Assembly: GCA_964017185.1 (NCBI GenBank) | Contig: OZ024870.1 | Span: forward strand, 22,777,621-22,841,620 | DNA: 64,000 bases | Direction of reading: 5' to 3' | Source of the DNA: Rugalucina vietnamica | Taxonomy: Eukaryota; Mollusca; Bivalvia; Lucinida; Lucinidae | Shown here: one piece after another, positions 1 to 64,000 of the stretch | Position numbering within the stretch: the first letter of the stretch is position 1 | Layout of the letters: every line of letters begins with the position of its first letter | Position numbers and translations under genes: made by a program | Notes under the pieces: model-generated | The model's input: only the letters and a program-made list of their open reading frames with translations | What the model was told of the DNA's origin: nothing | Databases searched by the model: none

Positions 1-104
1 TGAAATCCCAACCTCGACACCAAACAGAAGGACGATTACAAACTACATCGTATGTGACGACACGTACGAAGAGCGAGAAGACAAGCTCTTAAGTTTAACA
101 TCCA

Positions 105-455
105 GAAAGATACAAGTAGGCAATGATCAGGAAATGGCGCAATCAGAAAGAAATTCCAACTCAATAAACCGAGGGGTTGGAAAAAACTAAAATGACATTT
201 AGGTACTTATACCAAGAAAACATATCGTAAGCCGAGTGAGCAGCTCCAATAGGCGGCCACTCAGTTACCCGAACTGAACTAAAAATATGAAAACGAACAT
301 GTACATAAGGCCCAAACAGCACAAAACATTTGACCCAAAACACAAAACAATAAGGACCATAACAGAAGTATCGCCTTGGAACGATCAGTAATACAAAATT
401 ACTGGGGGCTTAAACCGGTTTACAGGCGCCTAGCCTCACCCTCATCTTCTGCAGT
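105..455 (-). repeat. RT-tail repeat core, reverse orientation
   Basis: This is a diverged copy of the tail repeat that follows the reverse-transcriptase relics at 9.3-9.8 kb and 42.5-43.05 kb. It shares in order the blocks TACAAGTAGGCAA, CCAATAGG(T/C)GGCCACTCA, AGAAGTATCGCCTTGGAACG and GGCTTAAACCGGTTT. It is more diverged than the copies beyond 31 kb. The small reading frame across it is not conserved between copies, so it is not called coding. Confidence 0.8.
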
Positions 456-2312
456 TGAGTCCGCCTCAACCAAAAGATGGTGTGAGCTTAAGGTAAAGGC
501 AGACGGAATAAGATAAATCACAGCCGTGAGCGTTAACGTTCACAAATAATTATTTTTACCTTAAGTGTTTCTTGCTTGATATCAAAGTTATTACATGGTT
601 TTGTAGGTAAGGTTTGGCATCAGGTTTCCACGAAAACTCCACGTGGAAAAGTCACGTTGACCCAGAATCCATTCAATTGTACAAAAATTATCATTCTTAT
701 GTTACAATATCTACTATGTTAAAAGCATACAGACCAAGGCTGACACTAACATGACTAAGAGCTTGTAAAACTACACGGCTAATTTCAGTCTAGACCTTAA
801 AGCGTATGATTTATCAATCTTGTTCGATGAAAATATGGTGACTTCAACGCCATGTCAAGTTGTAGTTGTCGAAGGCAATAAGTAAGAATAATTCACAATA
901 ATATTCACGTTTTTCAGACAATCTTATTATAGTATGAAACAACTATGATTTTGAGATAAAGTAAGAATAGATAGACCAGGAAATGATCCAATTAAACTTA
1001 TAATCACAACACATACACAATGTATATTATTGCATGTTTCTGTCATAATCCTGTCTGTTTTGGATTGAATGCAGGTTTAGAATCATACAACAGCTATCTA
1101 AGCTGGGAACAATATGCGCTCTACGTTAAGCGAATGCATTATGATAACGAACCTTCCAATTGAATAATGCTCAACTATTGTTCTCGAAATTTGCGTTAAT
1201 GATCAACAACTTTGCATGATAACCTGCTTCTCCGAAATATGCCTGTGTCAACTTTCCTAGCAGCAAATGACACATATTCCTTTGGTGAATGATAAAGGCA
1301 AATACATTTAGATTAGAAGCATGCAATTATTCATAAGACTTCATATGTTGCATCTCATAGGAACGTGTAACCAATGCCTTTGGGTTTACTATGAATGTTA
1401 AAATGCGCATAAATATAATTATGCACGCCGTTTCCTAAGTTTGTCACTGCATACACGATTAAGCTTAATTAATTTTAGGAATTCTTTGTTTGATGACTAA
1501 ATGATGCATTGATAGGTTCACTGTATGGTTGGTGTTTGAACTATAGATATTCAACACACACAACTTATATGAGTTGAGCTTTGCTCACAGCTAACAATCT
1601 TGTTTAGGGCATCTTAAAGTATGTTCCGTGCCTTTCTCACCAATCAGATAAGCATATCCTAATGTGTGCCTGTCAAAGATTTTTTTTTATCCCAGAACTA
1701 GTACATTTTGCATGTAGCTGTCTCAAAATGCCAATCATTTCTGTATTTAGCCAATGGAAATGTCCATCTTTATGTTTACTTCCACATAAGGAAAAAATGA
1801 GCTGGATGTCAACTGGATGACAAAAATAATCTTGAAAATAATTTGACGGATTTATGCTTTACAATAACCAATGGATGTCATCAGTTACGGGTACTTAAGG
1901 ATCTAAATAGACAACTCATTATACCGTAGATATTTTTGTACATACGTGTATTTGCAAGATAGGGACAGTTACGGTTTATACGTAAGTTGCCGCTCACTTG
2001 CGTATGGATACGCATAAATATGTCAAATTATTTTAGCCTCGCTCCCAAAAAATATACAACATTTCATCCGAAGCTATCCGACTCATTACGACTACAAGTC
2101 CAAATGTGAACAGGAAGCTAAGATCGCATCCTAATATTGGAACTTCTTGAAAGAAAACAAGTGAAACAGAGACCTTCTTATACCAGTCTAGACATTATGA
2201 TTGATGCAGCGTGTTTAATATCAAAATAATGGTTTTGATGCAATGTCAAGTTGTAGTTGTAAAAAGCAATAAGACAAATGCACAATCACGTTTTTCAGAC
2301 AATCCTATTATA
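456..2312. other. Intergenic, two old repeat fragments
   Basis: No gene is recognisable. Positions 830-960 and 2,195-2,312 are diverged copies of a segment that recurs in the tandem units near 39,190, 52,690 and 60,820; the shared words include CATGTCAAGTTGTA and CACAATAATATTCAC. Positions 1,400-1,490 weakly resemble 12,955-13,070. The rest is AT-rich and unassigned. Confidence 0.5.
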
Positions 2313-2548
2313 TGAGCCACCACAAGGGAAAACCAACAAACTGCATAGGTGAAAACAAAGACGCAGATCAGCTTCGCGGTAACCGCGAAGCTGATCAGCG
2401 CCTTTGTTTTCGCTACTCGGATAGTGCAATTCCTCTTCTACTTAAATCCGAAATTTCAAGCTTCTTGCTCTTTTCTGTGACTGTACAGGTCGATTTGTGT
2501 CGTACCTGGTCGGAAACCACATTGTTGGTTTTCCCACGAGGCGGCTCA
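2313..2548. mobile_element. TGAGCC MITE copy 1, complete, TA target duplication
   Basis: The 236 bp element begins TGAGCC and ends GGCTCA, with inverted ends that continue into GGGAAAACCAACAA and TTGTTGGTTTTCCC. It is flanked by TA on both sides, which suits a Tc1/mariner-type MITE. A near-perfect palindrome at about 2,355-2,407 is built on GATCAGCTTCGCGGT and its complement. The related segment at 925-950 has no MITE at the matching place and acts as an empty site. The overlapping 144-codon frame is an artefact of the repeat. Confidence 0.8.
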
Positions 2549-2790
2549 TATCAGACAAGCATCATAATTAATTGGACCTTATGTTTTAGAGACAAAACCA
2601 TCATATTAATGTTTGTAATTCAGATTTGTTTTTCTGTTATGAGGAGTAAACAACTTTGGTCCAGAAAGCTCTGTGATATTAGCGGATCCGTTTCTGGTCG
2701 TGGGTTTGCCCCCTCCCCCCTCTGCCCCCTGCTGCGCCATAGATAAGACATTGAAAATGTAACTACTGGTCACTTTAAGGCCTAGGGTAC
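2549..2790. other. Continuation of the repeat interrupted by MITE copy 1
   Basis: After the MITE the sequence resumes the segment seen at 830-960 and in the tandem units (words such as GAGACAAAACCATCAT). No gene is seen. It ends in a short C-rich stretch near 2,705-2,735. Confidence 0.4.
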
Positions 2791-2800
2791 ACTAATGCCT

Positions 2801-3140
2801 AGGTCACACTAGCACTTACGTAGCTGTGGATAGTTGCAGTTACTAGACGTAGCGAACCGCAGCAATTTCTGGGCGGGGATAACTGTTTTATTTAATGAAT
2901 TTACGTATATCCTCAAAATAATCTAAGGGCCAGAAAATTAATTTTGCAGACTTTGTGTATGTCAAATAATTTCTTTTATTTTATGATGTATAATAAATGT
3001 CCAATGGGTACCCTAACCAATAAGCCCCAAAGAGCTTCAGATCAATCGACAATAAACTTGTCAGTGTTCATGGCACAACACTACCCTTAAAAATTCGCTA
3101 TTTTACACAAGGTGGGTGGGGAAGTAAATTCTACAAAGCA
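2801..3140. repeat. Left inverted arm of the Tc1-like transposon
   Basis: Positions about 2,880-3,140 are the reverse complement of 6,310-6,550. Shared blocks are ATAATCTAAGGGCC, GGTACCCTAACCAATAA and TTCGCTATTTTACACA. The arms bracket transposase relics at 3,246-3,850 and 5,978-6,270, so they are most simply the long terminal or subterminal inverted repeats of that transposon. The exact outer ends could not be fixed; a direct TCACACTAGCAC word occurs at both 2,806 and 6,773. Confidence 0.6.
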
Positions 3141-3245
3141 TTAGTTTTTACAAGAATATGACCGTAAACATGAACCCAGTAACGGGCATATAAAGCATGA
3201 AGCTGTTTTACCTCCATGCGGTGTGACAGGAAGTTTTAAATTCAC

Positions 3246-3850
3246 TTCCGGTTGCCCGCAAGACGAATCTGCACGTCAGTCCATAATACGGCTCTAAATG
3301 ACCATTTTATTGCAAATTTAGCCACCCGACCCATGTCTGACACCACAAAAACGCTAAAGCTCAAGTCCATGATGCTTTTTGGAATCATGTTTGTGACCAG
3401 GCAACAAAAATTTGTCTGCACAATCTTAAAATTAATGCAAGAAGACCTCTTGTATGCTCACAGTGACCCAACAATCCAGATGACTTCGACTGACATCAGA
3501 ACATTCTACTGGCTTCTTTGGTCCGAAGTGTCGAAAATCAGCTTAGATGTCAGTGACGGAAGACAAACGTGAGTGGTGTCAGACAATTGAGAGTTTCAAT
3601 TGACGTTGTGCTATTGGAACACAATTTGTTTAATTTTAATTTAATGCTTTATTTCTGTAACGAGGATTCCTAACAACCCGTGGGTCACAATTTGTTTGGC
3701 AGACCAAATCTGCTTGTGTGGGGTGGGTATGTAATGTTGGTTCATTGGAGCTGTACAGGGTTCAGAACGGGTCGCTGACTGACATGCAATACGGATATAG
3801 AACCCTGGCATCATCGTTCGTCCATTTACTGGCTCATTGGGTCCTGAGTT
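3246..3850 (+). pseudogene. Tc1/mariner-type transposase relic, N-terminal and middle part
   Basis: A 106-codon frame (3,252-3,572) and broken frames after it give phrases typical of Tc1-like transposases in the usual order: an ARRP-like linker, then WLLWSEVSKISLDVSDGRQ (the family usually has a FSDES-type motif here with the first catalytic Asp), then VWGGY and a GTGLT-like region. The reading frame is lost several times and the catalytic DDE/D set is incomplete. The coding trace stops exactly where the GACGTC element begins and resumes beyond it. Assignment is from motif memory. Confidence 0.5.
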
Positions 3851-3856
3851 TATTTT

Positions 3857-5977
3857 CCCAGCAGACATTTGACGTCAGTTGGACGTCAGATAGACGTCAG
3901 ACTCCGACGTCATAATGACGTTGGATTTAGGTTGATTTTGAAAGTTTGTTTGACGTCAAAAACAGACGTCATTCTGACGTCAAAAACAGACGTCATTCTG
4001 ACGTCAGAAAAACAACGTTGGTTTGACGTCTCAAATGTGACGTCATAATGACGTTGGGGTTAGGTTGATTTTGAAAGTTTGTTTGACGTCAAAAACAGAC
4101 GTCAATCTGACGTGCTAAAACCGATATCAAGAATGTTTGTTCGCAGTTTAATTAACTTTCTGAAATCCTGAAGTGGATTCAGTAGTGCGGTGATGCACTA
4201 TTGTTATTCCCTTTCACTCCTTTGATAGAGTTATTCGGGAAAATGTTTAAGATATTGAACCACTCTGATGTTGGTATATCTTATTCATGTCAAATTTTAT
4301 TGTTATATGGTGCTAAAACAAATAAGACATTAGTGTAAATAATAAGACTATTGTGAACAATCAATAATTTGAAATGGTGAAATAAGTATTAAAATATACA
4401 AATTTCATTTTCGTCTTAATAGAAGGTTTAATAATTTAGTGAAAGACTTTATTTTGATTAACAAATAATTATTTTTTTCTAAATTAATTAAGCATGGTGA
4501 TTTCCGATACGAGACCTAGATATGGCTTTTTTAAAAGTGGCAATGTTGAAATTATTATTTGAATTTGATGTTGTTACATTTGCGCAAGAAATTATGTCAG
4601 TTCAAGGGCAGCTAACTCTGTCGACATATGACGTTAGACTTACGTTTGAATCCGGTGTCATTTCGACATATCAATTCGTCCACTGACGTCAGGACTGGAC
4701 GTCAGGTGGACGTTGGTTATTGGTTGTATGACTTCGTGACCAAAATACAACCAATATCCGACGTCAAGTTAACGTCAGATGCCTGCTGGGGACGTGTTTT
4801 TCATATATGTAAGATCCTCTATATAATATCAAATTCAAATAATAATTTCAACCTTGCCACTTAAAAGTCATATCTGAGTCTCGTATGGGAAATCCTATAT
4901 TTCTCCCTCATGCTTAATTAATGTAGAAAAAAATGATTATCTATTAATCAAAATAAAGTCTTTCACTAAATTATCAAACTTTCAATTAAGATGAAAATAA
5001 AATTTGTATATTTTAATATTTATTTCACCATTGTTCAGAATAATCTTATTTCTCACACTAATGTCTTATTGGTTTTAGCACCATAAAGCAATAAAATTTT
5101 GCATAAATAAGATGTACCAACATCAGGCTGAATTAATATCTTGAACATTTTGTATGTTCCGAGAAGCCTCCATGGCGCAGTGGTTAAGCCACTTGCCTTG
5201 TAAACCAGGGGTCGCAGGTTCGATCTCGGGCTTCTCCTAAAACAACTACAAAAAACAATCTCCCGGTTGAGCCTTCGGGTGCTCCCGGGACAACAAAAAA
5301 ACCCACAAAACAACCTCTTATAGTACTGGTCTCGCCCAGGAAAAAAAAAAGAAAAAACTATCTAAGGAGTGAAAGGGACTATCAAAAGTGCATCACTGCT
5401 CTTCTGAATCCACTGTTATTCAAAAATGCGAAAAAATATACACCTTAAACTATTTATATGACATTTGAATTCAAACGTCGTTTTTAGGACGTCAGATTGA
5501 CGTCAGCTTTCAGACGTTAAACCGACGTCGGATTTAGCACGTAATTTTGACGTCTAGTTTTGACAACAAACAAACTTTCAAAATCAACCTAACTCCAACG
5601 TTATTATGACGTTGGAGTCTGACGTCAATCTGACGTCCAACGGACGTCAAATGTCTGCTGGAAGTAACATAGAAAAAAAAGAAAGGAAGAAAGCAAAAGA
5701 AACACACGAAACGAATGATCTGATTTTTACCCAAAGTGAAGTTTCATTAATTTACACACCACACATGGTCAGAAGTATGAAAAACACAAGGTCTAAATCA
5801 CGTCTTGATTACGACGTCTAACTGACGAACTAGTTTGACGTCAAAACAACGTCCAATCCAGACGTCCAAAAGACGTCAGGAAATGACGTCTGATAGACGT
5901 TGGAAATTGGTTATATGACGTCGCGACCAAAATATAACCAATATCTGACGTCAAACAGACGTCAGGTGCCTGCTGGG
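3857..5977. mobile_element. Composite GACGTC-palindrome element, nested copies
   Basis: The block begins CCCAGCAGACATTTGACGTC and ends GTGCCTGCTGGG, an imperfect terminal inverted repeat. About thirty GACGTC hexamers occur, many inside TGACGTCA, the CRE octamer. It appears to hold three pieces: a full copy at 3,857-4,790 with both end types, a partly inverted copy at 4,791-5,661 that makes a large fold-back with the first, and a right-end copy at about 5,662-5,977. The AT-rich middle (about 4,120-4,620) pairs with 4,800-5,460. No transposase is present. It splits the Tc1-like transposase. Target duplication is unclear (T-rich on both sides). Confidence 0.7.
5161..5310 (+). mobile_element. tRNA-derived SINE, Thr-like head
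   Basis: A tRNA-like head runs about 5,163-5,236. The acceptor arms AGAAGCC and GGCTTCT pair over 7 bp, the A-box is TGGCGCAGTGG, the B-box is GGTTCGATCTC, and the anticodon loop CTTGTAA carries TGT (Thr). A body follows with a strong hairpin, CCCGG...CCGGG enclosing GAGC-CTTCGG-GCTC, a UUCG-type loop. The trailing body and lack of a clean cloverleaf end favour a SINE over a functional tRNA. It sits inside the inverted half of the GACGTC element and interrupts its symmetry, so it inserted later. Confidence 0.75.
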
Positions 5978-6270
5978 TTAATGGCCGATAACGACCAATT
6001 ACGAAGGGCTCGAGGGGTTAGAGGGTTCCTTGGATGCGAGTATGGACTGGCTTGCACGTCCTGATTACATGAACTTGATTGAGCATGTCTGGGATTGTCT
6101 ATACAGAGAAAAAATGCGGCCTCTAATGTTCAATTTGTAACGGGAGAAAGTCTGGAACATGAGCTGGGATACGATCGGGGCATGATTCCTCTTGCGGACA
6201 TCCTGAAGTTGATTTAGAGCTTCCGGTCACATGGCATGGAAGTTATACAGACCCAAGATCAACTTATCCA
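5978..6270 (+). pseudogene. Tc1/mariner-type transposase relic, C-terminal part
   Basis: One frame reads MDWLARPDYMNLIEHVWDCL, a clear degenerate form of the Tc1-family block W-P-A-R-S-P-D-L-N-P-I-E-H-V-W-D, whose final part carries the third catalytic acidic residue. Downstream a trace of the family's last helix remains (ILKLI, then MEVIQ). Stops interrupt it. It continues the relic at 3,246-3,850, from which it is separated by the GACGTC element. Confidence 0.65.
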
Positions 6271-6309
6271 ATTTCAAGCTGACATCAACAGCAATGATGT
6301 TGTAAAAAG

Positions 6310-6580
6310 AAGACAATTTCTTAATTTTACTACCCCACCCGCCATGTGTAAAATAGCGAATTTTGAGGGTAGTGTTGTTCCATGATCACTGGCAAGTTTA
6401 TTGTCAATTGATTTTAAGCTTTTGGTGATTTATTGGTTAGGGTACCCACTGAACATTTATTATACATCATAAAATAAAAGAAATTATTTGACATTCACAA
6501 AATCTGCAAAATTAAAATTTTTGGCCCTTAGATTATTTTGAGGAGTATATTATAACAACCTATAAATACGAATGATACGG
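6310..6580. repeat. Right inverted arm of the Tc1-like transposon
   Basis: Reverse complement of about 2,880-3,140, including TGTGTAAAATAGCGAA, TTATTGGTTAGGGTACCC and GGCCCTTAGATTATTTTGAG. It lies just outside the transposase C-terminal relic, as expected for the transposon end. The arm is roughly 270 bp. Confidence 0.65.
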
Positions 6581-6900
6581 GGTTACGGATATATTCGGAA
6601 GCATACGGAAAATACTTGTCTACATACCTTTCGATACCAGCTGTTACATTTAGATACGGACAGACACCTTCAGATACGCATTTGTTACGCTCTCCTGCCT
6701 ATAAAACGGTGCAATGTGATGTTTTGTTTTGTTTTTATAAACAACCGCTGTTTATCGTCAAAGTAAAGTCACACTAGCACATACGGATGCGACGGACGCT
6801 GCGGACAAGTCGCCGTATCTATCCGTTATATCCGTAATAAATCGTATCTTATCCGTATATGAACGTACCTGTACATGTACGTGTTGTATCCACAGGGTCC
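6581..6900. repeat. ATCCGTAT/ATACGGAT-rich low-complexity tract
   Basis: Many short words related to ATACGG and its complement CCGTAT recur in both orientations (6,580-6,670, 6,780-6,870). Similar words occur near 1,925-2,030 and 2,815-2,830. This is probably the outer part of the same transposon family or another decayed inverted repeat. No gene is supported. Confidence 0.4.
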
Positions 6901-6939
6901 GTAGAATCCGCGCCCAAATTTTGAAGAAAATAAAAAATC

Positions 6940-7092
6940 TGGTAAGTTGATCGATCTAGTGATTGAGTGATCGATCGGTCGGTCGACTGATCTATCGAGT
7001 ATTGATCGACCGCAATCGATCAAGTGATTGATTGATCGATCCATCTCTTGACTTGTCGATAGAGTGATTGATCAATCGAGTGATTGTTTTAA
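6940..7092. repeat. GATC/GATT tetranucleotide-derived cluster
   Basis: About 150 bp composed mainly of GATCGAT, GATTGATT and TCGATCGG words. It is self-complementary at many registers because GATC is palindromic. It is simple-sequence in nature; the minus-strand frame across it (RSINHLIDC and so on) is a by-product. Confidence 0.75.
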
Positions 7093-7207
7093 AGAAACGG
7101 AAATAACTTCTCATAAAGCCTGGTTTCCACGGACAATTTTTCTTTGACGAAAATTATTTGTCACAGAAAATTTGGCAATGAATTTACGTTTACGTTGACA
7201 TAAACCG

Positions 7208-7396
7208 GCCTGAGTGTGCAGCTACAGAAGATGGCTAGACGCTTAAATTTTGGATTTAGGAAAAAGATGAATTGTTCTACCCGTTTATATAAAACAAAGG
7301 CGCTGATCAACTGTGCAGTTACTGCACAGCTGATCTGCACCTTTGTTTTCGCAAAAGCACATGGCAAAACTCTGGTTTCTCATGATACTGCTCAGT
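7208..7396. mobile_element. TGAGCC MITE copy 2, diverged, reverse form
   Basis: The central palindrome GGCGCTGATCAACTGTGCAG / CTGCACAGCTGATCTGCACC sits at about 7,301-7,342 and the ACAAAGGCGC / TTTGTTTTCGC flanks are recognisable. The outer ends have decayed (CATGATACTGCTCA at the right). It is the first of three adjacent copies. Confidence 0.65.
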
Positions 7397-7423
7397 AATA
7401 ACTTGATATTTTAATGGACAAAA

Positions 7424-7627
7424 TGAGCCACATCATGAGAAAACCAACATTTTGCATATGCGAAAACAAAGACGCAGATAACCGCGAAGATGATCAGCGC
7501 TTTTGCTTTCTCGCTACTTCTTAAATCCAAAATTCCAAGCTTCTAGCTTGCTTTTATGGCTGTATAGCCTGGTTTGTGTCAGACCTATTCGGAAACCATA
7601 TTGTTGGTTTTCTCATGATGCTGCTCA
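7424..7627. mobile_element. TGAGCC MITE copy 3
   Basis: Starts TGAGCCACATCATGAGAAAA and ends TTTTCTCATGATGCTGCTCA, so both terminal repeats are present. The central palindrome is shortened relative to copy 1 (GCAGATAACCGCGAAGATGATC), which explains the 204 bp length. It lies directly between copies 2 and 4. Confidence 0.75.
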
Positions 7628-7808
7628 AATATACATTTGCGAAACCAAAACCGCAGATCAGCTTTGCAGATCAGCGCCTTTGTTTTCGCACCACAGATGA
7701 TATGATGCCTCAATTTCAAGCTTCTAATTATTTTCTGTAAATTTACAGGTCGGTTTGTGTTGGACCTTGTTGGAAACCCCGAAGACCGGTTTTCTCTCGT
7801 CGTGGCTC
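7628..7808. mobile_element. TGAGCC MITE copy 4, 5' truncated
   Basis: Begins inside the family near GCGAAACCAAAACCGCAGATC and runs to the variant right end AAGACCGGTTTTCTC...GTGGCTC seen also in the tandem units. It abuts copy 3, suggesting serial insertion or recombination among copies. Confidence 0.65.
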
Positions 7809-8089
7809 TTAATGCCTTCCTTTTCTGAAAGTCAACAGGCTTTATTAAATTTACAACAACATTTCAAGGAAACAGAATACTTCCTGTATTAATGAATTGA
7901 CAAAATGGTTACAAAGGATCATTTGCTAGCTTTTAAAGCATTAAGTGCCCAGACTGACACTCATTTATTTTCAGCCTAGACTGTCTGAATGTGGTAAATA
8001 TAGAAATCCAGAAATAGTTTTAGCTTTATTATCACTACTTTACAATGAATTTAGTGAACAAAATGAGCAATGCATTCTAGGAACACAGA
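7809..8089. other. Unassigned AT-rich spacer
   Basis: I see no gene, hairpin or strong repeat in this stretch, which separates the MITE cluster from the fold-back repeat that follows. Confidence 0.4.
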
Positions 8090-8617
8090 GTGTTCTTGAT
8101 GATTCATTGACTAGTTAGAGGTTCACCACGAGGACCGAAGAACTAAGTAAATGTTATGAACCACTGCAGAAGCTGAGGGACCGGTGAAGTTATGGCCATG
8201 TAAATCGATTTAAGTCCGCCAGTAATTTTATATTACTGATCGTTCCAAGGCGATACTTCTGTGGTGGTTCTTTCGTTTTATGTCTTGGTGTTTTAATTTT
8301 TTTTTGTGCTGTTGGCACCTTATGTATGTTTTCATATTTTTAGTTAAGTTTAGGTAACTGAGTGGTGACCTATTGGGAAAATAACTGCCCATTCGGCTTA
8401 CGATATGTTTTCATAAAACATAAAAGACATAAAACAAAAAGAACCACCACAGAAGTATCGCCTTGGAACGATCAGTAACACAAAATTACTGGCGGGCTTA
8501 AACCGGTTTTACATGGCCATAACCTCACCCTCAGCTTCTGCAGTGGTTCATAACATTTAGTTAGTTCTTCGGTCCTCATGGTGAATCTCTAACTAGTCAA
8601 CGAATCATCAAGAACAA
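8090..8617. repeat. RT-tail repeat arranged as a fold-back
   Basis: The forward copy (about 8,090-8,398) runs from GATTCATTGACTAGTTAGAG through GGTTCTTTCG to a switch point near 8,395-8,400. The same family then returns in reverse complement (ACATAAAACAAAAAGAACC, CAGCTTCTGCAGTGGTTCAT, CTAACTAGTCAACGAATCAT). The arms are about 200-230 bp. The same forward-then-reverse arrangement recurs at 31.7-32.5 kb and 56.4-57.2 kb. Confidence 0.8.
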
Positions 8618-8689
8618 ATTAATCTTTAGGAAGGGGGACGGTACCAATATGTATGTAAAATCCATGCCACTTGACCAAGATAGCTGCGA

Positions 8690-9205
8690 TGCCCTTATAT
8701 TTTGATTTTTATATAGTAAACTTTCCGTTTTTGGATGGTGACGTTCCTCACCGTGCTTCTTATGGCGTATACATTTCGCAACTTATTAGGTTTGCTAGAG
8801 TCTGCAATCATGTTACAGACTTCAACGCTCGAAATAAATGCTTAACGGCCAAACTTCTCCAACAGGGTTATCGGTATCATAAACTTCGAAAAACCTTTTC
8901 TAAATTTTATCGTAGACACTATGAATTGATTTCCAAATATAATGTTGGGTTAAAGACGCTTTTAAATGAGGGCCTTTCGGAACCAGAATTTTATGATGAC
9001 TTGGTTTACAAATTCAAGAAACTTATAGGAAGTAATGATTTTTAGAAAAATCATAACACGTTACAGACGTATAGGTTATAACTTGAATGTTATGCGACAG
9101 TCTGCATGCTTAGTTTTTAACCCAATCATGGTTGATAACTACGCTGCCTTCTTTAATTGCACGCCGGTGGGTCGGGCGTCAGACTCTATGATGGCCCCGA
9201 CTTAA
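8690..9205 (+). pseudogene. Reverse-transcriptase C-terminal relic
   Basis: An open frame ending at 9,045 encodes FPFLDGDVPHRASYGVYISQ followed by a basic helix-rich tail (QGYRYHKLRK, FSKFYRRH, GLSEPEF). I recognise this as the region downstream of the polymerase motifs in retroelement proteins abundant in mollusc and cnidarian genomes; the clade is not assigned. After GSNDF a deletion of about ten bases, relative to the copy at 42,218, breaks the frame, and the rest (RYRRIGYNLNVMRQSACLVF) continues in another frame to about 9,205. The 5' part with the catalytic residues is missing, as in a 5'-truncated insertion. Confidence 0.7.
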
Positions 9206-9840
9206 AGCTATTCATTTTAGTTGGTTGGGGCCGGAGCTTCTTGTCTGTTGCTTGGCCCACCGGGGTCCAACTGATGTTTTTTCTGATGTTTTGCTCCGGA
9301 GTTAGTAAGTTATTCGGCGCCCAGGGATCTCCATCGTCGGGCAGCTTACTGAATCTGTGAGTCCTGGTTTTTGATTCATCAGGATGTTAATCATGATTTA
9401 TTTGTTTGTTCTTGATGATTCATTGACTAGTTAGAGATTCAACACGAGGACCGAAGAACTAACTAAATGTTATGAACCACTGCAGAAGCTGAGGGTGAGG
9501 TTACGGCCGTGTAAAATCGATTTTAACTCGCCAGTAACTTTTTGTTACTGATCGTTCCAAGTCGATACTTCTGTGGTGGTTCTTTTTGTTTTATGTCTTG
9601 GTGCTTTATATTTTTGTGTTGTTGGCGCCTTATGTATGTTATCATATTTTTAGTTAAGTTAAGGTAACTGATTGGCCACCTATTGGAAAATAGCTGCTCA
9701 TTCGGCTTACGAAATGTTTTCATGGTATAGGTACCTGATTGTTAGTTTGGTTTTTTCCCACCACGGGTTTTTGGAGTGGGAATCTTTTGCTGTTTGCGCC
9801 TTTTCCTGATTTTTGCATTTTTGTACCTTATAAAAACCCC
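9206..9840 (+). repeat. 3' tail of the RT element
   Basis: This follows the RT relic and shares with 42,430-43,052 the blocks GGCGCCCAGGGATCTCCATC, GAACCACTGCAGAAGCTGAG, GATCGTTCCAAG, and the end region TTTTTTCCCACC...TTTTTGTACCTT. The position after an RT fragment in two places shows that this repeat family is the 3' untranslated tail of that retroelement. The solo and fold-back copies elsewhere are derivatives. Confidence 0.75.
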
Positions 9841-10073
9841 AACTACTTTTCTTTTGTCCAGTGACTGCACTTCCTGACTCTCGAGTGAGCGATCGTTGCC
9901 CTTTTGGCTACTTGTTTATTATAGGCATCACACGTGTGCTTTGACCTACGATTCTATCCGGAGTAACAGATATCGGGAAAGTAGGAAAGTTACATTTATT
10001 GCCATTAAATCTGTACTTTATCTGTTATTTTGACAAACAAGGTCTCAACAAGTGACAGCCCGGCCCTTCAATA
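9841..10073. other. Unassigned spacer
   Basis: No gene or repeat family recognised. It lies between the RT tail and MITE copy 5. Confidence 0.35.
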
Positions 10074-10290
10074 TGAGCTGCCTCGTGGGAAAACCAACAA
10101 TGTGGTTTCCGACCAGGTCCTACATAAACCGGCCTGTACAGTCACAGAAAAGAGCTATAATCTTGAAATTTCGGATTTAAGTAAAAGAGTAACTATACTA
10201 TCCGAGTAGCGAAAACAAAGGCGCTGATCAGCTTCGCAGTTACTGCGAAGCTGATCTGCGCCTTTGTTTTCGCATAGGCAGATTGTTTGT
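10074..10290. mobile_element. TGAGCC MITE copy 5, right end truncated
   Basis: Begins TGAGCTGCCTCGTGGGAAAA and contains a near-perfect central palindrome at about 10,221-10,263 (GCTGATCAGCTTCGCAGT and its complement). The last part stops after GGCAGATTGTT, short of the expected GGTTTTCCC...GGCTCA end. It is in the opposite orientation to copy 1. Confidence 0.75.
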
Positions 10291-10870
10291 CACATTATAT
10301 TGACACGAAGTCTGAGACTTTGCTAGTAATTGATCTCAAGGTTAGATATTTCTTTTCGCAATTAGAGGCATAAGAACAAATCGCTGAATTTCCACGAAGG
10401 CTTTAAATTATCTGTATACAAGTCAATCCGCCTGCATCGAACTATCCTGCTCGACCTGAGTTTTGCTGCAAAGTTGCATCCATCAGTAATACGTAAAAAA
10501 AAACTTTTTATTTGGGTTGATTCCAGTAATACATACTACTGAAACTGATGTCGCTATTAATGACACAAAAATGTAGAAAAAAAAACCTGCATAACTTGTC
10601 TGTCCGACCTGTTCCTCTGATTCCGCATGTACTCAGCTAAAACTTGGACAGATAGGCGGTAAAATGACGGGTAACAATTCCAAGCAAGATACACGTAATA
10701 TCGATTTTGATATGATACATTTGGTTCCAGTCTGCAAATGCGTTCAACAGACCATGTCTCCAAATAGTACAGAGCGATATATTGCATATCCTACGAACAA
10801 AAGCAGTCTGACAGTCTTGTTTGAGTGGGCAATGTTGACTTAAGTGTCTGATTAAAAGAAACAAAAGCGA
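10291..10870. other. Unassigned spacer
   Basis: No protein similarity is recognised. Two short overlapping minus-strand frames (10,557-10,873) are open but lack motifs or repeat support, so I do not call them genes. Confidence 0.35.
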
Positions 10871-11200
10871 CAAAATGTGAAAATCGTGACAGCGACTTCA
10901 TTTTTAGCGTTACTCAACACAGGAAACAATTAAAATCATTTAAGGTGAATTAACAACTTGCTTTAAAAGCCATAATTGCTGTTTTAGTAGCAACTTTGAG
11001 GAATGATTTCAATTTCCACATAAATCAGCAAGAAATGTTTTTGAAGGTTCTTTCAGTTTTCACGTTGGAAATGAAATCGTGATCCTTCATGACGCATCAA
11101 AAAGAATGATCAATTTAGTTTTAATGTCATGCACTTAACAAATCCTATGAAATCACAGTGGTACATTCGCTGCTGGTGTTGGTTTCTGGCAAATTTTAGT
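10871..11200. repeat. 330 bp dispersed segment, solo copy
   Basis: Diverged copy of a segment that lies inside each tandem unit (28,571-29,095; 39,885-40,215; 53,345-53,680; 61,505-61,830) and once more at 50,095-50,430. Shared words are ATTAAAATCATTTAAG, GATCCTTCATGA and ATCAATTTAGTTTTAAT. Presence here, outside the array, shows that it is an interspersed repeat in its own right. Confidence 0.7.
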
Positions 11201-11496
11201 TTTCAATGGGATGAATCGATAGGAGCCCAAACAAATTATCACGTATACAGCTAGAGAAGACACATCAAAACATAACCACTTTGTCCGACTATAATATATG
11301 TATACCTTTGCAATTTATACTAAGAAAACAATGGCTATTTTACTTTTAATACAATGGCCCCGCCCATTGGGGCTTAAATAGATAGATGGGCTGCTTGTGC
11401 CTCCAGGCAAAGCTTATACGCTACTCACTGACCATGTGATTACTGGTCTCAGATCCTGCCCAGGAAAAGTGGTTCAAGTCAAACCATCCCTACGTA
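11201..11496. other. Unassigned spacer
   Basis: Nothing supported. A TA-rich stretch with the word TATATGTATACCTT and a GC-richer patch near 11,357-11,370 are the only local peculiarities. Confidence 0.3.
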
Positions 11497-12520
11497 TACG
11501 AGGGGCGTTCGGAAAGTTCGAATAATTGTCTGATCATTCACATAATATTTATAGTAAAACAAAAAGAAAAATACATATTTTAACTTCAATATATCCTCTA
11601 TAAAGGCTGTGAAAATCAAGGTAATGCACTGAGACATAATAAAAATATGTCCATCACAAAAGGGTGAGGTATGGGTACCCGGAGCACGCCAACGTCAAAA
11701 TGACGTTGCAAAAACGTCAAATATTATTTTAATCCAGTTGGCGATGATCACACTTTCTCAGCATAAACACCAACACTATCTACACATTTCATGTGTCTGA
11801 CCATTCTTTTGTAATAAGTTTTCGTAACCAGTATCAGTATGTGGTGATACATCTCCCTGAGTCTATTTTGCTAATATTCTCCGCTGAATCATCCAATTTT
11901 TCGCAATACTTAATGGAACAGAATTCCAAGTGCCGTTTGGTTTCTTCTAAAGTCGCCATCATTTGCTTTTGTTCCACTCTGAAAACATGAGAAACATTTG
12001 TACATAAATGCTGGACTACATTATTTATAGTTTTCCAGTTTATTTGACCATCCCAAGTGTTTCTGTGAGTGTTTTATGAAGAAAATACAGAAATTTATAA
12101 TCTTTTTTAACATAACGACACAATTTGACGTCATTGTTTTTCCATACAACCCTCGAAATAAAGGACCATAACTTCTTTGTGGAACATCAAATTGATTTTA
12201 AATTTTCAGGAAACAATGTCATGATGTTGAAATATTGCAAGACGATTCCATGCTTTTCTGGCGATGAGCAAACAGTCAGAAATTATGTTTATTTCTTTAA
12301 AACTTCGTTTATAAAGGTGATACTTTTCGGACTGCTCCGGGTACCAATGATGACGTTGCCACGGCAACCTGTATTTTTGGTTTCTATGCCCACTTTTCTT
12401 TCTTTTTTCGGTCAACAATTCAGAATAAGTTGAAGTTTATGCACACCAACTTTCAAGTACAATGGATGAAAATTATGAGAGATATAACACAATTACACGA
12501 ACTTTCCGAACAACCTACGT
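11497..12520. mobile_element. mariner-like non-autonomous element, about 1.0 kb
   Basis: The left end reads ACGAGGGGCGTTCGGAAAGTTC. The right end, read on the minus strand, gives ACGTAGGTTGTTCGGAAAGTTC. The shared GTTCGGAAAGTTCG core followed by AATTGT is an imperfect TIR of about 30 bp, bordered by TA dinucleotides, as in mariner elements. No reading frame inside resembles a transposase, so it is either a deletion derivative or completely decayed. A local palindromic patch AACGTCAAAATGACGTT lies near 11,690. Confidence 0.6.
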
Positions 12521-13335
12521 ATGTATAATTCTTCTTGGCTCACTTGGATGGTCATATTTCAAGCACTTGTTGGATGTCATGGCATCCTCCCATAAAATGG
12601 GAGTCCCGACATGAATAGCTGTTGACCGGGACGATCAGGGGATATACGTTACACGGGCATGTTTTCGTGATGGCAACGAGGGAGAAATGAATAATGCTTT
12701 ATTTGTATTCTACCTGTCTGCTGTGTTGCCTTTTGGAAAAATCATTGGCGAGACGTCGAAAATGTATACAGGAATACGACACTTTAACTTGGCAACGGTG
12801 CATGCGCTCTCGAAATCAGCATGAACGATTTACAGTCATTGCTCCCTAACAGAATGTGAATCGACGTCATTTTGCAAATTGTATAGGCAAATCAGAGAAG
12901 CGTGAAATTTATGCAACAGCATAGCAATTAAAACATTTCTTGAATAAAATCTGCAATACATTTGGGCATGTTTTTCACAAATGTCTAAATATGCATAAAT
13001 AGAATAATGCATAGCATTGCTTCATTTGGTCTTTACATGTGTGCTGATTAGCCTAAATCTTAATTAACTCGAGGAGTTGAGGAGTCAAGTATCGCGCTTG
13101 ATGTCTGAATATGCCTTGGGTTCATTGTCTGATTGTGTTTTGTTTTACGTGCCTTCAATATTGCGTCAAAATACGTCTGGGAGTGACGTTCCCCCATTAA
13201 AAAATCAGATTCTCCTGGAAATCTACAAATCCCGATCACATAGAGACATTCAGTATGAGTGGAGTGTGTTCTGTTTGTATCAGTACATATCTGCTTTTGG
13301 ATTGGTACTTTTGTTCTGACTGCAGCAGTTTATGG
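12521..13335. other. Unassigned spacer with one old repeat trace
   Basis: Positions 12,955-13,070 (ATGCATAAATAGAATAATGC ... CTTAATTAA) resemble 1,400-1,490. Apart from this no gene, hairpin or repeat is clear. Confidence 0.35.
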
Positions 13336-13556
13336 ACCAGTCATTTGTATCCACGGCCCCACTGTGAATAGCGGGGCGTTTAACTTTTCAGTTTTTAAAG
13401 CCCGGCTAAAAGCCAAGCACTGTAGTGTCAGATTTGAGGTTAAATCCCGGCGAAAAGCCCCGACTTCCCCCAGAGGCTGCCAATAACGTGGAACAACATG
13501 TGGTAGTTGTTCTATTAAAAAAAAAATATATGATAAAGCTTTATTTTATTTTATTT

Positions 13557-13592
<36 letters not shown>

Positions 13593-14045
13593 CATTATTA
13601 TTTTTTTTTTTATTTTATTTTATTTTATTTTTTTCATTCATTCAGTTTTACGTCCCTTTCAAGATTATTTCAGCCCATATGAGACTAGCCAACCAGTATG
13701 TGGGCGAGAACAGGAGAACTCCGAGAAAAAACACCTGACACAACCGCAAGCAGAACTTGGCTTGTCTCACATGTGGCCAGTGCGGGATAAAGGGTTTTTA
13801 AATTCTGCATGTAAATGTACAGGATCATTTGTAAATTGTAAAGGACCATGGAAGTAATAAAATGTCAAAATATAACTATTATCTAATTTAAATTAATGTT
13901 TACGACAGTGTATTGGCGGAAAATATAAACCCCGGCACATCCCCGGCACTGCCGGGACTCATCAGAGGTTAAATCCCGGCACTTAAGCCCCGCTGTGGCT
14001 CTGCTATACCCGGTCCTAGGGGAGCTGGGGATACAAATGACCGGT
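13336..14045. mobile_element. 710 bp TIR element, CATTTGTATCC ends
   Basis: The left end ACCAGTCATTTGTATCCACG and the right end read inward on the minus strand ACCGGTCATTTGTATCCCCA give an imperfect TIR of about 25 bp. Both flanks inside carry AAATCCCGGC...AAGCCCCG words, so subterminal repeats are present too. The middle holds a T-rich tract and an unrelated insert at about 13,636-13,800. No transposase is present. A clean target duplication is not visible. Confidence 0.6.
13518..13640. repeat. Poly-T and TTTTA low-complexity tract
   Basis: A pure T run flanked on both sides by TTTTA pentanucleotide repeats, giving a symmetric simple-sequence block inside the 710 bp element. It borders a segment (ATTCATTCAGTTTTACGTCC onward) that may be a retroposed sequence in minus orientation, with the T run as its reversed A tail. 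Confidence 0.85.
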
Positions 14046-14480
14046 GCATTATTCTAAATTTTAACGTAGGAAAATGTTTCAAAGCATTGGCTTTGCTCAA
14101 GCGAGAAAGATGAAATAACATTTTTGTTTATCATTAATTATTCAGAGGTCTCTTATAAAAATCACAAAGGAAACCGATGACAAGACCAGATCAGAGAGTA
14201 TATGAGCAACATAACTTTTATGTTTTAGCAACTTCCGGCTGGTTGACTTTTTTTGGAGCCGTAAAAATTGAATTTTATTTCCAAAGATTTTTAGTGAAAT
14301 TATCGTGTCTTATGAACAATTATTACATGCTGGGACAATTTTAGTATTGATTTTATTGAACCGCAGTGTGCAGATGGTAAAAGACATTAAATGAGCCAGA
14401 ATTTAATCGAATTTCATTGGAGGCGGTGAACAGGTATTTTGGGTCCATCCAGTTTATCCGGGCCTAGTAAAAAGACTTGA
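14046..14480. other. Probable upstream or 5' UTR region of the LINE
   Basis: No protein or repeat is recognised. It lies between the TIR element and ORF1 of the retrotransposon. Some of it may be LINE 5' UTR, but no target duplication could be matched to the sequence after 20,641, so the 5' boundary is unknown. Confidence 0.3.
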
Positions 14481-14516
14481 TTGGTGGCAGTTCATGTGGT
14501 CTTTAGCTGTCATAAA

Positions 14517-14829
14517 ATGAGTGATTCACATCTACACGACGAATTAGGTGAAACTGACTTATTGGAGGGTGCAGAGAGTTACGTGAACTCAGTAATGTCA
14601 TCTCAAACTGTCTTAAGTTCACCTGTAACTGAATTTTTCAGCAAGAGAAAGCGTCATTTGTCAGTACCCACAATACAGGACTCAGCAAAGAAACTTCGTG
14701 GTATTTGCTCAGACAGTAGTGATCTTACAGATGGATTGGAGCGTAGTGACGAGCTTGTAGAAATTACGGAGCTCCCAGAGAATGTCGGGCAGGGTCAGTG
14801 TAGGAAGGTCATAACTGCCAAGACAAAAA
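14517..14829 (+). pseudogene. LINE ORF1, N-terminal piece
   Basis: The frame starts at ATG 14,517 (MSDSHLHDELGETDLLEG); an in-frame ATG at 14,481 is less likely because the codons between them look like leader. The piece is acidic to polar with no known fold, containing a short basic patch SKRKRH. It is cut at about 14,829 by the repeat core on the other strand, and the coding sequence resumes after 15,182. Confidence 0.65.
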
Positions 14830-15182
14830 GGTACAAGTAGGCAAAGATCAGGAAAAGGCGCAATCAGAAAAAGATTCCCACTCCAAAAACCGAGGTGGGA
14901 AAAAACCAAACTAACAATCAGGTACTTATACCATGAAACAATCGTAAGCCGAATGGGCAGCTATTTTCCCAATAGGTGGCCACTCAGTTACCTTAACTTA
15001 ACTAAAAATATGTAAACATACATAAGGCGCCAACAGCACAAAAAATTTTTAAACACCAAGACATAAAACAAAAAGAACCACCACAGAAGTATCGACTTGG
15101 AACGATCAGTAATACAAAGTTACTGGCGGGCTTAAACCGGTTTTACATGGCCATAACCTCACCCTCAGCTTCTGCAGTGGTA
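14829..15182 (-). repeat. RT-tail repeat core inserted in LINE ORF1
   Basis: Begins AAAAAGGTACAAGTAGGCAA and ends CTCAGCTTCTGCAGTGG, the reverse complement of the tail repeat. Coding sequence of ORF1 lies on both sides, so this is a later insertion. No convincing target duplication is seen. Copies of the same core at 31,254-31,576 and 55,944-56,272 lie beside a fragment matching the ORF1 segment that follows here. Confidence 0.75.
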
Positions 15183-15189
15183 GGAAAAT

Positions 15190-16604
15190 ACAAACTGATT
15201 GCAAGCAATCCCTGAGGATTGGAAAAATAAGAGCATTAAATGGAGCATTAAAACTGTACAAACCACAAAAGAAAGGTGGAGAAACAATATGTACAGCGGC
15301 TAGCGTACATGTGGATGCGGATGTCAGCGTTAAAGATATGATTTCTCAAATGAATAACACAATGCAGACATTGTTTGCATCCCTAAGTGACAAGATGAAA
15401 CAGATGGAGAATAATATTGAGAGTAAGTTGGTCCATAAATTTAATCAGCAGATTGATAAACGTGTGAACTCTGAAAGCAAAAAAAAAATAAAAAGAGATG
15501 GAGTCGCAGTTATCAGAATTGCGCACTGACTTGTGTGATGATATTGCTAAAATCAACGCCAGGTTAAATTCCTTGAGTGAAAATTTTGAAAGTAACCAAC
15601 CAGCTAGCCAGTTTAGGCCAGATGGAAAATTCCAGAACATGGAAAAGAACATAATCATTCGTAATTTACCATATACTTCAGATGAGGATCTGCGTGGTAA
15701 GATTTATGGGTTGCTGAGGGACGGCCTAAAACTAGCAGAAGTTGTGATTGACAATGTGGAGCGAAAAGAGTCGCGCGTGGAATCATCCCCAGGTGTTATA
15801 GTGGTAACACTTGGTTCACAGGAGGATAAACGCAGCATTCTGAAGGTTAAGGCCAATTTGAACAAAAGTGATAGGTTTAAGCGTGTGTTCATTCATCCAG
15901 ACCTACCAAAACATGAGCGACAGGTGGCAGCAAATTTCAGAAAGGTGGTAAATGCAGTCCAAAATAGTGAGGTGAAACTTTTTGTTAAAGGGTCTAGGGT
16001 GCTTTCGTCAAGGCGCTCTGCAGTGGAAGAGGACGTTTCTGCTCGGGATAGATCACATTCGAGGGGAAGGGACTCTAGGGTGCTTTCGTCAAGGCGCCCT
16101 TCTGCGGAAGAGGACGTCTCTTCTCGGGATAGATCACAATCGCGGGGCAGGGGCTCCAGGGAAAGGCCGACATCGACTCAGTATTCTGAAGACGAATATA
16201 TGGATACAAATACTTTCAATTCAGGACAGAGTGATTCTTATCAAAATAGACGCAGTCGCGACGATAGGAAATTTTCTGCGCATGGGATGCGTGGAAACCA
16301 GAGAAATGTTCATAATAGTGTGAATTTCGACCAAGACTTGTCCTCTAATGATGGTCGCCCCTCAGCTAGTGGTCGGTCATCGAGGAAACCTCCTGCGGAT
16401 CGAAGTGGGCATTCGAATCGTGAAATCAATCGTAGTAGGCATTTCTCAGGTGATAGGCACGTAGAGCAACATGGGCGTTCCAATGTTGGTGGTCAGTCGC
16501 GCCAGTCAAATGACATACACAGATCTGACAGAAACCAGCAACCTCGTGACAGTTACCATGGTTACAGTCGAAATGACTTTAATTCAAGGTCATACTCAAA
16601 ATAG
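15190..16604 (+). pseudogene. LINE ORF1, coiled-coil, RNA-binding and SR-like parts
   Basis: The frame from about 15,190 to 15,529 reads through MISQMNNTMQTLFASLSDKM, a probable coiled coil. A run of ten A at about 15,480-15,489 shifts the frame, and coding continues in the frame of 15,498-16,604. The latter has an RRM-like core starting NIIIRNLPYTSDEDLRGKIY and ending FVKGSRVLSS, about 110 residues, as in many non-LTR ORF1 proteins that bind their own RNA. The tail is rich in Arg and Ser with an internal duplication of about 28 residues (SSRRSAVEEDVSARDRSHSR and its near-copy). Stop TAG at 16,602-16,604. Confidence 0.7.
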
Positions 16605-17470
16605 GTCCAAATAGGGTTTTGGAATGTAAATGGCTGGAATGCTTGTGAAAGTTCATTAAATTTTAAGGTCCGACATTCCTGTCTGAATTACATAGATATT
16701 GATATGCTGGCAGTAGCTGAATCACATTTAAATGGAAATGAAGAACTCAGGGAGCCAGGTTACATATGGTTTGGTCAGAATCGTCAAAATATGCATATAA
16801 AAGCTAAAAGTGGCTCAGGTGGTATTGGTCTGTTAATCAAAAACATTTTTGCTAGTAGCTATAATATTCAGATCCTTGATAAAAGTTACGAAGGTATTTT
16901 GTGGATAAATTTTAAACATGTTTCAACTGGGTTTAGCTTTAACTTGTGTGTGTGTTATCTAGCTCCTGAGGGCTCATCTAGATATGTAAATGTTGATGAA
17001 TTTTTTGACACCTTGTTGACCAAAGTTTATCAATATCAAAATATGGGTCAATATTATATTTGTGGCGACTTTAATAGCCGCCTTGGTGAGCTAGTAGACT
17101 ATATTGAAGGTGTTGATGATTTACCCCCAAGAGATATACTGGACTTCAGTAAGAATGCTCATGGTCAATATTTTTGCAATTTTTGATTGACAGTAATTGC
17201 TGTATTTTAAATGGAAGGACAGATACCCAGAAAAAATAATTATACATCAATTTCAACGAAAGGCAAAGCGGTTGTTGATTATTTTTCTGTTCCATATACT
17301 TCACTGCAATCTATTGAAAGTTTTGAAATATTAATTTCATCAAGTGTAGTACATCTAGCCTGTAAAGATATGTGATTTGAGTCGAGACATGTACCTGATC
17401 ATTCTTTACTGAAGTGCAGCATTACGCTAGTTGGTCAAAATGAGCAAAGTCCATGTAAAAATAGTGTACC
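16605..17470 (+). pseudogene. LINE ORF2, APE-type endonuclease domain
   Basis: Reads in the same frame as ORF1 directly after its stop: IGFWNVNGW (conserved Asn), AVAESHL (catalytic Glu), GGIGLLIK, and YICGDFNSR (GDFN motif). A frameshift at about 17,186 breaks it. Later traces in other frames are STKGKAVVDY and RHVPDHSLL, the usual final SDH-type motif. All expected APE motifs can therefore be found, but not in one frame. The enzyme would nick the target DNA for target-primed reverse transcription. Confidence 0.75.
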
Positions 17471-17474
17471 TGAT

Positions 17475-18021
17475 GTGTCTTATACCAAATTTGACTGTGG
17501 TACCATTCCACTGGGCTTTTGTGAAGATGAAAGTTTTTTATTATCATTAAATGAGAAAATTAATGAAATTAGTTCATCATATTCTGTACAAGAAGAAGTC
17601 AATTTGCTCTATAATGAGTTTTGTGGAGCTTTGAAAAATGAAATGTTTCAGAAATTGCCACATACACATAAAACTGAAATTTGGACTTAAAAATAAACGT
17701 CGAAGACACAAAAAGCCCTGGTGGAATGATAGTCTTGCAGACAAACGGAACCAAGTTTGCCAAGCAGAGCGCAACTGGCTTAAAACAAAAGATAAGAACC
17801 GAAATGAGCTGAAAAATGTCTTTATACGGATACATATAGATTTTGATAGAGAAGTACAGCGTGCAAAAAGAAGATATTGGGTCCAGTTACAAAATGAAAT
17901 GGTCAGTAGCTTAGACACAAATCCTCGAGAGTTTTGGAAAACAATAGGTCGCACTGGTGTAGCTGATAATAGGAACCAAAAAATTCCTTTCGAAGTCAAT
18001 ACGAAGGAAGGCTCCAAATAG
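17475..18021 (+). pseudogene. LINE ORF2, endonuclease-RT linker
   Basis: Two overlapping frames (17,475-17,690 and 17,638-18,021) hold the linker typical of these elements: a KKPWWNDSLADKRNQV block, which is the usual PWW-N-x-L signature, followed by a basic helical region ending REFWKTIGR. A one-base shift near 17,690 separates the two parts and a stop TAG at 18,019-18,021 separates it from the RT. Confidence 0.65.
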
Positions 18022-18042
18022 TGGAAGCAGGATTTTGAGAAA

Positions 18043-19352
18043 ATGTATAATGTACAGTCATCATCTAGCATATTGAATGATTTTGAGATAGATCCTCAAG
18101 GTTTTGATAATGTACATGGTAATCAGACTTTTTCTGATGTAAGCGATTTCTGCTGTCCAATCACTCTCGAGGAAGTTTGTCGAGCTATCTTACAGTTGAA
18201 GTCAAATAAAGCCTCTGGGGTGGATGAGATTCCTGGTGAGGTCTTGAAAAATGCCAAAGTAATTGAATTTTTGCATAAGTTTTTTAACACTTGTTTTAAT
18301 ACAGGAAAAAATCAAGAGGCATGGTCGAAAGGTATTATAAATCCAATTCCAAAAGCCTCTACCAGTGATTCTAGGGATCCACTCTCATATAGAGGTATTA
18401 CTCTAGCACCTGTGACATATAAAGTATATTGTTCAATTTTGAATGAAAGGTTAATTAGCTGGAATGAACAGCATAATATTATTGTTGATGAACAGAATGG
18501 ATTTAGGAAAAAAGGATTACATTAGATCATTTGAGTAGTTTAACCAGCATTATTGAAACCAGGAAAAAAGCAAGAAAGCAAACTTATTGTGCCTTCATAG
18601 ATTTTCAAAAGGCATTTGATACTGTGAATAGAGATATTTTGTGGCATAAATTACAAAGTATTGGTCTGAAAGATAAATTATTTGCAGCCATTAAAGGGTT
18701 GTATGATAAGGTTATTTGCTCAGTAAGAGTAAATGGTTTCAGTACTGACTGGTTTGCAGTAAAATGTGGTTTGAAGCAAGGTTGTCCATTATCTCCAGTC
18801 CTATTCAGCTTTTTTATCAATGCTCTTGCCTTGAAAATGAGAAATACATGTATAGGTGTGGCTTGCGGAGAGGATAAGGTAAACATTTTATTATTTGCTT
18901 ATGACATTGTACTTTTGGCCGAAAACCCGGAAGATTTACAAGTGCTACTGAAAACACTGAGTATATGGTGTAAGCTGAATGGAATGGTGATAAATGGGTC
19001 AAAATCAAACATAGTTCACTTCCGAACACCATCAATATCCCGTTCAGATGTAGTTTTTAAAGTTGGTGATATAACCCTGGATGTGGTAGAGTCTTATAAA
19101 TATTTAGGTCTCATTTTAACTGAATTTTTAGACTTTTCAAAAACAGCAGCAGCAGCAGCTAAATCTGCAAATACAGCATTAGGTCTCATTATAGCTAAAG
19201 CAAAGTCATTTGGTGGGTTGCCATATAATGTCTTTTATAATTTATATAAGAGTATTGTTTGTCCAGTAATTATGTATGGCGCCCCAATATGGGGTACAGA
19301 ATCTTTTAGTTGTATTCAGGCGGTGCAAAATAGAGCTGCTAAATGTTGGTAA
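18043..19352 (+). pseudogene. LINE ORF2, reverse transcriptase with a mutated active site
   Basis: RT blocks appear in order: SNKASGVDEIPGEVL, NPIPK...YRGITLAP, DEQNGFRKK, then after a shift at about 18,510-18,531 FIDFQKAFDTVNRDILWHKL (first catalytic Asp), GLKQGCPLSPVLFSFFINAL, and LLFAYDIVLLAE. The last should read FADD; codon 18,900-18,902 is TAT (Tyr) where GAT (Asp) is expected, a single G-to-T change that would abolish metal binding. SYKYLGLIL follows. It is therefore dead through both frameshift and active-site loss. Confidence 0.85.
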
Positions 19353-20118
19353 ATACACTCCAGTGGCTGCTGTGAATGGCGACACTGCATGGTACCCAAT
19401 GGAGTGCAGGTTATGGAAGTCTGTTTTAAATCATCGGTGCCGTTTGGTAAATATGGATGATAATCGATTACACAAGAAAGTATTTAAGTGGTGTGATCTA
19501 AAAAGTTCCAACTCTTGCAAAAACTGGAATTTTAAAGTAAAGAAGCAATTCCAAAAGTATAATGCTCAGGATAGCTACCAAATTGCATATCCTGTAGAGT
19601 CTAGTTCCATATGTTCTTTGATTGGCAGTAGAGTGTATGAAAACTTTGTTGAGAAATGGCACGGCGATTTAAATCGGACCTCTTCTCGTAGAGGCACTGG
19701 TGGAAACAAACTTCGTACATATAGACAGATGAAAAGTGATTTTCATGTTGAACCTTATTGTCTAAACATATTGTCTAGAAAGCATAGAGGATCTCTAGCT
19801 AAGTTTCGGTCAGGAACAGCCCCTATCAAAGTTGAAACAGGCCGCTACCAAAATTTGGACTTGAGCGAACGGGTTTGCTTCCATTGTGCCACTTGCATCG
19901 AAGATGAGGAACATGTTTTGATGGTATGCCGTATATATGAGGATTTAAGGCTGAGTTTAATACGCGAAGCTGTATTGATCAACCCTGATTTTGAGGGCCT
20001 CAGTGATATTCAGATGTGTTTTATTTTGTCTGATTCACAAATAGTTAGATCGAGTGCTAAGGTTTGTACACTGATACTTGAACGAAGAAGGAATTTTCTA
20101 AGTCGTACTAGTATGTGA
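19276..20118 (+). pseudogene. LINE ORF2, C-terminal domain with a Cys/His knuckle
   Basis: The frame overlaps the RT end in another phase, indicating a shift at about 19,340. It encodes the long region after the thumb and a Cys-His cluster CFHCATCIEDEEHVLMVC at about residues 210-230, the usual C-terminal zinc-binding motif of CR1/L2/Jockey-type ORF2 proteins, followed by RIYEDLR. It ends at 20,118 with SRTSM. Confidence 0.7.
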
Positions 20119-20641
20119 AGCTTATTCCAGAAAATTATTTTCAACTTTTTGTATAGTCTCCTGCAAAAACCCTTCTGCATTACTGCTTTTTATGTAAAAA
20201 AAAGTTGAAGCCTAGTAGTCTTTGTGTGTGGTGCGTATGTACATGTAGTTTCATACCCACCAGCACAAACTTAAGAGATTTTTTTTTATTTCTTTTGTGT
20301 TTTATGAGTCTGTGTTTTTAATGTTCTATGTGCATATGTGCTATGACTTGAGAAGGTCTGTCTTGGCATTCCACCAGTGGTGTGTGCTGGTGATGATCCA
20401 AATTTAGTAAAGGCTTAGTTCTAAGACAGTTTTTCTCTGGGCAGGGCCCATATGTTTATATGTCATTTCATGTGTATATAGCTTTTAAACCGTATATACT
20501 TGAAATTTGTAATTCTTATTGTCTCTCGCAATTTTTTTAGAATGGCAGTCGTATATGTATATGTGAGTTTTATATGTAAGATATGTTTTAATGTATACAC
20601 TGGTGAGACACAAATAAACGATACTTGACTTGACTTGACTT
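20119..20641 (+). other. LINE 3' UTR and ACTTG tail
   Basis: Non-coding, T-rich, with a polyadenylation-like AATAAA at 20,613-20,618 followed at once by four tandem ACTTG units. Terminal short tandem repeats are used by L2/CR1-type elements for priming, so this is taken as the true 3' end. Confidence 0.65.
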
Positions 20642-20938
20642 ATGTTTAGGCTAATCAAGGAGAGTGGGAAGGGGGAAATAAAATGGAGCGACGTTCTTGA
20701 ATACGACCGTCTTATATTTTTCTTATTTGCATCGATTGCTCCCAGTCGTGATCGTGGGCGTGATTTTAGCATGTTTGAGGCATTCATATTATTTATGTTC
20801 AGTGTTTAATGCATCATACACAATTTGGTAATTTAAGAGACAATAAATATCATAAATACGCTCAAATGCAGATATTAAACAGTAACTTTATTTCTCTATT
20901 TTGAACATAAACAGTCTCATTCATAACAATTATTTTAA
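20642..20938. other. Unassigned spacer before the TTAA element
   Basis: No gene or known repeat. It ends in TTAA at 20,935-20,938, the presumed target of the following element. Confidence 0.35.
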
Positions 20939-21548
20939 CTCATATAAGCCTGGCGTCCTTTTTATGGGACATAGGAAAACAGCATAGTCACAGATGTGCG
21001 GGAATACCTCATGAATACTTTATGTTCAGTTGTAAAGATATTGACTTCATGCAGTTGAGTCGTGTATGATGGCGATCGATATTTTGACGTGGCATGATGC
21101 TACGACCTGAACCCCAACCATATAGGGTACATATGATCCAAGTATGAATGCTGTCCAAAAAGCGGTTTTGAAGATATAATAAATAGACTCCTATAATTTT
21201 TTGCATCTTGCTCAAGTTTCAGGTTTTTGTTTTTGTTTTCAGAAATGGACAGTTATCGTTGACACTGCAGATCATATCAACCACAGCAACGACTTCTGTC
21301 CACAAATGGTTGAAAAATCAACGATTACTGTCTTAGTGGACAGAAGTCGTTGCCGCCGCAACGATTATTGTCCATGGTGGACAGAAGTCGTTGATGGACA
21401 GTTATCGTTGCTACAGGGCTATTCTGTTTGCTTAGAGAAATTTCATCGAACAAGTGAATAAAAAATTAAAATCACCCCTGATGCCCCTAAAATGAAAGTG
21501 GACTCACCCAAATGATAATGATGGGAAAATCCATTCGTCAAATATGGG
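20939..21548. mobile_element. TTAA-type element copy 1, interrupted
   Basis: Starts after TTAA with CTCATATAAGCCTGGCGTCC and ends CGTCAAATATGGG. The same sequence without interruption lies, reversed, at 28,719-28,947. About 400 bp at roughly 21,006-21,412 are additional, including the motif cluster described next. The right flank is TACC rather than TTAA, so one side has decayed. Confidence 0.65.
21246..21410. repeat. Seven-copy 16 bp motif cluster in both orientations
   Basis: The motif TGGACAGNNNTCGTTG occurs forward at 21,246, 21,337, 21,378 and 21,395, and reversed at 21,287, 21,319 and 21,359. The two outermost forward copies are identical (TGGACAGTTATCGTTG). Neighbouring opposite copies can form strong hairpins, with loops from a few to about 30 bases. 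The arrangement is either a multi-site binding array or a decayed compact fold-back repeat. The overlapping 86-codon frame is not supported. Confidence 0.75.
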
Positions 21549-21562
21549 TACCGTCAGAAAGA

Positions 21563-21612
21563 AGCCTCCAAGGTGTAGTGGATATTTCATTACCCTTGTA
21601 AACCAGGGACCA
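21563..21612 (+). mobile_element. SINE head fragment
   Basis: AGAAGCCTCCAAGGTGTAGTG ... TTGTAAACCAGGGACC matches the first 50 bases of the tRNA-like SINE at 5,161. The B-box and body are absent, so it is a truncated or recombined copy. Confidence 0.6.
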
Positions 21613-22381
21613 GTTGTTAAAAATTAACGATGTCGTTAGTTAACGATTTGTTAAAATTTCAAATGGCAATAATACAAATACACTGTAAAAATAACAGTGT
21701 ATTTGCTTTTGAGGGCTTAACGACAGTGTTAAGCTAACAAAGATTTGAATGTCTTGAGTTGGATTCTATAGGCATCATCGGTCTTTCAGATGAGGCTTTT
21801 AAAAAAGTTATTAATTGATTCTGTAAAACCTTAGCTGCTAATCGGATGTTCAACCCCAAATCAACCAAATTCATTATGACCAAAACACATCCTTTTTAAG
21901 TTCAAAGCTGTTCAGACAATCTCTCATGATACATTTCTCATGAAGCAGGTATAAAACATGTTACCATGTGAGAGAGAAAAAAAACGATTACAAAAAAGAA
22001 TACCCATAAATTTGCATCTAAGCGTTTAAGAGTGTCGGGGGTTAATCTATGCCTACATGCGCAATGTCTTAATACTGTTTTGCCCTCCTTTCTTCGCTTT
22101 AATAAGTATGTTGCGTAACGTGCCTGTCTTGTTTCTGTCCTTGTTGGCTGTGGGGCATATTTTCTTGAGGCAAACTGATTAAGGACTCACAAATAAAGTA
22201 CCATCTATGTCACTATGGCATGGGTCATCACGATTTCTTTTCTTTACATTACACTCTATCTACTCTAATTTTGTCGACTTTTCATGTCAGCTACCAAAGC
22301 ATTTTTACAGCAAATTTATTTCTACAGGTAAATAAGTATGATTCTTAAGTTTTTATTATATAATTAATCATCCAAATAACT
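21613..22381. other. Unassigned, with one strong hairpin
   Basis: A perfect 12 bp stem, CAAATACACTGT (21,675-21,686) with ACAGTGTATTTG (21,694-21,705), closes a 7-base loop. The sequence around it has several TAACGA words in both orientations. The rest has no recognised gene. Confidence 0.45.
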
Positions 22382-22547
22382 GCGAAGCTGAACAGCGCCT
22401 TTGTTTTCGCTACTCGGATAGTACAGTTCCTCTTCTACTTAAATCCGAAATTTCAAGCTTCTAGCTCTTTTCTGTGACTGTACAGCCCGGTTTGTGCCAG
22501 ACCTGTTAGGAAACCACATTGTTGGTTTTCCCACGAGACGGCTCTCC
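22382..22547. mobile_element. TGAGCC MITE copy 6, left half missing
   Basis: Starts inside the central palindrome (TGCGAAGCTGAACAGCGCC) and runs to GGTTTTCCCACGAGACGGCTC. The missing left half means that the palindrome is lost. Confidence 0.75.
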
Positions 22548-22792
22548 GTCATTAAAATCTGCAAAAAGACAGAAGAAGTGAATGACACTTATGTAAGGCT
22601 TATCAAGAAAGGCATTACTGAATTTCAGGCGTTTGTAAATGTGAATTTTGAGCTGTGTGTCCCACGTTTTTATTCAATTTCGAAGAAAACAAAATGCATC
22701 CATTATTAATTAACTTGAAATTGTAGCAAGGATCACTAATCGGCTATAAAATCAATAAATACTCAGTTGCCCTAGTACAAATTCCAGTTCAC
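22548..22792. other. Unassigned spacer
   Basis: No gene recognised. A 71-codon frame that begins inside the MITE runs through here and has no motifs. Confidence 0.3.
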
Positions 22793-22797
22793 GTTAT

Positions 22798-23905
22798 CAG
22801 TGGAGGAGAGATGCCCAGTTGAGTATCACTGACCTAGATTGCTTTGACAGGTAAATGTTACTATTAATAGCAATTTGATACTCAATTGGGCATCTTTTGT
22901 CATTTTTATAGTACTCTCAGAAAATCGAAAAAATGTATCACAGTTTTTAACCGATTTCCACCAACATTGGGGAGCTTAAAGATGAATGAATTTCCAAACT
23001 TTTGACCGTTCAGAATTTTTTTTAATTGTCTAGAAAAAAAAGTTATTAAGGTTTAAAATCGGGATTTTTTTCTGTGATTCCTATTTGGGAGCTAGAAAAA
23101 AAAGTGATGCCCATTTAGGAAACGGTGATTCCTATTCAGGAACATATAATAAGATCTATGATTCCTGATTGGGATACAAATAGTTTGTTATGCTTCCTTG
23201 TGAAGAACTTTGTCACTGACTTAACTGTCATGTTATTTTCTGAATACCTTTCTGTATCTCATATCGATCATAGAGATGCTCCACATTCAACCTTTTTTCA
23301 TTTTAATGGCCAGAGTGTATTTTAAGTTCAGTTTCACAATCATTTATAATACAAGTGCGTTCAGTTATTGATATGCCCCTGCCATATTCAGAAATAAATT
23401 GACAACTCTTCTTGCTTTTGAACAATCTTCACTGGCAAGAAATAGACATCTGGATGAATTTGTTTATATAATGTGTTAAGTGTGTCTATAAATATTTACT
23501 CTGCATATAGAACTTCCAGAGTTATGAAGCTGTATGCCTAAATTGATTACATAACATATGGAGCAATTTTTTTAAACAAAAAAAAAACCGCTGATATTTG
23601 AGTTTCAAAGAATCCACAAGGAATCATGGTTAATGGTTTGTAATTTTGTTTGTAAATTATGAAAGAATAACCATGTTTGTACTACAGCTGAAAATTTGGT
23701 ATCTATATCAGCACGATTTACAAAGTTACACTCTGATTTTCATTCATTGTACATTTTAGAATTTCATGGTAAAGCGGTTAATTGTTACAATATAAAACTA
23801 AGCATGTCAGTGTTATTTTGCAAGAAAACTAATATTCTACCAGGGCGGTTTTACGAACAAAGCTTGCTTGTGGGTTCCTTCATGAGGTAAGCATGCCTTA
23901 AGAGT
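22798..23905 (+). repeat. Left long inverted arm
   Basis: Pairs with 25,990-27,034. It has about 50 extra bases near 22,850-22,905 that repeat, inverted, part of the terminal segment (GATACTCAATTGGGCATC against GATGCCCAGTTGAGTATC), making a small hairpin within the arm. Short frames in it (23,125-23,325 and 23,696-23,890) are by-products. Confidence 0.75.
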
Positions 23906-25989
23906 TTATCAATATTGACATGACTGGGTGGGGTATGTTAAACAGACATCTACTGTGTTTTTTTTTTTTAATCTGTCAATCAAATGATGATGTGCATTTA
24001 TTGCTAATAGATGTCACAGATACAAGGAATGACTAAATATAGTTATTCTTTTAAAATTTTAAATAGCTTGGTTTAGAATTGGAAATGTAACTGGTTTTCG
24101 TGGGACCCATTTCCTGGAAAATGGAATGCAAGTGAATAAAAATTACACAAAGCCTACATGTTTAGGATACATAATCTGAAAAATTAAATATTATTTTGGG
24201 GTCATGGAAATGTATTTCTCTGGAAAAAGTTAGTGTAAACATGTTTTTTTTTTTCTGGAAAATTCTCGAAGTGAGTATTTTTGGGCGGCTCGTGTGCACT
24301 TATTGTTTGCTGAAAGACATGCTTTTTGTTTCAGGTTCTTATGTGACTGAAGTCAATGACTACATCGAAAAATCTGGCTTTTTTTTTTTCAAAAAGCCCA
24401 TAAAAATGGGTCCGACGATTTCAACCTTGAAGTAACTGAAAAATGACTCACTTGCTCTGAGCTGACCACTCATTTCACAATCATGTATACACAAATCCAT
24501 GTATTTGCGACATATTCATCAGTCCCATGATAAAGCATGCTAAAGAATATAATATTGTTGACAAAAATAAACAATGCTTTTTTATGCAAGTAAATCTTCA
24601 AACATGTATACTTATCCGCAAAAGAAATGCGAAAATATTAAAACACCATTTTCTTGAAAAGAATCATTGTGATGGAATTTTCAGTGATATAACTTTTGAG
24701 TATTTTCAGTGAGCAGTAATCAACCAAAATTAAACGTTTGTAGCATTCTTCATTAAGACGTTACAATGACGTTAGTGTACGATCTCGTGTATTACGATTT
24801 TGAATCTAAAACATTCACGATTAATGCGATTTGAAAACAGATGGCGTGAAGTAGTAGCCGGGTGTCTAACCTAAAGAAATCGTACAAAAAGATTGGAAAA
24901 ATACTGCTTGTCAACGCTCCCAAGGGTCGCGTTTTTCTGTTGACGTCAGCCTATTGTTTTGAGATCGTCATTATTGTTTACTACAGACACACTATGGGCT
25001 TTCAAATTGTGATTCTGTAGGTGTCTGTTCAGTGTGTCAACAGCTATCTTATGGCACTAAAAGATTTTGAGTACGTCTATTCGCTTGCTAGAAAACACCA
25101 ATTTACGTCAAAAAGTAAAAACGATGTCACGTACAAGAAAAAAGCGTCGGAAAAGACATAAAATTTTCTGATTTGATTTTGTTTCAAACGTGACTTTCGA
25201 ATATTGGTATCGGTTTGTAAACTTTTGCAAGGTAATTAAATGTATCCTAACCCTGTAACTATGGAAATGGGTGACAACTTTTTTTTCCGCGGCAACGCGA
25301 CAAGCGTAAGTCTCAACGTCATGATTTTCTAATTTTGTGAAAGCGAATTAACGGGACTATCAATATTAATATCACTTAAAAATAAATGGCGATATAGAAA
25401 GAAAAACAAGCGTATTAGTTATTTTCGTGTTTCTTTTGCGAATACAGTTACCACACATAAGTCCTTAAAGTACTATGGAGTCACCTATGTCTTTGTATTC
25501 TGCCAAAACGTGGGTTGGCATTTCATCATAAAATTCATGGTTTGTTTTCTTGGCACAGAATACCATAGGGGACTGGGACTTTCACAGAGAAACATTTATA
25601 CTTAGGCTATGTCTCACTGCTCATATTCATGATATTTAAATCCTCTGATGCTTTAAGTCAAGGGAATCACCGGGACATTCACAGACAGACATTCTTCTAA
25701 TATCAATAATGTATTTTGCGGATTAAGGATGAATACAAAGAATATTGCCTTGTACAGCTGTATTAATACTACTAGTTTTTGACACCCTTTACTGGCATGT
25801 TAATTTCCATGACTTAAACCCTACAGAAGAGGTTTTGAATATCACGAAGAGGAGATATGTGTCATTGCTTAACAATAAATTTAGCCCACTTAGCCCCTCG
25901 GTGAAACAATCATGAAACTGTATGATGAAATGCAATGCCAACCCACGTTTTGACAGAATACAAAGTCATGGGTGACTCCAGAGTACTTT
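23906..25989. other. Central region of the long-TIR element
   Basis: No transposase. It includes a second, smaller fold-back: 25,468-25,552 pairs with 25,900-25,989 (GTATTCTG(C/T)CAAAACGTGGG). A 15-codon Arg/Lys-rich frame starts at 25,123 but is too short to support. GTTGACGTCAG at about 24,940 is CRE-like. Confidence 0.5.
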
Positions 25990-27034
25990 AAGACATGCTT
26001 ACCCCTTGAAGGAACCCATAAGCAAGCTTTGGTTGTAAAACCGTCCTACTAGAATATTAGTTTTCTTGCAAAAACACTGACATGCTTAGTTATATTGTCA
26101 CAACCGCTTTACCATGAAATTCTAAAATGTACAATGAATGAAAATCAGCGGTGTTACATTGTAAATAGAGCTCATAAAGACACCAAATTTTGGCCGTAGT
26201 ACAAAAATGGCTCTACTTTAGTAATTTACAAACAAAATTACAAACCATTAACCATGGTTCCTTGTGGTATCTTTGAAACTCGAATATCAGCGAATTTTTT
26301 TGTTAAAAATTTGGCTCCATATGGTATGTAATCAAAGAAGGCATACAGCATCACAAACTCTGGAAGTTTTATATACAGAGTAAATATTTATAGACACACT
26401 TAACACATTACTTATATAAACAAATTCATCCAGATGTCTATTTCTTGCCAGTGAAGATTGTTCAAAAGCAAGAAGAGTTGTCAATTTATTTCTGAATATG
26501 GCAGGGGCATATCAATAACTGAACGCACTTTTATAAATGATTGTGAAACTGAACTTAAAATACACTCTGGCCATTAAAATGAAAAAATGTTGATTGTGGA
26601 GCATCTCTATGATCGATATGAGATACAGAAAGGTATTCAGAAAATAACATGACAGTTAAGTCAGTGAGGCTCTGGTGAACAAAGTTCTTCAACAGGAAGC
26701 ATAACAAACTATTTGTATCCCATTCAGGAATCATAGATCTTATTATATGTTCCTAAATAGGAATCACTGTTTCCTAAATGGGCATCACTTATTTTTCTAG
26801 CTCCCAAATAGGAATCACAGAAAATCAGAAAAAAATCCTGATTTTAAACCTTAATAACTTTTTTTCTAGACAATTAAAAAAATCTGAACGGTCTTATTCA
26901 TCTTTAAGCTCTCCAAAATTGGTGGAAATCGGTTAAAAACTGTGATACATTTTTTTCGATTTTCTGAGAGTACTATAAAAATGATAAAAGCAATCTAGGT
27001 CAGTGATACTCAATAAGGCATCTCTCCTCCACTG
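25990..27034 (-). repeat. Right long inverted arm
   Basis: Reverse complement of the left arm, roughly 90 percent alike by eye, including TCTATTTCTTGCCAGTGAAG and TGGCAGGGGCATATCAATAA. The divergence is spread evenly, so the element is not very young. Confidence 0.75.
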
Positions 27035-27039
27035 GTTAT

Positions 27040-28133
27040 ATGCATTACATATGAAGAAACGCATCAAGCATTTTACTATTTCCTCAAATATATACAATGT
27101 GCGCCATGTTCTACATTTCTTCAAAAATTTAGCACTAAACCAAAACAGCCTTAAAGTGTGCATTGAATTGTAGACAGGAAAATAATTTGACAAGATTTTT
27201 TCTCTAATAGTTAGGTATAATCTGTCTGAAAACTTATACGAAAAATGACTGTTTATTGATTGAAAATGACTGACATTGATAAGGCTTCAAGTGCTGTAGA
27301 ACTGGACAGAAATGGGACGCAGTTTGGAAAACTGAATGTATGCTTTCCATGGCAACAAACACTTATTATGTTGACGCATCAACAGATTAAATTAAAAAGT
27401 AGGCATTGCCAATCCCATTTCTCATTAATAAGGTCGCTGCTCTTAAAGGATCTCAGTTTTAATTTTATCTTCATTAACAGAAAATGCCCAAATGATTACT
27501 CAGGGCATGACTATCATTGGCTTTGCAAAATTTATATCAGATTATTCTGACATATTCAGCACGTCTTTCATTGTGACAATCAAGGTCTCGACAAAATAAA
27601 GTGTAGCGCTTCAGAGTATCACATTTGGTGGCAATGAGTTCTACAAAATTATCAAATTTGGAAGGTTCTTAATCGGTCTCAAGTTTGCAATTTGTGGTTC
27701 AAAGTACTAATACGCCATAACGTAAACTTGCCCATGCAATATACAATCTAACGAGTACCTACAACCTACGTTTTGAATCAAAAATAACAAAAATATGTGT
27801 ACTTCTGTATACCCAAGTTTTGCTTTTTAAGATTGGGGTTTAACGGGGTACTTATTTCATGGACATGGTTTCCTGATGCTAAATTTCCACGAACCCAATA
27901 AATTTATACAATGATGCCAGATCTGAGACTTTACTTCAGTAATTTTAGTATCAACACATGAAGTCGATTCATTTCATTTTTAAGTCAGTAACTAAATCCA
28001 ATGACACTTTACATTTGTGTATACAACAGTCATTTATCTTTTATTCCAATGATTGAGATGTGTCTGGGTTTCTTGCGCGTCCAACGGAAACTAGGCTTAA
28101 TATACTCAGAACGGCAGAGGCCTGAAATTCAAA
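27040..28133. other. Old diverged pieces of the tandem unit
   Basis: Positions 27,119-27,320 (AAAACAGCCTTAAAG, GACATTGATAAGGCTTCAAG) match the unit segment at 40,700-40,880 and its paralogues, but are much more diverged. Positions 27,690-27,890 match 46,410-46,690. No gene is supported; the 96-codon frame at 27,260 lies in unit-derived sequence and carries no motif. Confidence 0.5.
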
Positions 28134-28330
28134 ACCTTAACTCATTTAAGCCTGGCGTCCCTTTTATGGGACATGGGCAAACATAATAGCCCCAGATGTG
28201 ACGCCGCAGAACGCGGCGTCCCATCTGGGACTATTCTGTTTGCTTAGAGAATTTTCATAGAAAAATTGAATAAAATTTAAAAATCACTCCTGACGCCCCT
28301 AAAAATGAAAGTGGACTCACCCTAAAATTG
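28134..28330. mobile_element. TTAA-type element copy 2, truncated
   Basis: Begins after TTAA with CTCATTTAAGCCTGGCGTCC and contains the small palindrome GACGCCGCAGAACGCGGCGTC. It stops after GTGGACTCACCCTAAAATTG, before the usual GACGAATGG / CAAATATGGG end. Confidence 0.65.
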
Positions 28331-28408
28331 TTCTACTCGTAATTGATATAAACTACTCGGGGGCTCCGCCCCCTCGTAGTTTATATCAATCACTCGTAGA
28401 AACAATTC
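28326..28408. repeat. Long GC-cored palindrome
   Basis: ATTGATATAAACTAC (28,343-28,357) pairs perfectly with 28,377-28,391. Inside, GGGGGC-TCC-GCCCCC forms a second stem. An outer AATTGTT(T)CTAC arm extends it further. With three nested stems this is one of the strongest hairpins in the window. Confidence 0.85.
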
Positions 28409-28718
28409 TCTAAATATAACATGTATGTTGTTCCGGGGCAGGGGCAGACAAACCCCTGGGGCAAAAATGTTTTCATAAACAAATATTCTGTCCATTTGCT
28501 CATTCCTATCATTTTAAGAAATTCAACTCACAATTTTCTAAATATACTTCAACACTGTCTTGAAATTCACAACTTCATGGTAACATAATTCAGTACATGA
28601 AAGAATTAAAATCATTTGATGCATTAGCAAGTTGGTGTAATAGGCATAATTGCCGTTATTAGTAGCAAGGTTGGGGAAGGCTTTCAATTTCCTCTTAAAT
28701 TCAGCCAAAGATATTTAA

Positions 28719-28947
28719 CCCATATTTGACGAATGGATTTTCCCATCATTATCAATTGATTGAGTCCACTTTCATTTTTAGGGGCGTCAGGAGTGATTTC
28801 TAAATTTAATCCAATTTTTAGATGATCTTAAGGAAAATTCTCTACGCAAACAGAATAGCCCCAGATGGGACGCCGTGCTCTGCGGCGTCACATCTGGGGC
28901 TATTCTGTTTGCTATGTCCCATAAAAGGGACGCCAGGCTTAAATGAG
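28719..28947. mobile_element. TTAA-type element copy 3, complete, with target duplication
   Basis: It lies between two TTAA tetranucleotides (28,715-28,718 and 28,948-28,951). The paralogous units show the uninterrupted site ATATTTAAGGTCTTCT near 40,019, 53,497 and 61,648, proving insertion at TTAA. The 229 bp element carries a palindrome around GACGCCGTGCTCTGCGGCGTC and one arm reading ATAGCCCCAGATG. TTAA targets are used by piggyBac and Kolobok transposons; its ends CCCATATTTG and TTAAATGAG are not clear inverted repeats, so no superfamily is claimed. Confidence 0.75.
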
Positions 28948-29149
28948 TTAAGGTCTTCTTTTTGAAAATGAAATCGAGATCCTTCAAAGCATTGCGAAAA
29001 AGAATGATCAATTTAATTTTATTGATGCACATGGCAAACTCCATTGTAATAAAATTAAAATGCTGCACTCACTACTGATTTGGGTTTCTGCCCTATATCT
29101 TTGAGCTGCCACCTAGAAACCCTGTCTTTGAAATCCAGAAACAATCAGT

Positions 29150-29361
29150 TATGAGGAAACCGGATTTTTGCCTATGCGAAAACAAAGGCTCAGATCAGCG
29201 AAGCTGCTCAGCGCATTTGTTTTCGCTACTCGATAGTACAATTTCTCTTCTTCCTAAATCCGAAATTTCAAGCTTCTAGCCATCTTCTGTGCTTGTACAA
29301 CTCGGTTTGTGTCAGACATGGTCGGAAACCCTGAAGACAGGTTTTCTCGCGTCGCGGCTCA
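29150..29361. mobile_element. TGAGCC MITE copy 7
   Basis: The ATGAGGAAACCGG start and GTCGCGGCTCA end are the second end-variant of the family. The same insertion occupies the same place in units B (40,283-40,494), C (only the right half, 53,673-53,794) and D (61,873-62,099), so it predates unit duplication. Confidence 0.75.
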
Positions 29362-29415
29362 TGTCAGTCTGGGTTGTCTGACAGAGCAGATTTCTGAAAA
29401 AAAAAATTAAAAAAA

Positions 29416-29651
29416 TGAGCCGCCTCTTGGGAAAACCAACAATCTGCATATGCGAAAATAAAGACGCAGATCAGCTTCGCGGTTACCGCGAAGCTGATCA
29501 GCGCCTTTGTTTTCGCAACTCGGATAGTACAATTCCTCTTCTACTTAAATCCGAAATTTCAAGCTTCTAGATCTTTTCTGTGCTTGTACAGGCCGGTTTG
29601 TGTCGGACCTGATCGGAAACCACATTGTTGGTTTTCCCACGAGGTGGCTCA
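29416..29651. mobile_element. TGAGCC MITE copy 8, complete
   Basis: TGAGCCGCCTC ... GAGGTGGCTCA, 236 bp, with the full central palindrome GATCAGCTTCGCGGTTACCG / CGGTAACCGCGAAGCTGATC. It is shared with unit D (62,152-62,387) but absent from units B and C at the same place. Confidence 0.8.
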
Positions 29652-31180
29652 AATGTTATGTACGTCAGCTTATTGCATAAATTCCAGTGTTAATAAAATT
29701 ATTTAATTGAGAGTCATAACGAGCATTCTTCCTGTATTGTTTCTCAAACATTTACACCAATTTAGTATTATTTTTTCAAGGGCTCTAAATTCTAAACAAG
29801 ACAGCCTTAACATTTAACTATTCCTGAAAAGTGCACATGAAATTTTAGACGGGAAAATAATCTAATGAGACTGTTTCCTAATAGTTAGGTCAGAATCTTT
29901 CCTAAATAATCTGTCTGATAACTTGTTTACAAATTGAGCAGAAAATGACTGACATTGATAAGGCTTCAAGTGCTTTAGAAATGGACATAACTGGGACTTA
30001 ATATGTTAGGAAAAGTAAATTTGCGCTTTGAATGGATTATTTTGTTGAAAGATTGCACTCAATCAGCATGTTAGTTCTCATTAGAAACATCTAGCACATT
30101 TGCTTCAATTGACTACCGAGGACGTTATAACTGTCAGGCGCTTAACGGCTTAATTGGCACAAGATTATCATGCAACGTGGGGTGTGTTTTTGCAAGTAAA
30201 CTTGAGGCACTTGAGTGTGTTAGATTAATTTTAATGGAAATACTTTTTACGAATAAACTGAATTTACACAATACAAAGTCAATACCGGTCTATCAGAGGA
30301 CCAACGGTCCTGCCAGTAAACGCTAACCTGAGATCTACTATATACTCGAATCCATGCACTTGTGCATAACCCTGAGTCAGCCTTGGACAGAGAACATACA
30401 ATAATTCTTGTATCCTTTGCCAATTTCAGCTATGTTTCCCCATTAAATGGCATTTTACCAATTTTCCTCATTCAGATGCATAGGGTACCCAAGTTGACAT
30501 TGCCATAAAATAGATCAAGGTCACCCCAAGGTCATGATTTATATAAACTTTGTAAAGCTTCATTCATTGATGCTTCATGCCAAGTTTCAAATATATAGAC
30601 CTTCAGGCTTTTAAATGATTTTACTGTTTTTAGCCCTGGCGGCTATCTTGGTCATATGACATTTATATCAACTTTCGTTCCCTCTTCTTAAGGATGCTTC
30701 ACATAAAGTTTGAATTTGATTTTCCCTGGGGGTTGCACAGGAGAAGATGTTTGAAAAGAGTGAAAGACGACGACAACTACGACTACGACGACTACGGACG
30801 ATAGAGCATGCCTATCCTGTAAGGTCGCATATGAGCATTCGGCTCAGGTGAGCTGAAGCTGCTGCTTCACTCGAGGTTTCTCTTATACATACATGAAATA
30901 CTTTTTTACTTTGATTCCAGTAGCAAAGTTCAATAAAAACTGAAGCAATTTTAAGACAGCTGAGCACATTTTTGTCATTTATCTTTTTTCCATGACATCA
31001 GGTTTAAGCAGTGTGCTTAGACAACAAATCTTTTGAATTGTTTTCCATGTCCGACACAAACCAGTTTATGCACCGGCAGAATAAAACTACAAGTTTAGGG
31101 AGATGAGGGTTGCACTATAAATGGAGTAAAAACAGAAGTGTTGATAAGCAGCAAATTACTGTGTAGCTAATCAGAATCAG
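29652..31180. other. Unit A body including a single HINE-like monomer
   Basis: Contains no gene. Positions about 30,420-30,850 form one monomer of the 450 bp HINE-like family: CAAGGTCA...GATTTATATA, GGCGGC(T/C)ATCTTGGTCAT, then a GAC-rich microsatellite (30,766-30,800), then a hairpin ending CGGCTCAGGTGAGCT. Confidence 0.6.
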
Positions 31181-31199
31181 AATAGTTCACTGGTGAAAC

Positions 31200-32534
31200 G
31201 TCAAACTGACAATACCAAACCAGGGGAGATGGGGCTTGACCGGAGGGGATAAAAAGGTACAAGTAGGCAAAGATCAGGAAAAGGTGCAATCAGAAAAAGA
31301 TCCCCACTCCAAAAACCGAGTTGGGAAAAAACCAAACTAACAACCAGGTACTTATACAATGAAAACATATCGTAAGCCGAATGAGCAGCTATTTTCCCCA
31401 ATAGGTGGCCACTCAATTACCTTAACTTAACTAAAAATATGAAAACATACATAAGGCGCCAACAGCACAAAAATTTTAAACACCAAGACATAAAACAAAA
31501 AGAACCACCACAGAAGTATCGCCTTGGAACGATCAGTAGCACAAAGTTACTGGCGGGCTTAAACCGGTTTTACCTACTTGTACCTTTTTATATCAGAGTT
31601 TTTGTGGTTGTGCCGTGCGGCGGCCCTAAAAAGTCTCCACGTACATCCATTTAATGCTCTTATTTTTTCCAATCCTCAGGGATTGCTTGCAATCAGTTCA
31701 GTTTTTATTTTGCTCTGGAGTCAGTAGGTTATTCGGCGCCCAGGGATCTCCATCGTCGGGCAGCTTACTCAATCTGTGAGTCCTGGTTTTTGATTCATCA
31801 GGATGTTTATCATGATTTATTAGTTTGTTCTTGATGATTCATTGACTAGTTAGAGATTCACCACGAGGACCGAAGAATTAACTTAATGTTATGAACCACT
31901 GCAGAAGCTGAGGGTGAGGTTATGGCCATGTAAAACCGCTTTTGAACCACTGCAGAAGCTGAGGGTGAGGTACGTTATGGCCATGTAAAACCGGTTTAAG
32001 CCCGCCAGTAGCTTTGTGTTACTGATCGTTCCAAGGCGATACAGCGATAAGCGATACTTCTGTGGTGGTTCTATTTTATGTCTTTGTGTTTAAAACTTTT
32101 TGTGCTGTTGGTGAAATATGTATATGTTCATATTTTTAGTAAAGTTAAGGTAACTGAATGGCCACCTATTGGGAAAATAGCTACTCATTCGGCTTACGAT
32201 ATGTTTCATGGTATACGTACCTGATTGTTAGTTTGGTTTTTTCCCACCTCGGTTTTTGGGGTGGGAATCTTTTTCTGATTGCGCCTTTTCCTGATCTTTG
32301 CCTACTTGTACCTGTTTACATGGCCATAACCTCACCCGCAGCTTCTGCAGTGGTTCATAACATTTAGTTAGCTCTTCGGTCCTCGTGGTGAATCTCTAAC
32401 TAGTCAATAAATCACCAAGAACAAACAAATAAATCACGATAAACATCCTGATGAATCAAAATCCAGGACTCACAGATTGAGTAAGCTGCCCGACGATGGA
32501 GATCCCTGGGCGCCGAATAACTTACTAACTTACT
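31200..32534. repeat. Unit-junction cluster of RT-tail repeats
   Basis: Three pieces: a core in minus orientation (31,254-31,576), a forward copy (31,720-32,317) and a partial minus copy (32,318-32,532). Between the first two, 31,634-31,700 is a minus-strand fragment of the LINE ORF1 region (GATTGCTTGCAATCAGTT). The same cluster occurs at 55,880-57,180 between units C and D but not between B and C or D and E. Confidence 0.75.
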
Positions 32535-32915
32535 ACATTTGCTTGTAAAAATGCAAGTTGGTGTCTAACATACCGTAATTCATTTTGTTCACAAATGTAA
32601 GAGAATGATTCCCAAAGCTTAAAATCAAAACTTTTACAACAGAATTTTTAAACATTTTCTAAGCACTGAACTTTACATAAAATTGGGGCATGACTTACAA
32701 ATATTGAAGAGAGACATATTACAAATTAATAACTTCATGCTCTAGAAAGTCATAGAGGTTTACGGTCTGAAAAAGGTCGTGGATACCTTGGCTTACAGAA
32801 AAAGTAACGTATTTGTGTAGAAGGGGTTTTTTTATAATTACAAGCAGCAATATATTATGAGTATATTTGAGGAATTTGATTCAATTTAAATGATAACAGT
32901 AGTAATGGATGCCAC

Positions 32916-33076
32916 TATAGCCCAAAACTTATAGCCCAAAACTTACAGCCCAAAATTTATAGCCCCAAACTTATGGCCCAATTTCAAATAAGCGCAGCGC
33001 CTGAAATTAGGGCCATAAGTTTTGGGGCTTTAAGTTTTGGGCTATAAGTTTGGGGGCTATAAGTTTGGGGCTATAG
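32916..33076. repeat. Cruciform block in the left TIR
   Basis: Four and a half copies of a 14 bp unit (TATAGCCCAAAACT) run in one direction, then in the other, giving a near-perfect stem of about 64 bp. The loop (32,980-33,011) holds its own small stem AATTTCA...TGAAATT around GCGCAGCGC. The mirror block lies at 37,153-37,305 in the right TIR. Such terminal hairpins could act in replication or transposase recognition. Confidence 0.8.
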
Positions 33077-33156
33077 GTGCGCACCCTGGGTCTCAGTTTA
33101 TGAACTAGCTAAGTTGCATGTGTAGGTAAGTATCCTTGAGTTAAGACAAGCCTGCA

Positions 33157-33430
33157 CATCTGCACATCTGCTCATCTGCACATTTGCACATCTGCACATC
33201 AGCTCATCTGCACATCTGCTCATCTGCACATCTGCACATCTGTACATCTGCACATTTGCACATCTGCACATCTGCTCATCTGCACATCTGCTCATTTGCA
33301 CATTTGCTCATTTGCACATATGCACATCTGCACATTTGCACATCTGCACTTCTGCACATTTGCATATCTGCACTTCTGTACATCTGCACATTTGCATATC
33401 TGCACTTCTGTACATCTGCACATTTGCAAG
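33157..33430. repeat. TGCACATC 8 bp minisatellite, left TIR
   Basis: About 34 copies of TGCACATC with variants TGCTCATC, TGCACATT and TGTACATC. The 8 bp period is not a multiple of three, and lack of stops gives artificial frames such as MHICTSAHLHIC on both strands; these are rejected as genes. Confidence 0.9.
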
Positions 33431-33498
33431 TTTTCTGTAGGTAAGTTCCATTACGAAATTAAGAAAGGGCCTTTTTCTTCTAGTGTTCCTGGGTAGAC

Positions 33499-34067
33499 GT
33501 ATTTGATTTTGCAGTAACATCCACATCTACACAAACATAGAAACTTCAAGTAAAATGCCTCTTTGTTTTATTATTATTCACAGATCAGTACAGGTCATTA
33601 AAACTTTATATAACTGAAGCTTTCAAAGATGATTAAAATTTGTGAATGGAAATTTGCATATGGAAATCCATTCTCATATCAAAAGTAAGAAAAGTGTTGC
33701 AATTATTTTATTGAATGTAATACAATTTACTTAAATATCACATTTTCTAATTAAAAAGAAAATAAATAAACACATTTTGCTTGAATATGCACAGAAACGT
33801 TTTATTAATTTTATAGTTGATATATTTTTACGTTCAAGGGGAACTATCGATATTGGTTTTTTTTTTCTGAGAAAAGTAGGTTAGCATTTTCAGAAAATTA
33901 TAAAACTGAAAGTAGATGATTTTCGGAAAATGACACATGAATGAAAATCGACAACAGATGATTTTATATACAGTTTTGCATTTAAATCAAACTGATATAA
34001 AGCATTTGCATTTCTGAAGTTATCCATTCACTCAAGTAGTACTGACACATTCTGTAGTTCTTCAAAC
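33499..34067. promoter_or_regulatory. Leader region with TATA box for gene 1
   Basis: AT-rich non-coding stretch between the left TIR and gene 1. TATAAA at 33,996-34,001 lies 67 bp before the ATG at 34,068. Nothing else is recognised. Confidence 0.5.
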
Positions 34068-34911
34068 ATGAAGGATTTTTACATTACATTACTCAGTGAC
34101 AGTTCTATGGACATGTTCCCATCAACTAAACAGTCTGAATTTACTGTAAGATTGGATCATCCTATTAAAATTGACGTGGAAAGCTGGGAGGTTGCCTTGG
34201 TTGAAATTGCAACACCATCTGAAGTTCTCAACATAACAGAAGAAAACAACTATTTCTTTTTGACTTTCCTAGACCAATCCAGTTTACGCAGAGTTGGAAA
34301 TCAAAACATCACAGAGATATGTAGCAGTGAAAACGGCTGCTATAACTTCAAACTAACAATTCCAACTGGAAATTATGAGTCACATGAATATCTAGCTGAA
34401 GAAATGCAGAACTCCATTGACAACTTTGAAAAAGGCATACTGAAAAAAATTCAATGCTCCCATTACTATGACATATGATCATTTGAGTCAACGTTTCAAA
34501 ATATCAGCCCAAAACGAACGGCTGGTTAGGATAATATTCCCAAAACAATTTGCTCAGATCTTAGGATTAGATTCATCATTAGTCGAAAAGCCTATAGGAA
34601 ATGAGCAAAATGTGTTTAAGTTCAATGCAAAGTTGAATCACAATTTTAGCAACTTCTATGTTTATTCTGACATTGCAAGTTTCACTTTTATTGGTGATAC
34701 TGTAGCACCTATTTTACGAGTTGTTCCATTTCAAAGTAAATCAGATTCATATTTCTTCTATAAAGAATTTAAAACTCTGCACTATGTTTCTGTTTCAAAA
34801 TCTATTGTAGACCAAGTGAACATTACATTAAAACCAGAAAATGGTATGATTGTTCCTTTTGTAACAGGCACAACTATTTTAAAATTACACTTTCGTAGAA
34901 AGAAAAACTAG
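34068..34911 (+). pseudogene. Element gene 1, two-part protein broken by one base
   Basis: The first frame (34,068-34,478, 136 codons) starts MKDFYITLLSDSSMDMFP and has SWEVALVEI at about residues 38-46. The second frame (34,468-34,911) contains IGDTVAPILRVVPF and ends LKLHFRRKKN. The FY-T-L-S-S-S-M-x-x-F/YP opening, WEVAL-E and final LHFRR recur in uncharacterised proteins of about 280-300 residues that I associate with Polinton/adintovirus-like elements of invertebrates; a virion structural role is plausible but unproven. The two frames are offset by one base at a run of seven A (34,443-34,449). The shift is +1, so classic -1 slippage would not rescue it. No signal peptide or membrane segment is evident. 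Confidence 0.7.
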
Positions 34912-34919
34912 TATAAATA
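34912..34919 (+). promoter_or_regulatory. TATA box for gene 2
   Basis: TATAAATA begins at the base after the stop codon of gene 1 and ends 49 bp before the ATG of gene 2. Its position in a 57 bp gap suggests separate transcription of gene 2. Confidence 0.6.
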
Positions 34920-34968
34920 CAATCTAAGAGTTTGTAAAATTATCAGTTTTGTACAACACGCTTAAGAG

Positions 34969-35283
34969 ATGACTTCTTTAGAAAAACAGACAAAACAATC
35001 CTGCAAGGCTATGGAAGAATCTAAGAAAACACCTGTGACACAGAAACCGAGTGGATCTCATGCAAGTTATGCACAGATCAGAAACCTTATGAAAAGGTTG
35101 AATACAGCTTTGAGTAAAAGGCTTAGAGAGGGCCGACCATCGAAGTATTGCAGAGTGTGTCGGGCTGAACTGTTAAAAGAACTGTCAGAGAAAAAGAAGA
35201 AATCAACAGCTAAACGTCAGAGGATTACAAAGAAACCCAATCTGAGAAGAACTAGAACAAAACTAACTCCAGCGATGGTATAA
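34969..35283 (+). CDS. Element gene 2, small basic protein, 104 aa
   Basis: Intact frame starting MTSLEKQTKQSC. Residues about 33-60 form a probable basic helix (ASYAQIRNLMKRLNTALSKR). A Cys pair, YCRVC (61 and 64), is followed by a Lys/Arg-rich tail (KKKKSTAKRQRITKKP) that looks like a nuclear-localisation or nucleic-acid-binding segment. The net charge is strongly positive. The family is not recognised; by size, charge and position it could be a DNA-condensing or core protein, which is inference. The ATG is the first after the TATA box. It lies 57 bp after gene 1 and 47 bp before gene 3. Confidence 0.65.
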   Translation: MTSLEKQTKQSCKAMEESKKTPVTQKPSGSHASYAQIRNLMKRLNTALSKRLREGRPSKYCRVCRAELLKELSEKKKKSTAKRQRITKKPNLRRTRTKLTPAMV

Positions 35284-35286
35284 AAG
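35279..35286 (+). promoter_or_regulatory. TATA box for gene 3, overlapping the gene 2 stop
   Basis: TATAAAAG includes the TAA stop of gene 2 (35,281-35,283) and lies 45 bp before the ATG of gene 3. Sharing bases between a stop codon and a TATA box is typical of tightly packed viral genomes. Confidence 0.6.
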
Positions 35287-35330
35287 AGACAGACTCAGGA
35301 TGAATCTCAGTATTCTTCGACTAACCAGCT

Positions 35331-35612
35331 ATGGGTCGATATCAGTGCCATCAGTGCGATCGAGTATTTGCCAGATCATACAATTTGAGAAGACACAAGG
35401 ACAGTGGTATCTGCAGAGGTGCTGAGGTTAACATGTTAGACAGTGATGAAGAAAGTGTTATGTCTGAAAGAAGATCACTGGACGATGGAAAAGACATCTT
35501 CAGAAAACCTGATCTTGAAGATGTAGAAGAAGTCGATGAGGAAGAAGAGGATGAAACTGAAGAAAGTGAGGAAAATGAGGAAGAAGAAGATGAAGAAGAA
35601 GAAGAAGAAGAA

Positions 35613-35674
<62 letters not shown>

Positions 35675-36179
35675 GGATGATATTGATGATGATGAGGAGG
35701 AGGTGGAGGAACCTCAGAAAATAAAACCATGGGATGTTTTGATGGGCGTTACGACAGATAAGATGCAAGACACTTTCAACGAAACGGTTGAAAAGGCCCT
35801 GCATGAACATCCTGGCAAAGACGTACAAGAGGCTGAAGAGATAGCATATGATGAACTAAAGCCAAAGTATCTGTCAGAGCTCGTATCCCGCTACAAGTAT
35901 CTGACTGATCTCTCAGCTGCACTAAGAAAAGATCCAGTCAACAAGAAAATACAGAAAACAGCTAAACGATTGAGGGATGAAGAAGATTATGACGAGGACG
36001 AATCAAGACTGTATGCCATCAAGAAACGAAAATTCTTGATTGAGAAGAAACTGAATGACTATGACCCACCAAGCTACGAAGTGGCCGAGGAACAGATCTT
36101 ATCGTTGCCACATAAAACACATATGAACAGTATTAACAATAAACCAAAGAGTAGCTATATTCAGGGGAAACACTTGTAA
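35331..36179 (+). CDS. Element gene 3, zinc finger plus acidic protein, 282 aa
   Basis: Intact. Residues 4-28 form one Cys2-His-Cys zinc finger (YQCHQCDRVFARSYNLRRHK; C6, C9, H22, C28) with the F and L of classical fingers. Residues about 50-126 are extremely acidic, including a long Asp run encoded by GAT repeats. Residues about 133-250 form a predicted helical, mixed-charge domain with PWDVLMGVTTDK, ELKPKYLSELVSRYKYL, KRLRDEEDYDEDESRLYAIK and KKRKFLIEKKL. I recall similar finger-acidic-helical proteins beside gene 1-type proteins in invertebrate virus-like elements; the function is unknown, and nucleic-acid binding through the finger is the only safe inference. The start is the first ATG after the TATA box. 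Confidence 0.75.
35614..35675. repeat. GAT trinucleotide run inside gene 3
   Basis: About twenty GAT codons. Being a multiple of three it can change length without breaking the gene, and it reads as poly-Asp. The antisense frames of poly-His and poly-Ile are artefacts. Confidence 0.95.
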
Positions 36180-36185
36180 ACGAGA

Positions 36186-36246
36186 ACAGAGGGACGGTCC
36201 TAATCCTCTGTTTCATCGTGCATTCATAGTTAGCGGGACAAATAAA
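36186..36246 (+). terminator. Hairpin and AATAAA after gene 3
   Basis: AACAGAGG (36,185-36,192) pairs with CCTCTGTT (36,205-36,212). AATAAA follows at 36,241-36,246, 62 bp after the stop. This is the only obvious polyadenylation signal after the gene cluster. Confidence 0.55.
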
Positions 36247-36284
36247 AATTGTTGAAAATGTTAAAGTCAGTCTTGGGTTTTCAT

Positions 36285-36325
36285 TTCTCCTCTCAGGAGG
36301 TAGTTCCTCTCAGGAGGTAGTAGTA
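36285..36325. repeat. Duplicated CCTCTCAGGAGGTAG
   Basis: Two copies in direct order (about 36,288 and 36,306), each a small self-complementary word (CTCC...GGAG). They lie between the polyA signal and the AGATA hairpins. Confidence 0.7.
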
Positions 36326-36366
36326 AAGGGTTTAAAGTTTGACAATAACTAGCTGAGTTTTTTTAC

Positions 36367-36564
36367 GCTTATCGATGTTCTCGAGATACGAGAACATTGA
36401 AAAGCCTCAATATATTAGGAAGACGCTATAAAGTTATGCCTTTTGACTAGTTGAGGTCTTGAGATACAAGATCAAGAGACAGTGAAACGCGTACCACTTT
36501 ACAGCCTCTAAGGAAGCTATAGAGTCATGCCTCTAATAGAGTTGAAGTCTTGAGATACAAGACT
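36367..36564. ncRNA. Three hairpins with a constant AGATA loop
   Basis: Hairpin 1: ATGTTCTCG-AGATA-CGAGAACAT (36,375-36,397), extendable with one mismatch and one G-T pair to 36,367-36,405. Hairpin 2: TCTTG-AGATA-CAAGA (36,457-36,471) plus two outer pairs. Hairpin 3: AGTCTTG-AGATA-CAAGACT (36,546-36,564). The loop is identical while stem 1 has a different sequence yet stays paired. Modules 2 and 3 also share upstream sequence (GCTATA(A/G)AGT(T/C)ATGCC). This may be a structured RNA or repeated protein sites; it is a candidate only. Confidence 0.5.
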
Positions 36565-36663
36565 AAGACACTCTTCAGATGCATTCAGCTGTATAGCAAC
36601 ATAATCTACTACATACCCACACAACTGTCCCAGACAAGTCCAGCAAGTGTCACAACGTGAGAA

Positions 36664-37322
36664 GTCTACCCAGGAACACCAGAGGAAAAAGGCCCTTTCT
36701 TAATTTCGTAATGGAACTTACCTACAGAAAAACTTGACTATGTTACTTACTCGCAAATGTGCAGATGTACAGAAGTGCAGATATGCAAATGTGCAGATGT
36801 GCAAATGTGCAGATGTACAGATGTGCAGATGTGCATATGTGCAAATGTACAAATGAGCAGATGTGCAAATGAGCAGATGTGCAGATGAGCAGATGTGCAG
36901 ATGTGCAACTGTGCAGATGTGCAGATGAGCATATGTACAGATGTGCAGATGTGCAAATGTGCAGATGAGCAGATGTGCAGATGTGCAGATGAGCAGATGT
37001 GCAGATGAGCAGATGTGCAGATGAGCAGATGTGCAGATGTGTAAATGTGCAGATGTGCAGATGAGCAGATGTGCAGATGTGCAGGCTTGTCTTAACTCAA
37101 GGATACTTACCTACATGCAACTTAGCTAGTTCATAAACTGAGACCCAGGGTGCGCACCTATAGCCCCAAACTTATAGCCCCCAAACTTATAGCCCAAAAC
37201 TTATAGCCCCAAAACTTATGGCTTTAATTTCAGGCGCTGCGCTTATTTGAAATTGGGCCATAAGTTTTGGGCTATAAGTTTTGGGCTATAAGTTTTGGGC
37301 TATAGTGGCATCCATTACTACT
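36664..37322 (-). repeat. Right terminal inverted repeat
   Basis: About 659 bp, complementary to the left TIR. The minisatellite here (about 36,765-37,086) is longer, and a short stretch at about 36,733-36,756 is not matched on the left. The outer cruciform block is at 37,153-37,305. Confidence 0.85.
36765..37086. repeat. GATGTGCA 8 bp minisatellite, right TIR
   Basis: About 40 copies, complement of the left array. Variant order differs from the left array, so the two arrays have changed independently since insertion or are not homogenised by conversion. Confidence 0.9.
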
Positions 37323-37814
37323 GATAACACGCTTTGCATAGCCAGTTTTCTACTTTACCGGAGGGCAGGTGTCAAAACGTGATAAAATGTTACGTTTTTC
37401 CCATTGTGTTTTGCATGTGAAAGTCGCGTACAGATACGGCAAAACAGCTACAAAAACAGAAAAGCCATCAGTCTGTCATTTACTAGTAAACAATTTACAT
37501 AGACGAGTTTTTAAAGTTCGGAAGATCACCTGTAATGAGAGGACGGGCACCAGTCTGACATGCTCACAGAAAAACAAATACTTTCACATGTTCAACAGTT
37601 GGTCAGCATTCGATAGCTGAAAATGTGTTGATATCTAATCATCTCATGTGGTAAATCTTTGAAACATCGAATGAACTTGTCACAAATATATAACGCGCTG
37701 ACGGCGTAAACATCAAGGAACGCCATCGAGACGTTAACCCCTGCCTCGCACCCTGTTAGGGAGGTGATCGGAAAAGGCTGTAGAAAACGTAGTTTTGGTC
37801 AGATTTTCATAAAA

Positions 37815-38270
37815 CTTGCATTCTTCTAGAAATTGAGAGGCCAACTTTCGGGGAAGAAAGCTGCTCGCTCATCTTACTCGATGTTCTATGTCTATCACTA
37901 CATATTTGCCTTTTACTGTCCTTACACCATCTTTCAGAAACTGCCGATTTCAAGTTCACCCTTTCCTGAAACACCTCCTGAAATTTGTGAAGATGTCATC
38001 CTTTACCACTCTGAAAGTCTTAAAAAGTGCCACAAATATAAAATCAGTTCACTAATAAAAATAAACATTAAAATTGAGATTCTAGCAAAATCTGTGGAGC
38101 AGTTTTAAGTGTTTTGAGCTCAGTTATATTTGATATACAATTTTGCTTTGTTTTGGTGCATTTCCAACCAAAAACAATCAGTTTTGTCTTTTTGCCGGGG
38201 AAAATAGTTTTTCTCCCTTGCTCACATATTTACAATGGATGAAGCCCTATTCAAAATTACATTTTGGCAG

Positions 38271-38305
<35 letters not shown>

Positions 38306-38340
38306 TTTTGAACCGATTATCAAACATTTAAGACTTCTTG
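37815..38340. other. Unit B segment with a poly-T tract
   Basis: Matches 51,232-51,790 and 59,405-59,935. An open frame of 91 codons (37,833-38,108) is nearly the same in unit D but is shifted in C. The T run is about 30 bases here, about 54 in C and about 50 in D. Confidence 0.6.
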
Positions 38341-40282
38341 TGCAAATGGGTGACGCAATCATATTTTTCTGAATGTGTTTCAGAAATTAAAGTAAGATTT
38401 TGAAAAAGGCATTTTCTGAAAGATGATGTATGGACAGTAGTTGTTTCCCATCTGCTCGTTGAATAATGAATCCAGTGCTAAAGTAAGGAAGATGAAATAA
38501 TATTGAAAAAAAAACTAATGTTTATCATTTATTGTTATGAGTGCATATATTGCACTTTAGTTATCTTATTATAAAAAAGCACCCAGCCCATCAGAAGAAA
38601 AAGGTAAACTTCCTTTTGGGTATCCATCATGTTCTGGCAAAACCTGATTTGTCAAGCTACATATAGAAAAATGTTAACGCCTTTATTTTTTAATTCAAAT
38701 GGTTTAAATCTTTTCCCTGATCTGGCATTAAAGTGTTATTTTAGTGATAATAACAATTATAATAAGTTTTATTTCTCAATATAACAAAATTTGATGTTAG
38801 CATATTGGTGAGTATAAACTAATATAATGGTATTTCTATTTTCGCTATCGTTTGGATAATTATAAAATGCTAATATCATCTGTTTGAAGCAAACAACCGT
38901 TAGAAAAAATGAAAATCCCTCAGCCCATAACACACAAAAAAATAAATATATCCAACCCTAGCACCAAAATTAGTATCAGTCTGCTTTTTGCTTTTCAAAA
39001 CATGGCAGTGTCTAGGAAATTAAACAAATAGTGAAGAGAGACAAATTAAACATGTACTTTGAAAAAAAAAATATTTGTTTGCTTAAAAACAAACTGTACA
39101 TTATGGTGTTGTGATAATACCCCACACACAAAACTTCCTGGCTTACTTTGTAAAATGAACCCCTTTTGACTGATAAATTGTGTTCTGTGTCAATATAATG
39201 ACTTAAATGTCATGTCAAGTTGTAAATGTCAAAAGCAATAAGAATAATGCACAATAATATTCACATTTTCAGACAATCTTAAATTCGACTGACAAAATCA
39301 TGTTTTTGAGACAAATCCATCATGCACATATATATTTGTAACTATAAACCAAGTTCAATTTGTAGATGATACAAGAAATCGATGGAAACTACAGTTACTT
39401 TTTCAACGAAACTAATAAAAGTGAAATTCACTTAATTGTGCATTAAAAGCATATTTTTAATGAAAAAGAAAAAACAAACATAGATTTGTATACATATTTT
39501 TAGTTTACACTGAACCTATACTCATATTATACTATGTAACCCAAATATTCAAAATAACTTTGTGTCGTATACATCATTATTTTCTGATTTCATTTTGGTT
39601 TACTCCTCAACACAGTTAGTTTTTCAGACAATAATGCATTATTCAGATGACTAATGACAACAACCGCAATACCATTCACAATTGGTTCTTTCATATTCAT
39701 AAAGCAAACTTACATTATGTTACCAACATAAGTCATAGCATTTTTTCTAAAAGATGCAAGTTCACAAGACTTCTTCCACATTATAAATACACATCCAAGC
39801 AATGTACAAAGCTTTTTACAACAGAAAGAAAAAAACATTAAAGGACCTTGCAGAAGTATAAGACTTCAACATCTGAAAATCATGACTTTATTTTAACAGA
39901 ATCAAGAAAGAATTAAAATCATTTAAGATGCATTAGTAAGTTGGTGTAATAGGCATAATTATCGTTATTAACAGCAAGGTTGGGGAAAGCTTTCAATTTC
40001 CACTTAAATTCAGCCAAAGATATTTAAGGTCTTCTCTTTGAAAATGAAATTGAGATCCTTCGAAGCATTGCGAAAAGGAATGGTCAATTTAGTTTTAATC
40101 TGATGCACTTGGCAAACTTAAATCATCATTGTTATAAAATCAAAATGCTGCACTCACTACTGATTTGGTTTCTGTCCTTATATCTTTGAGCTGTCACCTA
40201 GAAATCCTGCCTTTGGAATCCAGAAACAATCAGTCACTCTTCTTAAGTAAGCCGCCAGTCACTCTTCTTTAGTAAGCCGCGT
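38341..40282. other. Unit B body, non-coding
   Basis: Closely matches 51,790-53,680 and 59,940-61,870. It includes the CATGTCAAGTTGTAAATG segment found diverged at 830-960, and the 330 bp segment at 39,885-40,215. No gene: short minus-strand frames at 52,243/60,393 and 52,468/60,618 are conserved only as much as the DNA around them. Confidence 0.6.
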
Positions 40283-40494
40283 CATGAGAAAACCGGTTCT
40301 TCGCCTATGCGGAAACAAAGGCACAGATCAGCTTCACTGTAACTGCGAAGCTGATCAGCGCCTTTGTTTTCGCTACTCGGTTAGTACAATTTCTCTTCAA
40401 TCTAATTCCGAAATTCCAAGCTTCTAGCCATCTTCTGTGCTTGTACCGACCTGGTCGGAGACGCGGAAGACCGGTTTTCTTGGGTCACGGCTCA
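40283..40494. mobile_element. TGAGCC MITE copy 9
   Basis: Same locus as copies 7, 10 and 11 in the other units. The central palindrome (CAGATCAGCTTCACTGTAAC / TGCGAAGCTGATCAGCG) has several mismatches. Confidence 0.7.
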
Positions 40495-41226
40495 TGTAAG
40501 GCTTGGTTGTCTGACAGAACAGATTTCTGAAAAAAAATATCTTAAAATGTGACAGTCAAAATATGTTATATTCACGACCTTATTTCATTAATTCTAGTGT
40601 TAATAAAATTTTGATGGGCAATGCATAATTACGACTCATAAAGAGCATTTCAAACATTTACACCAATTTAGTATTATTTTTTCAAGGGCTCTAAATTCTA
40701 AGCAAGACAGCCTTAACATTTAACTATTCCTGAAAAGTGCACATGAAATTTTAGATGGGAAAATAATCTAATAAGCCTGTTTCCCTAATAGTTAGGTCAG
40801 AATCTTTCCTAAATAATCTGTCTGAAAACTTGTTTACAAATTGAGCAGAAAATGACTGACGTTGATAAGGCTTCAAGTGCTTTAGAAATGGACATAACTG
40901 GGACTTAATATGTTAGAAAAAGTAAATTTGCGCTTTGAATGGATTATTTTGTTGATTGCACTAAATCAACATGTTTGTTCTCATTATAAACACCTCGCAC
41001 ATTTGTTTCTATTGATTACCAAGGACATTGTCACTATCAGGAGCCTTACAACTTAATTGGCACCAGATTATCATGAAATATTTAATAAGCAACACGTGTG
41101 CTTTTTGCAAATTAACTTGGGTACCTCAGTGTGTCATTTATTTTGATGGTATTAATGCCTTTTTTTACGAAATTGTCAATTTCTTTGGTATAAATATTGA
41201 TCCCAAAGTTAAAATATACTCCTCCT

Positions 41227-41227
<1 letters not shown>

Positions 41228-41258
<31 letters not shown>
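41228..41258. repeat. Poly-A tract in unit B
   Basis: A run of about 31 A, followed by a segment (41,259-41,810) that has no counterpart at the same place in units A, C and D, so it probably marks a retroposed insertion whose boundaries are not otherwise clear. The insert carries no recognisable gene. Confidence 0.6.
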
Positions 41259-41261
<3 letters not shown>

Positions 41262-42191
41262 GGGTCATCCAAAATGTGTGTCAACAAATAAACAAAACTA
41301 TTTTCTACTTTTTGTAAGTTTTATAATACTTGGTAAAATCAAGTGTAAACAAAGTGCATACAGTGTACATCAATTGCGCATGCTCAGTTCCGAACACAGA
41401 TATTCTAGTAGATCGATTACAAATGGATGGGGTATATAGTCTAATGACCCGTCCATACTTTTTCCCTCTGGATAGACGCCTCCGTGTAGTCATATTGTAT
41501 TCATGAGTCGTGCACTTGATCCATGGCCTCTACAGCCTTCCAGATAAAATTTTCATCACGCTGTATCTCAATATGACACTATCTGTTAGTAGGATGATCA
41601 CTGACAAAGCAACATCAGTTGCAGTTTTGGGTTTGGAATAAGGGTTTTTAAGGGTATGATCATAGTTAGCAAATTTATACAAAATATGAAAATGCTAACA
41701 ATTGTTACAGTTCTTACAGCTTTAGGTGACCGGATTTTTAGGAGGAGTATATTTATAGTAGTTCGCAGTGAGTGGCACTATAGAACAAATTTATAAAATT
41801 TATAAACTAAATTTTCAGATTACAAAGTCAATACCAGTCTACTAGAGGACCAATGTTCCTGTAAACGCTCACCTGATATCTACTATATACTCGAATCCAT
41901 GCCCTTGTGCATAAACCTGAGTCAGCCTTGGACAGAGAACATACAGTTAATCTTGTATCCATTAGCCCATTTCTGCAATGTTTCCCCGTCAAAAGTCACT
42001 TTACAAATATTCCTCATTCAAATTCATAGGGTACCAAAGTTGACATTGACATAAATTAGACCACATGCCAAGTTTCAAATTCATAGACTTTCATGCTTCG
42101 GCGACGAAGAAGGATGTTGCTGTTTATAGCTCTGGCGGCCATCTTGGTCATATGACCTGAACAATTTATATAAACTTTTGTTCCCTCTTCC

Positions 42192-43052
42192 TTTCGGAAT
42201 CAGAATTTTATGGTCACTTGGTTTACAAACTTAAGAAACTTATAGGAAGGAATGATTTTTCTTTTCAATTCAGAAAAATAAGCCGTTACAGACGTATAGG
42301 ATATAACTTAAATGTTATGCGACAGTCTGCATGCTTAGTTTTTAACCCTATCACGGTTGATAACTATGCTGCCTTCTTTAATTGCACGCCGGTGGGTCGG
42401 GCGTCAGACTCTATGATGACCCCGACATAAAGCTATTCATTTTAGTTGGTTGGGACCGGAGCTTCTTGTCTGTTGCTTGGCCCACCGGGGTTCAACTGGT
42501 GTTTTTCTTTTGCTCCGCAGTTAGTAAGTTATTGGGCGCCCAGTGATCTCCATCGTCGGGCAGCTTACTCAATCTGTGAGTCCTAGTTTTTGATTCATCA
42601 TGGAATTTATCATGATTTATTTGTTTGTCCATGATGATTCATTGACTAGTTAGAGATTCACTACGAGGACCGAACAATTAACTAAATGTTATGAACCACT
42701 GCAGAAGCTGAGGGTGAGGTTAGGATCCTGTAAAACCGGTTTAAGCCCGTCAGTAATTTTAGATTAATGATTGTTCCAAGGCGATACTTCTGTGGTGGTT
42801 CTTATTGTTTTATGTCTTGGTGTTTAACATTTTTGTGCTGTTGGAGCCTTATGTATATTATCATATTTTTAGTTAAGTTTAGGTAACTGAGTGGTCACCT
42901 ATTGAGAAAATAGCTGCTCATTCGGCTTACAAAATGTTTTCATGGTATAAGTACCTTATTGTTAGTTTGGTTTTTTCCCGCCTCGGTTTTTTGGAGTGGG
43001 AATCTTTTTCTGATTGCAACTTTTCCTGATCGTTGCCTGCTTGTACCTTTTC
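42192..43052 (+). mobile_element. 5'-truncated RT element with tail
   Basis: Inserted in unit B where the other units read CCCTCTTCTTAAGGATGC. It carries the extreme C-terminus of the RT protein (LVYKLKKLIGRNDFSF ... YRRIGYNLNVMRQS ... FNCTPVGRASDSMM, stop at 42,430), better preserved than at 9,045. The tail repeat then runs to TTGTACCTTTT. The unit bases TTAAGGATGC are missing, implying a small target deletion. Confidence 0.75.
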
Positions 43053-43186
43053 ACATAATTGGCTTTGATTGGCACAGGGTTTTCAGAGCAGATGTTTGGA
43101 AAGTGTGAAAGACGACGACAACTACTACGACTACGACGACGACGGGTGCCAGAGCATAACTATCCTATAAGCTCGCCTATGAGCAT

Positions 43187-44383
43187 GCAGGCATGTGTGC
43201 AAAACGATGGAGAGTTCTCTGAACCCTTTGAGGTAACGAATGGGGTGAAACAGGGCTGTATTATGGCACCAACACTGTTCAGCATGATGTTTTCTGCCAT
43301 GCTCATGGATGCTTTTCAGGACAGTGACACTGGTTTTCCAATCAGGTCCCGTTTTGATGGCAATATATTCAACCTTAGAAGGTTGCAAGCCAAACCTAAG
43401 GTGCAGACTGATGTGCTAGATGAGCTCCTCTATGGAGATGATATGGATAAGAATACTAGCTCAGAGGCAAAAATGCACAGAGCCATGGATCAAGTCTCAC
43501 AGTCATGTGATAACTATGACCTCACAATCAGCACAAAAAAGACAGAGGTTGTACACCAACCAGTACCTGGAAAACCGTACATTGAACAAACCATCACTGT
43601 GAATGGACAAAAACTGAAAGCTGTTGATAAATTCACCTACTTGGGAAGCACTCTTTCCAGAGCAGTGCACACTGATGATGAGGTCACTGCCAGTATTGCA
43701 AAAGCCAGTGTGACATTCGGAAGACTCCGTGCAAATGTCTGGGAGCGTAGTGGAATCAAGCTTGACACCAAGCTGAAAGTGTACAAGGCTGTGGACCTGG
43801 ACAGCATACCAACGCCATGCAAAGAGACTTAACCATTTCCACTTAAGCTGGTTGAGAAAGCTGTTAAAATCTAAGTGGCAAGACAAGATTCCAGACACGG
43901 AGGGAAGAAAGCAGGGATGCAAAGCATGCATATTGTCTTAAAGCTAGCACAGCTAAGGTTGCCTGGCCATGTTATAAGAATGCCTGAAGAAAGTCTTCTA
44001 TGGAGAACTACAAGAAGAGGGAAATCTCTCTCAAGGTGGCCAGAAGAAACGCTGCAAAGACACCCTCAAAGCCTCTCTGAAGGATTTCGACATACCAGTT
44101 AGGTATTGGGAACAAACTGCACATGAGCCCTCAAAGTGGCGAGGTCTCATCAACAAAGGAGCAGCTCTCTATGAAAAAGAGAATCTGTGAAGCTGAAAGA
44201 AAGTGCAGAGAACGCAAAGCCAATACCAATGGGCCACCAGCTGAGTCCATGACATTGACATGACTTGCAACCGACAGTTTGGAGTTAGAATTGGTCTAGT
44301 CAGCCATCAAAGAACTCACCAACACACACGAACCTGTTCAAGAAATAATGATGGCCTTTCTCATTAGTGAGAGACGAACGACC
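43187..44383 (+). pseudogene. Non-LTR RT relic, 5' truncated, 25 bp target duplication
   Basis: Begins in mid-RT (QACVQNDGEFSEPFEVTNGV, KQGCIMAPTLFSMMFSAML). The catalytic box reads LLYGDDMD, so both Asp remain. Then come ISTKKTEVVHQP and FTYLGSTLSR. The frame breaks at about 43,830; the rest (NHFHLSW-like, WQDKIPDTE, then MQSMHIVLKLAQLRLPGH) lies in other frames and ends in a C2H2-like trace, TCNRQFGVRIGLVSHQRTHQ. A 25 bp stretch (43,162-43,186) is repeated with one mismatch at 44,384-44,408. It landed inside the HINE-like tail of unit B. Confidence 0.8.
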
Positions 44384-45139
44384 ATCCTATAAGCTCGCCT
44401 ATTAGCATTCGGCTCAGGTAAGCTAAAGATGCTGCTTCACTTGAGGTTTCCCTTGCAAATATTTTGAATACATACATGAAATCTACTCGTTTTACTTTGG
44501 ATCCAGTAGCAAAGTTTAATAAAAACTAAATCGATTTTAAAACAGCTTAGTACATTTTGTCATTTATCTTTTTTCCAAGACATCAGGTTTAAGCAGTGTG
44601 CTAAGAAAACAAATCTTTTGAATTGATTTCCATGTCCGACACAAACCAGTTTATCTACCGGCAGAATAAAACTACAAGCTTGAAATTTTGAATTTAGAGA
44701 GATGATGGTTGCACTATAAACGTAGTAAAACAGAACTGCTGATAAGCAGCATCATAACTTGAAGTTGAACGATACATTTGCTTGTACAAATGCAAGGAGT
44801 TGGCGTCTAAAACAATTCATTTTGTTCACAAATGTAAGCGAATGATTCCCAAAACTAACATCAAAGCTTTTACAACAGTTTCTAAACATTTTCTAAGCAC
44901 TGCATTTGCATAAAATTGGGGCATATCTTTAAGCCAGATAATGCCTTACAAATAATGCAGAGAGACATATTGCAAATTAATTACAATCCTGCTCTAGAAA
45001 GTCATAGAAGTTTGTCTGAAAAGTTTGTGGATACCATGGCTCACAGAAAAAGTGACGCGTTTGTGTAGAAGTGTTTTTATAATGACAAGCAGCAGTATAC
45101 ATGTATTATGAGTTTATTTCAGGAATTTGGCTCAATTTG

Positions 45140-45165
45140 AAATAATAACACGCTTCCTATAGCCA
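45140..45165. other. Empty site of the 4.4 kb element
   Basis: CAATTTGAAATAATAACACG in unit C aligns with the left flank CAATTTAAATGATAAC and right flank GATAACACGC of the element in unit B. Only one copy of (G/A)ATAAC is present, confirming that the second GATAAC arose by insertion. Confidence 0.85.
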
Positions 45166-45479
45166 GTTTTGTACTTTACGGTAGGGCCGCGCGGGGCAGG
45201 TGTCAAAACGTGATAAAATGACGTTTTTCACATTGTGTTTTGCATGTGAAATCGCGTACAGATACGGCGAAAAGCTACAAACAACAGAAAAGCCATCAGC
45301 CTTTTATTTACTAGTAAACAATTTACATAGATGAGGTTTTAAAGCTCGGAAGATCACCTGTGATGAGAGGAAGGGCACCAGTCAGACGAGCTCACAGAAA
45401 AACAATATACAATTGTTGCCCTTGAGTGAGGGTGACATGACGATTTGTTCACCAGAGGCAAGTGATATTGTCCGAGGGC

Positions 45480-46240
45480 GAGCAGTGAAAACAGAAGTGA
45501 GTCGAACACTTAGGCCATCTGCAAGATAGCATCTGGCAAAACAGCCGGACCATCAGGTATCATCGCTAAAATTCTGAAGTCACACAGCAAACTGGAACAC
45601 CCAAGGGCCTGATCTTGTGGACATCACCTCAGACAATTGCATTCCCAGTAAGGGAAAAGTGTATATTCTGAACATAGGCGACAACAAGTGGTGAAGGTGT
45701 TGGGGCACAAAGGAAAAAGATCTGCGTTTGATTACTGATGCATTGTGATTTGATGTCAGGTTGTGGCAAACACTCGGCTGCTAATATGCTTCTGTACATG
45801 GCCTCAGTTGACCTGGAGAAAGCATTTGATTCTGTCTCATTGGATTTCATCTGGTAGACAATGTGAAAACTAGGAAACAATGAGAGGCTAGTGTCTCTTG
45901 TCCAATCCATGTACATGTATTTAGATGTGAGAAGCAAGGTTAGAGTTGGTATTGGGTACACTGAGGAGTGTGGTGTCTTAGTGGATGTTCACCAGGGCTC
46001 TGCCAATAGCACGCTACATAATTTTGCTAGAGGCTGTATATAGGGCCCGATGTCTAAGAAAGAAACATTCTATTGATTGACGAATGGTGAAGAAGCTTGA
46101 AGTTTATAATGAAATGATTGAGGTAGTTCCAAAAGTTTGTTATCTAGTGGACATCTTTTCTGCTTGTTGTGATTATGACCCATTTGCCATCACTGGCTGT
46201 TACATTAAGATTTTGGCAAGTTTCGCCAAATGATTACCCT
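45480..46240 (+). pseudogene. Strongly decayed non-LTR RT relic
   Basis: Traces in several frames: KIASGKTAGPSGIIAKILK (RT block 0/1), LLYMASVDLEKAFDSVSLDF (block with the first catalytic Asp), VRVGIGYTEECGV, and VHQGS followed by a broken block. Stops and shifts are frequent. The 110-codon minus-strand frame over it is a shadow. It lies within the large block present only in unit C. Confidence 0.6.
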
Positions 46241-47460
46241 CTTCACCAACATTTCTGCAAAGAAAAACCCGTATAATGAGCATGTAGAGCACAACAATGA
46301 CCATATTGCTATACAAGCTGAACGAATTTCCACAAAAGAGACTTGTAAGGAAACCATGGGATTAAGTGTTGTTTGATATGAGAATGGGGCTAGGAATGGG
46401 CCATTACAAAAACTTGTCCATGCAATATACATAGAGTTTTGTCAGCATTAAAACTTGAAAATTTCATTGGAAAAAGTCTGATAATTTTAACATGTTTGCT
46501 CAAAACATTGATTGTGGGTACACGTTAGAACCGCCTCGCCGCGGCATTTCTAACGAGTACCCACAATCTTTGTTTTCGAACAAAAGTAAGAAAAGTAGGT
46601 ATACCCCTGTAAACCCCAGTTTTGCTATATAAACGTGGGGTATGAGGGGGTATACTTTTCATGGACATGTTTTCTTGATGCAATGCTGATCCTCAAAATC
46701 ATTCATAGTGTAGACGTCATCTAAGAAGATAACTTGTCAGACAAGTATAATCCTCGGTATAGGACAAAAGACAACAAAAATGGACATGATGACGACGAAG
46801 ACAACGATGATGATGATGATGATGATGATTGACTTAAACTTAGAAACACTAAACAAATACATGTTAAATAATTTTAATCATTAGAACTTTGAAAAAAAAA
46901 TGTTAAAATGAAAACAAAAAAGAATATGTTAATACTTTCCTACTTTGGTAGCCATTTTGGATTCCATCATTCATCAGTTAAAAAGAGAATTTGCCTAATA
47001 CAAACTAACATGTAACTTGCATTTGTGATGTTATGTGATTGAGAACATTTTAACAATGCAAAATCCTCCATTCTCATCAAAATGGCATGTTTTATCACAC
47101 TTACAGTACTGTGTGTACTTCTTTTCAGGTAATTTAATGGCGACCATTCTGAAAATAGCCGCCACCTTCGAAAATTTACGAGTTTATTTTCATAATTTGA
47201 TATCTTGAAATGTTTATTTATTGGATTTGTGGCTTTTAATACTTTTAAAGAAAACAACACTGTAAACTGATACCTAACTGTAAAGGCTGTAAATGGGAAA
47301 AGGTCGCCATTTTGAAAATCAAGATGGCGGCCGTCACAGGGCGAATTTCACATGGCATTGACCGTCAAAAATTCTTATAATTATAGATAAAGCCATGTAC
47401 CAAGTTTCATGCTTTTATCAAAAAGTGCACAATCATTTCACATATCCGCCCTGCTTTTTT
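46241..47460. other. Unassigned block, with palindrome and GAT run
   Basis: Contains part of a segment shared with 27,690-27,890, the palindrome at 46,510-46,568, a short GAT run (46,806-46,830), and a TGGCGGCC-type motif region (47,130-47,340) seen in many invertebrate repeats. No gene. Confidence 0.45.
46510..46568. repeat. 20-pair palindrome
   Basis: GATTGTGGGTAC (46,510-46,521) pairs with 46,557-46,568. After one mismatch, CGTTAGAA pairs with TTCTAACG. The 17-base loop is GC-rich (CCGCCTCGCCGCGGC). Confidence 0.85.
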
Positions 47461-47689
47461 GATAGCTGGATACATAGATATAAAAAATGTATAATCATCT
47501 TATGTGGTAAATCTCTGACACATCGAATGAACTTGTCACAAGTATATAACGCACTGACGGCGTAAACGTCAAGTAACGTCATCGAGACGTTAACCGCTGT
47601 CTCGCACCCTGTTAGCATGGTTAGGGAGGTGATCGAAAAAGACTGTAGTTTTAGTCAGATTTTCATAAGTCTTCATCCATTTGCACATA

Positions 47690-50066
47690 AAATAGTTTTG
47701 CAAAAACAGATTTTGATTGGATTTTTTTTTCTGTTCAGGTGTCCACGAACTTTTCTGACAAACCAAGTCTGAGTTTACACTGCTTTTTATCTACTCTAGA
47801 ATTGTCAGAGGATCTGACAATAGCCCCGCTTCTGAGCTTTTTGTCAGGGTGAGACAAACAATGATGTGCAACAATCCCAAGCTAGATCTTGTTCATGCTG
47901 ATGCACATAAAAATTGGTCAGATTCTATCAATTTGTTCTCAAGGTATTGAGCAGAAACAATTTTCCTACATCAATCAAGGGCCAAAACTCTGTCAAAAGT
48001 TTGCAAAAAATGACAGGCAACAATCCCAAGCTAGATCTTGTCAGTGTTGATGTGCATACAAAATTTAGTCAGATTCTGTCAATGCATTCTCAAGGTATTG
48101 AGCGGAAACTATATTCTGACGTCAATCAAGGGTCGTAACTCCGTCAAAAGCTTGCGAAAAATACCAGGCAATAATCCAAAGCTAGATCATGTCAATGTTG
48201 ATGTGCATACAAAATTTGGTCAGATTCTGTCGATTTGTTCTCGAAATATTGAGTGGAAACAAAATTCTGACGTCAATCAAGGGCCGTAACTCAATCAAAA
48301 TTTTGAGAAAAAATGACGGACAATAATCCCAAGCTAGATCTTGTCAATGTTGATGTGCATACAAAATTTGGTCACATTCTATCAATTTGTTCTCGAGATA
48401 TTGAGCGGAAACGAAATTTTGACATCAATCATAGGCCGTAACTCTGTCAATTTTTTGCGAAAAATGACGGGCAACAATCCCAAGCTAGATCATTTTGATG
48501 TTGATGTGCATCTTTATCTCAGTGAGCATACAAAATTTGGTCAGATTCTTTCAATTTGTTCTCAAGATATAGCGGGAACGAAATTCTGACGTCAATAAAG
48601 GGCCGTAACTCCGTCAAAATTTTGCGAAAAATGTCAGGCAACAATCCCAAGCTAGATCTTGTCAATGATGATGTGCATACAATATTTGGTCAAATTCAGT
48701 TGATTGGTTCTCAAGATATTGAGCTGAAACAATATTCTGACATCAATCAAGGGCCGTAACTCCGTCAAAATTATGCGAAAAATGACAGGCAACAATCCCA
48801 AGCTAGATCTTGTCAATGTTAATGTGCATACAAAATTTGGTCAAATTCTGTCAATTGGTTCTCAAGATATTGAGCGGAAACGAAATTCTGATGTCAATCA
48901 AGGGCTGTAACTCCATCAAAATTATGCGAAAAATGTCAGGCAACAATCCCAAGCTAGATCTTGTCACTGTTGATGTGCATACAAAATTTGGTCAAATTCT
49001 GTCAATTGGTTCTCAAGATATTGAGCGGAAACCAAATTCTGACGTCAATCAAGGGTCGTAACTCCGTCAATATTTTGAGAAAAATGACGGGCCACAATCC
49101 AAAGCTAGATCATGTCATTGTTGATGTGCATACAAAATTTGGTCAGATTCTGTCCATTCGTTCTCAAGATATAGAACGAAAACGAAATTCTGACGTCAAT
49201 CAAGGGCCGTGACTCCGTCAAACTTTTGCGAAAAATGACGGGCAACAATCCCAAGCTAGATCTTGTCAATGTTGATGTGCATACAAAATTTGGTCAGATT
49301 CTATTGATTTGTTCTCGAGATATTGAGCGTAAACGAAATTCTGACGTCAATCAAGGGCCGTAACTCCATCAAAATTATGCGAAAAATGTCAGGCAACAAT
49401 CCCAAGCTAGATCTTGTCAATGTTGATGTGCATACAAAATTTGGTCAAATTCTGTCAATTGGTTCTCAAGATATTGAGCGGAAACAAAAATTTGAGCGGA
49501 AACAAAAATTCTGACGTCAATCAAGGGCCGTAACTCCGTCAAAATTTTGCGAAAAATGACGGGCGACAATCCTAAGCTAGATCATGTCAATGTTGATGTG
49601 CATGCAAAACTTGGTCAGATTCTGTCTATTCGTTCTCAAGATATTGAGCGGAAACGAAATTCTGACGCCAATCAAGGGCCGTAACTTCGTCACAATTTTG
49701 CGAAAAATGACGGGCAACAATCCCAAGCTAGATCTTGTCAATGTTGATGTGCACACCAAATTTGTTCAAATTCTGTCCATTCGTTCTCAAGATTTTGTGC
49801 GGAAACTAAATTCTATTGTCAATATAGGGCCATCCAAGGGCAATAATTCTTCTGCAAATTTGGGGAAACTGACATGCATTGATACATAAGTAGATATTGT
49901 CAATATTGATGCATATCCACATTTGGTTAAAGTCTGACAACTGGTTCTCAAGTTATGAGTGGTAACAGAATTATGGACAGAATAACGGAAAGACGGAATA
50001 ACGGAAAGACAGAACGACGGAAGGACAGGGTGAATCCAGTATAGCCCCACTTTTCGGGGCTATAAT
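47690..50066. mobile_element. Pearl/HINE-like element with a 151 bp tandem array
   Basis: Thirteen full monomers and one decayed monomer; the anchor GCTAGAT recurs at 47,881, 48,030, 48,181, 48,333, 48,484, 48,651, 48,802, 48,953, 49,104, 49,255, 49,406, 49,576 and 49,727. Spacing is 151 bp except two steps with small insertions (167 and 170). The array is followed by a (GGACAGAA / ACGGAAAG) microsatellite (49,976-50,030) and a hairpin TATAGCCCC...GGGGCTATA (about 50,041-50,065). Core monomers of about 150-160 bp plus an ACGG-type microsatellite and terminal hairpin is the design described for bivalve pearl elements, now viewed as Helitron-related. Confidence 0.75.
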
Positions 50067-51231
50067 AAGAAAAAGTATAACGCTTCAAACTTGGAAATTC
50101 AGGACTTCATTTTACTCGTCATTTTAACATTACTCGGTACAGGAAACAATCAAAGTCATTTAAGATGCATTATCAACTTGTTGGCAAAGGCATAATTGTC
50201 ATTTTTAGCAGCAAATTTGAGGAAAGCTTTCAACTTCCACTTAAAATCAGCTCAAGATATTTGAGGTTCTTTCATTTTTAACATTGAAAATGGAATTGTG
50301 ATCCTTCATGATGCAGCAAAAGGCAAGATCAATTTAGTTTTAATGGCATGCACTTGACAAACTAAATTTGTCATTGTTATGAAATCATAGTGGTACATTC
50401 ACTACACTGGTGTTGGATTCTGGCTCATTTTTGAGACGTCATCAAAGAAAAATGTCTTTGGAAATAACTCCTACTTCGCCAGATTCAAACAGGCTGTAAG
50501 TGATTTTACTGTGTATGTACATCAGGGACAGGACTTCAAATTTAGGCAAAAATTTAGAAGTATGTGATTTTGCAACAGCACATTCGAAGGATGACATAAG
50601 CAATGTCTTTGGGTATGGTGTCAAAATATAAATATTATGCATGCCATCTTTACATATGCTGTGACTCTGTTAAATTTTTATTAATTTGATGAATGAATTC
50701 TTTATACGTATCTAAATATGTCATATGTTTCTTTGTATGGTTGATTTTTGTTTTACAACCATGCAAATAGCAGCTTAGCAATAAAAGTGTTTCAAGCATC
50801 TCTGAACTAGTTGTCAAAAAGATTAAACTGACATTTGTATCTACCTTGAACTGTACATCATCATCTTATATAATATCTCTGATTGGTCACAGTAAGACGG
50901 AATTGACAGATGTTGATTCCTCTTTTCAAACATTCATTGGCTGTCTGAAAGTAATGGTATTGACGAAAGTGATTGTTTGACAGCTTTTGACTGTTTTAAA
51001 GAAATGAACAACTTTTTCTATATCTAAATTGCCCCTGGATGTTTGTTGTGGAATGTCAGTTCTGATTTTGAGATCTCTGAAACTTGTAAATTGCTAAGCT
51101 AGTATTTGCCCGTATTTGTATGTGCTTTCAGTATAGCTTCAAAAGACTGCCACAAACAAGCGAATCTGTATATTATCATCAGATATTTGAATTCGTCACC
51201 AAAGACATCAGACATAAAAACAGCGCCATAC
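50067..51231. other. Extra segment in unit C
   Basis: Includes another diverged copy of the 330 bp segment (50,095-50,430) and 800 bp of unassigned AT-rich sequence. No gene. Confidence 0.45.
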
Positions 51232-51690
51232 TTGCATTCTTCTAGAAACTGAGAGGCCAACTTTTAGGAAAAAAAACTGCTCGCTCATCTTACACGATGT
51301 TCTCTGTCTATCAAGTTACATATTTGACTTTTACTGTCCTTCCACCATCTTTCAGAAACTGCCGATTTCAAGTTCACCCTTTCCTGAAACACCTCCTGAA
51401 ATTTATGAAGATGTCATCCGTTACCACTCTGAAAGTCTTAAAAAGTGCCACAAAAATAAAATCAGTTCACTAATAAAAATAAATATTAAAATTGAGATTC
51501 TAGCAAAATCTGTGGAGCAGTTTTAAGTGTTTTGAGCTCAGTTATATTTGATATACAATTTTGCTTTGTTTTGGTGCATTTCCACCCAAAAACAATCAGT
51601 TTTGTCTTTTTGCCGGGGAAAATAGTTTTTTCCCTTGCTCACATATATACAATGGATAAAGCCCTTTTCAAAATTACATTTTCAATTGGC

Positions 51691-51692
51691 AG

Positions 51693-51749
<57 letters not shown>
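51691..51749. repeat. Poly-T tract, unit C
   Basis: About 54 T in a row. Homologous to the shorter runs in B (38,273-38,302) and D (59,852-59,900). Confidence 0.95.
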
Positions 51750-51755
<6 letters not shown>

Positions 51756-53672
51756 GAACCGATAATCAAACATTTAAGACTTCTTGTGCAAATGGGTGAC
51801 GCAATCATATTTTTCTGAATGTGTTTCAGAAATTAAAGTAAGATTTTGAAAAAGGCATTTTCTGAAAGATGGTGTATGGACAGTAGTTGTTTCCCATCTG
51901 CTCGTTGAATAATGAATCCAGTGCTAAAGTAAGGAAGATGAAATAATATTAAAAAAAAACACTAATGTTTATCATTTATTGTTATGAGTGCATATATTGC
52001 ACTTTAGTTATCTTATTATAAAAAAGCAGTAGGATGACAGGCCCAGCCCATCAGAAGAAAATCCAGCTATCGAAAAGGTAAACTTCCTTTTGGGTATCCA
52101 TCATGTTCTGGCAAAACCTGATTTGTCAAGCTACATATGGAAAAATGTTAACGCCTTTATTTTTGAATTCAAATGGTTTAAATCTTTTCCCTGATCTGGC
52201 ATTAAAGTGTTATTTTAGTGATAATAACAATTATAATAAGTTTTATTTCTCAATATAACAAAATTTGATGTTAGCATATTGGTGAGTATAAACTAATATA
52301 ATGGTATTTCTATTTTCGCTATCGTTTGGATAATTATAAAATGCTAATATCATCTGTTTGAAGCAAACAACCGTTAGAAAAAATGAAAATCCCTCAGCCC
52401 ATAACACACAAAAAATAAATATATCCAAGCCTAGCACCAAAATTAGTATCAGTCTGCTTTTTGCTTTTCAAAACATGGCAGTGTCTAGGAAATTAAACAA
52501 ATAGTGAAGAGAGACAAAATAAACATGTACTTTGAAAAAAAAAATATTTGTTTGCTTAAAAACAAACTGTACATTATGGTGTTGTGATAATACCCCACAC
52601 ACAAAACTTCCTGGCTTACTTTGTAAAATGAACCAATACCAGCCTAGACCTTTTGACTGATAAATTGTGTTCTGTGTCAATATAATGACTTAAATGTCAT
52701 GTCAAGTTGTAAATGTCAAAAGCAATAAGAATAATGCACAATAATATTCATATTTTCAGACAATCTTAATTTCGACTGACAAAATCATGTTTTTGAGACA
52801 AATCCATCATGCACATATATATTTGTAACTATAAACCAAGTCCAATTTGTAGATGATACAAGAAATCGATGGAAACTACAGTTACTTTTTCAACGAAACT
52901 AATAAAAGTGAAATTCACTTAATTGTGCATTAAATGCATATTTTTAATGAAAAAAAACACATAGATTTGTATACATATTTTTAGTTTACACTGAACCTAT
53001 ACTCAAATTATACTATGTAACCCAAATATTCAAAATAACTTTGTGTCGTATACATCATTCTTTTCTGTTTTCAATTTGGTTTACTGCTCAACTAAACACA
53101 GTTCTCAGTTTTTCAGACAATATTACATTATTCAGATGACTAATGACATATTACAACACCCGCATGGTTCTTTCATATTCATAAAGCAAACTAACATTAT
53201 GTTACCAACATAACTCATAGCAATTTTTCTAAAAGATACAAGTTAACCAGGCTTCTTCCACATTATAAATACACATCCAAGCAATGTACAAAGCTTTTTA
53301 CAGCAGACAAAAGTAAAGGACCTTGCAGAAGTATAAGACTTCAACATCTGAAAATCATGACTTTATTTTAACAGAATCAAGAAAGAATTAAAATCATTTA
53401 AGATGCATTAGTAAGTCGGTGTAATAGGCATAATTGTCGTTATTAGTAGCAAGGTTGTGCAAAGCTTTCAATTTTCACTTAAATTCAGCCAAAGATATTT
53501 AAGGTCTTCTCTTTGAAAATGAAATTGAGATCCTTCGAAGCATTGCGAAAAGGAATGGTCAATTTAGTTTTAATCTGATGCACTTGGCAAACTTAAATTT
53601 ATCATTGTTATAAAATCAAAATGCTGCACTCACTACTGATTTTGGTTTCTGTCCTTATATCTTTGAGCTGCC

Positions 53673-53794
53673 ATTTCTCTTCTTCCTAAATCCGAAATTT
53701 TAAGCTTCTAATCATCTTCTGTGCTTGTACAACTCGGTTTGTGTCAGACATGGTCGAAAACCCTGAAGACCGGTTTTCTCGCGTCGCGGCTCAC
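53673..53794. mobile_element. TGAGCC MITE copy 10, right part only
   Basis: Only the part from TCTTCTTCCTAAATCCG to GTCGCGGCTCA remains at the locus of copies 7, 9 and 11; the palindromic left half has been deleted. Confidence 0.65.
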
Positions 53795-53849
53795 GTCAGT
53801 CTGGGTTGTCTGACAGAGCAGATTTCTGAAAAAAAAATCTTAAATTCTA

Positions 53850-54325
53850 ACACACCTCGTCTATATAGCCAATGGTAAAAAACGTGTTATATTGTGCAAC
53901 AATTTCACTGGGCGAATAAGCGTGACGTTACTTTGCGGCATTTGTGACGTCAGCTATCCCACAAAGCAGCGTTAGACGGTGAAACGTCGTTTTAGCGCAC
54001 AACAAACGTAATAAGTGTGTGTAAATACCAGCATTACAGTCAAATATTTGGCGGGATATCTGCAATGCAATGGCGGAAAGCTGAACGATATCGACGGTTT
54101 CAGCAACATTTATTCCGTTTATTGTGTGTTAGAATCGAAATAGAGCAGCTCAAGCGCGTGAATTGTTGAGTAATAATTCACTGTTTGTCGGTCAGTTGTA
54201 AGAAGATAAATCACTCGCGCTACGCGCTCGTGATTTGATCTTCTTTACAACTGACCTCCAAACAGTGAATTATTACTCAACAATTCACTGCTAGAGCTGA
54301 TCTATTTCTTAAATGAGACAGTCAA
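53850..54325. mobile_element. Unit C-specific insert with a large palindrome
   Basis: Occupies the place where units A and D carry a MITE and B carries neither. It is GC-richer than its surroundings. Its 3' part is a palindrome (54,137-54,319) with arms of about 80-90 bp: GTGAATTGTTGAGTAATAAT pairs with its complement at 54,267-54,289, and the centre is CTCGCGCTACGCGCTCG. The ends of the insert are not certain. Confidence 0.6.
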
Positions 54326-55089
54326 AAAACGTTATATCATGTACGTCAGTTTATTGCATAAATTCCAGTGTTAATAAAATTATTTAATTGAGAGTCATAA
54401 CGAGCATTTTCCTGTATTGTTTCTCAAACATTTACACCAATTTAGTATTATTTTTTCAAGGGCTCTAAATTTTAAACAAGACAGCCTTAACATTTAACTT
54501 TTCCTGAAAAGTGCACATGAAATTTTAGACGGTAAAATAATCTAATAAGTCTGTTTCCCTAATAGTTAGGTCAGAATCTTTTCTAAATAATCTGTCTGAA
54601 AACTTGTTTACAAATTGAGCAGAAAATGACTGACGTTGATAAGGCTTCAAGTGCTTTAGAAATGGACATAACTGGGACTTAATATGTTAGGAAAAGTAAA
54701 TTTGCGCTTTGAATGGATTATTTTGTTGAAAGATTGCACTCAATCAACATGTCAGTTCTCATTAGAAACATCTAGCACATTTGCTTCAATTGATTACCGA
54801 TGACGTTATAACTGTCAGGCGCTTAACGGCTTAATTGGCACAAGATTATCAAGCAACGTGGGGTGTGTTTTTGCAAGTAAACTTGAGGCACTTGAGTGTG
54901 TTAGATTAATTTTAATGGAAATACTTTTTACGAATGAACTGAATTTACACAATACAAAGTCAATACCGGTCTACCAGAGGACCAACGGTCCTGCCAGTAA
55001 ACGCTAACCTGAGATCTACTATATACTCGAATCCATGCACTTGTGCATAACCCTGAGTCAGCCTTGGACAGAGAACATACAATAATTCT

Positions 55090-55550
55090 TGTATCCTTTG
55101 CCAATTTCAGGTATGTTTCCCCATTAAATGGCATTTTACCAATTTTCCTCATTCAGATGCATAGGGTACCCAAGTTGACATTGCCATAAAATAGATCAAG
55201 GTCACCCCAAGGTCATGATTTATATAAACTTTGTAAAACTTCATTCATTGATGCTTCATGCCAAGTTTCAAATATATAGACCTTCAGGCTTTTAAAGGAT
55301 TTTACTGTTTATATCCCTGGCGGCTATCTTGGTCATATGACCTGGACCATTTATATCAGCTTTCGTTCCCTCTTCTTAAGGATGCTTCACATAAAGTTTG
55401 AATTTGATTTTCCCAGGGGGTTGCAGAGGAGAAGATGTTTGAAAAGAGGGAAAGACGACGACAACTACGACTACGACGACTACGGACGACAGAGCATGCC
55501 TATCCTATAAGGTCAAATATGAGCATTCGGCTCAGGTGAGCTGAAGCTGC
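55090..55550. repeat. Single HINE-like 450 bp monomer in unit C
   Basis: Same order as at 30,420-30,850 and 63,140-63,610: CAAGGTCATGATTTATATA, GGCGGCTATCTTGGTCATA, a GAC-rich microsatellite and a hairpin ending GGCTCAGGTGAGCT. Confidence 0.65.
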
Positions 55551-55879
55551 TGCTTCACTCGAGGTTTCTCTTATACATACATGAAATACTCATTTTACTT
55601 TGATTCCAGTAGCAAAGTTCAATAAAAACTAAAGCTATTTTAAGACAGCTGAGCACATTTTTGTCATTTATCTTTTTTCCAAGACATCAGGTTTAAGCAG
55701 TGTGCTTAGACAACAAATCTTTAGAATTGTTTTCCATGTTCGACAAAAATCAGTTTATGCACCGGCAGAATAAAACTACACGTTTCGGGAGATGAGGGTT
55801 GCACTATAAATGGAGTAAAAACAGAAGTATTGATAAGCAGCAAATTACTGTGTAGCTAATCAGAATCAGAATAGTTCAC

Positions 55880-57180
55880 TGGTGAAACGTCAAACTGACA
55901 ATACCACACCAGGGGAGATGGGGCTTGACCGGAGGGGATAAAAAGGTACAAGTAGGCAAAGATCAGGAAAAGGCGCGATCAGAAAAAGATTCCCACTCCA
56001 AAAACCGAGGTGGGAAAAAACCAAACTAACAACCAGGTGTATACTTATACAAAGAAAACATATCGAATGCCGAATGAGCAGCTATTTTCCCAATAGGTGG
56101 CCACTCAGTTACCTAAACTTAACTAAAATATGAAAACATACATAAGGCGCCAACAGCACAAAAATTTTAAACACCAAGACATAAAACAAAAAGAACCACC
56201 ACAGAAGTATCGCCTTGTAACGATCAGTAACACAAAGTTACTGGCGGGCTTAAACCGGTTTTACCTACTTGTACCTTTTTATATCAGTGTTCTTGTGGTT
56301 GTGCCGTGTGGCGGTCCTAAAAAGTCTCCCCTTACATCCATTTAATGCTCTTATTTTTCCAATCCTCAGGGATTGCTTGCAATCAGTTTAGTTTTTTTGT
56401 TCCGGAGTTAGTAGGTTATTCTGCGCCCAGGGATCTCCATCGTCGGGCAGCTTACTCAATCTGTGAGTCCTGGTTTTTTATTTATCAGGATGTTTATCAT
56501 GATTTATTTGTTTGTTCTTGATGATTCATCGACTAGTTAGAGATTCACCACGAGGAACTAAGAACTAACTTAATGTTATGAACCACTGCAGTTATGGCCA
56601 TGTAAAACCGGTTTTGAACCATTGCAGAAGCTGAGGGTGAGGTTATGGCCATGTAAAACCGGTTTAAGCCCGCCAGTAACTTTGTGTTACTGATCGTTCC
56701 AAGGCGGTGGTTCTTTTTGTTTTATGTATTGGTGTTTAAAAATGTCTGTGCTGTTGGCGCCTTATGTATGTTTTCATATTTTTAGTTAAGGTAAGGTAAC
56801 TGAGTGGCCACCTATTGGGAAAATAGCTGCTCATTCGGCTTACGATATGTTTCATGGTTTAAGTACCTGATTGTTAGTTTGGTTTTTTCCCACCTCGGTT
56901 TTTGGAGTGGGAATCTTTTTCTGATTGCGCCTTTTCCTGATCTTTGCCTACTTGTACCTTTTTACATGGCCATAACCTCACCCTCAGCTTCTGCAGTGGT
57001 TCATAACATTTAGTTAGTTCTTCGGTCCTCGTGGTGAATCTATAACTAGTAAATAAATCATCAAGAGCAAACAAATAAATCATGATAAACATCCTGATGA
57101 ATCAAAATCCAGGACTCACAGATTGAGTAAGCTGCCCGACGATGGAGATCCCTGGGCGCCGAATAACTTACTAACTTACT
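55880..57180. repeat. Second unit-junction cluster of RT-tail repeats
   Basis: Same three pieces and order as 31,200-32,534, including the minus-strand ORF1-like fragment (56,341-56,390). The left junction sequence TAGTTCACTGGTGAAACG is also identical, so both clusters descend from one event, duplicated with the units. Confidence 0.8.
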
Positions 57181-57189
57181 ACATTTGCT

Positions 57190-59045
57190 TGTAAAAATGC
57201 AAGTTTGGGCCGTTTTCTTTTTTCAGAATAATCAATATTCTGTCCATTTGCCAATTTCTTGCTGGCTTTTCCCTTCAAATTTCCCTTCAAATGACATTTT
57301 AACAGTTTTTCCCATTCAAATGCATGGGCAACCCATGTTGACCTTGCCATAAACTTGGTCAAGGTCATCGCAGGGTCATGATTTATATGATTATTGTAGT
57401 ACTTTAGCCATGGATCTATTGGTTTCAGAGAAGAAGATATTTGAAGGGTTTTTACCATATATGGGCATGGTGGCCATCTTGGTCATGTGACCTACATTAT
57501 TAATATATACATTGGTTCCCCCATCCTATAGATGCCTCACATAAAATTTGGCTTCAATTGGCCAAGTGGTTTCAGAGAAGATGTTTGAATATTATGGTAA
57601 TATACATGTATATTGCCCCGGGGTGTGGGCATATGAGCCCTTAGGTCCATTGTTTTCAGAATCATTCATATTTAGTCCTACTACCCATTTCCTGCAAGAT
57701 TTTCACCTTAAATGACTTTTTAAAAGTTTTTCCCATTCCAATGCATTGGCGACCTATGTTGACCTTATCGTAAAATAGGTCAAGGTCACCACAGGGTCAT
57801 GATTTATATATACATTGTAGTACTTCAGTCATTGGTGCTTCATGCCAAGTTTCTTTGAAATCGGTCCACCAGATTCGGAGAAGAAGATTTTTGAAGAGTT
57901 TTTACCATATATGGGCATGGCAGCCATCTTGGTCATGTGAACAAGATAATTTGTATACACATTAATTCCCCCCTTCCATAGATGTTTCACATAAAATTTG
58001 GCTTTGATTCTCCAAGCGGTTTCAGAGGAGAAGATGTTTGAATATTATGGCAATATACATGTATATTGCCCCGAGGTGGGGGCAGATGAGCCCCTGGGGT
58101 CCAATTTTTGTCAAAATCATTAATATTCAGTCCTACTGCCCATTTCCTGCAAGACTTTCACTTTAAATGACATTTTAAAAGTTTTCCCTATTCAAATGCA
58201 TTGGCAACCTATGTTGACCTTGCCGTAAAAAAGGTCAAGGTCATCACAGGGTTATGATTTATATATACATTGTAGTACTTGAGCCATCAATGCTTCATGC
58301 CAAGTTTCTTTGAAATCAATCCACCGGTTCTGGAGAAGAAGATTTTTGATGGGTTTTTACCATATATGGGCATTGCGGCCATCTTGGTCAAGTGACCTGG
58401 ATTATTTATATACACATTGATAACCCCTTCCTATTGATGCTTCATATAAAATTTGGCTTTGATTGGCCAAGCGGTTTCAGGGGAGATGATGCTTGAATAT
58501 TATGGTAATATACATGTATATTGCCCCGGGGTGGGGCCATAGGAGCCCCGGGGGTCCAATTTTTTTCAGAATCATTAATATTCGGTCCTACTGCCCATTT
58601 CCTGCAAGACTTTCACTTTAAATGACTTTAAATGACATTTTAAAAGTTTTCCCCATTCAAATGCATTGGCGACCTATGTTGACCTTGCCGTAAAATAGGT
58701 CAAGGTCATCACAGGGTCATGATTTATATATACATTGTAGTGCTTGAGCCATCGATGCTTCATGCCAAGTTTCGTTGAAATCAGTCCACCGGTTCTGGAG
58801 AAGAAGATTTTTGAAGGGTTTTTACCATATATGGGCATGGCGGCCATCTTGGTCATGTGACCTGGATTTCTTATATATACATTGGTTCCCCCTTCCTATA
58901 GATGCTTCATATAAAATTTGGCTTTGGTTGGCCAAGCGGTTTCAGAGAAGAAGATCTTTGAAATTGTGGACAGACGGACGGACGGACGGACGCCGGATCA
59001 TGGCCATCCTATAAGCTCACCTTGTGAGCCTAACGGCTAAGGTGA
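57190..59045. mobile_element. HINE-like element with four 450 bp monomers
   Basis: Four monomers, joined at about 57,613, 58,057 and 58,515 where TATACATGTATATTGCCCCG recurs. Each contains CTTGGTCATGTGACCT and TTCACATAAAATTTGGCTT-like words. It ends with a GACG microsatellite (58,970-58,992) and a hairpin AGCTCACCTT...AAGGTGAGCT (about 59,011-59,048). The single monomers in units A, B, C and D belong to the same family. No open frame continues across monomers. Confidence 0.7.
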
Positions 59046-59419
59046 GCTAAAAAGCCATCAGTCTTTCATTTACTAGTAAACAATTTACATTGACGAGTTT
59101 TTAAAGTTCGGAAGATCACCTGTAATGAGAGGACGGGCACCAGTCTGACATGCTCACAGAAAAGCAAATACTTTCACATGTTCAACAGTTGGTCAGCATT
59201 CTATAGCTGAAAATGTGTTGATATCTAATCATCTCATGTGGTAAATCTTTGAAACATCGAATGAACTTGTCACAAATATATAACGCGCTGACGGCGTAAA
59301 CATCAAGGAACGCCATCGAGACGTTAACCCCTGCCTCGCACCCTGTTAGGGAAGTGATCGTAAAAGGCTGTAGAAAACGTAGATTTGGTCAGATTTTCAT
59401 CAAACTTGCATTCTTCTAG

Positions 59420-59850
59420 AAATTGAAAGGCCAACTTTCGGGGAAAAAAGCTGCTCGCTCATCTTACTCGATGTTCTATGTCTATCACTACACATTTGCA
59501 TTTTACTGTCCTTACACCATCTTTCAGAAACTGCCGATTTCAAGTTCACCCTTTCCTGAAACACCTCCTGAAATTTATGAAGATGTCATCCGTTACCACT
59601 CTGAAAGTCTTAAAAAGTGCCACAAAAATAAAATCAGTTCACTAATAAAAATAAACATTAAAATTGAGATTCTAGCAAAATCTGTGGAGCAGTTTTAAGT
59701 GTTTTGAGCTCAGTTATATTTAATATACAATTTTGCTTTGTTTTCGTGCATTTCCAACCAAAAACAATCAGTTTTGTCTTTTTGCCGGGGAAAATAGTTT
59801 TTTTTCCCCTTGCTCACATATTTACCCTATTCTATTCAAAATTTTAGCAG

Positions 59851-59906
<56 letters not shown>

Positions 59907-61872
59907 GAACCGGTTATCAAACATTTATGACTTCTTGTGCAAATGGGTGACGCAATCATATTTTTCTGAATGTGTTTCAGAAATTAAAGTAAGATTTCGA
60001 AAAAGGCATTTTCTGAAAGATCGTGTATGGACAGTAGTTGTTTCCCATCTGCTCGTTGAATAATGAATCCAGTGCTAAAGTATGGAAGATGAAATAATAT
60101 TTTAAAAAAACACTAATGTTTATCATTTATTGTTATGAGTGCATATATTGCACTTTAGTTATCTTATTATAAAAAAGCAGGCGGATGACAGGCCCAGCCC
60201 ATCAGAAGAAAATCCAGCTATCGAAAAGGTAAACTTCCTTTTGGGTATCCATCATGTTCTGGCAAAACCTGATTTGTCAAGCTACATATAGAAAAATGTT
60301 AACGCCTTTATTTTGAATTCAAATGGTTTAAATCTTTTCCCTGATCTGGCATTAAAGTGTTATTTTAGTGATAATAACAATTATAATAAGTTTTATTTCT
60401 CAATATAACAAAATTTGATGTAAGCATATTGGTGAGTATAAACTAATATAATGGTATTTCTATTTTCGCTCTCGTTTGGATAATTATAAAATGCTAATAT
60501 CATCTGTTTGAGGCAAACAACCGTTAGAAAAAATGAAAATCCCTCAGCCCATAACACACAAAAAATAAATATATCCAAGCCTAGCACCAAAATTAGTATC
60601 AGTCTGCTTTTTGCTTTTCAAAACATGGCAGTGTCTAGGAAATTAAACAAATAGTGAAGAGAGACAAAATAAACATGTACTTTGAAAAAAAAAATATTTG
60701 TTTGCTTAAAAACAAACTGTACATTACGGTGTTGTGATAATACCCCACACACAAAACTTCCTGGCTTACTTTGTAAAATGAACCAATACCAGTCTAGACC
60801 AATTGTGTTCTGTGTCAATATAATGACTTAAATGTCATGTTAAGTTGTAAATGTCAAAAGCAATAAAAATAATGCACAATAATATTCACATTTTCAGACA
60901 ATCTTAATTTCGACTGACAAAATCATGTTTTTGAGATAAATCCATCATGCACATAGTAACTATAAACCAAGTCCAATTTGTAGATGATACAAGAAATCGA
61001 TGGAAACTACAGTTACTTTTTCAACGAAACTAATAAAAGTGAAATTCACTGATTGTGCATTAAAAGCATATTTTTAATGAAAAAAAAAAACAAAAAAAAA
61101 AAAAACATAGATTTGTATACATATTTTTAGTTTACACTGAACCTATACTCATATTATACTATGTAACCCAAATATTCAAAATAACTTTGTGTCGTATACA
61201 TCATTATTTTCTGATTTCATTTTGGTTTACTCCTCAATACAGTTCTAAGTTTTTCAGACAATAATGCATTATTCAGATGACAATGACAACAACCGCAATA
61301 CCATTCACAATTGGTTCTTTCATATTCATAAAGCAAACTAACATTATGTTACCAACATAAGTCATAGCAATTTTTCTAAAAGATGCAAGTTCACAAGACT
61401 TCTTCCACATTATAAATACACATCCAAGCAATGTACAAAGCTTTTTACAACAGAAAGAAAAAACATTAAAGGACCTTGCAGAAGTATAAGACTTCAACAT
61501 CTGAAAATCATTACTTTATTTTAATAGAATCGAGAAAGAATTAAAATCATTTAAGATGCATTAGTAAGTTGGTGTAATAGGCATAATTGTCGTTATTAGT
61601 AGCAAGGTTGTGGAAAGCTTTCAATTTTCACTTAAATTCAGCCAAAGATATTTAAGGTCTTCTCTTGAGATCCTTCGAAGCATTGCGAAAAGGAGTGATC
61701 AATTTAGTTTGAATCTGATGCACTTGGCAAACTTAAATCATCATTGTTATAAAATCAAAATGCTGCACTCACTACTGATTTGGTTTCTGTCCTTATATCT
61801 TTGAGCTGCCACTTAAAAATCCTGTCTTTGGAATCGAGAAACAATCAGTCACTCTTCTTAAGTAAGCCGCGT
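59420..61872. other. Unit D body, non-coding
   Basis: Collinear with units B and C. The 91-codon frame at 59,423-59,698 is shared with B but lacks a synonymous bias. A T run is at 59,852-59,900 and an A-rich patch at 61,079-61,105. Confidence 0.6.
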
Positions 61873-62099
61873 CATGAGAAAACCGGTTCTTTGCCTATGC
61901 GAAAACAAAGGCACAGATCAGCTTAACGGTAACTGCAAAGCTAATCAGCGCCTTTGTTTTCGCTACTCGGATAGTACAATTTCTCTTCTTCCTAAATCCG
62001 AAATTTCAATCTTCTAGCCATCTTCTGTGCTTGTACAACTCGGTTTGTGTCAGACATGGTCGGAAACCCTGAAGACAGGTTTTCTCGCGTCGCGGCTCA
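61873..62099. mobile_element. TGAGCC MITE copy 11
   Basis: Same locus as copies 7 and 9. The central palindrome (CAGATCAGCTTAACGGTAAC) is partly decayed. Confidence 0.7.
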
Positions 62100-62151
62100 T
62101 GTCAGTCTGGGTTGTCTGACAGAGCAGATTTCTGAAAAAAAAATCAAAAAA

Positions 62152-62387
62152 TGAGCCGCCTCTTGGGAAAACCAACAATCTGCATATGCGAAAATAAAGA
62201 CGCAGATCAGCTTCGCGGTTACCGCGAAGCTGATCAGCGCCTTTGTTTTCGCAACTCGGATAGTACAATTCCTCTTCTACTTAAATCCGAAATTTCAAGC
62301 TTCTAGATCTTTTCTGTGCTTGTACAGGCCGGTTTGTGTCGGACCTGATCGGAAACCACATTGTTGGTTTTCCCACGAGGTGGCTCA
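62152..62387. mobile_element. TGAGCC MITE copy 12, complete
   Basis: Essentially identical to copy 8 in unit A, with the full palindrome, 236 bp. The shared insertion site shows that A and D inherited it together. Confidence 0.8.
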
Positions 62388-63139
62388 AATGTTATGTACG
62401 TCAGCTTATTGCATAAATTCCAGTGTTAATAAAATTATTTAATTGAGAGTCATAACGAGCATTTTCCTGTATTGTTTCTCAAACATTTACACCAATTTAG
62501 TATTATTTTTTCAAGGGCTCTAAATTTTAAACAAGACAGCCTTAACATTTAACTTTTCCTGAAAAGTGCACATGAAATTTTAGACGGTAAAATAATCTAA
62601 TAAGTCTGTTTCCCTAATAGTTAGGTCAGAATCTTTCCTAAATAATCTGTCTGAAAACTTGTTTACAAATTGAGCAGAAAATGACTGACATTGATAAGGC
62701 TTCAAGTGTTTTAGAAATGGACATAACTGGGACTTAATATGTTAGGAAAAGTAAATTTGCGCTTTGAATGGATTATTTTGTTGAAAGATTGCACTGGATC
62801 AACATGTTGGTTCTCATTAGAAACATCTAGCACATTGCTTCAATTGATTACCGAGGATGTTATAACTGTCAGGCGCTTTACGGCTTAATCAAGCTCCTTG
62901 TGTGTGTGTGTTTTTGCAAGTAAACTTAAGGCACTTGAGTGTGTTAAATTAATGATAAAGGTAATACTACTTTTTACGAATAAACTGAATTTACACACTA
63001 CAAAGTCTATACCGGTCTAACAGAGACCCAATGGTCCTGTAAACGCTTACCTGAGATCTACTATATACTCGAATCCATGCACTTGTGCATAACCCTGAGT
63101 CAGCCTTGGACAGAGAACATATAATAAATCTTGTAGCCA

Positions 63140-63610
63140 TTTGCCAATTTCAGCAATGTTTCCCCATTAAATGGCATTTTACTAATTTTCCTCATTCAGA
63201 TGCATAGGGTACCTATGTTGACATTGCCATAAAATAGATCGGGGTCATCCCAAGGTCATGATTTATATAAACTGTGTAAAGCTTCATTCATTGATGCTTC
63301 ATGCCAAGTTTCAAATATATACATGTAGAACTTCAGGCTTTTGCGAAGACGATTTTAAAGGATTTTACTGTTTATAGCCCTGGCGGCCATCTTGGTCATA
63401 TGACCTGAACCATTTATATCAACTTTCGTTCTCTCTTCTTAAGGATGCTTAACATAAAGTTTGGATTTGATTTGTCCAGGGGGGTTGCAGAGAAGATGTT
63501 TGAAAAGTGTGAGAGACGACGACAACGGACAACGAGTACGACGACTACGGACGACAGAGCATGCCTATCCTATAAGGTCGCATATGAGCATTCGGCTCAG
63601 GTGAGCTAAA
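63140..63610. repeat. Single HINE-like 450 bp monomer in unit D
   Basis: CATGATTTATATAAACTGTG, GGCGGCCATCTTGGTCATA, a GACGAC-rich microsatellite and the hairpin end CGGCTCAGGTGAGCT. The rest of the unit to 63,921 is non-coding. Confidence 0.65.
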
Positions 63611-63921
63611 GCTGCTGCTTCACTCGAGGTTTCAGTCACTATGCATAAATGAAATCTACGCATTTTAATTTGAAGTTTCTAAAGTTATTTTAAGACAGCT
63701 GAGTACATTTTTGTCATTTATTCTTTTTTCCAAGACATCAGGTTTAAGCAGTGTGCTAAGAAAACAAATATTTTGGATGTCCGACACAAGCCAGTTTATG
63801 CACCGGCAGAATAAAACGACAAGTTTGAAATTTTGAATTTAGGCAGATGATGGTTGCACTAGAAATGTAGTAAAAACAGAAATGCTGATAAGCAGCATAA
63901 TTACTGTGTAGCGGAACAATA

Positions 63922-64000
63922 CATTTGCTTGTACAAATGCAAGGAGTTGGTGTCTAACACAATTCATTCTGTTCACAAATGTAAGAGAATGATTCCGAAA
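63922..64000. repeat. Start of tandem unit E
   Basis: ACATTTGCTTGTACAAATGC and what follows match the start of unit C (44,774), showing that the tandem array continues beyond the window. Confidence 0.8.

What the first reader, a model, noticed from the sequence alone, without database searches (positions are those of the whole stretch)
32892..37328. A 4.4 kb Polinton-like element with perfect ends but only three genes
Directly visible: complementary 600-660 bp ends, a 6 bp duplication GATAAC on both sides, and an uninterrupted copy of the target in the neighbouring unit. Known for Polintons/Mavericks: 6 bp duplications, long TIRs, AG-type termini, and 15-20 kb with polymerase, integrase, ATPase and capsid genes. 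Here none of the replication genes is present, yet gene 2 and gene 3 are intact, and the third is broken by a single base. A tiny element keeping probable structural genes and perfect ends is unusual: it could be a satellite moved by a full Polinton, or a new compact virus-like lineage.
Basis: partly seen in the sequence, partly recalled or inferred. Interest (0 to 1): 0.88.

Follow-up and report, generated by a model that had tools for sequence, protein, structure and literature searches.

The report
Compact satellite of full-size Polintons
A 4.4 kb mobile element with three genes, one of them for a viral capsid-vertex protein, occurs in many copies in this genome and carries the same unusual hairpin ends as full-size virus-like Polintons there, so it looks like a long-lived parasite of those elements.

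Summary
In detail: a 4,425 bp element with long terminal inverted repeats (TIRs), a 6 bp GATAAC duplication and an empty neighbouring site. The ends are not perfect (indels), and the empty site reads AATAAC. It is not a unique deletion: the 20 further copies fetched keep the compact gene order; 18 of 21 copies have 6 bp duplications, all different; 13 of 20 keep all three genes open. Gene 1 folds as a penton (capsid vertex protein); no replication gene or major capsid gene was found. Full-size (18-20 kb) Polintons with open polymerase frames lie in the same genome and share the 23 bp terminus and outer TIR; the window's left outer TIR is 97% identical to that of one 18.6 kb element. Paired termini fall mainly into 3.5-5 kb and 18-20 kb classes. 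None of 99 gene 4 matches lies near a listed polymerase. Best reading: a lasting satellite lineage replicated and integrated in trans by Polintons, bringing its own penton. Extra surprise: both element types carry a terminal hairpin (often about 145 nt) whose stem is hypervariable yet self-complementary and is swapped between elements; 47-76 bp hairpin-only inserts with target duplications exist. Trans-mobilisation and packaging are inferred, not shown.

The parts
32892..32897 (.). target-site duplication, left copy (GATAAC)
32898..33085 (+). left terminal hairpin: terminus AGTAGTAATGG, then a self-complementary stem of ATAGCCCAAAACTT-type units, 188 nt in all
   Evidence: DNA fold -66.8 kcal/mol against a mean of -18.0 for 30 shuffles
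33077..33148 (+). conserved TIR core (GTGCGCACCCTGGGTCTCAG...GAGTTAAGACA), shared with full-size Polintons
33150..33430 (+). 8 bp minisatellite (TGCACATC-type) inside the left TIR, not seen in the full-size Polinton ends read here
33430..33498 (+). inner TIR segment
   Evidence: found at both inner ends in most of the 20 fetched copies
34068..34911 (+). gene 1, penton (vertex capsid protein), broken here into two overlapping frames (34068-34478 and 34468-34911); 280 aa and open in 15 of 20 other copies
34969..35283 (+). gene 3, 104 aa basic protein
   Evidence: no convincing family
35331..36179 (+). gene 4, 282 aa: C2H2 zinc finger, long acidic stretch, helical C-terminal domain (structure predicted for a relative)
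36664..36735 (-). inner TIR segment, right
36750..37087 (-). 8 bp minisatellite inside the right TIR
37088..37157 (-). conserved TIR core, right
37149..37322 (-). right terminal hairpin, 174 nt
37323..37328 (.). target-site duplication, right copy (GATAAC)
44800..45420 (+). uninterrupted homologous segment (empty site, target AATAAC at about 45145)

Best explanation
The element belongs to a distinct lineage of non-autonomous satellites of Polintons. Its ends are the ends of a full-size Polinton family in the same genome. Shown: the shared terminus and outer TIR, the 6 bp duplications, the penton fold of gene 1, constraint on the genes taken together, and no replication gene among the element's frames. 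Inferred: the full-size elements supply the protein-primed polymerase and the integrase in trans; the satellite DNA is copied from its hairpin ends; both ends are made alike and sometimes exchanged with those of helpers by foldback and template switching during replication; the helper integrase inserts the product with a 6 bp duplication. The kept penton gene suggests that the satellite also takes part in particle formation, placing its own vertex protein in capsids built from the helper's major capsid protein (possibly smaller ones, or ones that favour satellite DNA). Genes 3 and 4 (basic; zinc finger plus acidic) are guessed to be DNA-binding or packaging factors. Confidence by step: lasting satellite lineage with own genes 0.9; moved in trans by these Polintons 0.85; takes part in helper capsids 0.5.
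Against: No transcription, particle or mobilisation data. pN/pS of gene 3 alone is weak (0.63-0.70); shared and singleton variants do not differ (p 0.39); copies were chosen for open frames and transition bias was not modelled. Only 9 full-size ends were compared; several compact ends have no close full-size partner among them (best partner 0.87-0.99 over aligned columns, 0.60-0.98 of the longer end). Absence of gene 3 from full-size Polintons was tested only by comparison with L039-L042; for gene 4 also by distance to 56 listed polymerase loci, a lower bound. Of the 13 shared contig lengths 11 are over 140 kb, so one contig does not mean one element. Viral contigs gave no relative.
Confidence: 0.8

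Rival explanations
1. A plain internal-deletion derivative (MITE-like passenger) of a Polinton that rides on the helper's enzymes; its genes are leftovers without function.
For: Shared TIR and no replication genes.
Against: Genes stay open in most of 20 copies and are constrained as a set; genes 3 and 4 were not found in L039-L042 and gene 4 lies near no listed polymerase; the penton is about 51% diverged from the helper's and belongs to another branch whose members share contigs with gene 4 in other assemblies.
Confidence: 0.1
2. An autonomous compact virus or transposon whose gene 3 or 4 is an unrecognised replication or integration protein.
For: Gene 4 has a zinc finger and a well predicted helical domain without a clear match; compact pairs outnumber full-size pairs, 28 to 17.
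Against: No polymerase, integrase or nuclease signature; 6 bp duplications and termini are those of the integrase-bearing Polintons; hairpin-only inserts of 47-76 bp suggest that coding capacity is not needed for integration.
Confidence: 0.07
3. A relic or host-domesticated penton gene kept for antiviral defence, with the TIRs incidental.
For: A penton without a major capsid gene could disturb helper assembly (reasoning, no data); many copies per genome.
Against: 18 different target duplications among 21 copies show past mobility; defence as a by-product is not excluded.
Confidence: 0.05

Closest known systems
Polintons / Mavericks (polintoviruses, adintoviruses)
   Same: 6 bp target duplications, long TIRs, AG-type termini, penton gene; PMC4028283 (passages) places the penton PX immediately or one gene upstream of the major capsid gene, as seems to be so at L040:7609
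   Different: 4.4 kb instead of 15-20 kb; no polymerase, integrase, ATPase, protease or major capsid gene found; two genes not found in the full-size elements compared
Satellite phages that remodel helper capsids (P4, PICIs; recalled)
   Same: small element with helper-type replication signals that keeps a capsid-related gene
   Different: here the kept gene is the vertex protein itself; the host is a eukaryote by its genome; capsid remodelling is not shown
Adeno-associated virus (recalled)
   Same: about 4.5 kb, about 145 nt terminal hairpins, one jelly-roll capsid gene, dependence on a helper of the adenovirus-Polinton world
   Different: no Rep gene or parvovirus homology found; the helper bears the same hairpins; integration with a 6 bp duplication
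Virophages and transpovirons (search listings with abstract starts only)
   Same: small elements dependent on a larger virus
   Different: virophages code most of their own virion; transpovirons have no capsid gene (both recalled)
Non-autonomous DNA transposons / MITEs
   Same: thought to be moved in trans through their ends
   Different: MITEs have no conserved genes (recalled)

Membership tests
Polinton / Maverick | 6 bp target duplication | tested here: met
   18 of 21 copies; 6 bp duplications are described for Mavericks in PMC8097293 (passages)
Polinton / Maverick | long TIRs with AG termini | tested here: met
Polinton / Maverick | protein-primed polymerase B | tested here: not met
   the four gene frames were searched; the other frames of 50 aa or more in the element lie in the minisatellite or over the acidic repeat of gene 4; present in full-size elements
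Polinton / Maverick | rve integrase | tested here: not met
   as above; present in L040
Polinton / Maverick | major capsid protein and packaging ATPase | tested here: not met
   as above; the four frames are too short for a major capsid protein
Polinton / Maverick | penton protein | tested here: met
   (relative 96% identical to an open copy; the window's own gene is broken)
Satellite of Polintons | shares replication and integration signals with a co-resident autonomous element | tested here: met
   (shared sequence; its role as a signal is inferred)
Satellite of Polintons | carries own conserved genes and forms a lineage apart from the helper | tested here: met
Satellite of Polintons | replication or packaging depends on the helper | not testable with these tools
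   needs experiment
Dependoparvovirus-like | Rep gene and parvovirus capsid homology | tested here: not met
   no such family; gene 1 matches pentons

The most novel reading that the evidence does not exclude
A convergent, AAV-like satellite of an animal Polinton: about 4.4 kb of DNA with about 145 nt terminal hairpins, packaged in a very small shell made mainly or only of its own single jelly-roll penton, helper-replicated, with hypervariable hairpin ends that act as exchangeable tags between satellite and helper.
Probability: 0.12. Interest if true: 0.97.

Novelty: new variant of a known kind. Interest (0 to 1): 0.87.

Why it matters
Mavericks encode capsid proteins, but their particles have not been observed (PMC8097293, start of abstract). 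A satellite that has kept a constrained penton but no replication gene would be genetic evidence that Polinton particles are made in animals and matter for spread. It would also be a eukaryotic counterpart of capsid-exploiting satellite phages. The hypervariable but self-complementary ends, their exchange between elements, and the 47 bp hairpin-only inserts give direct handles on how Polinton ends are copied and recognised.

Tried and rejected

Literature: phrase searches for non-autonomous, nonautonomous or miniature Polintons/Mavericks and Polinton satellites found 0 papers. Broader searches gave lists of which only the first 7-20 rows were shown; none of the shown titles or abstract starts describes such a satellite. 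Passages were seen in PMC4028283, PMC11071308, PMC8097293 and PMC10294476; no paper was read whole. Repbase and most subscription journals were not searched, so an earlier description there is possible.
Full report
1. The observation. The element runs from 32898 to 37322 (4,425 bp) between two copies of GATAAC. Its arms are 32898-33498 and 36664-37322; they are alike but not perfect, with indels in an 8 bp minisatellite and in one hairpin arm. The uninterrupted target lies at about 45145 in a neighbouring unit, with one base changed (AATAAC), and aligns to the two flanks laid end to end with 485 identities, 48 mismatches and 53 gap columns. Three genes lie on the + strand; the first is split into two overlapping frames.

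2. It is a family of compact elements. The window lies in an unnamed 1.09 Gb genome of 47 contigs. A DNA search with the gene 1 region gave 164 candidates, of which 40 (the window's own included) were scored: all 40 are 96-100% identical. All 20 have the order gene 1, gene 3, gene 4 in compact form, and most have the inner TIR segment on both sides; some hold insertions, duplications or lack a TIR match. With the window, 18 of 21 copies have termini AGTAGTWATGG (up to one mismatch allowed) and a 6 bp duplication, 16 perfect and 2 with one mismatch, all 18 different; L025 has ends without a matching duplication, L020 and L022 lack an end. In L014 and L015 more than one pair of ends fits because ends are duplicated. 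Gene 1 is 280 aa and open in 15 of 20, gene 3 is 104 aa in 18 of 20, gene 4 is at least 264 aa in 17 of 20, and 13 of 20 have all three.

3. The genes are constrained as a set. Among open copies pN/pS is 0.37 (gene 1, 15 copies), 0.68 (gene 3, 19 with the window) and 0.50 (gene 4, 16 with the window). Variants shared by two or more copies, over the three genes, give 32 replacement to 20 silent changes, pN/pS 0.39, p 0.001 against neutrality; singletons give 91 to 42, 0.53, p 0.0006; the two do not differ (p 0.39). Copies with broken frames were dropped first, columns with many gaps and codons with two changes were skipped, and transition bias was not modelled, so the true values may be somewhat higher. 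Gene 3 alone is weak evidence.

5. Full-size Polintons with the same ends are present. A search for DNA_pol_B_2 gave 111 matches, many in open frames of 1,100 aa or more. One element was read in pieces: 19,595 bp, terminus AGTAGTAATGG, duplication AACATT on both sides, with polymerase B, an integrase core with chromodomain, an ATPase-like and an adenovirus-protease-like protein (both below Pfam's cut-offs), and a 281 aa penton, 48.8% identical to that of the compact element, one small gene upstream of a frame that I take for the major capsid gene. This is the place described for Polinton pentons (PMC4028283, passages). Genes 3 and 4 had no match below E 0.2 in L039-L042 (L043, which holds the last 2.1 kb of the element, was not in that comparison). 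The outer TIR is shared: 92-95% over 83-106 bp of core. Of eight further predicted left ends fetched, seven had the terminus and one (L045) only the inner part; L045 was left out of the comparison. Nine full-size ends of eight elements were compared with 38 compact ends of 19 copies. The window's left outer TIR is 96.8% identical over aligned columns to that of the 18.6 kb element at C8:35990325 (its right one 97.4%); L018 is 99.1% identical to the same; L017 is 98.1% identical to that of C9:627302. Other compact ends have less close partners in this small sample, down to 0.87 over aligned columns and 0.60 of the longer end.

6. Main size classes. The exact terminal pattern occurs 239 times (reversed control 0). 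Of 232 listed places, 71 neighbouring pairs face each other: 7 of 47-226 bp, 2 of 1.8-2.0 kb, 28 of 3.5-5.0 kb, 10 of 5-9 kb, 3 of 9-17.5 kb, 17 of 17.5-21.5 kb (16 with a polymerase match) and 4 longer; the other 90 places are unpaired by this rule. None lies between 11.7 and 18.0 kb. Of the 28, 15 hold a gene 1 match; six of the other 13 were sampled and 6 of 6 carry compact genes. Of the 13 pairs of 5-17.5 kb, 8 hold such a gene 1 match. A distant relative of gene 4 found 99 matches in the genome, none within 55 kb of 56 listed polymerase loci, and 40 of 40 gene 1 matches have gene 4 within 3 kb.

7. The lineage seems older than this genome's copies. Relatives of gene 1 and gene 4 occur in other assemblies, some of the compact-type clusters with 79-342 member sequences (the records are unnamed, and some may be this species). 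Contig lengths shared between the two hit lists number 13, against 0.012 expected by jittering; two of these contigs are short (6,919 and 33,016 bp), the others over 140 kb, so length identity is an indirect sign and one contig need not mean one element. In a penton tree of 39 rows, with 9 of the 13 gene-4-linked pentons put in, the full-size penton of this genome sits in a clade of 14 rows (100/98) that holds none of the 10 compact or gene-4-linked rows; these lie in at least three groups outside it. Whether the compact side is itself one clade depends on the root, which is not settled.

8. The ends. Each outer TIR begins with about 15 nt and then a hairpin, 120-241 nt in all in 43 of 47 ends and 72-73 nt in four (L010 right, L011 both, L013 right). 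Of 47 ends, 46 fold far better than 30 shuffles each (z -6 or lower; L013 right end -0.9). The stems are built of a framework (such as TTTTCTGAAAACTT) and variable words such as ATAGCCCAA, CTGGCTCCA, CTAGACCAA or ATGGGCACA. In 17 different hairpins of 140-152 nt (11 compact ends, 6 full-size ends, of 47) the 64 pairs of one reference structure are kept in 97.1% of 1,088 cells, 27 pairs with changes on both sides; sliding the partner by 1-3 bases gives 38-52% and 1-6 pairs. Part of this excess comes from taking the structure from one row. Ends have a history of their own: among 19 compact copies interior distance averages 1.7% and end distance 25%, uncorrelated (Mantel r 0.03, p 0.37); left and right ends of one copy differ by a median of 1.4%; L026 and L028 differ by 0.08% inside and by 20% at the ends; L010 has two quite different ends between perfect duplications, though it sits beside another terminus 73 bp away. 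So ends seem to be exchanged, also with full-size elements, and then made alike within an element.

9. Hairpin-only inserts. Seven pairs of termini lie 47-226 bp apart and consist of one palindrome or little more; 6 of 7 have a perfect 6 bp duplication, the seventh one mismatch. A pattern for such inserts gave 15 matches at 9 places, reversed control 0; two or three of the places are partial or unread. They look like snap-back products of replication that were integrated, and suggest that about 20 bp of end suffice for the integrase.

10. How it works. Shown: ends, duplications, size classes, penton fold, constraint, shared TIRs and their separate history. Inferred: replication by the helper polymerase, integration by the helper integrase, end renewal by foldback and template switching, and use of the satellite penton in particles. 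A small shell needs more pentons per major capsid protein than a large one, which would give a reason for keeping just this gene; this is a guess.

11. Novelty. I found no description of Polinton satellites in the searches made, which do not cover Repbase or most subscription journals and whose longer lists were seen only in their first rows. Non-autonomous transposons and satellite viruses are known kinds; a Polinton satellite with its own penton and exchangeable hypervariable hairpins is, as far as I can tell, a new variant.

Noticed in passing
L053-L059 (G000:C1:27982202, C5:457434, C4:4463594, C9:4980351, C14:31266217, C7:11313666, C8:25242049): Hairpin-only inserts of 47-226 bp with both ends of the Polinton family; 6 of 7 with perfect 6 bp target duplications.
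   Followed up: yes
L010 (G000:C1:89945124): Compact copy with two quite different TIR hairpins (53% apart) between perfect CACTAG duplications, one like L011's, the other like L024's; another terminus lies 73 bp upstream.
   Followed up: partly
L041-L042 (G000:C2:16236001-16256000): A second Polinton family with a 1,401 aa polymerase frame and no AGTAGTWATGG terminus within these 20 kb; a frame at L042:7376-7804 (- strand) begins somewhat like a penton by eye but is short.
   Followed up: no
window 28976-32559, 37460-45410, 51227-63912: The window holds diverged duplicate copies (about 82-94% identical) of multi-kb units, into one of which the element is inserted.
   Followed up: no
window 47853-49975: Tandem array of roughly 150-bp units, 70-84% alike.
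   Followed up: no
window 15492-20118: Long + strand frames that read like a LINE (endonuclease- and reverse-transcriptase-like by eye, not searched).
   Followed up: no
window 22894-23901 and 25988-26990: Inverted pair of about 1 kb, 89% identical.
   Followed up: no
L044 (JANQEW010000021.1): Penton-like 290 aa frame on a 4.2 kb contig filed as a Rhodospirillales MAG; no further viral gene recognised on it, possibly a mis-assembly or contamination.
   Followed up: partly
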